A stretch of 64,000 nucleotides of DNA, taken from NCBI RefSeq assembly GCF_014696385.1, contig NZ_JACJQB010000001.1, positions 248,001 to 312,000 on the forward strand, written 5' to 3'. Made by a program: the position numbers and the translations under genes. Each line of letters opens with the position of its first letter. The stretch's first letter is position 1. Below are positions 1 to 64,000 of this stretch, piece by piece. This DNA comes from Pseudanabaena mucicola FACHB-723. Lineage in GTDB: Bacteria > Cyanobacteriota > Cyanobacteriia > Pseudanabaenales > Pseudanabaenaceae. The notes beneath the pieces are model-generated. The model had not been told where the DNA came from and made no database searches. It saw only the letters and a list, made by a program, of their open reading frames with translations.

Positions 1-569
1 CAATGAGTTCATTTTCCCATATTGAAGATGTGGGGCTAACTGGTGCAAAACCTAAGCATACGGCGGCATATCTGCGCGAGAAATTTAAGTTAGATAGTGA
101 TCGCCCTACAGCGCTGCTTACCTTTGGGGGACTAAGTTTACAGGCAATTCCCTATCAAAATCTCGAAAATTTTGCTGATTGGCAATTTATCACCTTTGAT
201 CGAGATGCACCTGACTTACCGAATCTCATTAAAGCTAATTGCGATCGCATTCGTCCTGTAGATGTGATGGTAGTTTGCGATCGCATTGTGACTAAACCCG
301 GTTATGGCACGTTATCCGAGGCTTTGCGGATCGGTGTGCCTGTGGTATGTCTTACCCGTCAGGGCTTTTTAGAAGCAGAAACCCTGATCAATGGGGTGAA
401 AAAATATGCTGAGCATCTGGTAATTGATCCGCAAGACTTTTATGCAGGGGATTGGTCATTTTTGACGGCTCCACTCCAACAACCCAGTTTAGATGATGTC
501 CAAAAGCTGGATATGCATGGTGAAACTACAATTAATCAAGCAATTATAAATTTTTTGGTTGACAAGTGA
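1..569 (+). CDS. Glycosyltransferase-like protein, C-terminal part (5' end outside window)
   Basis: The reading frame is open from the window edge. The first ATG is at base 3, but the gene is probably cut by the edge because only the C-terminal half of a GT-B type glycosyltransferase is visible. The motif KPGYGTLSEAL (about residues 98-108 from that ATG), followed by GVPVVCL, resembles the sugar-nucleotide binding half of GT28/GT1-like enzymes and of the glycosyltransferase-like half of some sugar kinases. The substrate cannot be told. The stop lies inside the in-frame TTG extension of the next ORF, but that gene most likely begins at 649. Family assignment is by motif recall only. Confidence 0.55.
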   Translation, partial: MSSFSHIEDVGLTGAKPKHTAAYLREKFKLDSDRPTALLTFGGLSLQAIPYQNLENFADWQFITFDRDAPDLPNLIKANCDRIRPVDVMVVCDRIVTKPGYGTLSEALRIGVPVVCLTRQGFLEAETLINGVKKYAEHLVIDPQDFYAGDWSFLTAPLQQPSLDDVQKLDMHGETTINQAIINFLVDK

Positions 570-648
570 TAACCTGCTTGTTTTGATACACTTGGGATCT
601 ATTGGCGGCGTAAACTACAAATCTCTGTCGCTGTGGAATCGACAAACT

Positions 649-1584
649 ATGGAACTCGATCAATGCTACAAACTTTTAGGCTTGACACCTAGCGCGACTT
701 TAGAAGAAGTCAATAAAGCTTATAAAATCCTAGCGCTCCAATGGCATCCCGATCGCATTCCTAGAGAGAATGTACATCAGCAACTCCATGCCCAAGAAAA
801 ACTGAAAGAAATCAATCATGCAAGGGATAGCCTGCGGAAAGCGGCTGAGCAGAAAGCGTCACACACCCATACCAAATATACGCATACCTATCAAAGTTCT
901 TATCAAACTGCTCACCAAACTGCTCATCAAAATCGGCAATATCACCAGCACCAGACGCGCTATCAAAGTCGTTACCAAAGCGCCTATCAAAATACGCAGG
1001 CGCAACAACAGGCTTCGCAGCAAAGTTCACAACAGACATCAGAGCGATCTTCAGAGCGTCATCGGTCTTACCAATCGCAATATCAGTCTCAAGCATCGCA
1101 AGCCTATCAGGCTTACAAGTCATCGCAGTCGGCGCAAGCGAGTCAAGCAACACCATCAGATACCTACAGCAAGTCTCAGCAACCCGCCGAAACTCCACCA
1201 AAAACACCGAAAACGGATCTCACAGGAGCCGACTTAAGGGGTGCAGATTTGCGGGAAAAGTATTTAGAGGGACGCAATTTAAGCTATGCCAACCTCAGCA
1301 ACGCTAACTTAACGGATGCTTTTTTGCACCGCATCAATCTGCAAGGTGCAAACCTCCAAGGCGCAAATTTATTTCGAGCTAATTTATTTCAAGCTAATTT
1401 GCGGGATGCGGATCTACGGGGCGCAAATTTGATCGGGGCAGATCTGAGTGGAGCAGATTTAAGTGGAGCAAATTTGACGGGAGCTAAGGTGGGTTATGGC
1501 GAAAAAGTTATGGTAAAACTCACAAATGTTAACTTGCACGGTGCAACGATGCCTAATGGTGCAGTTTATTCATCGCGAAATTAA
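649..1584 (+). CDS. DnaJ-domain protein with pentapeptide repeats
   Basis: About 311 residues. An N-terminal J domain (residues about 3-65, HPD at 33-35) would stimulate an Hsp70/DnaK ATPase. It is followed by a low-complexity linker (about 70-185) rich in Gln, Ser, Tyr and His with recurring YQS/YQT units. A C-terminal block of A(D/N)LXX pentapeptide repeats (about 190-295) should fold as a right-handed quadrilateral beta-helix. The frame stays open upstream to a TTG at 559, but the ATG at 649 begins directly at the J domain and is preferred. No G/F region or zinc centre is present, so this is a J-protein of specialised function rather than classic DnaJ. Client and localisation are unknown. 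Confidence 0.85.
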   Translation: MELDQCYKLLGLTPSATLEEVNKAYKILALQWHPDRIPRENVHQQLHAQEKLKEINHARDSLRKAAEQKASHTHTKYTHTYQSSYQTAHQTAHQNRQYHQHQTRYQSRYQSAYQNTQAQQQASQQSSQQTSERSSERHRSYQSQYQSQASQAYQAYKSSQSAQASQATPSDTYSKSQQPAETPPKTPKTDLTGADLRGADLREKYLEGRNLSYANLSNANLTDAFLHRINLQGANLQGANLFRANLFQANLRDADLRGANLIGADLSGADLSGANLTGAKVGYGEKVMVKLTNVNLHGATMPNGAVYSSRN

Positions 1585-2005
1585 GCGATCCCTGCTCAAT
1601 CCGACAGATCTAATGGCAAATGTGTAGATAAAAAATGTATATCTTTGCTTTTTTCTGTCAAAATAAAAATAGCGGGTATTGCCAAACGTTAGTTAGCAAT
1701 CCACGCTATAGAGGAATTATCCGAGACATCGCAACACTCTATCGACAAAAAATCAAATCTACATCAGCAAAATTGCTTGACTTTAGATTCGTAGATATTG
1801 TCATAGAATTACAAAAAACTGGCATTTTTTGTCAGTATCCAGACCTCGCAATGCATTCTGCCATTTTTCAAGTAAAAACCTTGCTTTGAAATTTAGCGTT
1901 TTTGCAAAGCGGGGTCTATTCTTTTCTGTGGCGGTGCTTGGTGGACTGCCACTAGACTAAAATATAAGCTCACCATAGGCTCAAAAAGCTCAAAAATAAT
2001 TAGGC
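1585..2005. other. Intergenic region without a convincing gene
   Basis: About 420 bases between the DnaJ/pentapeptide gene and the ABC-F gene. An 84-codon open frame (1635-1889) exists here, but its product resembles no family I know and has no evident ribosome binding site. The upstream leader of the ABC-F gene occupies the right end. No long hairpin is seen. Confidence 0.5.
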
Positions 2006-3937
2006 ATGGCACTTTTTACACTGCGATCACTCCGCAAAGATTTTGGTATCAAGGAAATCCTCAAGGATGCTAGCTTTAGCCTTGATGAAGGCGATAAGGT
2101 GGGGCTGATCGGTACAAATGGATCGGGCAAGTCTACCTTGCTCAAGATGATCGCAGGACTAGAGCATAGTGATGGTGGCGAACTCTGGGTAAACTCTAGC
2201 GCCAAGATTATTTATTTGCCACAGCAGCCTGACATGAATCCTGAGCATACAGTCTTAGAGCAGGTGTTTGCCGATAGTGGTGAGCAGATGTCGCTAGTCA
2301 AGGAATATGAAGAAATTTCGGATAAGTTAACCCATGGTCATGGCGATCAAGATCGCTTGCTGGAGCAGTTGTCGCGGGTTTCTGAGCGGATGGATCAGAC
2401 TGGGGCTTGGGATTTAGAAACTAATGCCAAAATTGTGTTAACTAAGTTGGGCATTGATGATCTCGAAGCCAAGGTGGGCAGCCTGTCAGGTGGTTATCGG
2501 AAAAGAATTGCGATCGCATCGGCGTTATTATCTGCCCCCGATGTGTTGCTGATGGATGAGCCGACTAACCATTTAGATGCGCTCTCGGTCGAATGGTTAC
2601 AAAGCTATCTCAATCGCTACCGTGGCGCATTGTTGTTAATTACCCACGATCGCTATTTTTTGGATCGAGTCACCAATCGCATTATTGAAATTGATCGTGG
2701 TGATTTGTATTCCTATGCGGGCAATTATTCTTACTATTTAGAAAAAAAGGCAGAATCGGAAGAGTCGGCACTAAGTACCCAGCGGAAACATGCGGGACTA
2801 TTGCGCCGCGAACTAGAATGGCTCAAAAAGGGACCAAAGGCGCGGAGTACCAAACAAAAAGCGCGGATAGATCGCGCCCATGCCTTGCAAGCTACCGAAT
2901 TTAAACAAGCCAATGCCAAGGTGGACATCACCACCGCGGGGCGACGCATTGGTAAAAAAGTCGTGGAACTCGATTGCATTAGTAAGTCCTATGGCGATCG
3001 AGTTTTAATTAAAGATTTCTCTTATAACTTCACGCCCGATGATCGCATCGGCATCATCGGCAGCAATGGTGCGGGCAAGTCCACATTGATGAATATCGTC
3101 ACAGGGCGATTGCAACCTGACGAGGGTACGGTCGAGATCGGCACAACCATTCATTTTGGCTATTTCGATCAACATTCTGATGATTTGTCAGAGCATGGCA
3201 ATCAGCGCGTGATTGACTATCTCAAAGATGTTGCAGAATTGGTCAAAACCTCCGATGGCAGTATCATTACTGCTTCGCAAATGCTAGAGCGGTTCCTCTT
3301 TCCAGGGAATACACAATATGCACCGATCAATAAATTGTCGGGAGGCGAAAAGCGCCGCTTATTCTTACTCAAAGTCTTGATGGCGGCTCCCAATGTTTTG
3401 ATCCTTGATGAACCGACTAATGATCTTGATGTGCAGACTCTCGCCGTGTTGGAAGAGTATCTCGAAGAATTTAATGGCTGCGTAATTGTCGTTTCCCACG
3501 ATCGCTATTTCCTCGATCGCACTGTGGAGATGGTTTTCTCCTTTGAGCCAGAGGGTGAAGTGCGCTTGTATCCCGGTAACTATTCGGTGTACTTGGAATA
3601 CAAAAAAGACGAGGCGGAAAAAGAATCGAGTGACGCTAAGGAGCAGGCTCTCAAATCTGCTACTAAAGAACAAAAATCCAGTTCTAGTCCTGCCACAATA
3701 CAGCCTGAAACCAAAAGAAATTCGCAACTTTCCTACAAAGAAAAACGGGAGTATGAAGAACTAGAGGCGAAAATCCCCAAATTGGAATCGGAAAAGGCAC
3801 AAATCGAGAAAAAGCTTTATCACGATCCTCCTACTGGTCATGGCGAGTTGCAAAAGCTATCTGCTCGGTTGGCGGAACTAACAGAAACAATTGATCAGTC
3901 TACGGAGCGTTGGCTGGAACTTGCAGAGAGGGCGTGA
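2006..3937 (+). CDS. ABC-F family ATP-binding protein (Uup/YheS-like)
   Basis: A 643-residue soluble protein with two complete ABC cassettes and no membrane segment, as in the ABC-F translation factors that act at the ribosomal E site. Cassette 1 has Walker A GTNGSGKST (about 37-45), signature LSGGYRKR and Walker B LLMDEPTNHLDA. Cassette 2 has Walker A GSNGAGKST (about 352-360), signature LSGGEKRR and LILDEPTNDLD. The inter-cassette linker with ARSTKQKAR is typical. The basic/acidic C-terminal stretch (about 535-640) looks like the coiled-coil arm of Uup-type members. Start ATG at 2006. The last coding bases are partly copied about 150 bp downstream (see direct repeat). Confidence 0.93.
   Translation: MALFTLRSLRKDFGIKEILKDASFSLDEGDKVGLIGTNGSGKSTLLKMIAGLEHSDGGELWVNSSAKIIYLPQQPDMNPEHTVLEQVFADSGEQMSLVKEYEEISDKLTHGHGDQDRLLEQLSRVSERMDQTGAWDLETNAKIVLTKLGIDDLEAKVGSLSGGYRKRIAIASALLSAPDVLLMDEPTNHLDALSVEWLQSYLNRYRGALLLITHDRYFLDRVTNRIIEIDRGDLYSYAGNYSYYLEKKAESEESALSTQRKHAGLLRRELEWLKKGPKARSTKQKARIDRAHALQATEFKQANAKVDITTAGRRIGKKVVELDCISKSYGDRVLIKDFSYNFTPDDRIGIIGSNGAGKSTLMNIVTGRLQPDEGTVEIGTTIHFGYFDQHSDDLSEHGNQRVIDYLKDVAELVKTSDGSIITASQMLERFLFPGNTQYAPINKLSGGEKRRLFLLKVLMAAPNVLILDEPTNDLDVQTLAVLEEYLEEFNGCVIVVSHDRYFLDRTVEMVFSFEPEGEVRLYPGNYSVYLEYKKDEAEKESSDAKEQALKSATKEQKSSSSPATIQPETKRNSQLSYKEKREYEELEAKIPKLESEKAQIEKKLYHDPPTGHGELQKLSARLAELTETIDQSTERWLELAERA
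3909..3928 (+). repeat. Direct repeat copy 1 (end of the ABC-F gene)
   Basis: The 20 bases beginning GTTGGCTGGAACTT, coding for the last residues of the ABC-F protein, recur exactly at 4058-4077 in the downstream spacer. Confidence 0.85.
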
Positions 3938-4057
3938 ACAACAGACCTTGATCCGACCTTTTCTGACCTTTTAGGTGTGGCTTGAGTATTAAAATGTTAT
4001 GGGGCTGCCACGCATTAAAAGTGGAACTGACCAAAACAATTAATTAATCTTCAAAGT

Positions 4058-4077
4058 GTTGGCTGGAACTTGCAGAG
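4058..4077 (+). repeat. Direct repeat copy 2, non-coding echo of the ABC-F 3' end
   Basis: Exact 20-base copy of 3909-3928, located between the ABC-F gene and the MASE1 kinase. It suggests a past tandem duplication whose intervening sequence has since decayed. Confidence 0.85.
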
Positions 4078-4157
4078 TGAATTTAGCAAGAGATTGTGAA
4101 GGGCAGAACAGTTCGTCAATTCTTACGACTAGGATTTACAAAAAAAATAAATAGTCA

Positions 4158-6632
4158 ATGAAAAGCAACCAATTGTCCACTCAAGAAACATCTAATAGCA
4201 CCCATTGGAATCTGTCAAAACTAGGGATAGAAGTGCATAATTTGCGATGGTGGATTGAGTCTGGGTGCATTGCTGTTGTTTACTTTGTGTCATCTTGGTT
4301 TGCATCTAATACCATTTTCTCAACTTTTGGCCCCTCTCCTGTTTGGCCCGGATCTGGTTTAAATGTGGGCTTATTGTTAGTTTTCGGGCGATCGCGTTGG
4401 TTGGGAATGTTCTGCGGAATATTGTTGTTTAACCTGCACAGAAACTGGCTGAAAGTTTTGATACCCGCTTTAGGTGCAAGTATTGGTTCCACAATCGGTA
4501 CATTAATTACAGTTTCTCTGATTTTAAAGTTTGCCCATACCAGATATCCATTTCTTAAAGTCCGCAATGTAGTTATATTTGCCATTTTTTCTACGTTTAG
4601 CGGAACTATCCTCCAAACCATAACGGGAGTTGGGATCTATACCTTAACGAGGAGATATGAAGGTGCTAATTTTATTACAAACTTTTTACTTCCTTGGTGG
4701 ATTGGTGATTCGGTTGGTGTTTTAGTTTTTGCTTCCCTGGCTTTAGCATGGCTCTACCCAGAGCAGAGAAAAGAAATCACCTCTTATTTTAATTCTGAAG
4801 TAATTGCTGTTTTTGTAAGCATTGTGATCGTGGCTTGTCTTTCTTTTTACGAAGCCTACCCCCTTGAATACCTACTGTTACCACCATTACTTTGGTCAGC
4901 TTTTCGTTTTGGTCATAGGCTGACGACTTTACTGGTTATGTTTGTATCGATGGTAGCTTCGATCGCTACTGCAAATAGATACGGTGTATTTTATAAAGCG
5001 ATCACGGCTGGAGATTCGCTCTTACTATTACAAATCTTTATGGGGGTGATTTCCATCACAACTCTGGCGATCTTGGCGATCGTTGCTGAAAATCGAAAAG
5101 TAAACTTGAAACTGCAAAGGGCAAATGTCGAACTAGAGCAAAAAGTGCTAGACCGCACCAGTGATTTGCGGCAGAGTGAGGCAAAGGCTCTAGAGCTTGC
5201 CGCCAAGGCAGAAGCGGCTAACCAAGCCAAAAGTACATTTATTGCCAATATGAGCCATGAACTGCGGTCACCCCTGAATGCAGTAATTGGCTTTTCCCAG
5301 TTAATGATGCGGAATAAGACTTTGCCGCCAGAGCATGTTGAAAATGCCAGTATCATCAATCGTAGTGGCGATTACCTGCTGACCTTGATTAATAATATTC
5401 TCGATCTATCTAAGATCGAGGCGGGGAAAACCAAACTGAATCCAAAGGATTTTGATCTGCATAAGTTGCTGGATGATGTGGAAGATATGCTGCACTTACA
5501 GGCAGTTAATGCAGATCTCAATTTGATTGTTAACTGCGATCGCAATATTCCCCGTTATATACATACTGATGAGGTGAAGTTGCGGCAAATTCTGATTAAT
5601 TTATTGGGAAATGCGATTAAATTTACCAAAGCAGGCGAAATTTATTTGCAGGTCAATCTGGATAAACTTGATTCCCAAGATTGCGTTTTAAATTTTACAG
5701 TACGGGATACGGGGGTAGGCATTGCATCCGAAGATTTGGCTGAGCTATTTGTATCATTTACACAGGCTCAAGCAGGTCGAGATCATCAAGAAGGTACAGG
5801 CTTGGGTTTAGCAATTAGCCAGCAATTTGTGAAATTGATGGGCGGAGATATCGCCGTTACGAGCGAACTGGGTAAGGGTACAACTTTTCAATTTGATATT
5901 CATGCTCAGTTGGGTAATGAAGTAACTATTACAGATTCTAGTAAGCTCAAGCGAACTGTGGCATTAGCGCCCGATCAACCTACCTACCGCATTTTGGCTG
6001 TTGATGATAAACCGATTAACACCAAATTATTGACTAGTCTTCTTACACCGATTGGGTTTGATGTACGCGAAGCAAGTAATGGAAAAGAAGCGATCGCAAT
6101 TTGGGAGGAATGGGAGCCTCATTTGATCTGGATGGACATGCGAATGCCTGTGATGGATGGCTATGAGGCAACTAAATATATCAAATCAACAATTAAAGGT
6201 AATGCGACCGCAATTATTGCGCTGACGGCAAGTGTTTTAGAAGAAGAAAAGGCGATTGTCCTCTCGACAGGATGCGATGATTTTATTCGTAAACCCTTCA
6301 GAACTGAGACAATTTTTGAAGTTATGGAAAAACACCTTGGTGTGAAATACTTATATGAAGAAGTCTCTGTCCATGAACAGGAACTTTATCGACATTTAAA
6401 TAATCAAAATATTCTAGTCCCCGAAAACTTAAAAGCGATGCCAGATGACTGGATTATGAGATTATATAAAGCATCACTTGAGGCTGACTCAAATAGTGTA
6501 CTTGATCTCATCGGGGTGATTCCAGACAAAGAGTCAGTTTTAAAGGAATATCTAACTAATATAGTCCGTAGTTTCCAATTTGAAAAATTACTTGATTTGA
6601 CCGAACCTCTAGTTAATGAATTGGAGCTATAG
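4158..6632 (+). CDS. MASE1 membrane-sensor hybrid histidine kinase
   Basis: An 824-residue sensor kinase. Residues about 30-310 form a multi-pass MASE1 sensor region (with FGPSPVWPGSGLN). A short coiled coil then leads to HisKA (MSHELRSPLN, phospho-acceptor His near residue 366) and HATPase_c (N box LLGNAIKFT, G boxes DTGVGI and GTGLGLA). A C-terminal receiver domain has Asp near 660 in WMDMRMPVMDG. About 110 residues without an obvious domain follow the receiver. MASE1 ligands are generally unknown. The response regulator 37 bp downstream on the same strand is the likely partner. Confidence 0.92.
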   Translation: MKSNQLSTQETSNSTHWNLSKLGIEVHNLRWWIESGCIAVVYFVSSWFASNTIFSTFGPSPVWPGSGLNVGLLLVFGRSRWLGMFCGILLFNLHRNWLKVLIPALGASIGSTIGTLITVSLILKFAHTRYPFLKVRNVVIFAIFSTFSGTILQTITGVGIYTLTRRYEGANFITNFLLPWWIGDSVGVLVFASLALAWLYPEQRKEITSYFNSEVIAVFVSIVIVACLSFYEAYPLEYLLLPPLLWSAFRFGHRLTTLLVMFVSMVASIATANRYGVFYKAITAGDSLLLLQIFMGVISITTLAILAIVAENRKVNLKLQRANVELEQKVLDRTSDLRQSEAKALELAAKAEAANQAKSTFIANMSHELRSPLNAVIGFSQLMMRNKTLPPEHVENASIINRSGDYLLTLINNILDLSKIEAGKTKLNPKDFDLHKLLDDVEDMLHLQAVNADLNLIVNCDRNIPRYIHTDEVKLRQILINLLGNAIKFTKAGEIYLQVNLDKLDSQDCVLNFTVRDTGVGIASEDLAELFVSFTQAQAGRDHQEGTGLGLAISQQFVKLMGGDIAVTSELGKGTTFQFDIHAQLGNEVTITDSSKLKRTVALAPDQPTYRILAVDDKPINTKLLTSLLTPIGFDVREASNGKEAIAIWEEWEPHLIWMDMRMPVMDGYEATKYIKSTIKGNATAIIALTASVLEEEKAIVLSTGCDDFIRKPFRTETIFEVMEKHLGVKYLYEEVSVHEQELYRHLNNQNILVPENLKAMPDDWIMRLYKASLEADSNSVLDLIGVIPDKESVLKEYLTNIVRSFQFEKLLDLTEPLVNELEL

Positions 6633-6669
6633 ATTTTTTGATTGCATTGAATAACTGCTAAATGAATAC

Positions 6670-7488
6670 ATGAGTTACATCCTTCCATCTGAAATAACTG
6701 GCAATATATTGCTGGTAGATGATACCCCTGAAAATCTGCAACTACTAACCGACCTACTATTTTCCTTGGGCTATAGTGTGCGTAGTGTGACTAGTGGCCG
6801 CATGGCAATTAAAACAGCAAAAGTGAAGAAACCAGATCTAATTCTTTTAGATATTAGAATGCCAGATATGGATGGTTATCAAGTATGTCAAGCCATGAAG
6901 GATGATCATGATTTAAAGGATATTCCGATCGTCTTTATTAGTTCTTTAGATGATGTGTTTGATAAGGTAAAAGCCTTTTGGTCAGGTGGCGTTGACTATA
7001 TTTGTAAGCCTTTTAACACTGAAGAAGTGGTGGTGCGTCTCGAAAACCAACTCACGATTCAGCGTCAAAAGCAGCTTTTACAAGATGAAATCGCAAGACA
7101 TAAAGAAACCGAAGAAATGCTGTATCAATCACGGGCAATGTTGACCAGTGTATTGAATAGCATCACCGATGGCATCGCCGCTATGCAAGCAGTCAGAGAT
7201 ACAATTACGGGGGATATTTTAGATTTTCGTTGCCTTGTGTTAAACCCTGTGGTTGCCAGACTTTTTGATCGAAGTCGCGAAGATTTAGTTGGTAGGTTAG
7301 TGCTACGACGATTTTTAGGGAAAGTCAACCCTCAGTTATTTGATCGCCTCGTCAATGTCGTGGAAACAGGGATACCTTTAGATGAAGAAGTTCCCCACCC
7401 TGCCGATCCAAATATTCGTTATCGGGTTATTGTCGTTAAGTTGGGGGATGGCTTCACAGTCACGATCAGAGATATTACTCCTAGGTAG
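6670..7488 (+). CDS. Response regulator with receiver and PAS-like domain
   Basis: 272 residues. An N-terminal receiver (VDDTPENLQLL near residue 17, phospho-acceptor Asp in LLDIRMPDMDGY, conserved Lys in CKPF) is joined by a helical linker to a PAS-like domain (about 150-270) that ends with the typical RDITPR. No DNA-binding, kinase or GGDEF output follows, so it may act by protein contact or relay signal with the hybrid kinase encoded immediately upstream. Confidence 0.88.
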   Translation: MSYILPSEITGNILLVDDTPENLQLLTDLLFSLGYSVRSVTSGRMAIKTAKVKKPDLILLDIRMPDMDGYQVCQAMKDDHDLKDIPIVFISSLDDVFDKVKAFWSGGVDYICKPFNTEEVVVRLENQLTIQRQKQLLQDEIARHKETEEMLYQSRAMLTSVLNSITDGIAAMQAVRDTITGDILDFRCLVLNPVVARLFDRSREDLVGRLVLRRFLGKVNPQLFDRLVNVVETGIPLDEEVPHPADPNIRYRVIVVKLGDGFTVTIRDITPR

Positions 7489-7532
7489 TTCCGCACTACA
7501 TTTAAAGTAAATTGCATAAATTGTGGCTACGT

Positions 7533-8741
7533 ATGAATATTTCCCATGGTTTAGCGAGTATGGTGGCGATTGCGATCGCAGTAGCTATTGGTAGCTGTTC
7601 TACCACAGAAACAAAGGCAAATTCAGCGCCCAATGCTTCTCCAGATGTGGCGATGACACAGTCATCTACTCCAGTGGCGCAAGCTGCAACTAAGTTTCAG
7701 AAAGTTACGCTAGCCAGTGGCTTGGATCGTCCTTGGGGAATGGCGTGGCTACCCGATAGCTCAATTTTGATCACGGAGCGTGGTGGTAAGGTCAAAATTT
7801 GGCGGAATGGAGCTTTAGAAGAAATTGCGATCGCAAATATTCCTAACTTATTTGTCTCGGGGCAAGGAGGTCTGCTCGATATTGCCCTACATCCTCGCTT
7901 TACCGAAAATAAACTTGTTTACTTTACCTACGCGGCTGGCGACTTGCAATCAAATCGCACCAGTGTTTTCAGAGCCAAGTTTGATGGCAAAGCGCTCACC
8001 GATCCACAGGTAATTTTTGAAGTAAGCCCTAGCAAATCAGGTAATCAACATTTTGGGGCGCGAATCGCATGGCTACCCGATGAGACGATGCTAATTGCGA
8101 TCGGTGATGGTGGCAATCCACCATTACAACTCAATGGCGAACTGATCCGTAACCAAGCTCAGAAATTAGATAGTCGTCTCGGCAAAATTGTCCGTATCAA
8201 CGATGATGGCTCGATCCCTGCTGACAATCCCTTTGTGAAGTCTGCTAATGCCGATCCCGCAGTCTGGAGCTATGGACATCGCAATATCCAAGGATTATAT
8301 GCCGATAACCAGTCTGGTCAAATCTGGGCAACCGAGCATGGCGCTCGCGGTGGTGATGAACTGAACTTAGTAGAAGCGGGTAAAAATTATGGCTGGCCCA
8401 TAGTCACCTATAGTCAGGAGTATATTGGTGGTGCTGTGTCCGATCAGAAATCTCGCCCCGACATTCCCGAACCTAAATTAATCTGGACTCCCTCAACTGC
8501 GCCATCGGGTTTAACAGTATATCAAGGCGATCGCTTCCCTAATTGGCAGGGCAATATTTTTGCAGGCGGCTTAGTATCGAGAGATGTCGTCCGTATCAAG
8601 TTTGAAAATGGCAAAGCCAGCACACAAGAATCGATTGCGATCGGTCAAAGGGTTCGTGATGTTAGAACAGGAAAAGATGGATTGATTTATATTCTGACTG
8701 ACGAAAGTAATGGGCAGTTAATTCGTTTAGAACCGCAATAA
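7533..8741 (+). CDS. PQQ-type soluble aldose (glucose/sorbosone) dehydrogenase, lipoprotein
   Basis: About 402 residues from the ATG at 7533; a TTG at 7512 is in frame but less likely. The N terminus is a lipoprotein signal with cleavage before Cys in AIGSC, so it should be anchored on the periplasmic side. The body is a six-bladed beta-propeller of the GSDH/YliI family: LDRPWGMAWLPD, GQGGLLDIALHPRF, WSYGHRNIQGL, WATEHGARGGDELN and the conserved His/Arg pairs that bind PQQ. It would oxidise aldose sugars using PQQ. The donor sugar and electron acceptor are not determinable from the sequence. Confidence 0.88.
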   Translation: MNISHGLASMVAIAIAVAIGSCSTTETKANSAPNASPDVAMTQSSTPVAQAATKFQKVTLASGLDRPWGMAWLPDSSILITERGGKVKIWRNGALEEIAIANIPNLFVSGQGGLLDIALHPRFTENKLVYFTYAAGDLQSNRTSVFRAKFDGKALTDPQVIFEVSPSKSGNQHFGARIAWLPDETMLIAIGDGGNPPLQLNGELIRNQAQKLDSRLGKIVRINDDGSIPADNPFVKSANADPAVWSYGHRNIQGLYADNQSGQIWATEHGARGGDELNLVEAGKNYGWPIVTYSQEYIGGAVSDQKSRPDIPEPKLIWTPSTAPSGLTVYQGDRFPNWQGNIFAGGLVSRDVVRIKFENGKASTQESIAIGQRVRDVRTGKDGLIYILTDESNGQLIRLEPQ

Positions 8742-8750
8742 GAGCACAAA

Positions 8751-8784
8751 AAAGAAGGGGCAATTCATGAATTGCCCCTTCTTT
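8751..8784. terminator. Bidirectional terminator-like palindrome
   Basis: Perfect 34-bp palindrome with AAAGAA/TTCTTT ends and the core AATTCATGAATT, just after the dehydrogenase stop. The core is shared with palindromes at 23386-23407 and 31805-31850. Confidence 0.8.
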
Positions 8785-8817
8785 CTGTGATGCCTTCACA
8801 CTCACAATATCTTTATT

Positions 8818-8872
8818 AAAACCCAGAAGCGTGATTCGCCCTCTTTGCGGGCGAATCACGCTTCTGGGTTTT
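8818..8872. terminator. Long hairpin, 24-bp perfect stem
   Basis: Arms 8818-8841 and 8849-8872 are perfectly complementary, with a seven-base loop and A-run/T-run ends. It lies between the convergent sugar dehydrogenase and desaturase genes and could terminate both. Confidence 0.8.
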
Positions 8873-8929
8873 AAGGTTATTTATGCTGAACTACTTAAAT
8901 TCAAATCCCGCATAGCGCAGAAATTCAAA

Positions 8930-10024
8930 TTATTTAGATTGATTTAGATTAGGACAAGAAACTACTTTTGTGCCTGACCAATTGGTAAACGTAGTTTGAT
9001 CAAGGTAATGACGTGGTGTTTGTAAAAGTAACTTCCATGCTTGACTCGCATCCATCAAATTAAATCGCTCTGGATAATGAGTTAACAGCAACTCTTGCAC
9101 CATAGGATAGTAGCTAGGATTCATTCCGGGGAAAATATGATGCTCCGTATGATATGAAAAGTTAAGATGTAGAATATCAAATATTTTCGGCACACGAATA
9201 GAAAGACTATTCACCAAAGGATCATTTACTTCAGTCATACGACAAAGTAAGTGATTAGTGTAAATGTAAAACATTAAACCCGCATGTCCAATCCAAATTG
9301 GTAATAGGTATCCTAATAGAATCTTGAGTGGTGAGAAGTCGAGAATTGCAAGAATTGCGATATGTAAACCGATCATCACCAATAGCTCTACAATAATTTC
9401 TTTTCTTTCCTTTTCACTAACGCTAAAAGCAAACACTGGATATTTAGCGAAACGATTATTAAAAAATATTAATGATGTCAAATTGCGAAATGTATGTACC
9501 CCCCATGCATGACTCATACCAATTGTTAAAAGAATAGGATTTACTTCTGATGACGGTACGAAAGCATTTTGAATCCATTTTCCCCAGTTGTTGGGTTGTT
9601 GCGATAAATAATTGCGATCGGGATCTTGCTCTGAATTAGTCTTACTATGGTGTTCACGATTATGAACTGCTTTCCATAGAGTTGGCGGCATCCATAGCAT
9701 TGTCAATCCCAATAGGCTCAGAAATCGGCGCAACCAAGGTGTGGTAATTGTGGAGCTATGCAATAAGCCATGGGTGCTAAACAGCAGCACAATAACACTA
9801 TTTCCCATTGCGATCGCAATGGGAATATAGAGCCAAAGGTATTGCCAGTTCCACCGATCTAAATAAGACGCAATCCCCCAGCCCAAAACTAAAATGATAA
9901 TATTTATCAATAAAATCCAGACCTTTTGAGGAGCTGGAGCAAAAGCTTCTACTGGAATTAATGGGCGTAATTTTTTGGCATAGTCAGCCTGTGACATTAA
10001 ACAGTTTTGATCAGCAATATTCAT
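8930..10024 (-). CDS. Fatty acid desaturase family membrane protein
   Basis: About 364 residues. It has the three histidine clusters of membrane di-iron desaturases (HGLLH, HNREHH, HTEHH) and at least four hydrophobic segments around them. The order and spacing fit acyl-lipid or related desaturases/hydroxylases acting in cyanobacterial membranes. Regiospecificity cannot be read from the sequence. Possible starts are ATG 10024, ATG 9997 or TTG 10048; none has a clear Shine-Dalgarno. It stands alone, 370 bp from the next gene. Confidence 0.85.
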   Translation of the reverse strand: MNIADQNCLMSQADYAKKLRPLIPVEAFAPAPQKVWILLINIIILVLGWGIASYLDRWNWQYLWLYIPIAIAMGNSVIVLLFSTHGLLHSSTITTPWLRRFLSLLGLTMLWMPPTLWKAVHNREHHSKTNSEQDPDRNYLSQQPNNWGKWIQNAFVPSSEVNPILLTIGMSHAWGVHTFRNLTSLIFFNNRFAKYPVFAFSVSEKERKEIIVELLVMIGLHIAILAILDFSPLKILLGYLLPIWIGHAGLMFYIYTNHLLCRMTEVNDPLVNSLSIRVPKIFDILHLNFSYHTEHHIFPGMNPSYYPMVQELLLTHYPERFNLMDASQAWKLLLQTPRHYLDQTTFTNWSGTKVVSCPNLNQSK

Positions 10025-10048
10025 TATGCAATTGTGTGAAATTGGCAA

Positions 10049-10284
10049 GTCAATTTGCGTTGATATATCCCCAAAAGACTATCTCCAAACAAGATTTAGA
10101 TCTTGCTTAGGCACAAATTTATATAGAGTATGGAAAAAATTTCCCCAATACTTGAATATTTTAGCTCTTTTTAAAACAGCGTAAACTGTTGTAAGAATGT
10201 TTATAGAGTAGGTTCACGGATTATTTTTATACAAAGTGGGCATTTGCTCGTTATTTTCAGAGCAAGAGCTAGCTAGGATAAATC
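10049..10284. other. Intergenic upstream region of the desaturase gene
   Basis: AT-rich spacer between the desaturase start and the porin terminator. No ORF, repeat or named regulatory motif is recognised. Confidence 0.5.
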
Positions 10285-10339
10285 AAAAACAAAAAAGTGA
10301 GTTGCGGCGCAAAGCGCCGCAACTCACTTTTTTGTTTTT
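10285..10339. terminator. Terminator hairpin after the first porin gene
   Basis: Perfect 26-bp arms (10285-10310, 10314-10339) with a three-base AAA loop flanked by GCGC, ending in T/A runs. It is one of the family of hairpins with a GCAAAGC apex. Confidence 0.88.
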
Positions 10340-10367
10340 ACAGAAAATCTTTGGGGATCTTTAAGAT

Positions 10368-11999
10368 TTAGAAGGATAAAGTAGTGCGGATTACACCAAC
10401 AGTTGCTGTGCCATTACGGGCATCGCTGCCTTGATTAAACACAAAGAACACACCCGGAGTGATACTGATATTCTTTGTAACAGGGAAGCGATAGAAGGTT
10501 TCAAGTTGATAAGGTGTGTTAGGACTTGTCAAGCTTATAAAATTAGCAGGAATTGCGCCACTAGCACTGGTAGTAAATAGAGGCTGACCAAAACTAATCG
10601 CTGCTAAATCACCTTCCTTAAACAGATCTTCACCAGAAACAGAGGCTAACCAACTAGTATTAGTTGTAGAAACAGCAGTATTCAGAGCCGTATTTCTACC
10701 ATCAATAAATGACCAAGATCCCCAAACATTGAAGGTGTATTGCTTGGTGATATCCCAAATCAAGCTGCCAACAACAGTATTGCTGTTAAAAATAGAATTG
10801 GTCAAACCGGGAGTGGAACTGGCATTTAAACCTGCACCAAGACTACCTAAGGAAGTAAAAGCATTGGCATAGGTAGTACCCAAAGTGAGATTGTCGGTTG
10901 GCTTGAAGACAAACTGACCAATAAATTTAGTATCTCCACCAGTTACACCACCTAGACCAGTTGCCAATCCAGCATTAGAAGCACTGTAAGCACCTTGGAA
11001 ATTAACCTTGCCAGACAGTTTCCAATCAAAACCTGCTACGGCTGGACTGCCACCAGAAGCGATACGGATTGCGGGATTAAATCTGCCAAAGCGAGAAATT
11101 GTTGCTTGACTATCGCTTTCAAGAGGGTTAAGAGGATTGATCACATCTTCTACTTGACCAATTGGGGCAATATAAGCCATGAAACTATCGCCAATTGGGA
11201 ACTTGTAGTAGAGACGATTAATTTCAAAATTGTTATTGACTGTACCGCTTTCAAAGGATAGACGACTCGCATCATTAACGCCCAAAGCCGTGTCAAATCT
11301 TCCACCAGTATTGGTGTTAGATGCTTGTAAACGGGTTCTCAAAAGATCTTTACCAGTAAAACTAGTGTCAAGATTCAAGCGAACACGATAATTAAAAACT
11401 AGATTGGTTTTATCAGCTCCAGTGGGAAGAAAACTAGGTACAGCAGGGGTCGTAACCCCATCAGACGCAGCCGCAAGTCCAAAAATCGCTTCACCACGTA
11501 GTTTTGTGGTGGTAGAAAATTGCTGCGCTTCGAGCTTGGCAACCTTAGCGTCAAGGGCATCAACACGACCACGAAGGGTAGCTAGTTCGGCAGCAAACTC
11601 TTCTTGAAGTTTTTGCAAAGTAGCGAGGTCTTCTTGGGATACCTTATCAGCAAGACCAGCCGAGATGATTTCATTGATTTTATCCAAGCAAGCATTCAAG
11701 CCAGCAGCAAATTCGTAGCGGCTGGTGGCTTGGTTGCCACGGAAGGTGCTGTCGGGGTAACCAGCGATACAACCGTAACGCTCTACCAAGGATTGTAAAG
11801 CGGTGAAAGCCCAATCGGTAGGACGCACATCGCTGAGTTGAGATACAGAAGTTACATTTTGAGCAACGACATTGTTAATTGGATCTTTGCTGAGATTAGA
11901 AACACTGGTTGCTGTTTCAGCCACAGCCGCGTTTGCAGAGATACTAATTAATCCGAATAAACCTAAGCCACCAAATAGATTTGAAGCCACTTTTTTCAT
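10368..11999 (-). CDS. SLH-domain OprB-type outer membrane porin (Som family)
   Basis: 543 residues from the ATG at 11999 (an in-frame GTG at 12014 lies inside the ribosome binding site). Order: signal peptide (1-29), one S-layer homology domain (about 50-105, with DVRPTDWAFTALQSLVERYG) that tethers to the peptidoglycan layer, a coiled-coil stretch (about 110-165), then a beta-barrel of the OprB/Som type ending in aromatic Phe. Cyanobacterial porins of this class carry inorganic ions or small solutes. SLH and coiled coil are nearly identical in protein sequence to the porin at 25.8 kb while the barrels differ. The leader has a Yfr1-complementary element. Confidence 0.9.
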   Translation of the reverse strand: MKKVASNLFGGLGLFGLISISANAAVAETATSVSNLSKDPINNVVAQNVTSVSQLSDVRPTDWAFTALQSLVERYGCIAGYPDSTFRGNQATSRYEFAAGLNACLDKINEIISAGLADKVSQEDLATLQKLQEEFAAELATLRGRVDALDAKVAKLEAQQFSTTTKLRGEAIFGLAAASDGVTTPAVPSFLPTGADKTNLVFNYRVRLNLDTSFTGKDLLRTRLQASNTNTGGRFDTALGVNDASRLSFESGTVNNNFEINRLYYKFPIGDSFMAYIAPIGQVEDVINPLNPLESDSQATISRFGRFNPAIRIASGGSPAVAGFDWKLSGKVNFQGAYSASNAGLATGLGGVTGGDTKFIGQFVFKPTDNLTLGTTYANAFTSLGSLGAGLNASSTPGLTNSIFNSNTVVGSLIWDITKQYTFNVWGSWSFIDGRNTALNTAVSTTNTSWLASVSGEDLFKEGDLAAISFGQPLFTTSASGAIPANFISLTSPNTPYQLETFYRFPVTKNISITPGVFFVFNQGSDARNGTATVGVIRTTLSF

Positions 12000-12005
12000 T
12001 ATCTT

Positions 12006-12014
12006 ACTCCTCAC
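12006..12014 (-). promoter_or_regulatory. Predicted Yfr1 small-RNA pairing site overlapping the porin ribosome binding site
   Basis: The leader reads GTGAGGAGT seven bases before the ATG, on the minus strand. This is complementary to ACUCCUCAC, the core of the conserved single-stranded motif of the cyanobacterial sRNA Yfr1, which is reported to repress porin mRNAs in Prochlorococcus. The same bases form the Shine-Dalgarno. Confidence 0.5.
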
Positions 12015-12250
12015 GAGAGTTAAGTTTTAAAATTTGTCTGAATGTAATGCGGTGACCAAGGTATATCTATCTTGTTCTTGATACAATCGGTGTTTGTAGA
12101 GAATAGACATGAATTTGAGTATTACAATTTATTTGCACAATAGCCGCAAACCCCATTCATAGGAACCAAGTTTTTTATTGTCAATCTTTTGTCAATAGGT
12201 CTAGCAAAGCATTTTAAAAAACTAGGTTTTGACTATACAAATATACAAAA
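12015..12250. other. Porin promoter region, no gene
   Basis: About 235 AT-rich bases between the porin leader and the terminator at 12251-12289. It must hold the porin promoter. No palindromic operator of the TGTATACWGTATACA type is present here, unlike the second porin. Confidence 0.5.
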
Positions 12251-12289
12251 ACACAAAAAGACCTAGCCAATGGCTAGGTCTTTTTGTGT
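12251..12289. terminator. Terminator hairpin downstream of the small ORF
   Basis: Perfect 19-bp arms around a single A, with ACACAAAAAG/CTTTTTGTGT ends followed by a T-run on the minus strand. It would end transcription of the small ORF at 12391-12465 and the ClC gene. Confidence 0.85.
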
Positions 12290-12390
12290 CGGAATACTTT
12301 AGGATCTTTAGGTCACAGTCAACTGCTGGAAGGATCTCAGGTTTACTAGTAAATTAGACTAGATAACTAGAGATAATGAACTAATTTGCC

Positions 12391-12465
12391 TTACAGAACA
12401 GCCCCAGCGCACAGCTCGGAAACCTGAAGACCCATACGTTTACCGTTACTACTATCTGATTGCAT
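12391..12465 (-). CDS. Unrecognised 24-residue small ORF
   Basis: An ATG at 12465 (another in frame at 12471) is preceded by an excellent Shine-Dalgarno, AGGAGGTG, eight bases from the inner ATG. The peptide starts MQSDSSNGKR and ends SELCAGAVL, with one Cys near the C terminus and no hydrophobic signal at the N terminus. A strong terminator lies 100 bp downstream. It follows the ClC gene by 123 bp on the same strand. I do not recognise it. It could be a leader peptide, a signalling or modified-peptide precursor, or chance; the ribosome binding site is the main support. Confidence 0.45.
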   Translation of the reverse strand: MQSDSSNGKRMGLQVSELCAGAVL

Positions 12466-12588
12466 GGGCATCACCTCCTGTTGTCTAAATGTTTATTATC
12501 AAGTGTGATTTGGCTTGACACCAATAGTTTTTTCAAACTGAAAGCTAATATAGCCGACAAATCAGAATTTGACAATATGAATATGTAC

Positions 12589-15180
12589 TCAATTTGCTTT
12601 ACGGAAGATAATGATAGTGCGATTACTGTTACGGGCGATAGCTTCGGGAATATTGCCATGCATCATCTGTTGCAAAATCCCTTCGCGGCTAGCACCGAGC
12701 ATAATCACATCACTACGCTCCTGATTGGCAAGATCAAGGATTGCATCGGCAATGGATTTTGAGCAAACAGGAATTTTCCCAACTGAAAAATGCAGGGATT
12801 TGTATAGTTGATCAGCATATATTTCTAGTTGATTCACCGTTTGTTTTTCATGGTCAGGTGAAAAGATTTGACAGAGACACACTTCTGGATATGCTGAAAG
12901 TGACATCAGGGCGGGCAGTAATAACAAGGCGTTGGCGGTATTTGGTCCACCTGAAATCGGTATTAGCCAACGATTAAAGGAAATATTTGGTCTTTTAAAT
13001 TCTTGGCTAAAGGGGTTAACTTTCTGAATGCGATCGCTAAATTTGACGAGCATTACATCGCAATTGGCTTGCTTTGCTACGGTATCCACGGTATCCCCAA
13101 ATATGCGATCAGGGGACTTTGGTCTGCCATGCCAGCCGATGAGTAGTAAATTAATACGGCGATCGCTAGCCACCTCTAAAATTGCTTGACCTGCGTCATG
13201 GGCGACGCGCACTTGAGTATGGATGGGAACTTTCCTTCTTTTGGCAATATCAACCGCCTGCTGAAATAATTCGAGGCTGGGATTGAGATCAACGGTAGTC
13301 TTGGACGGAGATAGATGCGTTGGTACAGAGATAATATGCAGACATTCGAGTTCATAATTATTTTTATCTGCGATCGCAAGAGCAATTTCAATTAAGTATG
13401 GTGAGGTTTGAGGATTGCTAATCGGCAATAAAAGACGACCTTGCCCCGTAGCCGTACCACGTTGTTGGTAGACCAGATAGGATGGTTTTGGTGTTTGCGA
13501 ACTGACTCCCCGCAAGCGTTTTGCCTGAGCGCGTAAAATATCGCTACGGGTAATAATGCCAATTAATTTAGTGCGATCAACGACGGGCAAGCGTGAAAGT
13601 TTGTAATAGGAAAGGAGATAGAGAACTTGGGTGAGGCTTTCTTCAGGACTGACGGTAATGGGCTTGTGGGTCATGATTTGGCTAATTGGGATATCGCCCG
13701 CAGCGTTATTCTCTTGGGCTTTGACCAAATCCATTTGCGTGATGATACCAACTAGATGGTCATCGGTAACTACGGGAAAGCCACGGTGTCGTGATCGTGC
13801 AAATGCTTGCATGGCTTCATTGATGCTGATTTCACTATTGAGGTTTTCCACCTGTCGCTGCATCACATCACTGGCTCTTAGTCCATCCCATAAGGAATCG
13901 GTGACGGTTTCGGCCTGTAGATGAATCCCTTTCAGTTCCAATAAATTAGTGTACAAAGAACCTGGAGCATACTTTTCAGTGCAGAGATAGGCAACGACGC
14001 TAGTAATCATCAATGGCAAGATGATATTAAAATCTTTGGTGAGTTCAAAGACGATCACAAAAGCGGTAATGGGAACTTTCGCAACTGCCCCAAAAAAAGC
14101 ACCCATCCCTGATAGGGCATAGGTTGAAAGTGTACCCATTCCTAATATTGAATATTCTAAATTTCCTACTAATGAACCAAGGGCGGCTCCTAAGATCAAG
14201 CTCGGTACAAATAATCCCCCAGAAGTTTCCGCGCTACAGGCAATCAAGGTAAGCAAAAATCGCACGACAAAAGTTCCTGCGGTAACTTGCCAATCGGATT
14301 GTCCCATTGCCAGAAATAACTGCAAGCCCGTGCTGTCACGAAAATCACTGGGCAACATTGCGATCGCAATTCCTGACACACAACCTGCGATCGCAATTCG
14401 CCATGCCAAACCAATTTTAAAAAAATTGCGATTCCATTGGATAACAGCAATGACACTGTGATTAAAAAGAGCGGCAAACCAACCAACTAGAAGTCCTAGC
14501 AGTAATAAAAAAGGGATTTCTTGGGCTGAAAATTGAATTGAAGGAATAGGCTGAGTAAAGCTCTGTCCCGACAACATCATCGACACCACACCACCAATAA
14601 AGGATGCGAGTATTGCCGTTCCCAAAGTCAAGCTAGATACATCGTGGAGAAGTTCTTCAATTACAAATAGTACCCCTGCAATTGGTGCGTTAAACCCTGC
14701 GGCAAGTCCTGCGGCGGCTCCTGCGGCAATTAACTGCCTCTGATATTCAGGCGATGTGGGAATCCATTGGCTCACCTGTCCTGCAATTGCCGCACCAATT
14801 TGTACCGTCGGGCCCTGTCGTCCCAGTGCTAGTCCTGAACCCAGAGCTAAGATTGTACTCGCAATTTTGACAACGGCAACGCGCAGATTTAGGGCAATGG
14901 GGACATAACCAAGGGCTGCCTTGACTTGGGGAATCCCACTACCCGATGCCTCAGATGCAAATTGCTCAATTAAAAAACCTGAGAGAAATCCCCCTGTTAA
15001 ACCAATAATCGGTAAGGCAAACCATGCGGGTAAGTCATTAGAAATTTGAATTCTCCACCCACCAATCCAGCCAATACTCTGCTTTAGTAAGACAGCAGCT
15101 ATTCCCGACACCAAGCCAATCAAACAAGCTTCAAAAATGGCTAGCCGTTTTGGTTGAAACCATTTGTGCAACGATGGCAT
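12589..15180 (-). CDS. ClC chloride channel/exchanger fused to two CBS and two universal-stress-protein domains
   Basis: 863 residues. The N-terminal ClC membrane domain (about 1-420) has the selectivity-filter motifs GSGIP, GRQGPTVQIG and GLFVPSLILG; the middle motif has Gln where exchangers usually have the gating Glu (GREGP). Two CBS domains follow (about 430-565), with the hallmark GIITQMDLVKA and GIITRSDILRAQ, likely binding adenine nucleotides. Two UspA-like domains (about 575-715 and 725-860) follow, with a G-x2-G-x9-G-like nucleotide loop. It probably couples anion flux to energy or stress state at the inner membrane. A terminator separates it from recG. Confidence 0.9.
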   Translation of the reverse strand: MPSLHKWFQPKRLAIFEACLIGLVSGIAAVLLKQSIGWIGGWRIQISNDLPAWFALPIIGLTGGFLSGFLIEQFASEASGSGIPQVKAALGYVPIALNLRVAVVKIASTILALGSGLALGRQGPTVQIGAAIAGQVSQWIPTSPEYQRQLIAAGAAAGLAAGFNAPIAGVLFVIEELLHDVSSLTLGTAILASFIGGVVSMMLSGQSFTQPIPSIQFSAQEIPFLLLLGLLVGWFAALFNHSVIAVIQWNRNFFKIGLAWRIAIAGCVSGIAIAMLPSDFRDSTGLQLFLAMGQSDWQVTAGTFVVRFLLTLIACSAETSGGLFVPSLILGAALGSLVGNLEYSILGMGTLSTYALSGMGAFFGAVAKVPITAFVIVFELTKDFNIILPLMITSVVAYLCTEKYAPGSLYTNLLELKGIHLQAETVTDSLWDGLRASDVMQRQVENLNSEISINEAMQAFARSRHRGFPVVTDDHLVGIITQMDLVKAQENNAAGDIPISQIMTHKPITVSPEESLTQVLYLLSYYKLSRLPVVDRTKLIGIITRSDILRAQAKRLRGVSSQTPKPSYLVYQQRGTATGQGRLLLPISNPQTSPYLIEIALAIADKNNYELECLHIISVPTHLSPSKTTVDLNPSLELFQQAVDIAKRRKVPIHTQVRVAHDAGQAILEVASDRRINLLLIGWHGRPKSPDRIFGDTVDTVAKQANCDVMLVKFSDRIQKVNPFSQEFKRPNISFNRWLIPISGGPNTANALLLLPALMSLSAYPEVCLCQIFSPDHEKQTVNQLEIYADQLYKSLHFSVGKIPVCSKSIADAILDLANQERSDVIMLGASREGILQQMMHGNIPEAIARNSNRTIIIFRKAN

Positions 15181-15226
15181 AACGCAACTATAGTTTTATT
15201 TGCACTAATTATAAGGTAATAAAACC

Positions 15227-15279
15227 CCAGAGAAATTTTGGAAAGCGCTGCTAAGCGGCGCTTTCCAAAATTTCTCTGG
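15227..15279. terminator. Terminator hairpin after recG
   Basis: Perfect 22-bp arms (15227-15248, 15258-15279) immediately downstream of the recG stop. It separates recG from the co-directional ClC gene. Confidence 0.85.
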
Positions 15280-15284
15280 ATTGC

Positions 15285-17741
15285 TTATGTAAAAATTGCG
15301 CCGCCTTGCAATCGTTGATAATGCATCTCAAATTCAGCTTTTAAGGCAGGGAAATTCTCTAATGTAGGATCTTTTTTGATAATTCTTTCGGCAGCTTCAC
15401 GGGCAATTTGAAAGATTTCTTGACGAGCAGCCTCGTCGGGCAATCGATCCTCAATGGAGAAGCCAGCATGACCTGATTGTTCAGTGCCTTCATCCTTGCC
15501 CTTGCCACGCATTTGGAAGTCACGTTCGGCAATAAAAAAACCATCTTGCGATTGTTCTAAAACCTGTAGGCGTTCCTGTGATGTTTGGGATTTAGAACTA
15601 CTCATCAGTAAACAGTAAGACTGCGCTGCTCCGCGCCCGACCCGACCACGCAGTTGATGCAGTTGGGCTAGTCCGAAGCGATCGGCATGTTCGATTAGCA
15701 TCACCGATGCGTTGGGAATATCAACACCGACTTCAATTACTGTTGTCGCGACTAAAATCTGAGTTTCTCCACGTCGAAAAACATTGATTGCTTCATCTTT
15801 TTCCGCAGAACTCATTTGTCCATGTAGTAAGCCAATTTGGAAGTGAGGAAAAACTACATTTTGGAGATGTTCTCGTTCTTGAGTTGCGGCTTTAATATCT
15901 TCCATCTTTTCTGATTCTTCGACAAGAGGAAAGACAATATAAACCTGACGACCTTGGGCAATCTCGCGACGAATCAATTCATAGGCATCTTTACGTTGAG
16001 AAGGTTTGAGAATAACGGTTTGAATGGGTTTACGACCTGGAGGAAGTTCATCAATGATGCTAACTTCGATTTCTGAATTAGTTAAATAGAGGGTGCGAGG
16101 AATTGGTGTGGCAGTCATGATCAACACATGGGGATCTGTGCCCTTTTGCAATAAACGCGATCGCTGATCACGACCAAAACGATGTTGCTCATCAATGACC
16201 GCAAGACCTAATCGGGCAAAGTTTACACCATCTTGAATGAGAGCATGGGTTCCAATAATTAACGGTAATTCTCCTGTTTCCAATTGCCGTAAGATTTCGC
16301 GCCGCTTAGCAGTTCTTGTGGAACCCGTCAAAATTTCCACTGGTAAATTAAGCTGCATGAACCATTCTACGATTTTACGATAATGCTGCTCAGTAAGTAC
16401 CTCCGTAGGAGCCATGAGTGCAGTTTGATAGCCCGCTTCGATCGCAGTTAGCAATGCATAAACAGCCACAATTGTTTTCCCTGAGCCAACATCACCTTGG
16501 ACAAGACGATTCATCGGCGTTTGACCTTGCAGATCGGCGCGAATTTCGGCAACTACACGCTTTTGGGCTTTGGTTAATTCAAAGGGAAGTAGTTTTTCTA
16601 ATTCTGCGATCGCATGACTCTTTGGTACAAAATGTATCGCTTTTTGTTGTTGCCGCCGATATAGAGACACAAGACGGCGATAAAAATATTTATCAAAGGT
16701 GAGGCGAATTACCGCTTGCTCTAGGGTTTCACTCGAATCTGGATAATGCACCTGTGCGATCGCATCGGCAAGCTTGATCATGCCGTAATCCCGTAGAAAG
16801 CGCTCAGGCATCGGATCAGAAATTTGCGAAACAGCGGGTAAACATTGAGCAACAAGACGACGAATTGCTTCGGGCGTAATCCCCTCAGTAAGTGGATAAA
16901 CAGGCACAACCCGCCCCACCGTTTTCGACTGAATTGTATCTTGGGTATGTTCTAGCACCTCCACTTCATAGTTTTCTAAGGTCATGCCGTACTTGCTTTC
17001 TTTAACCACGCCTGAGGCAGCGATCGTGCAGCCCTGCGGATAGAGTCTTTTTTGAATTTCTTGCCAACCCCGATTGGCATAGCGCTTACCTGTCCAAAAT
17101 CGACTCAACTTAATTTGTCCCGTATGGTCACGGAGGATAATTTCGACAATTGTGAGGTTAGGATTTTTGGGACTAGTAAAACAGCCAAATTTCTTGACCG
17201 TACCGATTACGGTGACGGTATCGCCACCCTTGAGATTGCGAATAGGAATTTGGCGTGCATAGTCAATATGATCGCGAGGATAGTAGCTCAGGACATCTCG
17301 CACGGTATACAGCTCTAGTAATCGGAACCTTGTTGCCATCAAGGAGCCAATACCTTCTAAATCCTTTAATTCGGTATCGGGGGTGATTTTTTTAGTGGAT
17401 TTTGGCTCAGTTGCAACAATTGCTTCAGTTTTTGGTCGTTTTTGCTTTGGCGCAGTATTGGTGTCCGCAATCTCACGGCGGCGAACCTCATAGAGCAATC
17501 GCCTTGTCTCGGCGATCAAATGTTGGCGACGACCCAATGGTAAATCTTGATATCGGGCATACTGATTAGCGAGGGTTTGTGCTTGTAGACGATCGCTCAT
17601 TTCCCAGTTCTCAGGCAAATCGGCGCTCAAGCTGACATTCAAAAAATCTGCGAACAAAAATTGCTTTCCCTGTAAATTAGAAAAGCCCCGATCTGCCTCA
17701 ATACTCAAGGCTTGTTGTAAACGATTGATATCAAGCGGCAC
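15285..17741 (-). CDS. recG: ATP-dependent DNA helicase RecG
   Basis: 818 residues. After a cyanobacterial N-terminal extension (about 1-120) come the wedge/OB domain with the helix-hairpin-helix-like LKDLEGIGSLMATRFRLLEL region (split here by function), then the motor: Walker A GDVGSGKT, DEQH box IDEQHRFG, TATPIPRTL, and the C-terminal helicase half with QLRGRVGRG. RecG remodels stalled forks and branched DNA. Its start lies 23 bp after the stop of the hybrid kinase, so it may be transcribed with the kai-like genes. Confidence 0.96.
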   Translation of the reverse strand: MPLDINRLQQALSIEADRGFSNLQGKQFLFADFLNVSLSADLPENWEMSDRLQAQTLANQYARYQDLPLGRRQHLIAETRRLLYEVRRREIADTNTAPKQKRPKTEAIVATEPKSTKKITPDTELKDLEGIGSLMATRFRLLELYTVRDVLSYYPRDHIDYARQIPIRNLKGGDTVTVIGTVKKFGCFTSPKNPNLTIVEIILRDHTGQIKLSRFWTGKRYANRGWQEIQKRLYPQGCTIAASGVVKESKYGMTLENYEVEVLEHTQDTIQSKTVGRVVPVYPLTEGITPEAIRRLVAQCLPAVSQISDPMPERFLRDYGMIKLADAIAQVHYPDSSETLEQAVIRLTFDKYFYRRLVSLYRRQQQKAIHFVPKSHAIAELEKLLPFELTKAQKRVVAEIRADLQGQTPMNRLVQGDVGSGKTIVAVYALLTAIEAGYQTALMAPTEVLTEQHYRKIVEWFMQLNLPVEILTGSTRTAKRREILRQLETGELPLIIGTHALIQDGVNFARLGLAVIDEQHRFGRDQRSRLLQKGTDPHVLIMTATPIPRTLYLTNSEIEVSIIDELPPGRKPIQTVILKPSQRKDAYELIRREIAQGRQVYIVFPLVEESEKMEDIKAATQEREHLQNVVFPHFQIGLLHGQMSSAEKDEAINVFRRGETQILVATTVIEVGVDIPNASVMLIEHADRFGLAQLHQLRGRVGRGAAQSYCLLMSSSKSQTSQERLQVLEQSQDGFFIAERDFQMRGKGKDEGTEQSGHAGFSIEDRLPDEAARQEIFQIAREAAERIIKKDPTLENFPALKAEFEMHYQRLQGGAIFT

Positions 17742-17764
17742 AGGTTAAATTTAGAGAGAAGTAA

Positions 17765-20575
17765 TTAGGATACGTGATTAAGCAGGGAGCTTTCTCGCTG
17801 CGTTAGCTCTATGATAATGTCTGTTTTAAAATCTAAGACTAAACCTTTTAATGCTTGAGCGATCGCCTGTTGTGAAGGTGGCATTTGGTTAATTAATTCC
17901 AGCATTACTTCATCATCGCAGTAATAAGCGGCCTCATGCATTTGTTGTAACCATTCAGGAGGCATCACTGCGATCGCTTCTTTAAATACTTCTAATTTTG
18001 TTATGGGAGGTGGATTTCTCTCTGTGGACAGGAGACGATCGCTTTGATTTTGATCGACTTGCTTGAATTGATTAGGTGATAGGATTTTTGCCAATGTTTG
18101 TAATAACTGCTCAATGCTGAAAGGCTTTAGCAAAAATGTGGTTGCCTTCGCCTCTAGAGCGAGTTTGCGGTTGTCAATCAGTCCGCTAATAGCAATGACT
18201 TTAACTAGAGGATTTAGGTTTTGTAAGGTGTGTATCGTCGTCATGCCATCGAGGTTCGGCATCATGATATCCATGATCACTGCGCTGACTTCCTGTTGAT
18301 ATTTCCCATACAGAGCGATCGCACCAATACCATCACTAGCCAAAATTGTGCGGTAGTTATGGCTCTCCAAGGCGGCCTTAATTACTTCTCGAATTTCCAG
18401 TTCATCATCCACAATCAAGATCAACTCTCCATTACCTCTAGGGCTGGATGCTTCGATGCTAGGCGTACTCACTTCCCCTGCGATCGCGGGTAAGACCACC
18501 TTAAATTCTGCACCCTTGCCCACTTCACTCTCCACGGTAACAAAGCCACCATGATGTTTGACAATTCCCATCACCGTCGATAGCCCTAGACCCGTGCCTT
18601 TGCCGACTTCTTTGGTGGTAAAAAATGGATCAAAAATGCGCGTTAATAACTCTGCGGGAATCCCTATACCTGTATCAGTCACCTTCACCACCACATATTC
18701 CCCTGCTTTGGCAGCTAAGCTTATCGGTACATCATCATCCTCTAATCGCAGATTTTCTGCACAAATTGTCAATGCGCCGCCATCGGGCATCGCGTCCCTA
18801 GCATTGATCATCAGATTCATAAATACTTGGTGGATTTGAGTCGCATCAGCCGAGATATTCCAGAGAGTTTGAGTGGAGATATCTGTGATGATCTCAATGG
18901 ATTTCGGAAAAGTCTGTTTCATAATTCCAATCAACTCTAGAAGCAGAGAATGTAGCGACAATATTGCATATTCCCCCTCAGTGTTGCGACTAAACAATAA
19001 AATTTGCTTGACTAACTCCGCGCCACGTCGCGCACTGTTAGAGAGGATTGCTAATAAATTGGCTACACTTTCATCAAGGTTAGGAATTTTGAGAGGCAAT
19101 AGTTGCGTAATGCCCAAAATTGGGGTCAGAATGTTATTGAAATCATGGGCGATGCCACTGGCTAAGGTTCCTAAACTCTCTAATCGTTGAGCATGATAAA
19201 ACTGTTCTTCTAATCTCTTGGTTTCTGTAATATCTTCCACAAACATCAAAATTCCACCCACTTCTCCCGTCATCTGAATCCAAGGCAGCACTTCCCATTT
19301 TAATATCTGCTCTGAGCCATCGGGAAAAATAAAAGAATCTTGCTCGCATTTTCTGGTTGCTCCTGCTAAGCATTCTTGATGGATTTGTTTCCAAGCCTCA
19401 GAAAGATTTGGCAAAACCTCATAGTGCGATCGCCCCATGACATCTTCCCTAGAGCCAAGTTGATACAGATCGAGCCACTTCTGGCTGACCTCAATATAAA
19501 ACATCTGGCGATCGAACATCGCCACACTCACAGGCGCATATTTGATAAATAGACTTAATTTTTCCTTCTCCTCCTGTACAGCCATTTCTGCCTGTTTGCG
19601 CTGGGTAATATCAGTTAAAACCGTATTTATATCCCAATATTCATTTGTTTTATCCCATTTAATAGATTGAGAAGCCGCCAGCCAATGCTGGCCGCCATTT
19701 TTGTCATAGAAGCGATATTCAAGATTATTACTACTTTTATTTTGCTGACAGGCGGTAAGGGTTTGGTCGATAAGCGTTTCCAAGTCTTCAGGATCAACTA
19801 GACTTGCCCAAAGATGTTGATCTGCCATCAATTCTTTTGCGGTATATCCCAAAAGAACTTCGCAACCATCAGACCAATAATAAAACACCCAAGTGCGATT
19901 GGGATAAAATCGATAACTAGTAACTGTAGCGATCGCTCGCTTCAGAATTTGGTTAAGTTTCTCCGCCTCCCTCACCTTAGATTCGGTAATATCCGTAACC
20001 ACAATACTATTAATGACAAGCTGATCGAGATTAAATTGCTTTAGCGACACCTTAACGGGTATTTCTTTATTTTTGGCTATCTTTCTTCTATCTACATCTA
20101 CATCTAGAGCTATCTTCCTTCTATCTATATCTATAGTTTCTACAGCACCTATCAAAGATAATTCTATTGTTAGCGTTGCTTCTTGTTGACTTTGTTGCAA
20201 CATTAATCCAAAAGCTTTGCGATCTTGAGGTGATATAAAATTTTCTAATTGCGAGCCAATCAAATTTTGGAGAGGACGATTTAATAATCCTGCAAGTTGT
20301 TTATTGCAATACAAAATCAATCCTTCTTTAGAAACCGTAGCCGCCCCCTCCCCCATTTGTTCTACTAAACACTGATAAACATAATCCGCTCCTTGTAGCG
20401 TAAATACTTGTGCCCCTTGCGATGTAGATACTACTACCGCATCAACTTCCCCCGAACGAATTGCCTGTAACGTCTCTTCCGTCTCAGCTAAACGTTCTTT
20501 TGTATCCGTCAATTGTTGTCGTAAGCTATCGACTTCCTGACGCAGTGATTCAAGATAAGCTTGAGAGTTTTCCAT
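17765..20575 (-). CDS. Multi-PAS hybrid histidine kinase in the kai-like operon
   Basis: 936 residues, soluble (no membrane segment). Order: N-terminal coiled coil, PAS (about 60-200), two further PAS/PAC domains (about 215-330, 340-460), HisKA ([18 protein letters not shown]), HATPase_c ([24 protein letters not shown]), a receiver domain (Asp in [12 protein letters not shown], Lys in LLKPF), and a C-terminal tail of about 120 residues. Its start overlaps the end of the second kaiB-like gene by 26 bases, so it is translationally coupled. It could be an output or input kinase of the KaiC/KaiB-like pair. The first PAS contains an in-frame duplication. Confidence 0.92.
20076..20141 (-). repeat. 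Two 33-bp tandem units inside the first PAS domain
   Basis: Units 20076-20108 and 20109-20141 agree at about 25 of 33 positions. They encode IDIDRRKIA and [11 protein letters not shown] in frame, inserting one extra 11-residue turn into the PAS loop. Confidence 0.75.
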
Positions 20576-20948
20576 TATCTTCCTCTCCAGTAATACCTAA
20601 ACTCCCTTTTGGCAAAATATCTAAACCAATTAACACCTTTTCTGTATTCGATAAATTGCCAATCATCCTTTGTAAAGGCAATGGTAATTCTTTAATTAAA
20701 GTAGGAACTGCGACAATATTTTCAGATATTAGGGCTTCAGCCTGTTGGTATATATCGATAACTTCTAATTCATAGCGTCCTTGGAGATTTTCTTCACAAA
20801 TTTTTTTAATATTTTGCAACGCTGTCACCGATTGGAGCGTTGTCCCTGCGATATAAAGACGCAGAATGTATTGCTGAGCTTTTAAATTAGATAGGGAATC
20901 CTCAAAAAGCTCCGTAGTCGTTAGTTCTAAGTCTTCTGGATCGATCAT
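20550..20948 (-). CDS. kaiB: KaiB-like thioredoxin-fold protein (longer paralogue)
   Basis: 132 residues. The KaiB core (about 25-112) shows LRLYIAGTTLQSVTALQNIKK near the start of the fold, PTLIKELP and [15 protein letters not shown]. An N-terminal extension of about 24 residues and a C-terminal tail are not in canonical KaiB. KaiB binds the KaiC CI ring after switching fold. As a second copy next to a kaiC-like gene, it more likely belongs to a KaiB2/KaiB3-type system. Co-oriented with its neighbours; the end overlaps the kinase start. Confidence 0.88.
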   Translation of the reverse strand: MIDPEDLELTTTELFEDSLSNLKAQQYILRLYIAGTTLQSVTALQNIKKICEENLQGRYELEVIDIYQQAEALISENIVAVPTLIKELPLPLQRMIGNLSNTEKVLIGLDILPKGSLGITGEEDNGKLSSLS

Positions 20949-21030
20949 TATTCTTACCTTGAATTGATTTTACTTACTAGAGCTATTTGCTAGAATTACC
21001 TATTAGAATAACTATCTAACTCCTGCTCTA

Positions 21031-21357
21031 CTATTCATTTGTCAGGGGAAAGATCTGCAATCCAACTAATACTTTCTCTGTATTTGATAAATCACCAATA
21101 ATTTTTTTAATTGGTTCGGGCAATTTTCTCACTAGGGTTGGTAAGGCGACAATGCTGTCCTCGATCGCTAAATGAGGTTGTTTACTGAGATCGATAATCT
21201 CGATGCTGTACTGACCATGCAAATATTCTTCACAAATATTCTTCAAGTTTGCAAAAGCTACCAGAGATTTAGCAGTTTGTCCCGCCACATAGAGCCGTAA
21301 TTGCCAATTCTTTGTTTTAGGAGAATTAACATGATCTTTTGATAGTTGATCTGTCAT
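21031..21357 (-). CDS. kaiB: KaiB-like protein (short paralogue)
   Basis: 108 residues, close to canonical KaiB length. It contains [31 protein letters not shown], and [15 protein letters not shown], the same core as the adjacent paralogue. The start is 33 bp downstream of the kaiC-like stop, so the two are probably one transcript. No kaiA is present in this window. Whether it takes part in timing or in another stress/light output is open. Confidence 0.9.
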
Positions 21358-21390
21358 AGTTTTGCCTAGAAATTAGTTAAGAGTTGATCT

Positions 21391-23088
21391 TCAAGGACTA
21401 ATGTGACGCAACTTTTCCATAAAAGCGCGATTTGCTACGGCTTCATTTTGACTATCTTCTTCCTCTTCTAAAAGTAACGCAAATTCTTGATCCCGACTGT
21501 CTAACTGCATTTGCAAGGCATTAATTTGTGCTTGGAGCAGTTGTTTCTCACGATCGAAATCACGTTTTTTGAGTTCAAAATTCTGCTGGCGTTTTTTAGC
21601 AAGAGATTTTTCTGCCAATTCCTGATTGACTCTTTCTGTACCTGTCAAAACTTTACCCTCACCCAAATAAACATCCACCAAGTTCACACCGTCACTGTTA
21701 ACTATAAATTCGCGGACTTGGTTAGAATGGGACATCCCGCGAGACTTGAGTGCATAGAGAATCCGATTACGTTCACCATTGACTTTGATGGTTTGTAACT
21801 CTATCCAAGTATCCATCAGCGAAGAAACCCCGACTTCAGTTCTTTCTTGATCGAGGTCGATCTCACCAGACGTTAAATTGGTCAAGAAAATCGTGATTTG
21901 TTTACTCTTTAAGTAATCAATCAAACGCATAAAGAAGCTCTTGGTTTGCATTACACTTCCACTCATAATGAGATTGCTCATCGGATCGATAACGATCGCC
22001 CTTGGCTGAAACTCCTTGATCCATTTATGGATTTTAAACAGGCGCATTTCTAGGTTGTAATTGCTAGGACGTACCGCATCAAACTTTAATAATCCCTGCT
22101 CCACGTATGGATTTAAGTCCAGACTAATCGAGTTTAAATTGCGAAGAATTTGTTGCGGTGATTCTTCGGTTGCCAGATATAAGCACCGTTCGCCTCGCGC
22201 ACAGGTTGCCCGAGCAAAATGACCTGCCAGTGTAGTTTTGCCCGTACCTGCCCTACCTGTGATCAGAATACTGCTGCCGCGATAGTAACCCTCACCACCA
22301 AACATCTCATCGAGTTGGGCAATCCCCGTCGAGATGCGCTCGTTAGATACCTGATGATTGAGGTTGAGGGAAGTGATCGGTAAGACAGAAATGCCATCTT
22401 CTTCGATTAAAAAAGGATATTCATTATTACTATGGCGAGAGCCGCGATATTTAATAATTTGAATGGTTCTCGTGGCAATTTCTCCAAAGGTTTTTTGATC
22501 TAATTTGATCACACAGTCGGACACATATTCTTCTAAACCTTGACGGGTTAGCGTTCTTTCGCCACGTTCCCCTGTAACTACAGCCGTAACACCTTGATCC
22601 TTTAACCAATGAAACAAACGCCGCAACTCAGCCCGCACAATATTGCTATTGTCTAAGCCTGCAAACAAAACTTCAATTGTGTCGAGAAGTACCCGTTTTG
22701 CACCAATTTTTTTAATCGCATAGCCCAAACGTAGAAAGAGGGCTTCGAGGTCATATTCTCCTGTTTCTTCGATTTCGCTAGCTTCAATATGCACATGATC
22801 GATAAAGATTTTATCTTCAGCAATTAACTTGCGTAAATTCCAGCCTAAAGAGGCGACATTCTTGGCGATTTCTGGTGCGGTTTCTTCGAAGGTAACTAAA
22901 ACCCCATTCTCGCCATATTGTGTTGCTCCGCGCACCAAAAACTCCACACCAAATAAAGTTTTGCCACAACCCGCACCACCACAGATTAAGGTCGGTCTAC
23001 CTTGGGGCAGTCCGCCATCGGTAATTTCATCGAGTCCTTGAATACCTGTGAGGCATTTGGTGAGCTGTATGTCTTGGGCGTCTTCCAT
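21391..23088 (-). CDS. kaiC: KaiC-like double-RecA ATPase
   Basis: 565 residues with two RecA-like domains. CI has Walker A GGAGCGKT (37-44) and catalytic Glu pair FEE (68-69). CII has Walker A GRAGTGKT (278-285) and EE at 308-309. The segment VSSLMDT puts Ser422/Ser423 at the positions of the KaiC phospho-sites Ser431/Thr432, so autophosphorylation is plausible. The canonical C-terminal KaiA-binding tail is not recognisable; instead residues about 490-550 look like a charged coiled coil. This and the absence of kaiA point to a KaiC2/KaiC3-type paralogue rather than the core clock protein. Confidence 0.9.
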   Translation of the reverse strand: MEDAQDIQLTKCLTGIQGLDEITDGGLPQGRPTLICGGAGCGKTLFGVEFLVRGATQYGENGVLVTFEETAPEIAKNVASLGWNLRKLIAEDKIFIDHVHIEASEIEETGEYDLEALFLRLGYAIKKIGAKRVLLDTIEVLFAGLDNSNIVRAELRRLFHWLKDQGVTAVVTGERGERTLTRQGLEEYVSDCVIKLDQKTFGEIATRTIQIIKYRGSRHSNNEYPFLIEEDGISVLPITSLNLNHQVSNERISTGIAQLDEMFGGEGYYRGSSILITGRAGTGKTTLAGHFARATCARGERCLYLATEESPQQILRNLNSISLDLNPYVEQGLLKFDAVRPSNYNLEMRLFKIHKWIKEFQPRAIVIDPMSNLIMSGSVMQTKSFFMRLIDYLKSKQITIFLTNLTSGEIDLDQERTEVGVSSLMDTWIELQTIKVNGERNRILYALKSRGMSHSNQVREFIVNSDGVNLVDVYLGEGKVLTGTERVNQELAEKSLAKKRQQNFELKKRDFDREKQLLQAQINALQMQLDSRDQEFALLLEEEEDSQNEAVANRAFMEKLRHISP

Positions 23089-23145
23089 TGAAGTTCATCC
23101 ACTGAATAATTTGATAATTACAGCCTATTGAGGCTTTGAGTAGTA

Positions 23146-23196
23146 CAGAAATATTTTTGAAAGCGGCGCGAAGCGCCGCTTTCAAAAATATTTCTG
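23146..23196. terminator. Hairpin with GCGC-GAA-GCGC apex
   Basis: Perfect 24-bp arms (23146-23169, 23173-23196) upstream of the kaiC-like gene and about 300 bp past the end of the GGDEF/EAL gene. It may act as terminator for the latter or insulate the kai-like operon. Confidence 0.75.
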
Positions 23197-23340
23197 GGTT
23201 TTAATTAAGCGCAAAGCGCTGTATAGCGATCGCAATTTGTTGCGTGGGTTTGTATTGCCTGTATCTCCAGCGATATAGACCCTTAAATTTTAAGTCTAGT
23301 TATAATGAGACACTTAAAAAATGATAAGAATCTTATAACA

Positions 23341-23434
23341 ATAGGACTTACGCAAAAAGACTGGAAACAGCGATTCTAGCGTAAGGGCAATTCATGAATT
23401 GCCCTTATGATGCGTTCTTCTGCGTAAATCCTAT
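23341..23434. mobile_element. MITE-like element with TAGGACTTACGCA-type ends
   Basis: Terminal inverted repeats ATAGGACTTACGCA (23341-23354) and TGCGTAAATCCTAT (23421-23434), one mismatch apart, flank 66 bases that contain the palindrome core AATTCATGAATT. The ends resemble those of short non-autonomous elements and some insertion sequences frequent in cyanobacteria. No transposase is inside. A target duplication is not obvious. Confidence 0.6.
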
Positions 23435-23491
23435 TAAAGCTAAACCCAGAGGCGACTGCGCTTGTGTAGCGAGCGTCATGATTTTTTAGTC

Positions 23492-25642
23492 TTAATAGTC
23501 AAATTTAATAGGGGCAGGACGTGCGATCGCATAACCTTGGGCGTAATCTACGCCAATTTCTCGCAGTTCTTCTAAGATGCCGATATCTTCAACATATTCA
23601 GCGATTGTTTCTAGATTCATCGCATGGGCAATACGATTAAAGCTCTCTACAATTGCCTTAGCAACATGATTATGTTTGATATTACGGACAAAAGAGCCAT
23701 CAATTTTGAGATAATCAACGGGTAAATTCATGAGATAGCCAAACGAACTCAATCCGCTGCCAAAGTCATCCAGAGCAAAGCGACAACCAAATTTTTTAAG
23801 TTCACTAATGAAATATCGAGCTTGCTCAAAGTTAGAGATTGCCGCAGTTTCCGTAATTTCAAAACAAATATTTTGGGGAGGGATATTGTAGATCGGAAAT
23901 TGTTCAATTAAGAAATTGAGAAACTGATTATTCGCAATGCTAGTACCAGATAGGTTGATCGTACACCAGCCATCGGGAAGAAGCTGATTTCCCAACAGGT
24001 GTTGATAATTCGAGAAGAAAGTTGTGATGACCCAGCGATCTATATCGGTAATTAATCCATAACGTTCGGCAGAGGGAATAAATGAATTGGGTGGTATTAT
24101 TTCACCCTTTTCATCTAACATCCTGATCAACACTTCATAGTGTTCTGTTGATGATTTGGAACCGATTGGTACAATCTTTTGGTAGTAGAGACAGAAGTGA
24201 TTAGTTTCTAAAGCGCGGCTAATTTTGGACATCACCTGCCTCTCGCCACGTTGTCTAATCAGATCACTATCATCTATACGATAGATATGGACACAATTCC
24301 GACCTTTATCTTTGGCGGCATAACAAGCCGCATCAGCCGCACCTAGCACTTCCATCAAGTCTTGACTATTTTCATCAATAGCAACAACGCCAATGCTGAC
24401 ACCGATGATAAAGGTTTTGTTATTCCAAGCAAATCGAAAATCATGAACTAGATCTTTGATAGTTTCGGCAATATGCTCGGCTTGGGTGAGTGGACATTGA
24501 GTTAGCAAAAGCCCGAATTCATCACCACCTAAACGCCCTAATGTATCATTAGCACGCACTCTTTTATGGATCAGACCAGTGATTTGACGCAGTAATTCAT
24601 CACCTGCCATGTGACCGACAGTATCATTAACAACTTTAAATTGATCTAAATCCAAATAACAAAGCGCATGTTGCTGCTTTGTCTTTTGTACAGAAGTGAT
24701 TGCTTCAACTAAGATATTTTCAAATCCACGACGGTTAATTAAGCCTGTCAGAGCATCGTGACTCGCTTCCCAAGAGAGTTGCTTGGCAAGATAACGTGAT
24801 TCGGTAACATCATGAAAGACAATGACTGCACCGATAACCTGATCTTTGCGATCGCGAATTGGAGCGGCAGAATCCTCGATCGCATACTCAGTACCATCAC
24901 GCGAGATGAGAATCGTATGGTTTGCCAAACCGACAATTTCCCTTTTTTGCAAAGCTTTGGTAATTGGATTGGGGGCTGGTTCTCGCGTTAATTCATTAAT
25001 TATCTTAAAAATATCATACAGAGGAAGACCTTCTGCTTCTTCGGCTAGCCATCCTGTTAGTTTCTCAGCAACAGGATTAAAATATCGAATATTTCCCTCA
25101 GCATCAGTGGTAATGACCGCATCGCCGATGGATTTTAAGGTCACCTGTGCTAATTCCTTTTCAGCAAAGAAGATATCTTTGAGCCGTTGATTTTCTTCTA
25201 TCTCTTTGAGGAGTTGCAAGTTTTGTTCTTGGAGACTTTTTTGCAATCGACGGATGGTGAGATGAGTTTCTACACGCGCCAATACTTCTTCGATCTGAAA
25301 TGGCTTGGCAATGTAATCCACTCCTCCTGCCGATAGCCCTTGCACCTTATTCAAAGTCTCATTAAGAGCGCTCAAAAAAATAATTGGTATGTTTGCCGTG
25401 CGCTCGTCAGATTTTAATTGCTGACAGACTTCATACCCATCCATATCAGGCAATTTAATATCGAGCAAGATTAGTTCCGTTGCTGGCGACTGAGCGGCTC
25501 GCAGTGCCATTGCCCCTGTGGTTGCACTACGCACTTTATACCCCTGTTCATTCAGTGCATCTTTGAGCAATCTCAGGTTATCAGGCAAGTCGTCCACGAT
25601 TAAAATATTGCCACGATGTTGGACAACTGAAGTGTTGTTCAT
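23492..25642 (-). CDS. Response regulator with PAS, GGDEF and EAL domains
   Basis: 716 residues. Order: receiver (about 12-128, Asp in LLDIKLPDMDGY), linker coil, PAS (about 165-285, ending with FHDVTESRY), GGDEF (intact GRLGGDEFG, likely diguanylate cyclase), EAL (first motif reads EVL; later DDFGSG and KIDGSF motifs intact, so phosphodiesterase activity is possible). It would synthesise or degrade cyclic di-GMP in response to phosphorylation. Transcribed in the same direction as the kai-like genes but 400 bp upstream of them. Confidence 0.93.
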   Translation of the reverse strand: MNNTSVVQHRGNILIVDDLPDNLRLLKDALNEQGYKVRSATTGAMALRAAQSPATELILLDIKLPDMDGYEVCQQLKSDERTANIPIIFLSALNETLNKVQGLSAGGVDYIAKPFQIEEVLARVETHLTIRRLQKSLQEQNLQLLKEIEENQRLKDIFFAEKELAQVTLKSIGDAVITTDAEGNIRYFNPVAEKLTGWLAEEAEGLPLYDIFKIINELTREPAPNPITKALQKREIVGLANHTILISRDGTEYAIEDSAAPIRDRKDQVIGAVIVFHDVTESRYLAKQLSWEASHDALTGLINRRGFENILVEAITSVQKTKQQHALCYLDLDQFKVVNDTVGHMAGDELLRQITGLIHKRVRANDTLGRLGGDEFGLLLTQCPLTQAEHIAETIKDLVHDFRFAWNNKTFIIGVSIGVVAIDENSQDLMEVLGAADAACYAAKDKGRNCVHIYRIDDSDLIRQRGERQVMSKISRALETNHFCLYYQKIVPIGSKSSTEHYEVLIRMLDEKGEIIPPNSFIPSAERYGLITDIDRWVITTFFSNYQHLLGNQLLPDGWCTINLSGTSIANNQFLNFLIEQFPIYNIPPQNICFEITETAAISNFEQARYFISELKKFGCRFALDDFGSGLSSFGYLMNLPVDYLKIDGSFVRNIKHNHVAKAIVESFNRIAHAMNLETIAEYVEDIGILEELREIGVDYAQGYAIARPAPIKFDY

Positions 25643-25734
25643 ACTGCTTGCTAGCCTAGCTACAATACCTTTATTATAAGACGAAGAGCTTCGTCAAGCA
25701 TGACCAAAAAACACGTTGAATTACATCAGCAGGT

Positions 25735-25775
25735 CAGAGGGTGAGTTGCCCACTTGGTAGGCGACTCACCCTCTG
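25735..25775. terminator. Terminator-like hairpin after the second porin gene
   Basis: Arms of 16 bases (25735-25750, 25760-25775) with one G-T/A-C type exception and an eight-to-nine-base loop, 22 bases past the porin stop. Confidence 0.75.
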
Positions 25776-25797
25776 AATTTTAAGGTTATTGAACTAC

Positions 25798-27681
25798 CTA
25801 GAAACTAAACTGAGTGCGGAGATTGCCGACAAATACAGTGGGATTGGTCGAGAAACTATTGGGATTAAAAATTGCGTAGAAGGCTGGAACGATCGCAATG
25901 TTCTTACTGATTGGATAGTAGTAAGACATCTCTAGGTCATACTGAGTTGCACCATCGCCACCACCAGAAGCGAGGAAATTCCGACCACTGCTATAGCTGT
26001 GAGGTACAACAAAGGAAAGAACTCCTAATGCACCTTCCTTAAATAAATCAGGCAAGGCTACTCCAAATTGGAATGCATTAACATTAACGCTACCGCCTTG
26101 AACCGCAGGATTAAGCGGTGAAATGTTTGTACTACCGTATGAGTAGCGACCAAAAATCCCCAGTCCTTTAGTGATCAACCAATCAAAGTTCAAGATAAAC
26201 GTATCTGCGGTGGCATTGTTAATTGCACCACCCTGACCATCATCAGCAACACCATAGGGTAAAGGCTCAGCGGTTGCGCCACTAATGCGACCTCCATTAG
26301 CTTTAATATTAGAGCGGGTATACAAGAACCGAATGTTAGCATCACGACTTGGTGAATAGACTAACTCAGCACTTAGAGTATTAGTTCCACCAAATAGTCC
26401 TTGTTCGGGATTGCTGGAGGTATTATTGTTAGGGGCAGTAAGAAATTCTGTATTTTCGCCAAGATAAGCCGCAGTAAGCCTAAATTGTGGATTGATTGTC
26501 CATGAGACAACTGCTCCTGATCCACGATCGACAGCATTTGACAACGTACTTCCATTGGAGTTAAAGCTAGTTGCCCCCGTTAAGAAATTAGTGAAACGGT
26601 TCCCATCAAAATAGCGATAGAAGTTTAGGCGCGGCCCAATCGCGATATTGACATTATCGGCAGCAGGGAAGCTATAAAACAACTCCCGAATATTAAAGAT
26701 ATTAGCCGTTGGTACACCTGTTTGATCTAGAAATGGTGTTCCCCAAGTATTGGTATAGCCAGCCGATACAAAGTTGTTAGCAGGAGAGTTGCCATTGCCT
26801 GTCACAAGTTGAGTCACCAAAGCATCTTTACCCGTAAATGATGTCGTGAGTGTCAAAAACAAGTAATAACTAAAGGTTACATTAGGCTTTCGAGTGACAA
26901 ACTTATTTGAGACTGTGCTTCCAGCAGGACGTGGTGTTGCAAATATGCTGCCTGCGGCATTGCGCTCAGCAATCACATCACCACCAGCAGTAGCTCCAGA
27001 GATGTTAAAGAATGCAAGCCCACTTAGCTTTGTGGTTGGGGAGAATTGCTGTGCTTCGAGCTGAGCCGTCTTTGCATCAAGGGAATCCACCCGACCACGC
27101 AAGGTTGCTAATTCAGCCGCAAATTCTTCCTGCAACTTCTGCAAAGTGGCAAGATCTTCCTGAGAGACTTTATCGGCTAGCCCTGCGGAAATAATTTCAT
27201 TGATCTTATCCAAACAAGCATTTAACCCAGCCGCAAACTCATATCTTGCTAAAGCTTTACCACCTTTAAAAGTACCGTCTGGATAACCCGCAATACATCC
27301 ATAACGCTCTACTAAAGATTGCAGTGCTGTAAAAGCCCAATCCGTTGGACGCACATCGGATAGCTGAGAAACTGATGTTACTTGAGAAACATCGGTAGTT
27401 TCGGTCAGTTTATTTACTTCTAAATTACTGACTGGCAAATCTGTGGATAAACTTAGTTGAAGATTGACAGCTTGCTCTTGGCGCTCGATTAAATTACTAA
27501 TCGATGTAGTAGCCTCTGGGGAGGTATTTGCAGATAGATTTTCTATCGATAAATTAGCTGACAACTCTTTGGATAAGTTATCAGACGCTTGAGGTACAGC
27601 CTTGGCAGGAGCCTCGTACAAAGTAGACAGTGCGACAAACATCGCTAGACATGAAAATGAACTATTGAAAGCCTTTGACAT
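25798..27681 (-). CDS. SLH-domain OprB-type porin, likely purine-regulon member
   Basis: 627 residues. Signal peptide (about 1-29), a Ser/Asn/Glu-rich spacer (30-100), SLH domain (about 103-155), coiled coil (about 160-215), and a beta-barrel ending in QFSF. It is a paralogue of the porin at 10.4 kb: 53 consecutive residues across the SLH/coiled-coil join are identical, yet the barrel is different. Between it and the divergent Rieske oxygenase gene are one degenerate and one perfect copy of the purine-regulon operator, so I infer that it admits purines or their breakdown products through the outer membrane. Confidence 0.88.
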   Translation of the reverse strand: MSKAFNSSFSCLAMFVALSTLYEAPAKAVPQASDNLSKELSANLSIENLSANTSPEATTSISNLIERQEQAVNLQLSLSTDLPVSNLEVNKLTETTDVSQVTSVSQLSDVRPTDWAFTALQSLVERYGCIAGYPDGTFKGGKALARYEFAAGLNACLDKINEIISAGLADKVSQEDLATLQKLQEEFAAELATLRGRVDSLDAKTAQLEAQQFSPTTKLSGLAFFNISGATAGGDVIAERNAAGSIFATPRPAGSTVSNKFVTRKPNVTFSYYLFLTLTTSFTGKDALVTQLVTGNGNSPANNFVSAGYTNTWGTPFLDQTGVPTANIFNIRELFYSFPAADNVNIAIGPRLNFYRYFDGNRFTNFLTGATSFNSNGSTLSNAVDRGSGAVVSWTINPQFRLTAAYLGENTEFLTAPNNNTSSNPEQGLFGGTNTLSAELVYSPSRDANIRFLYTRSNIKANGGRISGATAEPLPYGVADDGQGGAINNATADTFILNFDWLITKGLGIFGRYSYGSTNISPLNPAVQGGSVNVNAFQFGVALPDLFKEGALGVLSFVVPHSYSSGRNFLASGGGDGATQYDLEMSYYYPISKNIAIVPAFYAIFNPNSFSTNPTVFVGNLRTQFSF

Positions 27682-27682
27682 A

Positions 27683-27690
27683 ACTCCTCA
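27683..27690 (-). promoter_or_regulatory. Predicted Yfr1 pairing site in the second porin leader
   Basis: TGAGGAGT directly before the ATG on the minus strand is complementary to ACUCCUCA, part of the Yfr1 motif, as in the first porin. It doubles as the ribosome binding site. Confidence 0.45.
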
Positions 27691-27722
27691 AACCAAATTA
27701 ATTAAGCGACGAACAAAAATTC

Positions 27723-27762
27723 GCAGTAATTTGGATACCGTATACAGTATCCAAATTACTGC
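27723..27762. promoter_or_regulatory. Extended inverted repeat carrying a degenerate GntR-type operator
   Basis: Perfect 16-bp arms (27723-27738, 27747-27762) enclose CGTATACA. Within it, 27739-27753 matches the operator TGTATACAGTATACA at 12 of 15 positions. It lies 42 bp upstream of the porin start, divergent from the Rieske gene. Confidence 0.65.
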
Positions 27763-27845
27763 GATTAAACTGGAAAATTGCGATCGCTTTCTGTATTTAC
27801 AAACACAGAATGTTTGACTTCAACCCACTTAAATACCTGTAGTTG

Positions 27846-27860
27846 TGTATACAGTATACA
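27846..27860. promoter_or_regulatory. Purine-regulon operator, perfect copy
   Basis: TGTATACAGTATACA, one base before the Rieske oxygenase ATG. It includes TATACA, a -10-like hexamer placed so that transcription would begin at or next to the ATG. Confidence 0.8.
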
Positions 27861-27861
27861 A

Positions 27862-28854
27862 ATGCTAGTCACTAGTCAGCCATTATTCAAACGCTTTTGG
27901 TATCCCGTTTTACCCATGTCTTTACTTGCCGAAGACAAGCCCCAAAGCTTTCAACTACTGGGACAAAAAATTGTGGTGTGGTTAGCGGCAGAAGGTAAAC
28001 CTGCTGCTGCGCCCGATCGCTGTTGTCATCGTTCGGCTAAGCTCTCCCTCGGTAAAGTGACAGATGGATTACTAGAATGTGCCTATCATGGTTGGCAATA
28101 TGATGGCAGTGGTAGCTGTTTGCGTGTTCCTCAAATATCCACTGATGCGCCAATTCCCAAAAACTATCGCATTAACACCTATGCTTGCGAAGAGCGCTAT
28201 GGTTATGTTTGGGTATGTTTAGAAGATCCGATTAACAAAATTCCAGAACTTCCTGAAGCGAGCGATCCAGAGTTTCGATTGATTCCCGAGTTCTATGAGA
28301 TCTGGAACTGTGCGGGATTGCGGGTCATGGAAAATGAAATGGATCTCGCCCATCCCACCTTTGTGCATACGACTACTTTTGGTAGTGCAGAGCATCCCAT
28401 TCCTGAAGAGTTAGAAATTACGGAAACTGATTATGGTCTGAGAGCGACGGCAACTCTGGGTGTAGTTAATCCTGAGTCTCAGCAAAAGAATTTGAAAATG
28501 GATAGCTATATCACCCATCGCAAGCTAGAAATGGATTGGTTTATGCCCTTCACTTGCAAATTACGGATTAATTATCCCAATGGCTTAGTCCATATTGTCG
28601 TTAATACAGCGACTCCGATTGATGATAAGTCTTCGCAAATTGTACAGTTCTGTATGCGAAATGATACTGAAGAACAAACCAAAGCGGCAGATGCGATCGC
28701 CTTTGATCGACAAGTTACCTTAGAGGATAAGGCGATTTTGGAGTCAACTGATTACGATGTGCCGTTAGATGCCAAATTTGAGCAGCATATGATGACCGAT
28801 CGTCCTGGCTTACTCATGCGTCGCAAACTTGCCGCAATGCTTAGCACCGTGTAA
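27862..28854 (+). CDS. Rieske non-heme iron oxygenase, candidate purine hydroxylase (HpxD-like role)
   Basis: 330 residues. N-terminal Rieske domain (about 8-115) with Cys54-x-His56 and Cys73-x2-His76 for the [2Fe-2S] cluster. Catalytic domain with the mononuclear iron motif Asp161-x2-His164-x4-His169. The ATG at 27862 follows the operator by one base with no Shine-Dalgarno, so the mRNA is probably leaderless. The fold is that of VanA/PaO-type alpha subunits. In Klebsiella, the Rieske protein HpxD acts in hypoxanthine oxidation in the urate pathway; the setting here, under the same operator as hpxO, suggests a similar step. No reductase partner is seen in the window. The substrate is inferred only. 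Confidence 0.85.
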   Translation: MLVTSQPLFKRFWYPVLPMSLLAEDKPQSFQLLGQKIVVWLAAEGKPAAAPDRCCHRSAKLSLGKVTDGLLECAYHGWQYDGSGSCLRVPQISTDAPIPKNYRINTYACEERYGYVWVCLEDPINKIPELPEASDPEFRLIPEFYEIWNCAGLRVMENEMDLAHPTFVHTTTFGSAEHPIPEELEITETDYGLRATATLGVVNPESQQKNLKMDSYITHRKLEMDWFMPFTCKLRINYPNGLVHIVVNTATPIDDKSSQIVQFCMRNDTEEQTKAADAIAFDRQVTLEDKAILESTDYDVPLDAKFEQHMMTDRPGLLMRRKLAAMLSTV

Positions 28855-28883
28855 ATTAACACCGCAAAGCGAGGTTCCTCTTT

Positions 28884-29243
28884 CTAGCTTCCGCGATAGG
28901 TGCTATAAGCCCAAGGTGATACCAGTAAGGGAACATGGTAGTTAGCATTAACATCAGCAATCCCAAAGCGAATAGGAACGCGAGTTAAGAAAGGAGGTTG
29001 GGTTTGCGATACTTCTAGACTTGCAAAATAGTCACTCACATTAAACCAAATTTCATAAATACCTGACTGCATCTCTGCACCACTTAGTAATGGTTGATCG
29101 GTTCTACCATCTTGATTGGTCTGTAGAGTTTTGAGTAGGGTCTTTATTTCGTGATTGTCAATTACCCATAACTCAATCTGCATATTTCTTGCAGGCGATC
29201 CGTTTACTGTATCGAGAACATGGGTTGAGAGTTTTCCAGTCAT
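28884..29243 (-). CDS. uraH: 5-hydroxyisourate hydrolase (transthyretin-related)
   Basis: 119 residues from the ATG at 29243; the frame extends to 29279 but that would place the operator inside the gene. Family marks: [12 protein letters not shown] near the N terminus, the Arg in [24 protein letters not shown] with the diagnostic C-terminal YRGS. It hydrolyses 5-hydroxyisourate, the HpxO product, to OHCU. No signal peptide, so cytoplasmic. Divergent from the allophanate-hydrolase-like gene with shared operators between. Confidence 0.94.
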
Positions 29244-29278
29244 AGTATACTGTATTTGATAATTGCATACTGTATACA
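29244..29278. promoter_or_regulatory. Two purine-regulon operator copies in the HIU hydrolase divergon
   Basis: 29264-29278 is TGCATACTGTATACA (14 of 15 to the consensus). 29244-29258 is a weaker copy (about 11 of 15) that touches the HIU hydrolase ATG. The pair is spaced 20 bp centre to centre, about two helical turns. Confidence 0.7.
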
Positions 29279-29311
29279 ATAACTTAGCTTATAACTTTAA
29301 CATTGCTACTT

Positions 29312-29704
29312 ATGACCACATCTAACGGTACAAGACGAGTATTTATCTGCGGTTCGGCATTGCGGGGACAGCCCGATCATGGCAATTTGCAAGGCGCAAA
29401 ATTTATCCGTACTGCTAATACCCAATCACGCTATCGACTTCATGCGGCTGGCGACGGTTGGCATCCTGCGATTTACGAAGTAGAAACAGGTGGTATTTCT
29501 ATTCCTGGAGAAGTCTATGAGATGCAAGCCGATGAATTTGAATACCTCGCTAGTAACGAGCCTCCTCATATGTATCCTACGGATGTTTATTTGGAAGATG
29601 GCGAAGTATTGACAGCTTTCTTTTATCCCCAAGAGCTAATTGAAAAATTTAATTGGAAAGATATTTCCGATCTTGGTGGTTGGGCTGCTTACAAAAGCGC
29701 CTAG
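29312..29704 (+). CDS. Allophanate-hydrolase C-terminal-like / gamma-glutamylcyclotransferase-fold protein
   Basis: 130 residues. The sequence VFICGSALRGQPDHGNL, then HPAIYEVETGG and IPGEVYEM, fits the small C-terminal domain of allophanate hydrolase (AGCT fold), here as a stand-alone protein without the amidase domain. In allophanate hydrolase this domain decarboxylates or assists turnover of the amide product. Its role next to urate genes is unknown. Start ATG 29312 (a TTG at 29303 is also in frame). Divergent from HIU hydrolase under shared operators; its end lies in a bidirectional terminator. Confidence 0.75.
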   Translation: MTTSNGTRRVFICGSALRGQPDHGNLQGAKFIRTANTQSRYRLHAAGDGWHPAIYEVETGGISIPGEVYEMQADEFEYLASNEPPHMYPTDVYLEDGEVLTAFFYPQELIEKFNWKDISDLGGWAAYKSA

Positions 29705-29750
29705 ACTAAGAGAAAATGGCTCGCTTTGCGAGCCATTTTCTCTTAGTCTA
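29702..29750. terminator. Bidirectional terminator between convergent genes
   Basis: Perfect 23-bp arms with a TTT loop flanked by GC (apex CGCTTTGCG). It includes the stop of the allophanate-like gene and lies seven bases from the end of the convergent ring-opening amidohydrolase gene. Confidence 0.9.
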
Positions 29751-29756
29751 TACGTT

Positions 29757-30827
29757 TTAGTCTAGACGAGCGATCGCCGCAACTGCCCCACCACCAGAAG
29801 GTCCTTGATGTTCCGCACCTCCCGATACATAAACCATCGGATCTTGGACAATAGAAGCCACTACTGCCCCAACCACTGCCCTTGCCATGCGCGTATGGTT
29901 AATATCGGAGTCATCCATCATCGTATGTCTTCTGCCTAAAAGCTGTCCCGTTGGGTCAGCTTCAGCTTTGGCAAATATATTTACGACCCGATCGCTGGTT
30001 TGACCTGTGGAGGCGATCGCTTTAGTAACTGCCTCAGCATCTAGAGCGTGTTGCATCACACTATGACCAATCACAAAATTGCTAGTGGATGTTGGTGCAT
30101 TCCCTAATACCAAAATCTCGCAGTTGCGTAACTCCACCCCTGCGGATGTGGAGGCAACGCTGGAATACAAAGCATAATTTTGGCAAATATCGGCGGCGGT
30201 GAGATCTTCTAATTGAACTTCACCTAGGGCAACCGCTACGCCTAGCGCTGAGGCTCCGCGCGAGTAACCCATTGACTGATAGCTGCTTACCGATTTACTC
30301 ACTGATTTCGCATCACGATCTTCATCGAGCAAGCGATCGCGACTGGTGACAAGGGGACATTTAATCTGGACAAAATGCACATCCTCTTTAGCGATTCCTG
30401 CGGTAGCGATCGCTTGATTCACGGCTAGAGCGACTTCTTTGACCATCGTTAACGAACCAATTTCCGCAGGAGTAAAATCACGGGTATGAATCACTCCTAG
30501 GGTTAAAGCCATACGAGTTGGGGTGTCTGGCAATGAAGCTTGACTTGTAAAAATTGTTAAATGGGGGCTTAAGGCTCCCTCAGTCCCCCCAGACATGACA
30601 TAGACGATCTCTGCCGATTTGTCCTGACCTACAAAATTTGCAAGGTAGTGCTTTAAAGTTTGCACCGCAAAGCCGCGCGTAAAATCATTAACACAGCCAT
30701 TTCCTTCGGTCTTTCCCATAATCGCGACAATGTGCTGGGGATTAATTTTACCTGAAGCGATCGCCGCCTCTAGAGACGTGAGATCATCAGGACTATTTTG
30801 CGGAAGCTTATATACATCAACTTTCAT
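29757..30827 (-). CDS. Cyanuric acid hydrolase/barbiturase family ring-opening amidohydrolase
   Basis: 356 residues with three internal repeats, each contributing a Lys/Ser pair to one active site. Repeat 1: GKTEGNGCVNDFTRG (Lys39), VMSGGTEG (Ser79). Repeat 2: VQIKCPLV (Lys156), YSSVASTSAGVE (Ser near 226). Repeat 3: NIFAKAEADP (Lys287), YVSGGAEHQGPSGGG (Ser335). Details such as MGYSRGASALG and SGGAEHQGP are closer to cyanuric acid hydrolase (AtzD/TrzD) than to barbiturase as I recall them. It opens six-membered N-heterocycles. It probably ends the hpxO-uraD-puuE operon (38 bp gap). Its natural substrate in a purine setting is unknown. Confidence 0.88.
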   Translation of the reverse strand: MKVDVYKLPQNSPDDLTSLEAAIASGKINPQHIVAIMGKTEGNGCVNDFTRGFAVQTLKHYLANFVGQDKSAEIVYVMSGGTEGALSPHLTIFTSQASLPDTPTRMALTLGVIHTRDFTPAEIGSLTMVKEVALAVNQAIATAGIAKEDVHFVQIKCPLVTSRDRLLDEDRDAKSVSKSVSSYQSMGYSRGASALGVAVALGEVQLEDLTAADICQNYALYSSVASTSAGVELRNCEILVLGNAPTSTSNFVIGHSVMQHALDAEAVTKAIASTGQTSDRVVNIFAKAEADPTGQLLGRRHTMMDDSDINHTRMARAVVGAVVASIVQDPMVYVSGGAEHQGPSGGGAVAAIARLD

Positions 30828-30865
30828 TGTTTTTTATTTGAGATAGGGTTTTGTGTCGCTGTGCG

Positions 30866-31768
30866 TTAGGCTGGTTTGTGGTGCTTGTGCCAATGACGAG
30901 CAATGTCAATACGGCGACAAATCCAGACGCGATCGCGACTCTGTATATAGTCTAAAAATCTTGCCAAAGCTGCTGCTCGTCCTGCTCTACCCACTAACCG
31001 ACAATGCAAACCAATACTCATCATTTTGGGAGAAGTGTCGCCTTCGTCGTAGAGAACATCAAAGGCATCACGCAAATAGGCAAAAAACTGATCGCCCGAA
31101 TTAAAGCCTTGGGGTGTGGCAAAGCGCATATCGTTGTTGTCGAGGGTATAGGGAATAATTAGGTGAGGCTTGCCATATTCATAGTTCCAATAGGGAAGAT
31201 CGTCGGCATAGCTATCGGAATCGTAGAGAAAACCTCCTTCTTCTACAACTAAGCGGCGGGTATGCTCGCTAGTGCGCCCCGTATACCATCCGAGGGGGCG
31301 TGTTCCTGTAATCTCTGTATGAATAGCGATCGCCTTTTGCAGATGTTCGCGCTCTTGTTCGGGCGAAAAATATTTGTAATCAATCCAACGATAGCCATGA
31401 CTAGCGATTTCCCAATCGGCTTCTAGCATGGCGGTAACTGCTTCAGGATTACGAGCGAGTGCCATCGCAATACCGTAAATAGTTACAGGAATATTGCGAT
31501 CGCAAAACATCCGATATAAGCGCCAAAATCCTGCACGACTGCCATATTCATAGCAAGATTCCATATTCATGTGACGCAATCCATTAAAAGGAACTGCGCC
31601 CACAATTTCTGACAAAAAAGTTTCAGAGGCACTGTCTCCATGTAGGATACAAGTTTCGCCGCCTTCTTCATAATTAATCACAAACTGGACAGCCACACGA
31701 GCATTGTCTTTCCATTTTGCATCAGGAGTAAATCTCCCGTAGCCAATCATGTCTCTGGGGTAGGTCAT
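30866..31768 (-). CDS. puuE: Allantoinase, PuuE type
   Basis: 300 residues, polysaccharide-deacetylase fold, cytoplasmic. It carries the PuuE signature series: YPRDMIGYG at the N terminus, NYEEGGE, MESCYEYGSRAGFWRL, SHGYRWIDYK, GWYTGRTSEHTRR, YDSDSYADDLPYW and GLHCRLVGRAGR. It opens allantoin to allantoate without the metal centre of classic allantoinases. Third gene after hpxO and uraD on the minus strand, separated from uraD by a 46-bp palindrome that could attenuate readthrough. Confidence 0.96.
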   Translation of the reverse strand: MTYPRDMIGYGRFTPDAKWKDNARVAVQFVINYEEGGETCILHGDSASETFLSEIVGAVPFNGLRHMNMESCYEYGSRAGFWRLYRMFCDRNIPVTIYGIAMALARNPEAVTAMLEADWEIASHGYRWIDYKYFSPEQEREHLQKAIAIHTEITGTRPLGWYTGRTSEHTRRLVVEEGGFLYDSDSYADDLPYWNYEYGKPHLIIPYTLDNNDMRFATPQGFNSGDQFFAYLRDAFDVLYDEGDTSPKMMSIGLHCRLVGRAGRAAALARFLDYIQSRDRVWICRRIDIARHWHKHHKPA

Positions 31769-31804
31769 AGGATTTTTAAAGGATTAATAGAACCACTACT
31801 CAAT

Positions 31805-31850
31805 TAAAAATTAGTAGGGGCAATTCATGAATTGCCCCTACTAATTTTTA
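31805..31850. terminator. 46-bp perfect palindrome spanning the uraD stop codon
   Basis: Fully self-complementary over 23 bp per arm with no loop, core AATTCATGAATT. The uraD stop lies inside it. Possible partial terminator or mRNA-stabilising hairpin between uraD and puuE. Confidence 0.8.
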
Positions 31851-32341
31851 ACTGCTAAAACTAACCGCCATCTGGCAATTTCGATAATTTCAGCGATCGC
31901 CTGATTTTTTTCTACTTCTAAATTGTTCTTAAGTCTCTGCTCAAAAGCGGCGAGAATACTATCTTTGGTATGGTTGCGAACGGCGATGATAAAAGGGAAT
32001 GAGAACTTATCTTTGTAGGCTTGATTAAGATTTTGAAAGCGATCGTATTCTATAGCGGAGAGTTGATCGAGTCCGACGGTGGATTGCTCCTGTACTGAGG
32101 CTTCTGCCATTTTGAATTTACTACCCAGATCGGGATGAGCGCAAATTAACTTTAATTTCTCCGCGTCGTTCATTGCCATCACGATCGCTGCCATGACTTG
32201 ATGTAAATTCTGGACATCAGCAAAAGGACACGATCGCCATGCTTCGGCAGCTATTTCGGGTGTATGTTCAAAGATCGAACCGAGCGCTTCGGTAAATTCT
32301 GCTTGACTCATTTGATTGAGAGTGTTGATCGGATAACTCAA
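31841..32341 (-). CDS. uraD: OHCU decarboxylase
   Basis: 166 residues, all helical. The family motifs CAHPDLGSK (catalytic His) and NQAYKDKFSFPFIIAV are present. It decarboxylates 2-oxo-4-hydroxy-4-carboxy-5-ureidoimidazoline to S-allantoin. The start is TTG at 32341, overlapping the hpxO stop as TTGA, which implies translational coupling; an ATG ten codons in is possible but would cut into the conserved N-terminal helix. Confidence 0.94.
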   Translation of the reverse strand: MSYPINTLNQMSQAEFTEALGSIFEHTPEIAAEAWRSCPFADVQNLHQVMAAIVMAMNDAEKLKLICAHPDLGSKFKMAEASVQEQSTVGLDQLSAIEYDRFQNLNQAYKDKFSFPFIIAVRNHTKDSILAAFEQRLKNNLEVEKNQAIAEIIEIARWRLVLAVKN

Positions 32342-33507
32342 TGTAATGGACCTCCACTAATAATTTTGGCGATCGCACTGGTGACATCTGAGGGGCTTTC
32401 CTGTGAGAGTTGGTCATACCACTTTTGGGTAACTTCAGGATCTTTGCCATGAATAGCTTCTGCACGATTACGCGCTTTATTTACGATTTCTGTAGTTCTC
32501 ACCTTGCGTTCTTTCTCGTAACGCATCAGGGCATCGGTGACACTTACATTAGTTGATAATAGATAGTTGGCGATGACAAAGCCATCTTCGAGGGCTTGAC
32601 ATCCTCCCTGTCCTAAATCTGGACAAGTCGCATGAGCCGCATCACCCAACAGAGCCACCCGACCTTTGACCATTTTTTCAATAGGTCCTACGTCATGAAT
32701 TTCCACCCTTGCAACATTCTCAGGATCGAGGCGATCGATTAATAGCTGCACAGGCTTTGCCCAATTGTGAAAATGTTCCTTGAGTTCATGACGATAGTTA
32801 GTACGATCATTGGTTGTGCCTGTAGGTAGTGGCACATCAAAAAAGAAATAAAAGCGATCGCCAGCAACAGGCATCAATGAGGCGCGTTTGTGTTCTCCCA
32901 CATAGATCGACCACATATCCGCAGGTGCAAGATCTCCACTAATTGGAACTAATCCATTCCAATTCACATAACCCCGATAGGTTGGTTCAATTGTTTTATT
33001 GAGAACATATTTTCGCAACAAGGAACGCACTCCGTCAGCAGCAATTAATACATCGCCTGTGGCAGAGCTTCCATCTTCAAACTTAGCACTAACATCGCGA
33101 TCGCTTTCTACGCAATCAATACATTTAGTACCCAGAGTTATTGTGCCGCCGAGGGACTCAAATGATGATAAGAGAAGATTTTGTAAATCTCGTCTTGCTA
33201 CAGGGTAAGGGCGTTGACCGACTTCATCGATTAAAGGTTGAAGCGGAATTTCGTTGAGTAAGCTCCCCGACAAATGGCGGTACTCCATCCGATTCATCTG
33301 TCCGCCGATCGCTGCCATTTTGTCCCCTAGCCCAAGTCGATTGAGAACTTTCACTCCATTTGACCAGAGCGAAATCCCTGCACCCGTAGGACGTAAGTCT
33401 CTTACGCGATCGTAAATCTCTACTTCATAGCCCGCCTGTCGCAGCGCAATTCCTGCCGTCAGACCGCCAATACCCGCACCGATTATGATTGCTTTTAAAC
33501 CGTACAC
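32338..33507 (-). CDS. hpxO: FAD-dependent urate hydroxylase HpxO
   Basis: 389 residues from the GTG at 33507, which has an AGGAA upstream; the frame runs on to 33543 but that would start inside the operator. FAD Rossmann motif IIIGAGIGGLTAG at the N terminus, the DG/GD region LLGDAAHATCPDLGQGG, and HpxO-specific stretches YVNWNGLVPI, SLMPVAGDRFYFFFDVPLP and ISGGPLH at the end match Klebsiella HpxO closely from memory. It converts urate to 5-hydroxyisourate with NADH and O2. First gene of the hpxO-uraD-puuE-amidohydrolase operon. Confidence 0.96.
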   Translation of the reverse strand: MYGLKAIIIGAGIGGLTAGIALRQAGYEVEIYDRVRDLRPTGAGISLWSNGVKVLNRLGLGDKMAAIGGQMNRMEYRHLSGSLLNEIPLQPLIDEVGQRPYPVARRDLQNLLLSSFESLGGTITLGTKCIDCVESDRDVSAKFEDGSSATGDVLIAADGVRSLLRKYVLNKTIEPTYRGYVNWNGLVPISGDLAPADMWSIYVGEHKRASLMPVAGDRFYFFFDVPLPTGTTNDRTNYRHELKEHFHNWAKPVQLLIDRLDPENVARVEIHDVGPIEKMVKGRVALLGDAAHATCPDLGQGGCQALEDGFVIANYLLSTNVSVTDALMRYEKERKVRTTEIVNKARNRAEAIHGKDPEVTQKWYDQLSQESPSDVTSAIAKIISGGPLH

Positions 33508-33527
33508 TAACTCATTCCTGCACAAAA

Positions 33528-33542
33528 TGTATACTGTATACA
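33528..33542. promoter_or_regulatory. Purine-regulon operator, perfect copy, at hpxO
   Basis: TGTATACTGTATACA, a perfect palindrome around one central base, 20 bp upstream of the hpxO GTG. Confidence 0.85.
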
Positions 33543-33767
33543 TAGTTATTTCTAACCATTGTATATCAAGTTACAAAGCCTCAGTGCTTACACAAAAGCA
33601 ACTTAAATCTCAACAGATTTTTTCCTCGGATAATGCCGCTTTCAAGATGGTTTATTTGGCAATCATGATTTGTTTTTTTGTCAATCACTACAATACTCTC
33701 ATCCAATCTAAGATTCTTATTATTCCCCCTTGATCCCCCACCCCTTTTTTTATATTGAATTTTATAA

Positions 33768-34472
33768 ATGTTATTAGCTATGAAAAGTAATTCCTTAGAT
33801 CAACTTTTTTACTCCAGTCTGGTCACTGAACATATTGTCCCCAAAGGCAGAGATTTTGCTTTTAAAAGATGGCATAACAAATTAGTTGAATCTGCAAAGC
33901 AATATGACGGCTTTTTACGATGCGATCTCTCCCCACCGCTTAGATGTAAAGATCAAATTGTCAAGTGGTATTACATTACACATTTTGATTCGCCTGAGCA
34001 TCTGAATGAATGGATGGAATCAAGTGAGCGCAAACAGTTATTAGAATCTGGACGAGAAGTATTTTCTGCTTATCGATTTAAGTCTTTTACAACTGGCTTA
34101 GAAGGCTGGTTCTCAATGCAGTCAGGTAATTCAGAATATAAAGGATTAGGTCCTTCGCGATGGAAGCAGATTTTAGCAGTCGTTTTAGGGCTGTATCCTG
34201 TGGTGATGATCCAAGCGATCGCCTTTTCAATTTTAAAACTGATGCAATCTTGGTCATTAGCAAACTCAATGATTGTGAACAACCTAATTACTTCCACAAT
34301 ATTGAGCTTCGCAGTAATGCCTTTTGTATCAAAGCGGTTAAGTTTTTGGTTGCGCCCAGCCTATCTACCGATATCCCGTAGAGCTAATTTAATCGGTACA
34401 ATTATTGTCTTTGTTAGCTTGGGGTTAATGGTAATCATATTTAATTTGGCGTTAGCACTCATACCGCAATAA
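33768..34472 (+). CDS. Antibiotic-biosynthesis-monooxygenase-like membrane protein
   Basis: 234 residues. The N-terminal part (about 15-110) looks like a dimeric alpha-beta barrel (ABM-like; KRWHNKLVESAKQYDGFLRCD, WYYITHFDSPEHLNEWMES). The C-terminal part (about 130-232) has three hydrophobic segments. This ABM plus membrane-anchor layout is known from conserved bacterial proteins without a firm function. It sits between hpxO and the NCS2 permease but has no operator within 200 bp of its start, so regulon membership is unproven. Its end overlaps a bidirectional terminator. Confidence 0.7.
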   Translation: MLLAMKSNSLDQLFYSSLVTEHIVPKGRDFAFKRWHNKLVESAKQYDGFLRCDLSPPLRCKDQIVKWYYITHFDSPEHLNEWMESSERKQLLESGREVFSAYRFKSFTTGLEGWFSMQSGNSEYKGLGPSRWKQILAVVLGLYPVVMIQAIAFSILKLMQSWSLANSMIVNNLITSTILSFAVMPFVSKRLSFWLRPAYLPISRRANLIGTIIVFVSLGLMVIIFNLALALIPQ

Positions 34473-34509
34473 AAAAGCCTCGCTAATCGAGGCTTTTTTA
34501 TTGCGGTAT
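34461..34509. terminator. Bidirectional terminator between convergent genes
   Basis: Perfect 22-bp arms (34461-34482, 34488-34509), five-base loop, with AAAAAAGCC/GGCTTTTTT near the apex. It contains the stop of the ABM-like gene and precedes the permease stop by ten bases. Confidence 0.9.
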
Positions 34510-34518
34510 TGAGAAAAA

Positions 34519-35961
34519 CTAAGCAGTATTTTCTTGGGTTACAAGAACTTCATCCTCAAAACGAGGCAATAGCCAACTAAGTAAAATAGCGGTCAAACCA
34601 CCTGTAGAGATAGCAGAACCAAAGAGGTTACTGAAAATCGGTGGTTTACCTACGAAAATATCAGGCACAAATACTACTCCTAAGCCTAAACCAAGGGATA
34701 CTGCAACAATAATCATTGAACGGCGATCCAGTCCTGCGGATACGACGATATTTAAACCCGCTACAGCGATCGAACCAAACATAACTAGAGTTGCACCCCC
34801 CAAAACAGGCTGTGGCAGAGCTTGAAATACACCACCAATCACAGGTAACAACCCTAGGATTGCAAAAATGCCAGCTACAAAAAAACCAACATAACGACTA
34901 CCTACGCCCGTCATCTGAATCACACCATTATTTTGGCTAAAGGTAGTGTTAGGAAATGTGTTGAGAACCGCAGCAATTAATGAATTAATTCCATCTCCCA
35001 GAACTCCACCCTTAATACGACGAATATATACTCCACCTTTGACTGGTTCTCCAGACACTGCTGAAGTTGCTGTTAAATCGCCAACAGTTTCGATCGCTGT
35101 CAAAATATAGAGCAGAATGAAGGGCAAGAAGGCTCCAAAGTCAAAACTGATGCCATAACGAAGAGGGATTGGAATTCTGAAGAAGGGAAGTTGACTTAGT
35201 GAGCTAAAGTTAACAATACCAAGGAACAGAGAGATAATAAAGCCAACTACTAGCCCGATGGCGATCGCACCCATTCTCAAAAAGCGGTTACTAGAAAGGG
35301 TCAAAATCACCACGATTAGCAGAACTGTTGCACCCAGAGCAAGGTTTTGAAGGCTGCCAAAGGAACCATCTTTTTTAGCTAAAGCGACCGCACCACCAGC
35401 TAAGCTAATCATCCCAGTTTTAATCAGTCCTAAACCAATAATCATTACCACCGTTCCAGAAACAACGGGAGTGATGATTTTATTTAAGAGATGTAAAAAC
35501 TGACTCAAAATAATTTCGACAAAAGCCCCAAACAAGCAAACTCCAAAGATCAGAGCTAGAGCTTGTTCTGGAGAACTACCTTTTTGGATCGCAACAGTTC
35601 CTACACCTAAAATCGGTCCTAGGAAAGCAAAACTGGTTCCTTGTAAACTTAGTAAACCTGAGCCAACAGGGCCAATTCTTTTACATTGAATATAAGTACA
35701 AATTCCAGAGGCAAAGAGCGACATACTAATCAAATAGCTAGTATTCGCTGCGTCTAATCCCAAGCTAGTACAGATAATAATTGGCGGCGTAATGATGCCA
35801 ACAAAGGCTGCCAGAACATGCTGAAAAGCCACAAAAATTGCTTCTATAACAGGGGGTTTATCATTAAGCCCGTAAATTAGTCCAGATTTACTGACTACTG
35901 GAGTCTCTGCGATGTTGTTGTCATATTCATCATCTAGGGCGAGAGCCTTTTCTGCATCCAT
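34519..35961 (-). CDS. NCS2 family xanthine/urate permease
   Basis: 480 residues from the ATG at 35961. Ten to fourteen hydrophobic segments. The NCS2/NAT signature reads QNNGVIQMTGVGSRYVG, whose QNxG form is typical of xanthine and urate transporters such as XanQ and UapA. It would bring purines across the inner membrane for the hpxO pathway. A perfect operator copy lies 35 bp upstream, so it is regulon-controlled. An in-frame extension to 36039 would run through the operator and is rejected. Confidence 0.92.
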   Translation of the reverse strand: MDAEKALALDDEYDNNIAETPVVSKSGLIYGLNDKPPVIEAIFVAFQHVLAAFVGIITPPIIICTSLGLDAANTSYLISMSLFASGICTYIQCKRIGPVGSGLLSLQGTSFAFLGPILGVGTVAIQKGSSPEQALALIFGVCLFGAFVEIILSQFLHLLNKIITPVVSGTVVMIIGLGLIKTGMISLAGGAVALAKKDGSFGSLQNLALGATVLLIVVILTLSSNRFLRMGAIAIGLVVGFIISLFLGIVNFSSLSQLPFFRIPIPLRYGISFDFGAFLPFILLYILTAIETVGDLTATSAVSGEPVKGGVYIRRIKGGVLGDGINSLIAAVLNTFPNTTFSQNNGVIQMTGVGSRYVGFFVAGIFAILGLLPVIGGVFQALPQPVLGGATLVMFGSIAVAGLNIVVSAGLDRRSMIIVAVSLGLGLGVVFVPDIFVGKPPIFSNLFGSAISTGGLTAILLSWLLPRFEDEVLVTQENTA

Positions 35962-35995
35962 AATGTCTTGCTTACGTGATTTGAAATGTGGACTC

Positions 35996-36010
35996 TGTAT
36001 ACTGTATACA
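35996..36010. promoter_or_regulatory. Purine-regulon operator, perfect copy, at the NCS2 permease
   Basis: TGTATACTGTATACA, 35 bp upstream of the permease ATG on the minus strand. Confidence 0.85.
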
Positions 36011-36077
36011 AAAAAGCTGAATGATTCCGCTAGAATCACTACAAAATCAGAAATCCCTTCTCTTCTTGTGTTAAAAA

Positions 36078-36132
36078 GATTTCTCTAAAGAAAAAAGAGG
36101 TGCTTTGCACCTCTTTTTTCTTTAGAGAAATC
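36078..36132. terminator. Terminator hairpin with GCTTTGC apex
   Basis: Perfect 26-bp arms with a TTT loop (apex TGCTTTGCA). It contains the stop codon of the 36122-36355 gene and separates that transcript from the permease promoter. Confidence 0.88.
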
Positions 36133-36355
36133 TTGAGCTAAGTCGCCGTAAAATATGAATTGATTCATGCCAGAGATAGTTGGGAGTAATGCCAAAGCCA
36201 ACTTTTGCTACGATTAAGGCGATCGCCACAACTGCTAATGGTATGAGAAGAGATTTTGCAATCTTTTCTAAGGATGCAAATATGATCATTGCAACAATAA
36301 TTGCTGCTACTAAAAGCAACCAATCTTCAAAACGACCTGACATAATACTGTCCAT
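36122..36355 (-). CDS. Small membrane protein of unknown function
   Basis: 77 residues, with two adjacent hydrophobic segments (about 11-28 and 34-52) and a basic C-terminal tail. The start is two bases from the stop of the preceding Spy-like gene, so the two are likely co-transcribed. No family recognised. Confidence 0.6.
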   Translation of the reverse strand: MDSIMSGRFEDWLLLVAAIIVAMIIFASLEKIAKSLLIPLAVVAIALIVAKVGFGITPNYLWHESIHILRRLSSRFL

Positions 36356-36357
36356 TT

Positions 36358-36945
36358 TTATTCCTCTATCTCAATATTTTTCCTTTTGGCAGTGATTTTT
36401 TCGACAATTGATTCTACAGATGGGACTAAGGGAGACTTATCTTTTGCCATTTGCATACCAGCAGTGATTTTTGCGCCAATTTCTTCAGAAGTCGGAATAA
36501 ATAGTTGCTTATTTTTTAAGAATAATGACTTCTTTTGAGCAGGTGTAAGTGTAGCAAAGATATCTTTTTTAGGAATAGCTTTAAATACATTACTCAGTTT
36601 GCTTTTTTGGGCTGGAGTGAGTGTCACGGCTTTAAAGGCTTTACGAAAACTAGTCCCTGATGCAACTTTAGTTGCAAATTCGGCTTGCTGTTCTGGAGTT
36701 AAAACACTCTCAATTTGTGGCAAGATTTCAGTCTCTAATTGTTTGAGAAGGTCAGATGCTTTATCAGTAGGTGCTGCGGCGGATTCAGTGGTAACTATTC
36801 CAGAAGTTTCAGATGGTTCTGATATCTCGGTTGCCGCAATTAGTGTCATCGGTGCAGGAATCATTTTTGCTTGCACTGCATTACCTGTGAGTAACCCCAC
36901 AAAAATTACAGCACTGATAAAAAGGCATAGTAAACGTTGTTTCAT
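36358..36945 (-). CDS. Secreted helical protein with LTPEQQ/LTPAQK repeats
   Basis: 195 residues. A signal peptide (about 1-26) is followed by an Ala/Thr/Ser-rich spacer and a helical region with three short repeats (LTPEQQAEF, LTPAQKSKL, LTPAQKKSL) reminiscent of Spy/CpxP-type periplasmic proteins. The C terminus is charged. It sits between the DUF1275 gene and the small membrane protein, all on the minus strand. Function unknown; similarity to Spy is by motif only. Confidence 0.65.
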   Translation of the reverse strand: MKQRLLCLFISAVIFVGLLTGNAVQAKMIPAPMTLIAATEISEPSETSGIVTTESAAAPTDKASDLLKQLETEILPQIESVLTPEQQAEFATKVASGTSFRKAFKAVTLTPAQKSKLSNVFKAIPKKDIFATLTPAQKKSLFLKNKQLFIPTSEEIGAKITAGMQMAKDKSPLVPSVESIVEKITAKRKNIEIEE

Positions 36946-36980
36946 TGGATTTTCCTTGAATATTTGAAAACTTTAAAAGC

Positions 36981-37769
36981 TTAATCAACAGATTTCTGAC
37001 CATGTTCAACGTAGGCAGCGATCGCCAAAACTGAGATGATTATCAAAGGTAAAGACAGACTCCACCAAGACTCAGAGACTAAAACAAAGTAAGCTGCTAA
37101 CAATCCACCAAGGGCAAAACCTACGATCGTGGGTACAAACCTGCTGATGCGTTCTAAGGATTCTTCAGCTTCAGTTTGCGTTAGTTCAGTCTGATTTTTG
37201 GCAAGCTTTGCACTCAAAAACTGTACTACATCAATGGTTAGTTGGGTGGTATTTCCCGTCATGACTGTCGTGGGAATATAGCTTTTAAATACTCCTTTCG
37301 CTTCTTTCATCAAAGCATTCTGAATTGCCATGGCAATTACACCAGAGATGCCAATGGGTAGAATCAGCTCCTCTTGAACATCAAAGAGCAATTCTGGCGA
37401 AAGGGTCATTCCCAATGATAGAAAGATGGCTAAGGCGATCGCTTCAGCAGTCAATAACACTCCAAATACACACCACTTTTGACTACGAGCATAACGAGCA
37501 AGCAGAGAAGTCAAAGCAACAGTTACAACAAATGTTGGTAACATCAGTAATCGGGTGATCGTTGTCTCAGGGTCTGCGCTAACAAAGGAGGAACCTGCTA
37601 AAGCAATGTTTCCAGTTACATGGGCGGTGAATAGTCCAAATAGAATAATAAATGCAGAAGTATCCACAAATCCTGCCACCCAACTTAATAAGAATCCTGC
37701 TGGTTTATCGCTAATTAGGTAGGCACTCAGGCTGAATTTAGATTGCGATCGCGGAATTGCCGAAGTCAT
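36981..37769 (-). CDS. DUF1275 (YoaK-like) membrane protein
   Basis: 262 residues, six predicted hydrophobic segments. Family marks GFVDTSAFIILFGLFTAHVTGN, abbreviated here by its first and last parts, and TVMTGNTTQLTIDV are visible. DUF1275 members are small inner-membrane proteins of unknown transport role. Thirty-five bases upstream of the Spy-like gene on the same strand; likely head of a three-gene operon. Confidence 0.85.
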   Translation of the reverse strand: MTSAIPRSQSKFSLSAYLISDKPAGFLLSWVAGFVDTSAFIILFGLFTAHVTGNIALAGSSFVSADPETTITRLLMLPTFVVTVALTSLLARYARSQKWCVFGVLLTAEAIALAIFLSLGMTLSPELLFDVQEELILPIGISGVIAMAIQNALMKEAKGVFKSYIPTTVMTGNTTQLTIDVVQFLSAKLAKNQTELTQTEAEESLERISRFVPTIVGFALGGLLAAYFVLVSESWWSLSLPLIIISVLAIAAYVEHGQKSVD

Positions 37770-37919
37770 TTTCTTGCCTTGAATTAGATCATGGATTATT
37801 TATTGGTATAGAGTTTTGCAAATGAGTGCATACCCATTTGCAAAACCAAAGACAATCACAGTAAAGGTTTTGAGTTTTCATCTTGCCTACGACAAACTCT
37901 AAATCTCTCTAACTTCTGA

Positions 37920-38480
37920 CTAAGGAGTAGTTTCAGTTTCTACTGCTGTTTCGGCGGCTGGCTCTGAAGGTGTTGCTTCTGGAGATTCTGACAATTTCTC
38001 TTCTTCAATCACAGCAGCTTTTTCCGCTTCCTTAGCTTTCTTGGCTTCGAGTTTAGCGGCTTCCTTAGCTTTTTTTGCTTCGAGTTTAGCAGCTTTTTTA
38101 GCAGCTTTTTCCGCAGCTTTCGCTTCAGCAGCTTCAGCCTCGGCAGCTTCCTTTAGCTTCTTGGCTTCGAGTTTGGCGGCAGCTTTTGCTTTTTTTGCTT
38201 CGAGTTTGGCGGCGGCTTTTGCTTCGGGAGTTTCTGCGGTGGCTTCATTTTCTACCACTGCATCAGCCAATAGTAAGGGAACCGTTTTACCATCAATTTG
38301 CGATCGCATCTCAGCAATAGAGCCATCAAAATTAGAGGTGATGATATTTGCCTGTGCATTGATTGGATTGCCTAAGAAGACACCCAGCATAATTACTAGG
38401 GCTAAGCAAAGGCTACTGACTTTAGTAAGTAATTTAGAACTAGGGGATTTGAACATACAGCCGAACTTATTCCTACGCAT
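37920..38480 (-). CDS. Secreted Ala/Lys/Glu-rich repeat protein
   Basis: About 186 residues from the ATG at 38480 (ATG 38456 or TTG 38510 possible). The N-terminal signal peptide ends near INAQA. After a short spacer comes a long single helix of EAKKAK and AAKLEAKKAK units (about 75-155 of the mature part), then an acidic Ser/Pro/Thr-rich tail. Composition suggests an extended periplasmic or surface stalk, as in TolA-like or PG-binding helices, but no domain is recognisable. Confidence 0.65.
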   Translation of the reverse strand: MRRNKFGCMFKSPSSKLLTKVSSLCLALVIMLGVFLGNPINAQANIITSNFDGSIAEMRSQIDGKTVPLLLADAVVENEATAETPEAKAAAKLEAKKAKAAAKLEAKKLKEAAEAEAAEAKAAEKAAKKAAKLEAKKAKEAAKLEAKKAKEAEKAAVIEEEKLSESPEATPSEPAAETAVETETTP

Positions 38481-38510
38481 ACTTTTACAACTCTGGTTTT
38501 TGATTGCCAA

Positions 38511-39097
38511 AACTAATTAGTAAATCCAATCTAAATATAGTAATCAATACTTTACTCAAGAGATTTGATATCACTAGCAAATATTGTTGCAATATCAGTA
38601 AAAGATTAATTAAGCTGCTTAGTTTACTTGTTAAATCAACAAATTAGTTTGACATATAAACTTCATTACAACAGAATCCTTACAAAACAATAGTATTCTA
38701 AGTTACTTTTTTTGACAGTATTGAATTTAAACAGCTTATCTATTTAAATTTATTTAATATTTTTTCATGAAAAGCTTTTAAAATAGATAGTAAATATATA
38801 TTTAATTGAGCATAAAAAATAAAAATGCATACTATATAATGCTTATACAGTATGCATTTTAACTCTGATTTTTAATTACACTTTGTTTTTGATTGTCTTT
38901 GCTTAAAACGATTTTTTGAATAAGTTTTTAAAATCATATAATATCTAAATTAATAAGCATTTAACTTATTACTTTTATCTTTAAAAAATCAATAAAATAC
39001 AATCATTATTGTTGATGATGTCTGAAATATTGGCAACTATATATAGCATCATTAAAACTGGTAAGCCTGAGCTTGTTTTATGAGTGCATAAAATCTA
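38511..39097. other. AT-rich intergenic region with one degenerate operator
   Basis: About 590 bases, very AT-rich, with no ORF that looks real. The only structure seen is the inverted repeat with AATGCATA/TATGCATT ends near 38823-38858 that includes a degenerate purine-regulon operator. Confidence 0.55.
38842..38856. promoter_or_regulatory. Degenerate purine-regulon operator
   Basis: CTTATACAGTATGCA agrees with TGTATACAGTATACA at 12 of 15 positions. It is about 360 bp upstream of the K/A/E-rich protein gene and 240 bp past the end of the DUF4079 gene. Target unclear. Confidence 0.4.
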
Positions 39098-39580
39098 TTA
39101 AGATGCTTTTGCCATTTGTTCTAAAATTCGCTGCACAATATTTAAACCCGTAAGCATTTGCCACGAGAAAATTCCAATAATTATTGCGTTAATTGAGATA
39201 TGGGAAACTCTTGCCCATTCTTTTCCCTGTTGCATTAATGGTGCGAGAGAAGCTGATGTCGCGGCTAAAAATGCTAACCCTAAGCCTGCAAATAAGTGTG
39301 CCCCGATTGCAAGTTTGCCACTGCTGTTATAGGTGACTGCCATTCCTCCAATTGCACCTCCGACCATTAGCACCAAAAAGACTGCTCCGATTTTGTAATG
39401 CTGAAGGTTGTAACGCTTAGATATTAATGCTTTCTTGATTTCGCCTTCAGATCTCCGCGCCTTGCGATATTGCAGTCCTAAGTAGGCTGCATAAATGGCG
39501 GTGGCAAAGGTGACAGTCATCAATACTGGATGGATAAATGTCACAATCGGCTGCAAGGGCTGTGGAATAGGAATAACCAT
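39098..39580 (-). CDS. DUF4079-type four-helix membrane protein with conserved His
   Basis: 160 residues, four hydrophobic helices. Histidines at 17, 61, 95 and 127 fall near one end of each helix, a pattern like that of cytochrome b561-type di-heme proteins. Whether it binds heme is inference. A perfect operator copy lies 67 bp upstream of its ATG with no other gene between, so it appears to be controlled with the purine genes. A role as electron donor for the Rieske oxygenase is one possibility; there is no direct evidence. Confidence 0.75.
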   Translation of the reverse strand: MVIPIPQPLQPIVTFIHPVLMTVTFATAIYAAYLGLQYRKARRSEGEIKKALISKRYNLQHYKIGAVFLVLMVGGAIGGMAVTYNSSGKLAIGAHLFAGLGLAFLAATSASLAPLMQQGKEWARVSHISINAIIIGIFSWQMLTGLNIVQRILEQMAKAS

Positions 39581-39646
39581 AGAACTCTTAAGACTCAGTA
39601 ACTGAGTGAATAAACTTTCTAAAATTTTAGAATGTACATTTATCTA

Positions 39647-39661
39647 TGTATACAGTATACA
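39647..39661. promoter_or_regulatory. Purine-regulon operator, perfect copy, at the DUF4079 gene
   Basis: TGTATACAGTATACA, 67 bp upstream of the DUF4079 ATG. Confidence 0.8.
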
Positions 39662-39915
39662 CAGATTTACGATATGACAAGATCAGGGTGACAAAAAAGT
39701 TGTGATTTTCTGCCGTTGCAGAGATTCAGACAGGAATATAAGTAAGCTTCGTGATTACGCCTCTTTCTGTAGCGTTGGTATTGTTGAGTTGGCTCCTAAC
39801 TGACATCTTTACAATTGCGGCGCTTTTAGGAAAAAGAGATCAGTTGATATATATGCAAAGGTAAACCAAACGCAGAAAGTCTTTACAATAAATCAGTTAG
39901 GTTAATACTTTTCTA

Positions 39916-39970
39916 TAGCTATCGTCATTCTTGCTAGAATCCAAAACTAGAAGACGAGTGACGATAGCTA
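39916..39970. repeat. Inverted repeat in the leader of the 40006 gene
   Basis: TAGCTATCGTCA and TGACGATAGCTA form a perfect 12-bp stem; inside it CTAG/CTAG extends the pairing with bulges. It ends 35 bp before the ATG and could fold in the leader mRNA. Confidence 0.55.
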
Positions 39971-40005
39971 CAGAAAGAACAATAAATTTATTCAAAACAT
40001 CAATC

Positions 40006-40212
40006 ATGTCACCCGATTATATAAAAGCCCAGTTAATTCTCTTGATTTCCATCGTTGCGGGTATTGCTTTTGTCGGCTGCATTTACGAACTATCCTATGG
40101 CGCACCCGACTTTGGCTTTGCCGCCACTTGGGCAATTTTGATCGCCAGTGTGCCAGTGGGTGTCTATAGCTTTGTCAAAGCAGTCAGCCTAGCCAGAAAA
40201 TCGATGGAATAG
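40006..40212 (+). CDS. Small two-helix membrane protein
   Basis: 68 residues from the ATG at 40006. Two hydrophobic segments (about 9-28 and 36-57) separated by ELSYGAPDFG; basic C terminus. The frame also opens upstream to 39931, but that part is charged and overlaps the inverted repeat. Followed at once by a classical terminator. No family assigned. Confidence 0.65.
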   Translation: MSPDYIKAQLILLISIVAGIAFVGCIYELSYGAPDFGFAATWAILIASVPVGVYSFVKAVSLARKSME

Positions 40213-40217
40213 AAATA

Positions 40218-40247
40218 GGGTGCGATATTCGCACCCTTGTTTTTTTA
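40218..40247 (+). terminator. Rho-independent terminator
   Basis: Eight-base-pair stem GGGTGCGA/TCGCACCC, three-base loop, then a T-run with one G (TTGTTTTTTT). Confidence 0.85.
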
Positions 40248-40251
40248 CTAA

Positions 40252-40647
40252 TTAAGTAATTTGGATATCCGTCAGATTTGCGATCGCAGTCAATAAAAAA
40301 GGTACAGCCTCCGCATCCCAAAAACCTTCGCAGCATCGCCCTGCTAGTAGCTGCAAATGCAGGGTAAACGCATGGGGATAACCATTTGCCTCAAGGCTAA
40401 TATCTTCAGTCTCTAGCGTACAAGAAATCTTTTCACAGTCAGATAGCTCTGCTGCCATCAGTTGCATCGTTTCAGCAAGTTGTCTTGCCAAACGACAAAA
40501 ATCTTTAAACTCACCCTCAGTTAACTCGATTGCCCAACTGTCAGTCCCCACCAAACCCTTATAAAGTTCGACATCTGAGCGCCAACCAATGCGCCAATCG
40601 TCACCGCGCAATAGCTGCTTACTCTCTTGAGTTATGAAATTCAACAT
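40252..40647 (-). CDS. DUF1818 family protein
   Basis: 131 residues, soluble alpha/beta. The features GDDWRIGWR, LVGTDSWAIELTEGE and AGRCCEGFWDA are those of the cyanobacterial/plastid DUF1818 family, whose function is unknown. Downstream of rpoZ on the same strand but separated by a hairpin. Confidence 0.8.
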   Translation of the reverse strand: MLNFITQESKQLLRGDDWRIGWRSDVELYKGLVGTDSWAIELTEGEFKDFCRLARQLAETMQLMAAELSDCEKISCTLETEDISLEANGYPHAFTLHLQLLAGRCCEGFWDAEAVPFLLTAIANLTDIQIT

Positions 40648-40680
40648 AATCTATGCAGCGCTTTGCGCTGAGTTAAAACC

Positions 40681-40731
40681 CATATAAATTTTGAGAAGCA
40701 CTGTTTTGCGGTGCTTCCCAAAATTTATATG
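40681..40731. terminator. Terminator hairpin after rpoZ
   Basis: 21-base arms with one mismatch and a nine-base loop TGTTTTGCG, between rpoZ and the DUF1818 gene. A smaller CAGCGC-TTT-GCGCTG hairpin lies just beside it at 40656-40670. Confidence 0.75.
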
Positions 40732-40777
40732 TAATGTTCAAACAAGCGGTACATTGCACCACTCACTTTAGGTATCC

Positions 40778-41002
40778 TCAATCACTTAAAATTTCAGGCT
40801 GGGAAATTTCATCAGACATTTCCATAATGGCTCGTAAGATTGGCTTCATCATGCGATCGTCATAGTCATCATCTTCGTAGCGTCTGAGCTTAGCGCGATT
40901 GGCAACTTGCACAGTAATCCGATAACGGTTAGAAGAAGCGTTTATTAATTCTTCGACACGACGAATAATTTGTGACGAATCAATAGAGTAACGTTTTGCC
41001 AT
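40778..41002 (-). CDS. rpoZ: RNA polymerase omega subunit
   Basis: 74 residues from the ATG at 41002 (the open frame reaches 41029). Cyanobacterial omega: [20 protein letters not shown], then [20 protein letters not shown]. Omega assists RNA polymerase assembly by contacting the beta-prime parts (RpoC1/RpoC2 in cyanobacteria). Stands alone, divergent from the response regulator at 41170. Confidence 0.93.
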
Positions 41003-41169
41003 AAAACCGAAATAAAATAAGGATCTCAAGTTTAACGCGATCGCGCCGATCTTGCAGCAAAATCCTAATTTTGTGTAATTTCAGGAAAACTATAAAACTC
41101 AGTTTCATAGCAATGATTACTGTAATATGATAATGTCGCATAGCTATTTGGGGCGGATTCTGAAAATCC

Positions 41170-41886
41170 ATGACTGCAAAAAAAGTACTCGTAATTGACG
41201 ACAGCATCATGATCCGCAAAATGGTAAAAAGCATTTTGGCAGGCAAATATGATGTCTTAGAAGCAAGTGATGGTAAATCAGGCTTAGATGCTGCTCGTAA
41301 GACTTTCCCTGACTTAATTTTACTTGACTTCGTAATGCCGAAATATAACGGCTATCAAACCTTACAGGCGATTCGACGTGTCGAAGGATTGCAAAAAGTC
41401 CCTGTAATTATGATCTCAGGGCTAAAAGAACAAGTCACTGAGCATGTTCCTGAACCATTTACAGAATTTGACTTTCTTGAAAAACCTTTCGAGGCAGATG
41501 TCCTAGTCTCGCGCATTCACAACTTTTTAAATCCTGTAAGTGAACCTGTCCAAACGGTAACAACACCAGTTGCAAGGGTTGCCGACACAGTGTCTACAGC
41601 ACAACTAGCCCAGCCCCAACCTATTGCTGCCGAAGTTCAGCCCACACTCCAAACAATTATCCATCGACTGACTGCGACTGAGACTCTATTAGTACAAGGC
41701 ATCGAAAACTTAATTCAGCGTGAGGTTGTCGCCAGATTTAATGAGCTAAATACTCGCATAGATCATCAGGATAATGAGATCAAGGTCTTAAATCAGCGAA
41801 TGAGTAAGATTTCTGAACAAATAGATCATCAAAATAAGGGTCTAATGGTGATTTTACGAGAACTCAAGGCTTTACAAAATAAATAA
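41170..41886 (+). CDS. Response regulator with C-terminal coiled coil
   Basis: 238 residues. Receiver domain (1-122): VLVIDDS, phospho-acceptor Asp in LLDFVMPKYNGY and Lys in FLEKPFE. A Pro/Thr/Ala-rich linker (about 125-160) leads to a coiled coil (about 170-236) without a DNA-binding domain. It could act by oligomerisation or protein binding. No kinase is adjacent. Confidence 0.88.
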   Translation: MTAKKVLVIDDSIMIRKMVKSILAGKYDVLEASDGKSGLDAARKTFPDLILLDFVMPKYNGYQTLQAIRRVEGLQKVPVIMISGLKEQVTEHVPEPFTEFDFLEKPFEADVLVSRIHNFLNPVSEPVQTVTTPVARVADTVSTAQLAQPQPIAAEVQPTLQTIIHRLTATETLLVQGIENLIQREVVARFNELNTRIDHQDNEIKVLNQRMSKISEQIDHQNKGLMVILRELKALQNK

Positions 41887-41902
41887 ATATAGCGCTTTGC
41901 GC

Positions 41903-41967
41903 TTACTTAAACACAAAAAGATAGTGGCAGTGCAAAACATCGCCACTATCTTTTTGTGTTTAAGTAA
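41903..41967. terminator. Terminator hairpin after the response regulator
   Basis: Perfect 26-bp arms (41903-41928, 41942-41967) with a 13-base loop. An AGCGC-TTT-GCGCT miniature hairpin touches its left end. Confidence 0.8.
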
Positions 41968-41990
41968 CCAGGCATAATTAAAACCCAGAG

Positions 41991-42033
41991 CTAAAACCTG
42001 TGGCGCACGCTGCGCGTGCGCCACAGGTTTTAG
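41991..42033. repeat. GC-rich palindrome with 20-bp perfect arms
   Basis: Arms 41991-42010 and 42014-42033, TGC centre, lying only 24 bp after the previous hairpin and 105 bp before ycf4. Two long palindromes in tandem exceed what one terminator needs. Confidence 0.7.
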
Positions 42034-42138
42034 AGTTTTATATTTAATTGCGCCAGTTATTATTTCCTTGGTAACAGGCTGCAAGCCGCTATATACTGTT
42101 GTTTTCTAGATAGTAAATTTTTAATCCTATTTCAACCG

Positions 42139-42696
42139 ATGGTAACTACAAAATCTCAATCCAATGTTCTGCGATATGACATTGTCGGGTCACGACGCTT
42201 TAGTAACTATTGCTTTGCGGTTATTGTTGCCATAGGCGCGTCGGGCTTTCTATTAGCAGGTATTTCCAGCTTCTTAAAAATCAATTTACTGCCATTTTCT
42301 GATCCCCTACAACTAGAATTTGTGCCGCAGGGTTTGGCGCTATCTTTTTATGGCGTGGCTGGTACTTTGCTAGAGCTTTACCTCCTATATGTAATGGCGA
42401 TTGACTACGGCAGTGGATACAACGAGTTCGATCGCAATACTGGTAAGGTCAAGATTTTTCGTCGTGGACGCACACAAAGCAACAACCTCGAATTTACCTA
42501 TAAGATTACTGATGTGCAGGCTGTGCGTGTCGAAATTCGTAATGGTCTTAGCCCTAAGAGAGCTTTATATTTGCGTGTAAAGGGCAAGGGTGACTTGCCT
42601 CTATCGGAAGTCGGTCAACCAATTTCTTTAACTGTCCTCGAAGATCGGGCTGCGGAAATTGCTAAGTTTTTGGGCGTACCATTGGAAGGATTGTAG
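42139..42696 (+). CDS. ycf4: Photosystem I assembly protein Ycf4
   Basis: 185 residues with two N-terminal membrane helices (about 22-44, 66-88) and a soluble C-terminal domain. The family sequences RYDIVGSRRFSNY, FVPQGLALSFYGVAG, and EFDRNTGKVKIFRRG are clear. Ycf4 works in the thylakoid membrane as a scaffold for photosystem I assembly. Followed by its own terminator. Confidence 0.95.
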   Translation: MVTTKSQSNVLRYDIVGSRRFSNYCFAVIVAIGASGFLLAGISSFLKINLLPFSDPLQLEFVPQGLALSFYGVAGTLLELYLLYVMAIDYGSGYNEFDRNTGKVKIFRRGRTQSNNLEFTYKITDVQAVRVEIRNGLSPKRALYLRVKGKGDLPLSEVGQPISLTVLEDRAAEIAKFLGVPLEGL

Positions 42697-42700
42697 AAAA

Positions 42701-42733
42701 AGTGAGTTGCGGTACTTTACACCGCAACTCACT
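42701..42733 (+). terminator. Terminator hairpin after ycf4
   Basis: 13-bp perfect arms AGTGAGTTGCGGT/ACCGCAACTCACT with a seven-base loop, five bases past the ycf4 stop. The stem sequence resembles that of the hairpin at 10285-10339. Confidence 0.8.
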
Positions 42734-42771
42734 TCTGGTTTTTAGTTTATAAACTTATTTAAGAGCTGGAA

Positions 42772-43512
42772 ATGAAGATGTTACGTTGGATTTTGAGTTG
42801 TGTTTTGGTAGTGACCGTTTTTATCACTGGATGCAGCAATAATGCTAGTGTCTCAGCCAGTCAAGCCCCCACTGCGATCGCAGAAGCCCCAAAATCATCA
42901 CCATCACCTAGCACAAAGCCTGAAAACGAGCTAGAGGCTGCCCTTGCTAAGTTTGTACAACTCAAGGGAAAGGCAACAGTCGAACTAAAATTAAAGTCTG
43001 GTACTGTCAAAATTGAGCTTGACGGCAATAGTGCGCCACTCACCGCAGGTAACTTTGCGGATTTAGTTAAGCGTGGCGTTTATAACGGGTTAACCTTTCA
43101 TCGTGTTGTCAAAGAACCATCTCCCTTTGTGGCTCAGGGTGGTGATCCCCTTGGCAATGGCACTGGAAATTTTGTTGATCCTGTTAGTTCCCAGCCGCGC
43201 TATGTGCCACTGGAAATTTTGCCCGATGGGGCAAATCAAAAGCCTGTCTATGGTGAAATTTTAGCGCCTACACAAAAGCCTAAGTTACGCCACAACAAGG
43301 GGGCGATTGCCATGGCAAGATCGCAGTCCCCAAACTCAGCATCCTGTCAGTTTTATTTTGCTCTCGATGATATCTATTTTCTTGATGGTTCCTATGCTGT
43401 ATTTGGCTATGTAACTGAGGGGATGGATTTAGTCGAAAAGATTCAAGTTGGCGATCGCATTGAGTCAATGACGATCACTTCAGGTGAAGAAAATATTAAG
43501 CAACCTGCCTAA
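42772..43512 (+). CDS. Cyclophilin-type peptidyl-prolyl isomerase, lipoprotein
   Basis: 246 residues. Lipoprotein signal (cleavage before Cys in FITGC), a Ser/Pro/Ala-rich linker (about 25-60), then a cyclophilin domain with FHRVVKEPSPFVAQGGDP, HNKGAIAMARSQSPNSASCQFYF (quoted in parts) and LDGSYAVFGYV. It likely assists folding of periplasmic or thylakoid-lumen proteins. ATG at 42778 is an alternative start. Confidence 0.9.
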   Translation: MKMLRWILSCVLVVTVFITGCSNNASVSASQAPTAIAEAPKSSPSPSTKPENELEAALAKFVQLKGKATVELKLKSGTVKIELDGNSAPLTAGNFADLVKRGVYNGLTFHRVVKEPSPFVAQGGDPLGNGTGNFVDPVSSQPRYVPLEILPDGANQKPVYGEILAPTQKPKLRHNKGAIAMARSQSPNSASCQFYFALDDIYFLDGSYAVFGYVTEGMDLVEKIQVGDRIESMTITSGEENIKQPA

Positions 43513-43526
43513 TCTTTTAAAAAACA

Positions 43527-43579
43527 AATCCCAAATAAACAAAGACGGCGTTTCGCGCCGTCTTTGTTTATTTGGGATT
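43527..43579. terminator. Bidirectional terminator between convergent genes
   Basis: Perfect 24-bp arms (43527-43550, 43556-43579), loop TTTCG, ending three bases from the stop of the convergent secreted-protein gene. Confidence 0.9.
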
Positions 43580-43581
43580 GC

Positions 43582-43983
43582 TTATCTAACGCGAATATAT
43601 CTTGTGCTGGGGCGTGAAGGAAAAGGACTATAAATTGAGTGGATTTGGTTAGGGAACTGTGATAGATAATTCACTCTCGGCAAAATCGGCTGATTCCACG
43701 AATTACTATAGTTATAGTTGGGAACTACTTGATGAATAACTCTTCTAGAGCCAATATTACGCTGAAAGCCATTGTTAAAACCATTCTGGTAGGTGCGATT
43801 GTACCTAGTTGGGTAATTATTAAAGTAAACAGGCTTACGAGTATTGACACGGTAGGGATTGTAGATCCTATTGAAGGAAGGACTTGAGCCAAATCGGATG
43901 TTAATCGAGACATCAGCTAGCGCCGAGCTGACAAAAGTTGTTGCAGCCCCTAGTAATGTGAGCGCTGAGATCATAATTTTCAT
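43582..43983 (-). CDS. Secreted Asn/Tyr/Arg-rich protein of unknown function
   Basis: 133 residues. Signal peptide (about 1-23, ending SSALA), mature part rich in Asn, Tyr, Arg, Pro and Ser with repeated NxY and YNR units and little predicted fold. It might be an outer-surface or sheath component. No family known. Confidence 0.65.
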   Translation of the reverse strand: MKIMISALTLLGAATTFVSSALADVSINIRFGSSPSFNRIYNPYRVNTRKPVYFNNYPTRYNRTYQNGFNNGFQRNIGSRRVIHQVVPNYNYSNSWNQPILPRVNYLSQFPNQIHSIYSPFPSRPSTRYIRVR

Positions 43984-44056
43984 AGGTTTAATGCTCCTTG
44001 AGATTTAATGCACAAACATGAAGCCACCTATCCCTAATGTAACGCAAATTTAGTTG

Positions 44057-44545
44057 TCAATTTGTTTGAAACTTTTGCCTTAATGCGATCGCAACTTCAG
44101 GGGTGACTAAATGACCAATTTCGCCACCAAAGCGGGCAATTTCGCGAACGACACTACTACTCAAAAAACTATATTCATTGGATGTCGATAAAAATACGGT
44201 TTCGATATCATTGGCTAGGGTTTTGTTAGTATGAGCCATTTGTAATTCCAACTCAAAATCAGAGACCGCCCGCAAGCCGCGAATTAGCACCTGAGCTTTT
44301 TTGAGACGGGCATAGGTAACTGTCAAACCTGTAAAAGTATCGACATCAACATTTTCTAAATGCTGCGTTGCTTCTCGAATTTGCAGCATTCGCTCTTCCA
44401 TCGTGAAAAGAGGCGTTTTATTAGGATTGCGTAAAACCGCCACAATGACCCGCTCGAATAGATGACTGCCTCGCCGAATAATATCGAGATGCCCAAAGGT
44501 AATCGGATCAAAACTTCCTGGATAGATGGCAATCAATGCGGTCAC
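44057..44545 (-). CDS. coaD: Phosphopantetheine adenylyltransferase
   Basis: 162 residues, typical length. Nucleotidyltransferase motif [16 protein letters not shown] with the T/HxGH box at the N terminus, [19 protein letters not shown] (residues about 88-106) and [13 protein letters not shown]. Catalyses the penultimate step of coenzyme A synthesis, cytoplasmic. Confidence 0.96.
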
Positions 44546-44609
44546 CTATTAGCTACGCCAAAGATTATACCGTTTTGCGAGCTAGAGAAATTTCACACCT
44601 ACCTACTAG

Positions 44610-44630
44610 TGGCGGCGCAAAGCGTCGCCA
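44610..44630. repeat. Small hairpin with GCAAAGC apex
   Basis: TGGCGGCGC-AAA-GCGTCGCCA (one mismatch) lies between the chorismate lyase end and the coaD start. Member of the common hairpin family. Confidence 0.65.
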
Positions 44631-44637
44631 TTATTAC

Positions 44638-45279
44638 CTAGAGACTACTAGAACCAAGATACTTGCCGATCGCAGGGGAATAAACCTCATAGATCATCGT
44701 GATTGGCTCACCCCCATGCCACAGTAAATAATGTCTGCCCCAGTAAGTGTCAATTTCTGAACCAAAAGCTGCCGTCAAGTTGGGACATTTACCCTTATAA
44801 ATTCCTTTAAGATCGCGGTACAGTTCAGTATATTTTTGATTGAGACTGACCCAAATTGGTAAAGATGGGTCTTTGAGATACTTTTGCATGGTTGCCTCAG
44901 ACCACCAAGAAGTCGCATGGGAAAAAATTTCGCCAGTCTGCTGCGATCGCAAAAAGATTTGTCGGCGAATTCTGGGTGCAGCAATTGCTGCAATATCTGC
45001 TGGCGCATTGTCATCACTGTCACCAATGGGGGTCATTGCCACAACATCAACCGAGATTTGTGATTGAGTAAGCAACTGCAAATGCCTTGTCGGTGCTCCA
45101 TCACCTAGCAAAAACATTTGCCAGATCGGAGAGAGCAGATTAAAAGGCAAGCCTTGACGCATATCTTCTTCACTGCCTTGCCACATCGGTGCTTCGATGC
45201 GATTCCAGTCAGATATATTTTCAGGATTGGCAAGCTGATTAGTGGGAATTTTTAGAATTTGCGGAGACGAAGATTTCAT
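44638..45279 (-). CDS. Chorismate lyase-like protein (DUF98)
   Basis: 213 residues. Conserved features: FLLGDGAPTRHLQLL, IRRQIFLRSQQTGE, SHATSWW and YWGRHYLLWHGGEPITMIYEV (shown in parts), matching the cyanobacterial chorismate lyase family (Synechocystis Sll1797 type) that makes 4-hydroxybenzoate for plastoquinone. The UbiA-type prenyltransferase 5 kb away acts on that product. Upstream of coaD on the same strand. Confidence 0.8.
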   Translation of the reverse strand: MKSSSPQILKIPTNQLANPENISDWNRIEAPMWQGSEEDMRQGLPFNLLSPIWQMFLLGDGAPTRHLQLLTQSQISVDVVAMTPIGDSDDNAPADIAAIAAPRIRRQIFLRSQQTGEIFSHATSWWSEATMQKYLKDPSLPIWVSLNQKYTELYRDLKGIYKGKCPNLTAAFGSEIDTYWGRHYLLWHGGEPITMIYEVYSPAIGKYLGSSSL

Positions 45280-45464
45280 ACAGGATTTCTCTTAACAATC
45301 CGTAACATATCTCCATTGTAATGCGATCGCACCCTAAAAAAATAAAGTATTGCCAAGTAACATAACTATCGCCAGTCTTGCTATTCCCTTCCCAATCCAA
45401 AACTGAGTGGCGGCGCATCGCGCCACCACCTAGTTTTTTGGTTTTATGTGACTACAGCAATAGT

Positions 45465-46292
45465 TCATGACATTCGCAATAATCTGATCTGGGCAACAAT
45501 AAAAATTGCGGGAATAATTCGCCCATAGTTAGTAGCAATCGCCCGCCAGCCAAGATCCGCAAAAAACAATCCCCAAAGCGCAGGTGTAATTACTGAGAAT
45601 ACTGTGCGGGCGGCCGTGTATTGAGTTGCCGCCGCCGCCATACCTCGTTTAGCAAGGTAAGTTGATACATAGGCATTTAAACGGGTGGCGATCGCCGTGC
45701 TGCCTGCCTTCAAAACTTCATAGCCAACTTGATAGGAGGCAAAGTGCCACGCCATCTGTCTCGCAATTGCTGTCAAAACCGCCGAACGTACTACAGTGCT
45801 AACTGCGATCGCACTACCACCCTTAACCAGCAAACTCATGGGATTACGTTGGGCATCAAGGGGCAAGGCTCTTTGTAAATCTGACTGGGTAAGTGCAGTT
45901 TGCATCGATTCGTCAATGCTAGAACGTTCCTGTGGCGAGAGTTTTTTCCATGAATTGCTGATCAAGTTGAGAAACAGCTCTGACTCAATTTCTTCAATGG
46001 TTTGCTTTTTAGAATATTTAATATTGAGGTGCTGACATACACGCTCTAAGACTTCACGGTAACTAACCCCATTAGTTTTGCGGCGTAAAACCGTAAGCCC
46101 ATCAGCCGCCAGAAATCGAAAACGTTTTGCGATCGCATCAATCAGCTCATCACGATCCCATGCCTGTAATTCTTGTATTGGCGGCGTAGCAAAATAATCA
46201 AGGGGATTTAACTTGCGCCGAAAGAGGATATCTGCGATTTGGTGTAGCTCCTCATCGGTCGCTAATGCCAAGACATTGCTCAATTCTTCCAT
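45465..46292 (-). CDS. YaaW/UPF0174-like protein
   Basis: 275 residues. The N-terminal part (about 1-130) resembles E. coli YaaW: LATDEELHQIADILF at the start, and IEEIESELFLNLISNSWKKLS. The C-terminal half is Ala/Val-rich and amphipathic to hydrophobic, with a possible membrane segment near the end. Function of the family is unknown. Confidence 0.65.
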   Translation of the reverse strand: MEELSNVLALATDEELHQIADILFRRKLNPLDYFATPPIQELQAWDRDELIDAIAKRFRFLAADGLTVLRRKTNGVSYREVLERVCQHLNIKYSKKQTIEEIESELFLNLISNSWKKLSPQERSSIDESMQTALTQSDLQRALPLDAQRNPMSLLVKGGSAIAVSTVVRSAVLTAIARQMAWHFASYQVGYEVLKAGSTAIATRLNAYVSTYLAKRGMAAAATQYTAARTVFSVITPALWGLFFADLGWRAIATNYGRIIPAIFIVAQIRLLRMS

Positions 46293-46509
46293 TGCCGCAT
46301 CTACTCAAATATTGAACGTATATTGAACAAAAAGTCGCTAGAATCATCTAAGCTTACAGTGCAAAGCGCCATACTGAAAGCATTTTACATGACGAAAAAA
46401 TTAATTTAAGGAAGACTTAAAAAAATATTTTCCAAATGCTTGACTAAAAGTGATCATGATCTGTTATATTAATTGAGGTCAAAAAAAGACCGCCACTAAT
46501 CACAAGCAA

Positions 46510-46582
46510 GGGCGCTTAGCTCAGTTGGTAGAGCGTCTCGTTTACACCGAGAATGTCGGGGGTTCGAGTCCCTCAGCGCCCA
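46510..46582 (+). tRNA. tRNA-Val (anticodon TAC)
   Basis: Full cloverleaf of 73 bases: acceptor GGGCGCT/AGCGCCC, D arm GCTC-AGTTGGTA-GAGC, anticodon stem TCTCG/CGAGA with loop TTTACAC (anticodon TAC), T arm with TTCGAGT. Discriminator A. CCA is not encoded. Confidence 0.95.
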
Positions 46583-46708
46583 TACATTACATCTGCATAC
46601 ATAATTCATTTAATCAATATTTAAGCAACATCAGTAGAATTTAACTGTGATCAATGCTGTTCAAAATGTCGGCAAGTCGATTCAAAGTAAGCTAATACAT
46701 AGACCAAT

Positions 46709-46763
46709 AAAAGCACAGAAACCAGAAAAGGTGCAAAGCGTCCTTTCTGGTTTCTGTGCTTTT
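46709..46763. terminator. Terminator hairpin after aspS
   Basis: Perfect 20-bp arms (46709-46728, 46744-46763) with GCAAAGC in the loop, four bases past the aspS stop; T/A-runs at the ends. It also lies downstream of the tRNA-Val gene on the other strand. Confidence 0.85.
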
Positions 46764-46766
46764 AAA

Positions 46767-48557
46767 TTATTTTAGCGGAGGCAAAGACAATTTAACATGA
46801 AGCTCTTTCAATTGTGAGTCATCAACACTTGAAGGGGCATCAGTCAATAGGTCGCGGGCCTGCTGTGTTTTCGGGAATGCAATGACATCACGGATAGAAT
46901 CTGCACCTGAAATTAGCATTACTAAGCGATCGAGTCCAAAGGCTAGACCACCGTGGGGAGGTGTTCCATATTCAAAGGCTTCCATGAGAAATCCAAACTT
47001 CTCTTTTGCTTGTTCATCGCTCAGCCCGATCGCCGCAAATACCTTTTCTTGGACTTCACGCTTGTGAATCCGAATACTACCACCGCCAATTTCTGTACCA
47101 TTGAGTACGAGGTCATAGGCTAGTGCGATCGTATTAACATCGATGGGTTGACCATCGGCAATATCTTCGGGACGTGGTGAGGTAAAGGGATGGTGCAGTG
47201 CCTCCAATCTTTTCTCGTCAGCATTCCATTCAAACATTGGGAAGTCAGTAATCCAGACAAAATTGAGTTTATTGTCATCAATCAATTCCAACTCACGACC
47301 AAGAGCAAGACGCAGACGATAGAGCGATTCATTAACGATTGCCTTTTCACCAGCACCAAATAGTAGAATTGTGCCTGCGGTTGCGCCCGTGCGTTCTAGA
47401 AGTTCCTTTTTCACTTCTTCAGTGATGCTATCTTTGAGAGCGCCGATGGTGTCGATCACACCACCTTCACGCACGCGGATGAATGCTAAGCCCTTTGCAC
47501 CATACTGGGCTACTAAATTGGAAAGATCCCCACCTGGTTTAATGCGAGTATTGGAAATCGCTTCGTCGCCACCGATGACGGGGATGACTTTGATAATGCC
47601 ACCATTGGCAACGGTGTTGGCAAATACTTTAAAGCCAGAGTTGGCAAATAAATCTGTGACATTTACCAGTTCCATGCCGAAGCGAGTATCAGGACGATCG
47701 CAACCATATCTATCCATGGACTCGGCATAGGTGAGACGAGGGAAATCACCAAGTTCTACACCTTTAACGGTTTTAAAAACGTACCGAATTAGGTTCTCAT
47801 TTAGCTCGATAATTTCTTCCTGTGACATGAAACTCATTTCCATGTCAAGTTGGGTAAATTCAGGCTGGCGATCGGCGCGAAGGTCTTCATCACGGAAACA
47901 TCGCGCAATCTGATAATAGCGATCGCAACCACCGACCATTAGCAATTGCTTAAATAATTGTGGCGATTGAGGTAACGCATACCATTGACCAGCATTGACA
48001 CGGCTCGGTACAAGGTAATCACGCGCACCTTCAGGAGTGGAACGGCAAAGAATTGGGGTTTCCACTTCCATAAATCCATATTCATCCTCAAGGAAGCGGC
48101 GAATGGATTTGACAACTTCAAAGCGGAGTTTTAGGTTACTAGACAGACGCTCACCACGCATGTCTAAGTAACGATATTTCAGGCGCAATTCTTCTTTGAT
48201 CGTGTCAGCTTCAGAAATTAAGAAAGGTAGTGGTTTGCTGACGGCATTGAGCAATTCAATAGATTCTGCATAAATTTCTACTTCACCCGTCGCTAATTTA
48301 GAATTTAGAGATTCTTCGGGGCGTTGGGAAACTTTACCGATAATTTTGACTACATATTCATTTCTCAACTCTCCTGCAAGGTCATAGGAAACAGGAGTAC
48401 GTTGAGGATCGCTGACTATTTGGACGATTCCTGTGCGATCGCGCAAATCTAAAAAGATTACACCACCATGATCCCGTCTGCGATCAATCCAACCGCACAG
48501 GCTAACTGTTTGTCCAAGATGTTCGGTATTGAGGTGACCGCAATAGTTGCTACGCAT
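46767..48557 (-). CDS. aspS: Aspartyl-tRNA synthetase
   Basis: 596 residues from the ATG at 48557 (ATG 48560 adjacent; the frame opens up to 48641 but the conserved protein begins MRSNYCGHL). OB-fold anticodon-binding domain (about 1-110, with [19 protein letters not shown]), class II catalytic core with motif 2 [14 protein letters not shown] and motif 3 [12 protein letters not shown], and the bacterial GAD insert. Bacterial-length enzyme; probably non-discriminating (Asp/Asx) as in many bacteria lacking AsnRS, though this cannot be judged here. Confidence 0.96.
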
Positions 48558-48692
48558 CATGATGTTGTTGGCGAAACTTTTGAGAAAAAAGTAAAAAATG
48601 TAATTTTGACCATTTCCGATCATAACTGCTAATGATGGCAATGCAAATCTAATTTTGGAGAATTGCCCATTTCGCTATGGGATAGCAAGTTT

Positions 48693-48745
48693 TGAAAAAC
48701 AGAAGACTGGTGCGAAGCGCCGGCACCAGTCTTCTGTTTTTCAAT
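48693..48745. repeat. Long palindrome between divergent genes
   Basis: Perfect 22-bp arms (48693-48714, 48724-48745) with loop GAAGCGCCG, located between divergently transcribed aspS and the ABC ATPase gene, where neither transcript would need a terminator. Confidence 0.75.
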
Positions 48746-48793
48746 ACCGATTAGGCTAAGATACAGCTAAATTTTGGTTTCTAGATCAATCCA

Positions 48794-49750
48794 ATGACAG
48801 CAGTAACGACGGTTCGCACTCACCGATTGACAAAGCAGTTTGATCATCATATTGCCGTTAATCATGTCGATTTAGAGATCTCGCAGGGTGAGATCTATGG
48901 ACTAATTGGCCCCAATGGTGCAGGTAAAACTACATTAATCAGGATGCTTGCTGCTGCTGAAGAACCGACCGCAGGCGAAATTTATATTAATGGGGTACAT
49001 TTTTTGCGTGGGCAAAATAATCCTGAGCTAAAGAGACAGTTGGGATATTTACCCGATGATTTCCCTCTTTATGATGACTTAACGGTTTGGGACTATCTTG
49101 ATTATTTTGCGCGTTTATATTTTTTGCGTGATCCCCAGCGATCGCAAAGATTGTGTGAAGTAATCGAGTTAGTGGAGCTAGAGCAGAAGAGAAATGAGGC
49201 GATCGCAACCTTGTCTAGGGGCATGAGACAACGATTGAGCCTCGCTCGCAGCATTATTCATAATCCGACCTTGCTATTACTAGATGAGCCAGTCTCAGGG
49301 CTTGATCCCATTGCGAGAGTACAAGTTCGCAATATTATTAAATCACTGCAAAAACAAGGGATGACAATTCTGATTTCATCGCATATTTTGAGTGATCTTG
49401 CCGAAATATGCACATCGATTGGGATTATGGAATTGGGTAGTTTGGTGGAAAGCTCACGGTTGCAGGAGCTTTACGATCGCAATAATCAAGATCAACGGCA
49501 ATTGCTGATCTCTACCCTTGGTAAAGTTGAGGAGCTAAAGGCAGCACTTTTGCGATCGCAATTAGTGCAGGAAGTCGAGACTTTAAATGGTTCAATGACT
49601 GTGCGTGTCCAGTTTGCAGGCAGTATCGAGGATTGTGCGGCATTACTCAAATCCTTAATCGATTCAGAAATACCAATTTCCAATTTTCATCAGTCTCAAG
49701 ATAGTCTTGAGAATATTTTCCTAAAGCTAGGCTATAAACAAACTAGTTAA
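48794..49750 (+). CDS. ABC transporter ATP-binding protein (ABC-2 export type)
   Basis: 318 residues. Walker A GPNGAGKT (about 40-47), Q loop, signature LSRGMRQRLSLAR, Walker B LLLLDEPVSGLDP, His switch in ISSHIL. The C-terminal region after 230 is typical of ABC-2 type exporters. No permease gene is adjacent in this window, so its partner is elsewhere or outside the family group. Preceded by the palindrome at 48693. Confidence 0.9.
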   Translation: MTAVTTVRTHRLTKQFDHHIAVNHVDLEISQGEIYGLIGPNGAGKTTLIRMLAAAEEPTAGEIYINGVHFLRGQNNPELKRQLGYLPDDFPLYDDLTVWDYLDYFARLYFLRDPQRSQRLCEVIELVELEQKRNEAIATLSRGMRQRLSLARSIIHNPTLLLLDEPVSGLDPIARVQVRNIIKSLQKQGMTILISSHILSDLAEICTSIGIMELGSLVESSRLQELYDRNNQDQRQLLISTLGKVEELKAALLRSQLVQEVETLNGSMTVRVQFAGSIEDCAALLKSLIDSEIPISNFHQSQDSLENIFLKLGYKQTS

Positions 49751-49847
49751 GAAAACTGAAAACAACAAAAAAGCTTTGCGGTGCAAAGCTCTTACGGGAA
49801 TCCCAAAGAATAAATATATTGGGAAATATAAATTGTCTATATATTTA

Positions 49848-50069
49848 TTAGTCTTCGTACAAGCGACATTCAGCAGCTTCAGGATTGTCATCACAGTAAA
49901 CCTCAAGGGAGTTCTTAGGCTTAGATTCAGATTGGTGTGATGATTCAGCTTGTAGCTCTTCGACGGCATCCCATGCAGCAGCACATTCCTTAGAGTCAGT
50001 GCCAGTAGTGTCACAAGTTTCTCTGGCTTGCTTTAATTCGTCTTGAATTTTTTCTGAAATATTACTCAT
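49848..50069 (-). CDS. cp12: CP12, Calvin cycle regulator
   Basis: 73 residues. Two Cys pairs, Cys19/Cys29 (RETCDTTGTDSKEC) and Cys59/Cys68 (YCDDNPEAAECRLYED), with the AWDAVEELQAE helix between. CP12 forms a redox-dependent complex with GAPDH and phosphoribulokinase that shuts the Calvin cycle in the dark. Mostly disordered when reduced. Standard length. Confidence 0.95.
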   Translation of the reverse strand: MSNISEKIQDELKQARETCDTTGTDSKECAAAWDAVEELQAESSHQSESKPKNSLEVYCDDNPEAAECRLYED

Positions 50070-50159
50070 GTATTTTTTCTACTATCTGTAATCTAGATAC
50101 TATCAGAATGATACCAGCTAAGCATCATACATCAGGAGTAGGAAGCTAAGGCATAAGGT

Positions 50160-51068
50160 CTAATCTATACCCAGTAATGATGACAGCATTCCCAAAAGAA
50201 TAATGAAGCCGACCCAGACATGTTGCCCAAATGCTTTTTGATAAAAATTATTAGGAATTTCTGTCTGAGATAGTTGCTTACATTGCCATACCCATATTAT
50301 CCCTGCCGTCAAGCAAGATAGGTAGTAGAAATAACTAAGCTGAATTTCCCAACCAAACCAAACTAAGCATCCAAGGGTGAGTATCAAAAATATTGCGATC
50401 GCAAATGTTACATATCTTCCAAAAAAGAGCGCACTGGAATTAACTCCCACCTTGAGATCATCCTCGCGATCGCTCATTGCATAAATTGTGTCGAATCCCA
50501 TTGTCCACGCAATTACCGCGCCCCATAGTTCCCAAGCATAGCGATCTAACCCACCTGTGACCGCACTCCAAGGGATGAGAACGGCAAAGCCCCATGCAAT
50601 TGACAAGACCAATTGTGGGACTGGAAAAAATCGCTTACAGGCGGGATAAATTGCAATTACAGGTACAGCCACAAAACAGAGTCCAAAGCTGAGTGGGCTG
50701 AGGTAAGTTGAGAGCAAAAAGGCACAAAGTCCTGATACTAGTAAAACTGCGATCCCCACTTGAATTGATAGGGAACGATCGGCGAGGGGACGGCTTTTGG
50801 TGCGATCGACCTGTGGATCAATATTGCGATCCCAGAGGTCATTAATCACACAACCGGCAGCACTAGTTGCCAAACTGCCAAGGATCACCACAATGATCAA
50901 ATCAATTGGCGGTGACTGGCTTGTGGTTTTGGCGGCGGCGACGGTTGCCCATAGTGCAGGCAACATCAAAATTAATCTTCCTGCGGGCTTGTGCCAACGT
51001 AACAATCGCACAATTTTGGTGAATGTTGATGCTGGAGGCGGTTCTGGGTTACTGATATCTGTGGTCAT
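50160..51068 (-). CDS. ubiA: 4-hydroxybenzoate polyprenyltransferase (UbiA family)
   Basis: 302 residues, eight or nine hydrophobic segments. The two Asp-rich motifs are present: NDLWDRNID and DRTKSRPL, then DTIYAMSDREDD. Joins a solanesyl-type chain to 4-hydroxybenzoate for plastoquinone in cyanobacteria, consistent with the chorismate lyase gene nearby. Confidence 0.92.
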   Translation of the reverse strand: MTTDISNPEPPPASTFTKIVRLLRWHKPAGRLILMLPALWATVAAAKTTSQSPPIDLIIVVILGSLATSAAGCVINDLWDRNIDPQVDRTKSRPLADRSLSIQVGIAVLLVSGLCAFLLSTYLSPLSFGLCFVAVPVIAIYPACKRFFPVPQLVLSIAWGFAVLIPWSAVTGGLDRYAWELWGAVIAWTMGFDTIYAMSDREDDLKVGVNSSALFFGRYVTFAIAIFLILTLGCLVWFGWEIQLSYFYYLSCLTAGIIWVWQCKQLSQTEIPNNFYQKAFGQHVWVGFIILLGMLSSLLGID

Positions 51069-51188
51069 AGGGAATGCTATTTAAGTATGCTTATAGATTT
51101 CTGGTTAAAGTTCTGGTTAAAGTTTTTAACAGGAGGTTAAATTTCTAGCTCACCATCAAGACAAATATGCTAGGATCTATGACCGATC

Positions 51189-51261
51189 GGGGAATTAGCT
51201 CAGTTGGTAGAGTGCTGCGATCGCACCGCAGAGGTCAGGGGTTCGAGCCTCCTATTCTCCA
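51189..51261 (+). tRNA. tRNA-Ala (anticodon CGC)
   Basis: 73-base cloverleaf with the G3-U70 alanine identity pair (acceptor GGGGAAT/ATTCTCC), anticodon stem CTGCG/CGCAG, loop ATCGCAC (anticodon CGC), T arm TTCGAGC. The octamer GCGATCGC lies at 51217-51224 across stem and anticodon. CCA not encoded. Confidence 0.94.
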
Positions 51262-51270
51262 TTTTGTTCA

Positions 51271-51297
51271 CAGGTCGTCTGCTTTGCAGACGACCTG
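51271..51297. terminator. Hairpin with GCTTTGC apex between tRNA-Ala and IMPase gene
   Basis: Perfect 12-bp arms CAGGTCGTCTGC/GCAGACGACCTG with TTT loop; ends two bases from the stop of the convergent gene. Confidence 0.75.
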
Positions 51298-51298
51298 C

Positions 51299-52162
51299 TT
51301 AATTATGCAAGCATAGATTCTTGGCGATTGTCGCGAGATATTGATCAATAAATTTTGGCCACCCGACCACAATTAATTGATTGTGAGTCAATTTATTAGG
51401 GTCAATATCATCATAACCAAAGCCAATTTCTCGTCCTTGCAAATCACAACAAATTAATCCTGCTGCTTTTGCGATCGCAAGGGGGCCAACTGTGTCCCAC
51501 AACTTAACCCGACGATTGAGATAGATATAGGCATTAGCGCGACCATTCACTACTTCTAATACCTTCAAGCCAAAGCTGCCTAAACTATAAAACTCGACAT
51601 TGGGTACGGCTGCCCGAATCGCATCACCATAGGCAAGATCATCTTTTTTGCTGACAATAATGCGATCGCAGCTTGCTCCAATTGGTTCATGGGGATACAA
51701 AGGCTCAGCAATATTGCCATTGGTAATTGTAAATACCCCATTGACTGCCTTGCCGCCAAAGTAGAGATGATCGCTTTTGGGAGCATAGACCCAGCCGCAT
51801 ACAGGCTGAAAGCCCTCCAAAACCCCCACCATCACTGAATAAAATTCACGACCATGGATAAAATCATCCGTGCCATCAATGGGATCAATCAACCAAAATT
51901 TTGAGGCAAAGTCAGGTTTCTGTCTCCATAGCTCTAGCGATCGCAAATTTTCTTCGCTAATCACCACATCATCGGGAAACCATGCCACAAACTTCTGACT
52001 GAGTAGTTGATCAAGCTCGCGATCGACATTAGTTACATAGTCATCAAAACCCTTCTCATCGACTTCAAAGCCTTGTTTCCTGAGTTGTACAGCTTTTTGC
52101 CCAATTTCGCGAATAAATTGGCAGATTTCAGTTTGCAATGCTGGTTGTATAGAGCAATTCAT
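51299..52162 (-). CDS. Inositol monophosphatase family protein
   Basis: 287 residues. Metal-binding motifs DDVVISEE, WLIDPIDGTDDFIHG (IMPase motif A) and KLWDTVGPLAIAKAAG (motif B). Substrates of this family include inositol phosphate, fructose bisphosphate and PAP; the particular one is uncertain. Its start is three bases after the SDR stop, so the two genes are one operon. Confidence 0.92.
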   Translation of the reverse strand: MNCSIQPALQTEICQFIREIGQKAVQLRKQGFEVDEKGFDDYVTNVDRELDQLLSQKFVAWFPDDVVISEENLRSLELWRQKPDFASKFWLIDPIDGTDDFIHGREFYSVMVGVLEGFQPVCGWVYAPKSDHLYFGGKAVNGVFTITNGNIAEPLYPHEPIGASCDRIIVSKKDDLAYGDAIRAAVPNVEFYSLGSFGLKVLEVVNGRANAYIYLNRRVKLWDTVGPLAIAKAAGLICCDLQGREIGFGYDDIDPNKLTHNQLIVVGWPKFIDQYLATIAKNLCLHN

Positions 52163-52165
52163 AAA

Positions 52166-52888
52166 TTAGTGGCGGCGTAAAAAAAGACGAAAATAAAGCG
52201 ATCGACATAGTTCCTTAATCGGATAGGCGACAAAAGTAATCGGATTAATCGTCACGATAATATCCTTTACATTAAGTTTGGCTAAAGCGACGATTGCCCA
52301 AGCAACAAAGCTTGACGACATCACACCATAGGGATTGAGATCGCTTTTAAATGGCCCCAAAATCAACTTGCGAATTTGACAAGGTGCATCAAGGCGACGC
52401 AATGTGATTAAATCTCCGATTGCCCTTTTTGATAGTTCGTATAACGGGCTAAATGCAGGATTGACCTCTGCTTCTGAGGTATTTACCCAAATTTCCTTAG
52501 ATGCAATATTGGGGGAATCCCCCAATGTTGCTAAAAATAGATCAATCCATCTAAATACCGAAAAGGTATTCACTTCATAGGACTTATAGATTGATTGCGA
52601 ATCTCTTTCTCCCAAAACATTGATCCCATGATTGAGAATCAGAATATCAACATTTTTGATGCGATCGCAAAATTCTGTTTCCTTGCCCAACTGCCATGTC
52701 CATACCTCTATTGGCACAACTTCAGATTCATCAACTTCAATTGTCTGAAATTTGGCATTGGGTGAAGTTGTGAGCGCAATTATACTTGCCCCAGACTTGG
52801 CAAGTTCTATCATCAACGCTCGCCCCATCGTGCCAGAAGCACCTGTAATCGCAATGCTTTTGCCTTTAAGTGACAAGGTTGCACCCAA
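52166..52888 (-). CDS. Short-chain dehydrogenase/reductase family protein
   Basis: 240 residues. The Rossmann motif GASGTMGRA at the N terminus is typical; ILNHGIN corresponds to the NNAG motif. The catalytic YxxxK is represented by YELSKRA. No ATG at the start; TTG at 52888 or 52876 is used. Likely NAD(P)-dependent oxidoreductase or a lost-activity relative; substrate unknown. Confidence 0.8.
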   Translation of the reverse strand: MGATLSLKGKSIAITGASGTMGRALMIELAKSGASIIALTTSPNAKFQTIEVDESEVVPIEVWTWQLGKETEFCDRIKNVDILILNHGINVLGERDSQSIYKSYEVNTFSVFRWIDLFLATLGDSPNIASKEIWVNTSEAEVNPAFSPLYELSKRAIGDLITLRRLDAPCQIRKLILGPFKSDLNPYGVMSSSFVAWAIVALAKLNVKDIIVTINPITFVAYPIKELCRSLYFRLFLRRH

Positions 52889-53253
52889 AACTTTAACCTA
52901 CAGTTGTAAACTTACTACAAAAACTTCCCCTCGAGCAAAGTTTTGTCTCTATCTATGATTAGTAGCAGTTGGTGTATCGCTTTTCTTATACCTAAACTAT
53001 GAATGGGGGGACTGGTCATCTAATCGATGATGGGTTCTGATATTTCCATTTCATGATGACCAAAAAGACATAAATACGCCGATCAAGATTTAACTACCTA
53101 GTGCCTTGAAGCAACCGATTAACTGACCACTGACATAATTTAGGATCGCTATATATTCGTCAATGTCATCGAATAAAAACCTTGGAATCTTTTTGAAGTA
53201 AATGTAGCTTATAATACAAATATGAATTTAAATTTATGTGCTGAAAAAAGACT
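52889..53253. other. Intergenic region, no structure recognised
   Basis: 365 bases between the SDR start and the small ORF at 53254. It must contain the promoters of both. No ORF, hairpin or repeat is seen. Confidence 0.5.
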
Positions 53254-53445
53254 ATGCAAACTCTTACTAAGAATATCAAGCAACAAAAAGGTAATAATTA
53301 TGATGATTGTCTAACATTCAAGGAGGTTGATTTTAAAGAGGTAGATGCTCATCCAATATTTGAAGATGTAATTGAAAATTATGAGCCAAAGGATTATCTC
53401 CATCCAAACTATCGCCATTGGGCATGGTTACCAAAACCTAACTAG
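53254..53445 (+). CDS. Small acidic protein of unknown function
   Basis: 63 residues rich in Asp, Glu, Lys and Tyr, with FKEVDFKEVD (a small tandem unit) and a Trp/Pro-containing tail (HPNYRHWAWLPKPN). Its stop lies in a strong terminator, which favours a real transcript. No family known. Confidence 0.55.
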   Translation: MQTLTKNIKQQKGNNYDDCLTFKEVDFKEVDAHPIFEDVIENYEPKDYLHPNYRHWAWLPKPN

Positions 53446-53493
53446 CAAACAATAAAAAAGCTCGCATACGCGAGCTTTTTTATTGTTTGCTAG
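53442..53493. terminator. Bidirectional terminator between convergent genes
   Basis: Perfect 24-bp arms (53442-53465, 53470-53493), four-base loop, AAAAAAGC/GCTTTTTT near the apex; includes the stop of the small gene. Confidence 0.92.
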
Positions 53494-53497
53494 AGGA

Positions 53498-54307
53498 TTA
53501 CCTTGCCCAGTAAATCACTTTCTTTTCTATGGCGACAAATAAGGCGTATAGCATCACACCCAGAATCGCAAGGGCAATCAACGCGGCAAAAGCAAGAGGC
53601 ACATTAAAATCTGATGCGGCCTGTACGATCAGATAACCTAAACCTGCATTAGAAGCGATCGACTCAGCAATTACGGCTCCGATAAAGGAAAAGGAAACTG
53701 CGATTTTGAGAGAAGCGAATACATAGGGTAAGGTATGTGGCCAGCCAACTTTCTGGAATATCTCAAAATCAGATGCTCCCAAAGCATGTAAAACATCTTT
53801 CATCTCTGGTTCAATGGTTTCTAAACCTAGAGCGACATTAACTGCGATCGGAAAAAATGCTAACAAGAAGGCGGTGACGATCGCAGGAATGGCATTAGCG
53901 CCAAACCAGACTGCTAGCAATGGTACTAGTGCTGACTTTGGAATTGTATTAAAGGCAACTAGTAACGGATAGAAAGTTAGATAAATGAATCTAGAGTAAC
54001 CAATTAGAAAACCTAAAACTACACCAACGACGCTTGCGATCGCAAAACCTGCAAAGGTCGTCCAGACTGTTCTCAAAGAGTTTTCAGCAAGTTGAGGTGC
54101 AAACTTGATAGTTGCTTCTAAAATTTTGGAAGGTGCAGGTAAATTAAAAGGCTGAATCTTCAAAGCCCATACTGCAAATTCCCAGATGATAAATAATACA
54201 ACTGTGGCGATCGCTGGCAAAATGACCGTCGCAGCTTTAGTATTCAGAAAAGCATTAAAGTCAAACTTCTTGGGCGATCGTCTTGCATTCTCAATAGTTC
54301 CCTGCAT
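53498..54307 (-). CDS. ABC transporter permease (NitT/TauT-SsuC family)
   Basis: 269 residues, about six membrane helices, with the EAA-type loop NVALGLETIEPEMKDVLHALGAS and GWPHTLPYVFASLKIA that binds the ATPase. Third gene of the transporter; partners upstream are the ATPase and NMT1/THI5-type binding protein. Substrate inferred to be a purine or catabolite from the operator and neighbours. Confidence 0.9.
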   Translation of the reverse strand: MQGTIENARRSPKKFDFNAFLNTKAATVILPAIATVVLFIIWEFAVWALKIQPFNLPAPSKILEATIKFAPQLAENSLRTVWTTFAGFAIASVVGVVLGFLIGYSRFIYLTFYPLLVAFNTIPKSALVPLLAVWFGANAIPAIVTAFLLAFFPIAVNVALGLETIEPEMKDVLHALGASDFEIFQKVGWPHTLPYVFASLKIAVSFSFIGAVIAESIASNAGLGYLIVQAASDFNVPLAFAALIALAILGVMLYALFVAIEKKVIYWAR

Positions 54308-54360
54308 ATTTTCTCCTGATGATCATTGTCATATAAGTAGCTAGGCAAAATTAAATATAA

Positions 54361-54413
54361 AACCTTCAAAGCTATAGCGCACGTATAGTGTTCGCTACAG
54401 CTCTGAAGGTTTA
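54361..54413. terminator. Imperfect hairpin between ABC ATPase and permease genes
   Basis: AAACCTTC/GAAGGTTT outer arms and AGCTATAGCG/CGCTACAGCT inner arms with bulges; overlaps the ATPase stop. Inside an operon it may act as attenuator. Confidence 0.55.
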
Positions 54414-55235
54414 GTTTTTATGAATATGACGACGTAATTCGGCGGCAAGGTGAGCAAACTCATCACTGAGACACATTTCTAGAGTTCTTGGACGAGGTAA
54501 ATCAATATTCAATTTGAAAGCAATCTCGCTGGGTCTAGGACTCATTACATAAACTGTATCTGATAAAAATACAGCTTCTCTCAAATCATGGGTAATTAGA
54601 ATCCCCACGCATTTTGCTTCCATCCACAACTTTTGCAGCATTACCCACATTTCTTCACGGGTAAAGGCATCTAGCGCCCCAAATGGTTCATCTAATAGTA
54701 GGATTTCTGGCTTATGAATCAAGGAACGACAAAGGGAAGCTCTCTGACGCATACCACCAGATAACTGCCAAGGGAACTGCTGTTGAAAATCCTTTAAACC
54801 TACTGCCTGCAATAATTTTTGTGCCATCTCCACGTAATAAGCGTGATTAACTTTAAAATCGCGTTTATAAGGATGTACTACTTCTAATGGCAATAATACA
54901 TTATCAATAGTCCTCCGCCAAGGTAGTAATACCGGATTCTGGAAAGCAATACCCACATTTTTGAGTGGTTTGGTGACGGGTTGCCCATGACATCGCAACT
55001 CACCAATTTTAGTTGGACTTAAGCCTGAAACCATTCGTAAAATCGAAGTTTTACCGCATCCACTAGGTCCGACAAAGGAGACAAATTCACCAGCTTTGAT
55101 ATCAAGTGAGATTTCTTGAATAATCTGACGCATTGATTCGCCAAATGGATATTCCAAACCAATACGATCAAATTCTAACAAGGGTATAGAATGAGTAGCA
55201 GTTTCAGCAGAAGAGGAAGTTATAGGCTGAACCAT
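54411..55235 (-). CDS. ABC transporter ATP-binding protein (NitT/TauT-SsuB family)
   Basis: 274 residues. Walker A GPSGCGKTS, signature LSGGMRQRASLCRSL, Walker B ILLLDEPFGALDA, His switch in ITHDLREA. Short N-terminal Ser/Thr-rich stretch before the domain. Second gene of the transporter operon. Confidence 0.93.
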   Translation of the reverse strand: MVQPITSSSAETATHSIPLLEFDRIGLEYPFGESMRQIIQEISLDIKAGEFVSFVGPSGCGKTSILRMVSGLSPTKIGELRCHGQPVTKPLKNVGIAFQNPVLLPWRRTIDNVLLPLEVVHPYKRDFKVNHAYYVEMAQKLLQAVGLKDFQQQFPWQLSGGMRQRASLCRSLIHKPEILLLDEPFGALDAFTREEMWVMLQKLWMEAKCVGILITHDLREAVFLSDTVYVMSPRPSEIAFKLNIDLPRPRTLEMCLSDEFAHLAAELRRHIHKN

Positions 55236-55288
55236 TTTAGCTGTGCCTTTTAATTAAGTATTAAAGATCAAACCCAACAAGAGTTTTA

Positions 55289-55321
55289 AAAGCACAAAAT
55301 GGCATAGTCATTTTGTGCTTT
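55289..55321. terminator. Hairpin between binding-protein and ATPase genes
   Basis: Perfect 13-bp arms AAAGCACAAAATG/CATTTTGTGCTTT with a seven-base loop, five bases past the binding-protein stop. Confidence 0.7.
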
Positions 55322-55325
55322 GGTA

Positions 55326-56468
55326 TTAAAGTAATGGTTTACGCTCGCTAGCAGGAGGAATCATCCGTTGTTCTTTAGGAGGTAAAAACTTGTCGGTAAA
55401 CAAATCTGCGGAGGTAACAGGATTCAATTTGAAACCTTCGACAGTTTGAGCGATACTCTTATCGAGCCGTTTCATGTCCGCACTCCCTAAACCAGATGCT
55501 TCTAATTCTGGAGTCACATACATCCGTTCGAGGGCAAGTTTTAGACGTAGCTTCTCTGCATCTCGATCCATTAACTTACTTTGATCTGTGGATACAACTA
55601 AATCAAGGGCAGCACTAGGATCTTTGATAACCTCCTGCATTGCGCGAAAATAGGCTTTGAGGAAAGCTTTGATTGCTTCAGGATTTTTGGTCATGAAATC
55701 TTGTTTGACTAAAATGCCATTACCATAAAAATCTAGACCATATTCGTCATAGAAAAAGATTTGGATATCTTCCATTGTCTTTCCACCCTTGATCAAGGAT
55801 GGAATAACTGAAGTGTAGAAACCACTGACTGCGTCAACCTTACCTTGTAGCAAAAAGGTCTCACGCAGCTTGGGTTCCATTGTATCCCAAGTAACTGAAT
55901 CAGGAGAGATTTTGACTTCTTTTGCCAAAAGTGGAAATAGCTTGCGAGGTCCATCCCCTGCTGGCGCACCAAGCTTTTTACCAACTAAGTCCGCAGGACT
56001 TTTAATTCCATTTGCCTTGAAGGTGACAATCGAGAAAGGAGCTTTATTTTGATAAAAGGCTACGGCAAGAATCTTGTCATTAGGATTTTTGTCATTAAAC
56101 TCCATTGCATTATAGATATCGCTAAATGCCATGTCATATTTGCCAGTACCCAACTTACTAATGGTATCTGCGTTCCCAAAACCGCGTTCGTAGCTGACAT
56201 TCAATCCTTCTTCTGCAAAATAACCTTTTTCGATCGCCCAAATTAGCGGTGCATCAAGACTTTGCTTTAGAAAAGGAAGCTGCACACGAATATCTTGTTT
56301 AGTCTTTTGATCAGGATTTCCTGACTGGGGCGTTGTTGCTGTTGTTGCAGGCTTATCGCCAGAGGTTGTACTTGGGCTTGGTGGTGCAGTGTTACAAGCA
56401 GCAAGCACTGTTGTGGAAACTGCAATAAAAAGAATTCTGTGTAACTGTTTCTTGAAAGTATGAAGCAT
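55326..56468 (-). CDS. NMT1/THI5-type ABC substrate-binding lipoprotein
   Basis: 380 residues. Lipoprotein signal (cleavage before Cys in VLAACN), Ser/Thr/Pro-rich linker, then a two-lobed binding domain: LPFLKQSLDAPLIWAIEKGYF, with GLNVSYERGFGNAD, KLGAPAGDGPRKLF, FYGNGILVKQDFM. The family binds HMP-thiamine precursors, taurine, nitrate or other small molecules. A perfect operator 23 bp upstream places it under the purine regulator, so a purine or ureide ligand is plausible. Confidence 0.88.
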   Translation of the reverse strand: MLHTFKKQLHRILFIAVSTTVLAACNTAPPSPSTTSGDKPATTATTPQSGNPDQKTKQDIRVQLPFLKQSLDAPLIWAIEKGYFAEEGLNVSYERGFGNADTISKLGTGKYDMAFSDIYNAMEFNDKNPNDKILAVAFYQNKAPFSIVTFKANGIKSPADLVGKKLGAPAGDGPRKLFPLLAKEVKISPDSVTWDTMEPKLRETFLLQGKVDAVSGFYTSVIPSLIKGGKTMEDIQIFFYDEYGLDFYGNGILVKQDFMTKNPEAIKAFLKAYFRAMQEVIKDPSAALDLVVSTDQSKLMDRDAEKLRLKLALERMYVTPELEASGLGSADMKRLDKSIAQTVEGFKLNPVTSADLFTDKFLPPKEQRMIPPASERKPLL

Positions 56469-56490
56469 TATCTCTCTGCAAAGCTAAATA

Positions 56491-56505
56491 TGTATACTGT
56501 ATACA
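56491..56505. promoter_or_regulatory. Purine-regulon operator, perfect copy, at the ABC transporter
   Basis: TGTATACTGTATACA, 23 bp upstream of the binding-protein ATG. Confidence 0.85.
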
Positions 56506-56544
56506 GAACCAATCTGTATTTAAGGTTAGTAGCTATAAAGTTTC

Positions 56545-56560
56545 TGTATACAGTAATACA
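56545..56560. promoter_or_regulatory. Second, imperfect operator at the ABC transporter
   Basis: TGTATACAGTAATACA differs from the consensus by one inserted base; it is 54 bp upstream of the perfect copy, centre to centre. Confidence 0.5.
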
Positions 56561-56581
56561 TAGATATCTATACCTCTTATC

Positions 56582-56646
56582 GGTCTAAAGAGCAGAAGAC
56601 GAATTGCGGATATTTGCACCGTAATTCGTCTTCTGCTCTTTAGACC
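56582..56646. terminator. Terminator hairpin spanning the deaminase stop codon
   Basis: 28-base arms (56582-56609, 56619-56646) with one mismatch and a nine-base loop. The stem reaches into the last codons of the deaminase gene. Confidence 0.8.
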
Positions 56647-58001
56647 TGCAACATCGCAAGAGATAATTTATTTGTCCGTTCAATCAGCATTGGTAGATCG
56701 ACAGTAGCTAATTGCCCACGATCAATTACCATTCGACCATTAATAAAACTGTAATCCACATTCCCGACAGGACAAAAAATCAAAGCAGCGACTAAGTCGT
56801 GATGTGCCCCTGCAAACTCTGGACGATCCACATTTATGGCAATGAAATCTGCCGCCATCTGAGGAGCGATCGCACCAATGTCATCTCTCCCCAATACCTT
56901 CGCGCCGCCTAATGTAGCGACTTCTAAAATATCTCTCGCGGTCATTGACTTAGCATCGCCACTACCGACCCTTGCTAAGAGAAAAGCAGTTCTAGCTTCT
57001 TGCATCAAGTTCCCGATGTCATTGGAAGCGGAACCATCTACCCCCAAGCCCACAGGCACACCATGATTAAGCATTTTCCGAATTGATGCAATGCCACTCG
57101 CTAGACGCATATTGCTACAAGGACAATGCGCCACACCAGTGCCAGTGCGTCCAAATTTTAAAATTGCCCGATCACTTAACTTCACACAATGGGCGTGCCA
57201 GACATCATCACCAAGCCAACCGACTGATTCCGCATAGTCTTCAGGAGTCATTCCAAACTTCTGCAAACTATAATCAATATCAGATTGGTTTTCCGCAAGA
57301 TGAGTATGCAGTCTCACACTGGTATAGGATCGCGCCATTCTTGCCGACTCGCGCATGAGGTCAGGAGAAACGGAGAAAGGTGAACAGGGAGCCAATGTCA
57401 TTCGCAACATCGAATAGCGCGAAGGATCGTGATACTGTTCGATTAATCGTTGGGAATCTTTGAGAATATCTGCTTCCTTCTCCACTAAACTATCTGGAGG
57501 TAAGCCCCCAAGACTCTCGCCCACACTCATACTGCCGCGACTGGCATGAAAACGGATTCCGATCGCTTTCATCGCCGCAATTTCATCATCTAAGGTGCAG
57601 TCATTGGGATAGATATAGAGGTGATCGCTAGCAGTGGTGCAGCCAGAAAGCATGAGTTCGGCGGCGGCCATCTGAGCACTCACATAGACACCTTCAGCAG
57701 TCAGCTTTGACCAAATGGGATAGAGTGTTTTTAACCAGTTGAATAAATCGCAATTTTGAGCATCGGGAACTACTTTCGTCAGAGTTTGGTAGAAATGATG
57801 GTGGGTATTGACTAACCCTGGCATGACGATATGTCGTCCTTGCAAATCGAGAACTTGATCCGCCTCTTGAGGTAAATCTTCAGTTAGTCCTACCTGTGCG
57901 ATCGCCTGATCTTGCACAAAAATTGCCACATTATGAAGCTCACGGCGATCGCGATCCATTGTCACCAAAGTATGAATATTTTTGACAAGAACTGTACCCA
58001 T
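56640..58001 (-). CDS. 8-oxoguanine deaminase-like amidohydrolase
   Basis: 453 residues, ATG at 58001. Metal-dependent amidohydrolase (TIM barrel): GLVNTHHHFYQTLTKVV (metal HxH), HLAENQSDIDYSLQKFG (parts), WHAHCVKL, and metal Asp in GVDGSASND. The segment DYSLQKFGMTPEDYAES and WLGDDVWHAHC match the 8-oxoguanine deaminase branch as I recall it. The product of 8-oxoguanine deamination is urate, which would feed HpxO. The family also includes guanine- and triazine-deaminases. It follows the AllC-like gene on the same strand. Confidence 0.85.
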   Translation of the reverse strand: MGTVLVKNIHTLVTMDRDRRELHNVAIFVQDQAIAQVGLTEDLPQEADQVLDLQGRHIVMPGLVNTHHHFYQTLTKVVPDAQNCDLFNWLKTLYPIWSKLTAEGVYVSAQMAAAELMLSGCTTASDHLYIYPNDCTLDDEIAAMKAIGIRFHASRGSMSVGESLGGLPPDSLVEKEADILKDSQRLIEQYHDPSRYSMLRMTLAPCSPFSVSPDLMRESARMARSYTSVRLHTHLAENQSDIDYSLQKFGMTPEDYAESVGWLGDDVWHAHCVKLSDRAILKFGRTGTGVAHCPCSNMRLASGIASIRKMLNHGVPVGLGVDGSASNDIGNLMQEARTAFLLARVGSGDAKSMTARDILEVATLGGAKVLGRDDIGAIAPQMAADFIAINVDRPEFAGAHHDLVAALIFCPVGNVDYSFINGRMVIDRGQLATVDLPMLIERTNKLSLAMLQV

Positions 58002-58025
58002 TACAATTTACCTTCTAGGTTTTAT

Positions 58026-58073
58026 AGTGAACAACTTTGGGGGGCGGCTCCACTGCCCCCAAAGTTGTTCACT
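58026..58073. terminator. Hairpin between AllC-like and deaminase genes
   Basis: 18-bp perfect arms (58026-58043, 58056-58073) with a GC-rich apex, 15 bases past the AllC-like stop; about 45 bases before the deaminase region begins. Confidence 0.75.
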
Positions 58074-58087
58074 GGGAAGACTAAAGA

Positions 58088-59332
58088 TTATGGATAGCAA
58101 TTATCGATCGCCAAAAGTGTATGTAATAGAACATTTGTTCCTTGAGCACATTGTTCAGGAGAAGTATATTCATCTTGAGAATGGCTAATACCGTCACGAC
58201 TTGGCACAAAAATCATTCCCATATCTGTAAAACGTCCGATCTCTTGGGCATCATGTCCTGCCCGACTTGGTAAATAAGCATAACTAAGTTTGAGGTCTTG
58301 ACAAACTTTGGCGATCGCCTCCATTAGTTCCGATTTAGCTGGAGTTGGCAAAACATGGAGCTTCTGCTCAATCGTAATTTCTGTACCAGTGTTTGTGGCG
58401 ATCGTCTTACATTCCCGTTCAATCTCGGCAATCAGAAACCGTAAATTATCTTCTGAAAGGTCACGCAGATCTATACTCAAATCAACTCTCGCAGGCACAA
58501 CATTAGTGGCATTCGGTGCAACTGTGAGATATCCTACCGTGGCAACTTGCTCGCCATTACCTGAAATTCCCAAACGATTAATTGCTAATACCAGTTGAGC
58601 AGCCGCCACAAGAGCATCCTTTCGCATATTCATTGGTGTTGTTCCTGCATGGTTGGGGCGACCGACAATCTGCACCATAAAGCGATACTGGCCGACAATG
58701 CCTGTTACCACGCCGATCTGTTTATCTAGAGATTCCAATACTCCACCCTGCTCGACATGGAGTTCAATGAAAGCTGCTATGTCACAGCGATCGCGCTTTG
58801 CGGTTGCTAAAGCATTCCAATCACCGCCAACTTTAGCCAAACAATCCTGAATTGCTGTCCCATCTTTGCGGCGATAGCGTTCAGGATCTGTGGGCGCGTT
58901 ACCTGCAATCGCTTTGCAACCAATCACGCTATTTTCTTCATCAGAGAAAACAATTACTTCAAAAGGATGACGTAAACGAAACTGATTTTCTTGAAATACT
59001 CGTGCTACTTCAATCCCTGCTAAGACACCCAGACATCCATCATAACGCCCCCCCACAGGCACGGTGTCAATGTGCGAACCTGTCGCCAAAGCCCCAATCC
59101 CTACCTCTGTACCCGCATAAGTGCCAATGATATTCCCGACCGCATCACTGCGCACGCTCATCCCTGCTTCTAACATCCAAGTTTTGATCCGCGATCGTGC
59201 CTGCATATCGGCATCGGAAAAAGCTAGTCTACATACGCCTCCATTAGGTAGTCTACCTATTTCTGCAAGTTCAGCAAGATGGCGATCAATGCGATCGCAG
59301 TTTATTGATAGTCCTGAAAGTGTTACGATCAT
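58088..59332 (-). CDS. AllC-like Zn-dependent amidohydrolase (allantoate or N-carbamoyl amino acid)
   Basis: 414 residues, M20 peptidase fold. Metal and substrate motifs: TGSHIDTVPVGGRYDG, FSDEENSVIGCKAIAG, ELHVEQGGVLE, AGTTPMNMRKDA and GHDAQEIGRF. The family includes allantoate amidohydrolase (AllC) and N-carbamoyl-amino-acid hydrolases; next to allantoinase and the urate genes, allantoate is the better guess. It would release ammonia from allantoate. Divergent from the GntR gene with an operator between. Confidence 0.82.
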   Translation of the reverse strand: MIVTLSGLSINCDRIDRHLAELAEIGRLPNGGVCRLAFSDADMQARSRIKTWMLEAGMSVRSDAVGNIIGTYAGTEVGIGALATGSHIDTVPVGGRYDGCLGVLAGIEVARVFQENQFRLRHPFEVIVFSDEENSVIGCKAIAGNAPTDPERYRRKDGTAIQDCLAKVGGDWNALATAKRDRCDIAAFIELHVEQGGVLESLDKQIGVVTGIVGQYRFMVQIVGRPNHAGTTPMNMRKDALVAAAQLVLAINRLGISGNGEQVATVGYLTVAPNATNVVPARVDLSIDLRDLSEDNLRFLIAEIERECKTIATNTGTEITIEQKLHVLPTPAKSELMEAIAKVCQDLKLSYAYLPSRAGHDAQEIGRFTDMGMIFVPSRDGISHSQDEYTSPEQCAQGTNVLLHTLLAIDNCYP

Positions 59333-59357
59333 AGTCTAACTTTTTTTATGGTAATTT

Positions 59358-59371
59358 CTGTGATATCACAG
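59358..59371. promoter_or_regulatory. Second palindrome in the AllC/GntR intergenic region
   Basis: CTGTGATATCACAG, a perfect 14-bp palindrome, 15 bases from the GntR-type operator. Not a CRP site by spacing; binder unknown. Confidence 0.35.
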
Positions 59372-59385
59372 ATCATAGTGCATAC

Positions 59386-59400
59386 AATATACTGTATACA
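59386..59400. promoter_or_regulatory. Purine-regulon operator at the AllC/GntR divergon
   Basis: AATATACTGTATACA, 13 of 15 to the consensus, between the AllC-like gene and the GntR regulator; suggests autoregulation. Confidence 0.75.
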
Positions 59401-59431
59401 TAGCGATTTTTCGTTAGGAGTTTTTTGATTA

Positions 59432-60124
59432 ATGTTTTCTTCATCTGCGCCAATTCAGCGTCCACAGTCTTTGCGCGAACAGACCTACCAAGTATTGCGA
59501 TCGGCTATCTTGTCAGGTGAGTTTGCCTCTGACTCACGTTTGGTAGAAACGCAAATTGCCAAGAAACTGCAAGTTAGTCGGACACCGATTCGTGAAGCTC
59601 TGCAACAGTTACAAAAAGAACAACTTATTGTTGCCGATGGAAATGGAAACTTACGAGTAATTAGTTTCTCCATTGAAGATGCCCAAAATCTCTATCGTTG
59701 TCGATTAGTGTTAGAGCAGGAGTCGGTATCAGATGCTTGTAAACACGCTACGCCTGAACAGTTAGAAAAAATAGAATTACTTGTTCAAGAAGCTGAAAAA
59801 GCCAGCGCTCAGCACCCCAATCCGCTTACTAGTTATCAACTACTTCACCTTGACTATCAGTTTCATCGTGCGCTCGTCGAATGTTCGGGCAATCCTTGGT
59901 TATCACTTCTGCTCGATCAGTTGTTTGACAAGATGGCATTGTTACGAATCCAAACGGTTCAACGTAATCTCCAAGTTTTAGAGATTCGCTCTGAACATCG
60001 ACAAATATATGAAGCAATTGCCCAACGCAATGTTAAGAAAGCTCTAGCTTCAATTCGTACTCACCTTACTTCAAGCCAAAATCGAGTGATTGCTGAAATT
60101 GAACAATTGCAAGCCAAGGTATAG
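59432..60124 (+). CDS. GntR/FadR-type (FCD) transcriptional regulator
   Basis: 230 residues. Winged HTH (about 11-75): LREQTYQVLRSAILSG, then RLVETQIAKKLQVSRTPIREA. FCD sensing domain (about 85-220) with likely metal ligands D-x3-H (DYQFHRAL), His in SEHRQIYEA and His in RTHLTSSQ. FCD proteins bind a metal and often a small acid or intermediate. It is the only regulator near either purine locus and its own operator copy lies upstream, so I infer that it controls TGTATACWGTATACA sites; a ligand such as urate or allantoate is a guess. Confidence 0.88.
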   Translation: MFSSSAPIQRPQSLREQTYQVLRSAILSGEFASDSRLVETQIAKKLQVSRTPIREALQQLQKEQLIVADGNGNLRVISFSIEDAQNLYRCRLVLEQESVSDACKHATPEQLEKIELLVQEAEKASAQHPNPLTSYQLLHLDYQFHRALVECSGNPWLSLLLDQLFDKMALLRIQTVQRNLQVLEIRSEHRQIYEAIAQRNVKKALASIRTHLTSSQNRVIAEIEQLQAKV

Positions 60125-60206
60125 CACAAAGTCTTATCTTGATTATGACAGTGCTCAGGGAATTATTGACATGAGAAAAATAGACACCGAGTACAAGGAG
60201 AAATCC

Positions 60207-60321
60207 ATAAAATGCCCATACTGCCAAAGCCAAAAGAGCATTAAAAACAGTAAACATTGCTATCAAGACTGCAAAGATACCTAAAAATTACCTATGCAAG
60301 GAATGCTGCAAAAGATTCAGT
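60207..60321 (+). pseudogene. Frameshifted transposase zinc-ribbon fragment
   Basis: Frame 1 (from about 60207) reads IKCPYCQSQKSIKNSKHCYQ and stops at 60284. A +1 frame from 60277 continues as IPKNYLCKECCKRFS. Together they form a CPYC...CKEC zinc ribbon as found at the N terminus of IS1-like and related cyanobacterial transposases. The rest of a transposase is missing. It lies between the GntR gene and the rpoC2 end. Confidence 0.55.
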
Positions 60322-60539
60322 AAAAGCACAAGAACGATAATGTTAATACTGAGAACATCAGCAAGTATCGTATCTTTGGAACTAAAGATGGGGAGTGAAA
60401 GAATGGAGACTAGAACCAGTGGAGGATTTTTAGAAAGATTTCATGCCAGCGAGGGGTTTTCTTCAAAAACTGGTTTACTCGCTGTTGTTACTGCGATACT
60501 TGATCTTTCAATAGAATGTACCGTGCAATACATAAGATT
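60322..60539. other. Non-coding remainder of the transposase scar
   Basis: Open frames here (for example 60340-60579) have no recognisable product. The region likely holds decayed insertion-sequence DNA. Confidence 0.4.
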
Positions 60540-60577
60540 AAAAAAAGAGAGTCCGCTGATGCGAACTCTCTTTTTTT
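60540..60577. terminator. Terminator hairpin after rpoC2
   Basis: 13-bp perfect arms AAAAAAAGAGAGT/ACTCTCTTTTTTT with a 12-base loop, three bases past the rpoC2 stop. Confidence 0.9.
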
Positions 60578-60579
60578 AA

Positions 60580-63500
60580 TTAATCTTCATCATCAAAATC
60601 ATCATCTTCATCGTCTTCATCATCTTCAAACTCCACATCATCATCTACTAGCTCATCATCAAAGCTACGACGACTGCGAGGCTTATCAATAACGCGAATT
60701 GGCTCAATCCGAGGCTCAATGATTTGATAATTACGCGCAGTATTGTCATCAATGATCACATCATCCGCTTCTTCGTCATAGCCAAGATCTGGTTCATAGC
60801 CAGTCTCAACATCCACAATTGGCGTATCGTAAGCATTGAAACCAGTACCCGCAGGAATCAGACGACCAATAATCACGTTCTCCTTCAATCCGCGCAACCA
60901 GTCAGACTTACCTTCGATCGCGGCTTCCGTGAGAACACGTGTGGTTTCTTGGAAACTAGCTGCGGAGATAAAGCTGTCAGTATTCAAACTTGCTTTGGTA
61001 ATGCCCATCAATACAGGTGTGTAATCCGCAGGCGCACCACCAGTGATTTCCATTGCTTCGTTGATTTGCTCAACTTGATGGAGTTCAACAAGCTCACCAG
61101 GCAGACGGGTAGTGTCACCACCATCCTCAATCCGCACCTTCGATGTCATCTGCTTAACGATTACCTCAATGTGCTTATCGGAAATATCTACACCCTGTGA
61201 TTGATAAACCGACTGAACTTCATTCATCAAAAATTCTTGAACCTTTTGCAATCCAATCAGAGCGGCTTGGCGTACACCAAGGGATTCCTTGTAAGCGTGG
61301 AAATAGATATCAAGAATATCATGGGGATTAGCAGGCCCATCGGTAATTGCTTCACCTGCTGATACATGCTGACCATCGGAGATAATTACACTTTGACCAG
61401 CATTGAATGAGTAATCATCATCAACAATACCGTCATCGCCAACAATGCGTACTTCAGGATTATCATCAGAGTCATAGGTAACTTGAGCAGTACCCGATAC
61501 CCGTGCAAGTACACACATTTCCTTCGGTTTACGTGCTTCAAGGAGTTCTTCAATCCGAGGTAGACCTTGGATAATATCGCCAGTTTTAGCACGCTCGAAC
61601 ACTAGCAATGCAATGTTGTCACCACGTTGCACAAGGTCAGCATCATGGATCTGCAACAATGCGCCTGGAGATACCAGATACGGACGACCGATACGGAATA
61701 CAACTGTGCCGTTTTCGACCTTGAGAACTTGCCCTGATTCTTCGGTAATTACACCTTGCCCAATTTCATCCCCAGATCGCAACAAATCTCCAGGTTGAAC
61801 AGTGGGATTAGGACAGGTTGTTGTAATACAATCTGCTTCTGTAACTACTAGCAAGCGGCGAACTATTTCCGAGCCTTGGCGAATTCCACGAATCTGGCCT
61901 GCTTTCTTACAAAGAATTTCGGTGCGAGCAACGACAGCACCAGGATCAATGCGATCGCCATCATTTACCAGCAAACGGGTGCGGGAATTAGTATGAGCAG
62001 GATCTCCAGAAGTATCTTGACGAATTACTAGAGACTCCAAAATTACTAATTGCAGACGTAGGCTACCAGGATCACTCTCGTTAGGAATAAACTCAATATC
62101 AGCCGCCAATTGAGGTGCATCAGTGTCAACTTCCAGCAATAGCTGAGTTTTCAATAGCTCAACACTATCAATCGCTTTAACGCGATCGCCATCTTTGTAA
62201 GGAATACGCTGTACAGCACGTAAGCCAATTGAACGACCTTCTTGATTAACTGATTCTTGGCTAGGAACCGTCGGTACATCAGGAACTTGGTACTCTTCAA
62301 CAGGACGTAACAGTAACGCAGGCCCTTCAGTTGAATCCAGATATTCCACATAACGGAGTTCAGGTGAAGTTAACCCTGGCATAATCTCGGTACCTGGTTG
62401 AGCTAAAGTTCCATTCTTTTGCATGGCAGTTTGCGGATCATCAACCAAGTGTAAATCCCCTGGCTTGATCACAATTTCACGCAAAATGTCATTTTTTTGG
62501 AATACTTCAACCACTCCTGCGGTTTGGCTAAAGATATCTTTGACGACTTCAGTACCAGCTTCAATAAACTGGTTTTCTTCCACCATCAACAACGAAGCGT
62601 CTTTGTTAACTTCATGGGTTTCTTCAGGAACCCATAGTAAAGTTCCGCCCTTGACGACTTCATATCCCTGTTTGCCCTTGCTGCGCTTTGCAACTTCCAC
62701 ACCCGCAAACTTGATAATACCGCCACTCTTAGTGTGATAAGTATCATCAATCAATTCGGCAACTACTTGATTGTTAGTAAGTTTGGTTCCAGGGGAAGCC
62801 TTGAGCGAGAAGCTTTGTCCACCTTGGGTTTCGAGAACATAATGTTCACGCCCTTGGTAGCTTTCTTCCTTAACGATCGCTTGATCCAGTACCACTGAAG
62901 CAGTAATAATCTCAACTTCACGGTTATGGCGGCTATCTTCTTCGCTAAGGCGAACGACCCCTCCATGCTCGGTGATCAAGCGAGTTTCTGCTAATACATC
63001 ACCTTCAGTGACATAGGCTTCATTTTTGACAGTCGGTTCCGCAGTTGGTGGCAAGTCATAGACTTCACCCGCTAAAACCCACACCCGTCCCTTTTCACCG
63101 CGAGCTACATAACTAGTATTACCTTGACGATCTTTCTTCTCTTCGATTGCCAAATCCGAAAACAAGACCTCACCTGCTAGACCAGTATTTAGGGCTTTAG
63201 TTGCCTTCTCCGTAGTTTTACGCGAAGTCTTACCTGTTGCCGAAACCTCAGCCATCATCTGAGACTTAGTAACTTTCTCTCCATCGCGAACTAACAGAGT
63301 TGAACCTTGGGTCACTGCATAACTGCGCTTACCTTCAGAACCTTCCAGACTAAAGTCACCATTAGATTCGACGATAAACGCATCTTCACCGTGACGAGTC
63401 CGCATTGGACGTACTTTTAGCTTCTTGCTATACTTGACCGTGCCATCAAAAGGAGCACGTTGTTGTTCCGCAACTTCCCCCGTAAATACACCACCAGTGT

Positions 63501-64000
63501 GGAAGGTACGCATGGTTAGCTGTGTTCCGGGTTCACCGATGGACTGAGCCGCAATAATGCCAACGGCCTCACCGATGTCAACAAGTTCTGCATGAGCCAA
63601 ACTCCAGCCATAGCACATCTGACAAACCGATCGCGTCGATTCGCAGGTAAAGGCAGAACGCACACAGACTTCTTCAACACCAGCTTTTTGAACCGCCAAG
63701 GATAGATCTTCGGAAATCTCTTGGTTACGCATGACGATTACTTCGCCCGTTTGTGGATCAACAATGTCCTCGGCCGCCACACGACCAAATAGGCGATCGG
63801 ATAGCTTGATCAGGGTCTTTTCCCCATCACGCATCGCTTTGAGCTTAATACCACGAGTTGTACCACAATCATTTTCGCGGACGATCACATCCTGAGATAC
63901 GTCTACCAAACGACGAGTCAAGTATCCAGAGTCGGCCGTCCGTAACGCTGTATCTACCAGTCCCTTACGCGCACCATAGGATGAGATGATGTACTCCGTA
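60580..64000 (-). CDS. rpoC2: RNA polymerase beta-prime subunit C-terminal part, RpoC2 (5' end outside window)
   Basis: The frame is open through the window edge; an internal ATG-like start at 63921 is not the real start because upstream codons read [18 protein letters not shown], conserved RpoC2 sequence. Visible: [26 protein letters not shown] and the zinc-related Cys cluster ([14 protein letters not shown]), [20 protein letters not shown] (trigger-loop region), the large cyanobacterial SI3 insert of sandwich-barrel hybrid motifs (middle), and [19 protein letters not shown]. The C terminus is a highly acidic Asp/Glu tail. Split rpoC1/rpoC2 is diagnostic for cyanobacteria and plastids. Confidence 0.97.

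Follow-up and report, generated by a model that had tools for sequence, protein, structure and literature searches.

The purine cluster of Pseudanabaena mucicola FACHB-723 raises the question of which enzyme makes the urate that its urate hydroxylase, HpxO, consumes. The cluster lies within 64,000 nucleotides of contig NZ_JACJQB010000001.1 (hereafter the window). An earlier note, made from the letters of this DNA, pointed to a Rieske oxygenase gene near hpxO as a possible molybdenum-free purine hydroxylase recalling Klebsiella HpxD, xanthine dehydrogenase (XDH) being absent. We refer to this gene and its product as RHO; the features of the locus are collected in Table 1.

Table 1. Purine-related genes and operator copies in the window
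Feature	Position	Strand	Basis or remark
Imperfect palindrome, 44 nt, 20-bp stem	27721..27764		between OprB porin and RHO; two overlapping weaker operator copies (27732, 27739)
Operator at RHO	27846..27860		exact TGTATACAGTATACA; kept upstream of RHO in L023-L026, L030, L033, L199, L201
RHO, proposed purine C8 hydroxylase	27862..28854	+	PF00355 + PF19112; invariant Rieske and iron-site residues
hiuH, 5-hydroxyisourate hydrolase	28884..29243	-	TIGR02962 above cut-off; mechanical ORF to 29279, MTGKL start inferred
Operator copy between hiuH and AH_C gene	29264..29278		operator scan
AH_C / GGACT-like protein	29312..29704	+	recurs in other purine clusters
AtzD/TrzD ring-opening amidohydrolase (cyanuric acid hydrolase / barbiturase family)	29757..30827	-	NF052395 above cut-off
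puuE, allantoinase	30866..31768	-	TIGR03212
uraD, OHCU decarboxylase	31841..32341	-	TIGR03164
hpxO, FAD urate hydroxylase	32338..33543	-	NF033623, 607 bits; Klebsiella HpxO 3rp6, E 5e-118; ORF end overlaps operator, true start probably inside ORF
Operator copy at hpxO	33528..33542		exact match
NCS2 purine permease	34519..35961	-	TIGR00801 above cut-off; best model pbuX just below cut-off; start inferred
Operator copy at NCS2 permease	35996..36010		exact match
ABC transporter: permease, ATPase, NMT1-type binding protein	53498..56468	-	operator upstream
Operator copy at ABC operon	56491..56505		exact match
8-oxoguanine deaminase family	56640..58001	-	NF006055, 673 bits
Allantoate amidohydrolase family (allC-like)	58088..59332	-	family assignment
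Operator copy between allC and regulator	59386..59400		2 mismatches
GntR/FCD regulator	59432..60124	+	PF00392 + PF07729; probable operator reader

The Rieske oxygenase gene and its operator

RHO is an intact open frame encoding 330 residues. The mechanical ORF opens earlier, at a TTG at 27778, but all of the aligned orthologues share the MLxT start that opens the frame at 27862. The Rieske (PF00355, 77 bits) and VanA_C (PF19112, 72 bits) domains both score above cut-off. The ligands of the Rieske cluster (C-x-H ... C-x2-H) are C54, H56, C73 and H76 and, like D161, H164 and H169, they are invariant across all aligned orthologues. These residues had been listed correctly in the earlier note, which called the motifs complete but omitted the third iron ligand, D289; this residue is also invariant, and aligns to Asp280 of SxtT, named as an iron ligand of that enzyme (PMC7293229). 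The 2-His-1-carboxylate site is thus complete, i.e. H164, H169 and D289, together with D161 as the bridging Asp. Ligands, iron site, VanA_C domain and fold all identify RHO as a Rieske non-heme iron oxygenase of the VanA type.

The suggestion that RHO stands under the operator of hpxO was borne out, as an exact copy of TGTATACAGTATACA ends 1 nt before the RHO ATG. Exact copies also precede hpxO, the NCS2 permease gene, the ABC operon and, at 39647, the gene for a DUF4079 membrane protein (39098-39661). At up to three mismatches the window contains 21 operator matches, against 1.5 expected from shuffles, and nine of the ten genome-wide places at up to two mismatches fall within it. The operator is exact upstream of RHO in other Pseudanabaena (L023-L025), and operator-like sites precede RHO in Xenococcus (L026), Waterburya (L030) and two further genomes (G308, locus L199; G121, locus L201). 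In Halomicronema (L033) such a site stands before an orphan RHO that no urate genes adjoin. The GntR/FCD protein encoded at 59432 probably reads the operator, and in L023 a gene for a regulator of this type lies directly upstream of RHO. No sigma-70-like promoter was found upstream of RHO, which says little in cyanobacteria. Riboswitch control (NMT1/xanthine) was dropped as a candidate, as neither the window nor eight RHO loci searched gave a purine-type match.

Several other genes of the cluster recur elsewhere. The stand-alone allophanate-hydrolase-C/GGACT-like gene is found beside puuE, allC or GntR genes in many cyanobacterial purine clusters (L023, L025, L035, L041, L198, L201, L207). A 234-residue protein encoded between hpxO and the permease gene (33768-34472) has a weak relative (23%) in L026, the purine cluster of Xenococcus, and L201 encodes an ABM-like protein that was noted with it. 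A DUF4079 gene also occurs near an HpxD-type gene in L209; a link of DUF4079 to electron transfer is speculative. In Pseudanabaena sp. ABRG5-3 (L161, NZ_AP017563) the same purine cluster is carried on a 135-kb plasmid with RHO missing and the porin gene directly beside hiuH, which makes it a natural RHO-minus comparison.

Relation of RHO to HpxD and to other Rieske enzymes

HpxD (Klebsiella HpxDE; the PGAP name is molybdenum cofactor-independent xanthine hydroxylase subunit HpxD) resembles RHO in combining Rieske and VanA_C domains with the iron-site residues and no molybdenum, and in occupying the same pathway slot beside hpxO, uraD and uraH. It differs in that RHO has no HpxE-type reductase partner and lies under a GntR/FCD-type operator, whereas HpxD is paired with the LysR regulator HpxR. 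For comparison we used Klebsiella and Erwinia HpxD, which were identified beside hpxO and hpxR and taken from mislabelled plasmid records. RHO is 30-31% identical to these proteins, no closer than it is to several unrelated VanA-type enzymes. A maximum-likelihood tree with 72 rows places the RHO clade (38 rows, support 100/100) outside the HpxD clade (10 rows, 100/99) and gives NdmA and NdmB a clade of their own. A tree constrained to make RHO and HpxD sisters is 4.9 log units worse, but the AU test does not reject it (p-AU 0.29), so the two may be sister clades. The likeness to HpxD does not extend to orthology, which is ruled out by 30% identity and by separate clades at 100% support. A residue signature of RHO and HpxD (N203, R220, F230, R266/N267, E288) was dropped as evidence because RHO shares as many columns with another two-row branch (8 vs 8).

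True HpxD orthologues (47-51% identical to the Klebsiella protein) do exist in other cyanobacteria (G170, G346, G296, G185, G289, G011, G193). They include L209 8117-9388, L212 7366-8400 and L213 7258-8385, which are without HpxE, and two of the cyanobacterial orthologues lie beside a guanine deaminase gene and a permease-like gene. In G185 and G289 the guanine deaminase adjoining the HpxD-type gene shares 65-66% identity with the guanine deaminase encoded after RHO in G286. Guanine deaminase homologues beside both types indicate that RHO and HpxD share a slot between guanine deaminase and hpxO, and RHO is possibly an analogue of HpxD. More distant Rieske matches on plasmids (31-33%; L147-L149) belong to clusters without urate genes.

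Among solved proteins the best relatives of RHO by sequence are the methylxanthine demethylase NdmA, which is the best PDB match, and SxtDIOX. The AlphaFold model of RHO (pLDDT 88) is closest in fold to SxtT (Z 33.5, 2.4 A over 313 residues), with Z about 33 for SxtT/GxtA, 33.0 for NdmA with caffeine and 31 for dicamba monooxygenase (DdmC). SxtT and GxtA are cyanobacterial saxitoxin hydroxylases that monohydroxylate a polar, guanidine-bearing tricycle; RHO is 25-29% identical to them and differs in pathway and in pocket residues (Q262, D282). D282 is present in all 38 RHO rows, compared with Asn in all ten HpxD rows, and its column aligns with the substrate-contact Tyr273 of SxtT and with a NdmA position changed in the QL mutant. 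The column of SxtT Met255 is Gln in 38/38 RHO rows. Judged from the alignment, the pocket residues would fit a polar heterocycle but do not identify which.

Distribution of RHO, hpxO and molybdenum hydroxylases

RHO orthologues (47-89% identity, the closest, at 88-89%, being in Pseudanabaena) are encoded at 23 genome-contig loci. Operons of the type hpxO-hiuH-RHO-(8-oxoguanine deaminase)-uraD occur in L035-L038, L040, L041, G172, G129 and G354, and the RHO orthologues in urate operons span several cyanobacterial families besides that of the window. Genes of this set, hpxO, hiuH and uraD in the first two, also adjoin or lie close to RHO in L026, L030, G308, G215, G121 and G286. About half of the RHO-bearing genomes have an orphan RHO away from urate genes; RHO is without urate neighbours in G116, G008, G177, G060, G332, G091 and G039 and at L027-L029, L031, L032, L034 and L042, and the proteobacterial orthologues likewise lie away from urate genes. 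In each of G193, G011 and G005 two more distant copies (53-56%) stand in tandem. Such diverged pairs lie at L191 510-2629, L192 529-2943 and L193 2984-5082, the last near ABC transporter genes, and all three genomes also have XDH; the tandem copies possibly act on a different purine-like substrate.

We counted co-occurrence in 386 cyanobacterial genomes, taking HpxO above cut-off, RHO at 53% identity or more, and PF02738 as the marker for molybdenum hydroxylases. HpxO was found in 25 genomes and RHO in 18: 15 had both, 10 hpxO only, 3 RHO only and 358 neither (Fisher p 6.8e-18, uncorrected for kinship). The 15 genomes with both are spread over 11 family-level groups, and nine of them are without an XDH-type molybdenum hydroxylase. 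The sole PF02738 gene of G308 lies in a Pao-like operon and, read by eye from the sequences, was not counted as XDH-type. Eight of the ten hpxO genomes without RHO have an XDH-type enzyme, while G185 and G289, which make up the remainder, encode a true HpxD orthologue, so that all 25 hpxO genomes carry an XDH-type, RHO or HpxD-type enzyme. The contrast between RHO and XDH is weak across all 15 genomes (p 0.10); excluding those with tandem copies lowers p to 0.005, a split chosen after seeing the data. In a separate set of named cyanobacterial RHO genomes, 17/21 lack PF02738 and 17/21 have HpxO above cut-off; the two sets are not to be added because two genomes occur in both (G039 is L039 and G354 is L041). 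Kamptonema UHCC 0994 and Pseudanabaena biceps PCC 7429 are examples of XDH-free strains with RHO. RHO occurs without HpxO above cut-off in three named Nostocales and in G091, G177 and G332, and a class-wide search around G409 found no HpxO above cut-off.

The statement in the earlier note that XDH is absent holds for the window but not for the genome, which has an XdhA/XdhB/XdhC-like set on another contig; XDH models are the best matches of the XdhA- and XdhB-like proteins, yet these score below NCBI's cut-offs. RHO is therefore not the sole candidate in this genome, where the step would be redundant. The operator has no match in the 3.7-kb XdhB locus, and the genome-wide scan (up to two mismatches) places none on the XDH contig; RHO is thus a member of the purine regulon and XDH, if functional, lies outside it. 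The proposal of a molybdenum-free purine hydroxylase has strong comparative support from urate operons, co-occurrence with hpxO, the common operator and the nine XDH-free hpxO genomes in which RHO is the sole candidate for making urate, without being the only explanation of urate formation in this strain.

Proposed reaction, its electron donor and alternative readings

We consider it fairly likely that RHO is a ferredoxin-fed Rieske C8 hydroxylase of an oxopurine, most probably converting xanthine to urate. Purines would induce the gene by way of the GntR/FCD regulator. Conversion of xanthine to urate is the simplest reading of the substrate, and guanine might also be hydroxylated, to 8-oxoguanine. 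This would be the reaction of molybdenum XDH (XdhAB) carried out by an unrelated protein with a different metal. The urate would then pass to HpxO, HIU hydrolase, OHCU decarboxylase, allantoinase and allantoate amidohydrolase. Several observations count against this reading: the XdhABC-like genes of this genome, the frequent orphan copies of RHO, the genomes that have RHO but no HpxO above cut-off, the residues shared with HpxD being no more numerous than with another branch, and the ABRG5-3 cluster that lacks RHO.

The earlier note saw no reductase in the window, and we found this to hold genome-wide for Fer2-domain reductases: proteins with this domain comprise open frames of ferredoxin size, XdhA and iron-sulphur subunits (L158 resembles the succinate dehydrogenase iron-sulphur protein), with no VanB/HpxE-type reductase among them. 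A tblastn search of the RHO loci with HpxE gave a match only in L046, which is not an orthologue, and none of the RHO orthologues has an HpxE homologue nearby. A soluble ferredoxin is therefore the likely electron donor; the electrons would come from photosynthetic PetF, reduced by photosystem I or FNR, and not from a dedicated HpxE-type reductase.

A broader version of this proposal, which we put forward only tentatively, is that RHO represents a second Rieske lineage besides HpxD, i.e. a light-driven, ferredoxin-fed C8 hydroxylase of broad range, acting on both xanthine and guanine, that displaced the molybdenum enzyme in many cyanobacteria and converged with HpxD on one step.

RHO could instead attack guanine, and not xanthine, at C8, with the co-regulated 8-oxoguanine deaminase then giving urate directly. 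That deaminase is in the same regulon as RHO and in the RHO operon of L038 (directly after RHO), G129 and G172, all of which are without XDH and guanine deaminase, and the XDH-free G121, G129, G172, L030 and L038 have it while lacking guanine deaminase. However, G116, G286 and G308 combine RHO with guanine deaminase and lack 8-oxoguanine deaminase (the order in G286 being hpxO-RHO-guanine deaminase), and 8-oxoguanine deaminase is about equally frequent in hpxO genomes with RHO (9/15) and without it (4/10). Its presence does not demand 8-oxoguanine as a substrate, because xanthine, too, is formed from guanine by relatives of this enzyme (PMC6186785). Both deaminases are missing from G039 and G354, and a strict dependence of RHO on 8-oxoguanine deaminase is not supported by the genome distribution. 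We regard attack on guanine alone as unlikely.

It is slightly less likely still that RHO is an NdmA-like oxidative N-demethylase of methylated purines, with XDH or another enzyme making urate. NdmA and NdmB share the VanA-type fold and have purines as ligands, NdmA is the best PDB match, and an imported methylxanthine could enter via the ABC or NCS2 transporter. They are about 28% identical to RHO, catalyse N-demethylation rather than the proposed ring hydroxylation and have NdmD as reductase partner (PMC12445004), and RHO is no closer to NdmA than to SxtT by tree or fold. Moreover, nine genomes with hpxO and RHO have neither XDH nor an HpxD orthologue, so under N-demethylation they would have no known urate-forming step.

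Oxidation of another N-heterocycle under the same regulator, e.g. of uracil to barbiturate for an AtzD/barbiturase-family enzyme, seems very improbable. A ring-opening amidohydrolase is present in the cluster and the proteobacterial RHO orthologues lie away from urate genes, but an AtzD homologue stands beside RHO in the window only (panel searches of other RHO loci gave none), and ABRG5-3 has AtzD in a cluster without RHO (L161 18658-19728). Lastly, cyanobacteria have chlorophyll/pheophorbide-related (PaO/CAO) oxygenases, one of them (L021) in this genome, and the earlier note had held that grouping with these would refute its proposal; that RHO is such an enzyme, present by chance, is scarcely credible, as the PaO domain PF08417 is absent from RHO but scores 93 bits in L021, the neighbours of RHO in sequence and fold are SxtT, NdmA and DdmC, and operator and operons link it to hpxO.

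Our literature search gave no account of a Rieske enzyme hydroxylating purines in cyanobacteria, but this counts for little, since most subscription papers lay outside the search. If RHO hydroxylates xanthine as proposed, it fills the missing urate-forming step in the nine hpxO genomes that have no XDH-type enzyme or HpxD orthologue. Molybdenum-free oxidation of purines would then have a further Rieske branch, separate from HpxD and at work in a phototroph that has no dedicated reductase. The same step thus appears to be filled by two branches of a single family of iron enzymes, of which HpxD is the one already named for it. The proposal bears on the use of purine nitrogen by XDH-free cyanobacteria and on photosynthetic ferredoxin as the driver of the step, and a missing molybdenum XDH does not mean that purine catabolism is missing.

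Follow-up and report, generated by a model that had tools for sequence, protein, structure and literature searches.

Cyanuric acid is best known as a pollutant. The window analysed here, by which we mean the whole 64,000-nucleotide stretch of DNA, carries a gene for a predicted cyanuric acid hydrolase (CAH) of the AtzD family among genes for urate breakdown, facing a second gene that encodes the C-terminal domain of allophanate hydrolase (AH_C) as a protein of its own. What do two such proteins do in a urate locus? An earlier reading of this DNA, made from the sequence alone, traced both to triazine and biuret chemistry and took their position as a hint of a natural role in the breakdown of purines or oxidised purines. 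Our analysis treats the two proteins separately. The stand-alone AH_C protein, here called AHC2, is a previously unassigned, constant partner of the uric acid pathway. Its neighbour is, with strong support from every sequence test, a genuine CAH by prediction, and a role in the disposal of oxidised purines is plausible for it.

The urate locus and its operator

The first block of the locus runs from a Rieske/VanA_C oxygenase (27787-28854, + strand) through 5-hydroxyisourate hydrolase (HIUH; TIGR02962; 28884-29279, - strand), AHC2 (130 residues; 29312-29704, +), the AtzD-like gene (356 residues; 29757-30827, -), the allantoinase PuuE (30866-31768, -; TIGR03212, 541.5 bits against a cut-off of 424.6), OHCU decarboxylase (31841-32341, -; TIGR03164) and the FAD-dependent urate hydroxylase HpxO (32338-33543, -; NF033623, 607.5 bits, cut-off 500) to orf234 (33768-34472, +) and an NCS2 nucleobase permease (34519-36039, -). 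AHC2 is divergent from HIUH and, as the sequence-only reading had placed it, convergent with the AtzD-like gene; a near-perfect inverted repeat between the two convergent genes (29709-29751, approximate borders) is, from its sequence, probably a bidirectional terminator. The loci nearest to this one, at 94% protein identity, belong to Phormidium tenue FACHB-1050 and Pseudanabaena sp. SR411.

At 53501-60118 the regulon has a second block. It comprises an ABC transporter (permease, ATPase and substrate-binding protein; 53501-56468, -), an 8-oxoguanine deaminase (56649-58001, -), an M20 allantoate-amidohydrolase-like enzyme (58091-59332, -) and a GntR/FCD regulator (59432-60118, +). The deaminase is 91% identical to its orthologue in ABRG5-3, which scores 675 bits on NF006055 (cut-off 532), and the M20 assignment is likewise based on the orthologue. 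In ABRG5-3, the cluster hpxO-uraD-puuE-atzD-AHC2-uraH is found together with the 8-oxoguanine deaminase, M20 and GntR genes on a 134-kb plasmid.

The regulon is defined by an operator, the 15-mer TGTATACNGTATACA, which occurs with at most one mismatch at seven sites in the window, compared with none on first-order Markov shuffles. These sites precede the Rieske gene (operators at 27732 and 27846), HIUH and AHC2 (TGCATACTGTATACA, 29264-29278, between the two), HpxO (TGTATACTGTATACA, 33528-33542, at its start), the NCS2 permease (35996-36010), the ABC transporter (56491-56505) and a DUF4079-like ORF, and a weaker site with two mismatches lies between the M20 and GntR genes. The GntR/FCD protein is the presumed binder of TGTATACNGTATACA. 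In front of AHC2, the operator is conserved in 20 of 21 Pseudanabaena genomes, including those in which AHC2 and HIUH lie far from HpxO, and it is exact in two other genera. The AtzD-like gene of the window has no operator of its own. Since 38 bp separate it from the preceding gene, PuuE, which has the same orientation, it is probably transcribed from the hpxO promoter, and the operator at the HpxO start would thereby control hpxO-uraD-puuE-atzD. The earlier assignment of both genes to an operator-controlled urate locus thus stands, for AHC2 through its own site and for the AtzD-like gene through the hpxO operon.

Several other genes of the window touch on this locus. In several further genera, homologues of the Rieske/VanA_C oxygenase with 61-68% identity have HpxO or AHC2 close by, and the enzyme is possibly an HpxD-like purine oxygenase. 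The product of orf234, which is divergent from HpxO, has no Pfam match; a 61% homologue is encoded about 5 kb from AHC2 in genome G289. An iron-uptake-type porin beside the cluster (25798-27681) is a recurrent neighbour of HIUH and AHC2 in Pseudanabaena. Finally, a perfect operator at 39647, outside the known urate genes, lies upstream of a gene for a small membrane protein (39098-39661), DUF4079-like by eye.

AHC2 and the urate pathway

AHC2 consists of an AH_C domain and no more. It scores 103.5 bits on PF21986 (Pfam gathering cut-off 27), a profile search for an amidase domain on it found none, and on full-length allophanate hydrolase models it reaches 54.8-64.9 bits, far below their cut-offs of 487-511, so that it is not an AtzF/TrzF-type enzyme. 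The sequence-only reading had therefore recognised the domain correctly, including the absence of its amidase. About 45 positions are near-invariant over 43 sequences; an AlphaFold model built from a three-sequence alignment has a mean pLDDT of 41.8.

The distribution of AHC2 is exact. Among 386 cyanobacterial genomes, window-type AH_C proteins, taken as those with about 50% identity or more, are present in 25 of the 25 that carry HpxO (20 genera) and in none of the remaining 361. The same holds within Pseudanabaena, where all 21 genomes with HpxO have AHC2 and the five without HpxO lack it. In most of the 25 genomes of the phylum sample, AHC2 is located on another contig than HpxO or far from it. 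Outside Pseudanabaena it is often found beside PuuE and a GntR gene, and an M20 allantoate-amidohydrolase-like gene lies within about 5.5 kb of it in 15 of 23 HpxO-bearing genomes. Co-distribution, operator and M20 neighbourhood together identify AHC2 as a component of the urate pathway that is independent of AtzD. This is the strongest result of the analysis: AHC2 is a constant member of the pathway and forms an orthologous group of its own. The proposed descent of both proteins from triazine and biuret chemistry is consequently wrong for AHC2. Import of AHC2 and AtzD as one triazine module is ruled out by the 20 of 25 HpxO-bearing genomes that have AHC2 and no AtzD homologue; because AHC2 tracks HpxO and occurs without AtzD, the two genes are separate partners.

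Within allophanate hydrolase, AH_C is the domain that deals with an N-carboxylated intermediate. By analogy, AHC2 would act in the main urate pathway, most likely by decarboxylating the N-carboxy (carbamate) compound that the M20 allantoate amidohydrolase leaves, N-carboxy-ureidoglycine, and the genomic context of AHC2 supports such a role. It is also conceivable, if rather unlikely in our judgement, that AHC2 is not a carbamate decarboxylase and instead fills the missing ureidoglycine step, as an aminohydrolase or lyase, after allantoate amidohydrolase. The co-occurrence of AHC2 with the pathway is indeed obligate, AllE (ureidoglycine aminohydrolase) exceeds its cut-off in none of the 25 HpxO-bearing genomes, and ureidoglycolate lyase has no match in the window genome and weak ones elsewhere, in genomes with and without HpxO alike, so that the lyase does not discriminate between the two groups. 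However, the known reaction of AH_C in allophanate hydrolase concerns an N-carboxylated intermediate, and the paralogue AHC1 pairs with biuret hydrolase (BiuH), in a pathway where ureidoglycine is not formed.

Of 26 Pseudanabaena genomes, 24 have BiuH, and these same 24 are the ones that encode AHC1. Its gene is next to, or a short way from, BiuH or the second hydrolase of the BiuH cluster in genomes G289, G296, G129 and G008 and has adjacent coordinates in G133 and G308; in the window genome, AHC1 and BiuH are on different contigs. The thread common to the AH_C contexts is the hydrolysis of a ureide amide that leaves an N-carboxylated product. A broader proposal, which we advance tentatively and consider doubtful as a whole, is that stand-alone AH_C proteins are general, pathway-specific decarboxylases of N-carboxylated ureides (AHC2 for allantoate, AHC1 for biuret or triuret, and a third kind with AllFG-like proteins and carbamate kinase on E. 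coli plasmids), and that cyanuric acid is a natural product of purine oxidation for which the AtzD fold was first selected.

The AtzD-like protein and the source of cyanuric acid

The AtzD-like protein scores 479.7 bits on the NCBIfam equivalog model 'cyanuric acid amidohydrolase' (NF052395, cut-off 360) and 477.5 bits on PF09663; Moorella CAH is its best match in the PDB and hence the nearest solved structure. Its residues were mapped by alignment to 4nq3, the sequence of the Azorhizobium CAH structure, and compared with the published catalytic and specificity residues of the family (PMC3758960, PMC4051656). All three Lys/Ser pairs that the sequence-only reading had reported are in place (K39/S79, K156/S228 and K287/S335), and the active-site arginines R51, R190 and R316 are all of the CAH type. 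Peat et al. proposed that CAH can be told from barbiturase by Arg195, Thr321, Arg325, Gly345 and Gly346 in AtzD numbering (PMC3758960). The corresponding residues here, R190, T312, R316, G336 and G337, are of the CAH type in five cases out of five, and the barbiturase signature (Asn, His, Lys, Val, Ser/Ala) was sought and is absent from these positions. On these residues a barbiturase was rejected, and the earlier impression that the protein is closer to AtzD is supported. Dyads, specificity residues and equivalog score thus agree on a CAH, a strong assignment at the level of sequence from which the activity is predicted. The CAH signature is also retained by the remaining Pseudanabaena copies. 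Of the two copies in genome G005, the closer one keeps it and its paralogue has lost it.

AtzD homologues are rare. They exceed the cut-off in five of the 386 cyanobacterial genomes (G000, G193, G005, G008 and G170), the G008 copy being a remnant and that of G170 frame-shifted. All five belong to the 25 genomes with HpxO and to the 13 with BiuH. The chance of five AtzD-bearing genomes falling among the 25 is 8e-7, or 3e-4 when counted by genus, with phylogeny ignored in both figures. In Pseudanabaena, AtzD is present in 14 of 26 genomes, all of them among the 21 with HpxO (p = 0.012, uncorrected). The restriction to cyanobacteria with both HpxO and BiuH supports a link to urate or oxidised purines without proving it; the co-occurrence could instead mirror a common nitrogen-scavenging lifestyle. 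Conversely, AtzD homologues are lacking from seven HpxO-bearing Pseudanabaena and from 20 of the 25 HpxO-bearing genomes of the phylum sample, which makes AtzD dispensable for urate breakdown.

In five of the 14 AtzD-bearing Pseudanabaena (G000, G402, G394, G390 and G399), the gene is physically linked to urate genes. The remaining nine are found away from the urate cluster, in varied neighbourhoods and with no operator within 300 bp, which rules out the urate operator as a conserved feature of these nine genes; one of them, in G388, is about 6 kb from an 8-oxoguanine deaminase. Membership of the regulon is therefore not conserved across the relatives. In the tree, the linked copies cluster together with weak support, a topology compatible with a single relocation into the operon.

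Two AtzD-family genes occur in G005 (L028 2770-5381), with a GlcG-like gene between them, and adjoin genes for a GntR regulator, an ABC substrate-binding protein and a cytosine-deaminase-like fragment. Several dyad residues have been lost from the first copy.

Published work reports that cyanuric acid forms when uric acid (PMC7948467, Fig. 1) or 8-oxoguanine (PMC4666366, PMC10607741) is oxidised. We propose that the AtzD-like enzyme opens cyanuric acid to 1-carboxybiuret, which would yield biuret for the BiuH pathway encoded on another contig. Contig C63 of the window genome indeed carries a cluster that pairs BiuH (410 bits against a cut-off of 370) with a second BiuH-like hydrolase. Cyanobacterial BiuH clusters comprise a BmpA-Nup transporter, a CN hydrolase or AHC1, BiuH, an ABC ATPase, a cupin and a second cysteine hydrolase, and their presence provides the AtzD-like product with an outlet. 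In this lineage, the AtzD gene would have been placed last in the hpxO-uraD-puuE operon and thereby brought under the urate regulon. Its natural substrate would most likely be cyanuric acid formed in these cells by oxidation of urate and 8-oxoguanine, compounds that the rest of the regulon catabolises; such a source is in keeping with the oxygen chemistry of phototrophic cells and with an 8-oxoguanine deaminase under the same control. We hold the explanation as a whole, a genuine CAH acting on oxidised-purine cyanuric acid under the urate regulon with AHC2 as a separate decarboxylase, with middling confidence. Of the natural purine role suggested earlier, the co-occurrence with HpxO and BiuH, the operon position and the co-regulated deaminase speak in favour, and the unlinked, operator-free state of most Pseudanabaena copies speaks against.

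A different account, possible but in our view improbable, is that the enzyme is a CAH for environmental cyanuric acid and that its place in the urate operon is incidental, the gene being one of several for nitrogen scavenging in flexible or plasmid DNA. The strict CAH signature and the nine unlinked copies agree with this account, as do the plasmid location of the ABRG5-3 cluster and the rhizobial CAH gene found in a BmpA/BiuH uptake cluster that resembles the cyanobacterial one. It does not account well for the restriction of AtzD homologues to HpxO-bearing cyanobacteria, nor for the lineage in which AtzD is a member of the operon flanked by puuE and AHC2, an arrangement that five genomes retain. 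That the enzyme opens another ring (barbiturate, or an oxidised urate product such as alloxan or parabanate) as a true side step of the urate pathway seems very unlikely: its operon position, the Polaromonas family member encoded with PuuE-like, ureidoglycolate-lyase-like and dihydropyrimidinase genes, and the one assayed family member with neither CAH nor barbiturase activity (PMC3758960) allow for it, but all five specificity residues are those of characterised CAHs and the genome encodes the BiuH product route.

Comparison with known systems

AHC2 shares its PF21986 domain with the C-terminal domain of allophanate hydrolase (AtzF/TrzF and the Kluyveromyces lactis enzyme), from which it differs in standing alone, in its own motif FICGSALRGQPD and in having urate genes, not an amidase, as its partners. 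The pathway that it accompanies resembles the Klebsiella hpx and E. coli all ureide pathways in the functions of HpxO, HIU hydrolase and OHCU decarboxylase and in an allantoate-amidohydrolase-like step, and differs from them in that the 25 cyanobacterial genomes have no AllE over the cut-off. To our knowledge, AHC2 has not been described in either pathway. Confirmation of its reaction would fill a missing step, or supply a helper, of bacterial ureide catabolism and would give a role to a family whose members currently carry the annotation 'gamma-glutamylcyclotransferase', 'glutamyl-tRNA amidotransferase' or 'hypothetical protein'.

AtzD-family and stand-alone AH_C genes outside cyanobacteria keep varied company. 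TrzD-kind CAH genes occur in Bacillota as well as on conjugative plasmids of enterobacteria, Klebsiella among them (L127 7001-14636; L019 8116-17478; L022; L026), with an NCS2 permease and DUF2877/FdrA/DUF1116 (AllHFG-like) proteins; carbamate kinase joins the cluster on the plasmid, which makes a carbamoyl-phosphate-yielding route for cyanuric acid possible. On E. coli plasmids (L130 2420-9630), a third kind of stand-alone AH_C shares one cluster with a BiuH-like hydrolase, FdrA, a DUF1116-like protein, carbamate kinase and a cytosine permease. A Polaromonas plasmid (L128 2809-13380) carries an AtzD-family gene, with Ser at the Thr321 position, together with genes for a PuuE-like deacetylase (below cut-off), a ureidoglycolate-lyase-like protein, a racemase and a dihydropyrimidinase.

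Rhodococcus barbiturase (Bar) belongs to the same fold family as the AtzD-like protein, but its Asn/His/Lys/Val/Ser signature is not that of the window protein. With Moorella CAH, TrzD, AtzD and the rhizobial CAH, in contrast, the likeness extends to full-length homology, three Ser/Lys dyads and the CAH specificity residues. Clustering of BiuH with a second BiuH-like hydrolase in the window genome parallels the triuret/biuret cluster (TrtA, BiuH, BmpA-Nup), and the rhizobial biuret cluster is nearly the same as the cyanobacterial BiuH cluster, except that it includes the CAH gene, whereas the AtzD gene of the window lies in the urate operon. More generally, the CAH relatives that we examined adjoin biuret, allophanate (atz) or NCS2/AllFGH-like genes, while this one is placed in a urate and 8-oxoguanine regulon. 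Such a placement in some freshwater cyanobacteria suggests damaged purines as a possible natural source of cyanuric acid, and a CAH under this regulon in BiuH-bearing phototrophs makes that source concrete and testable.
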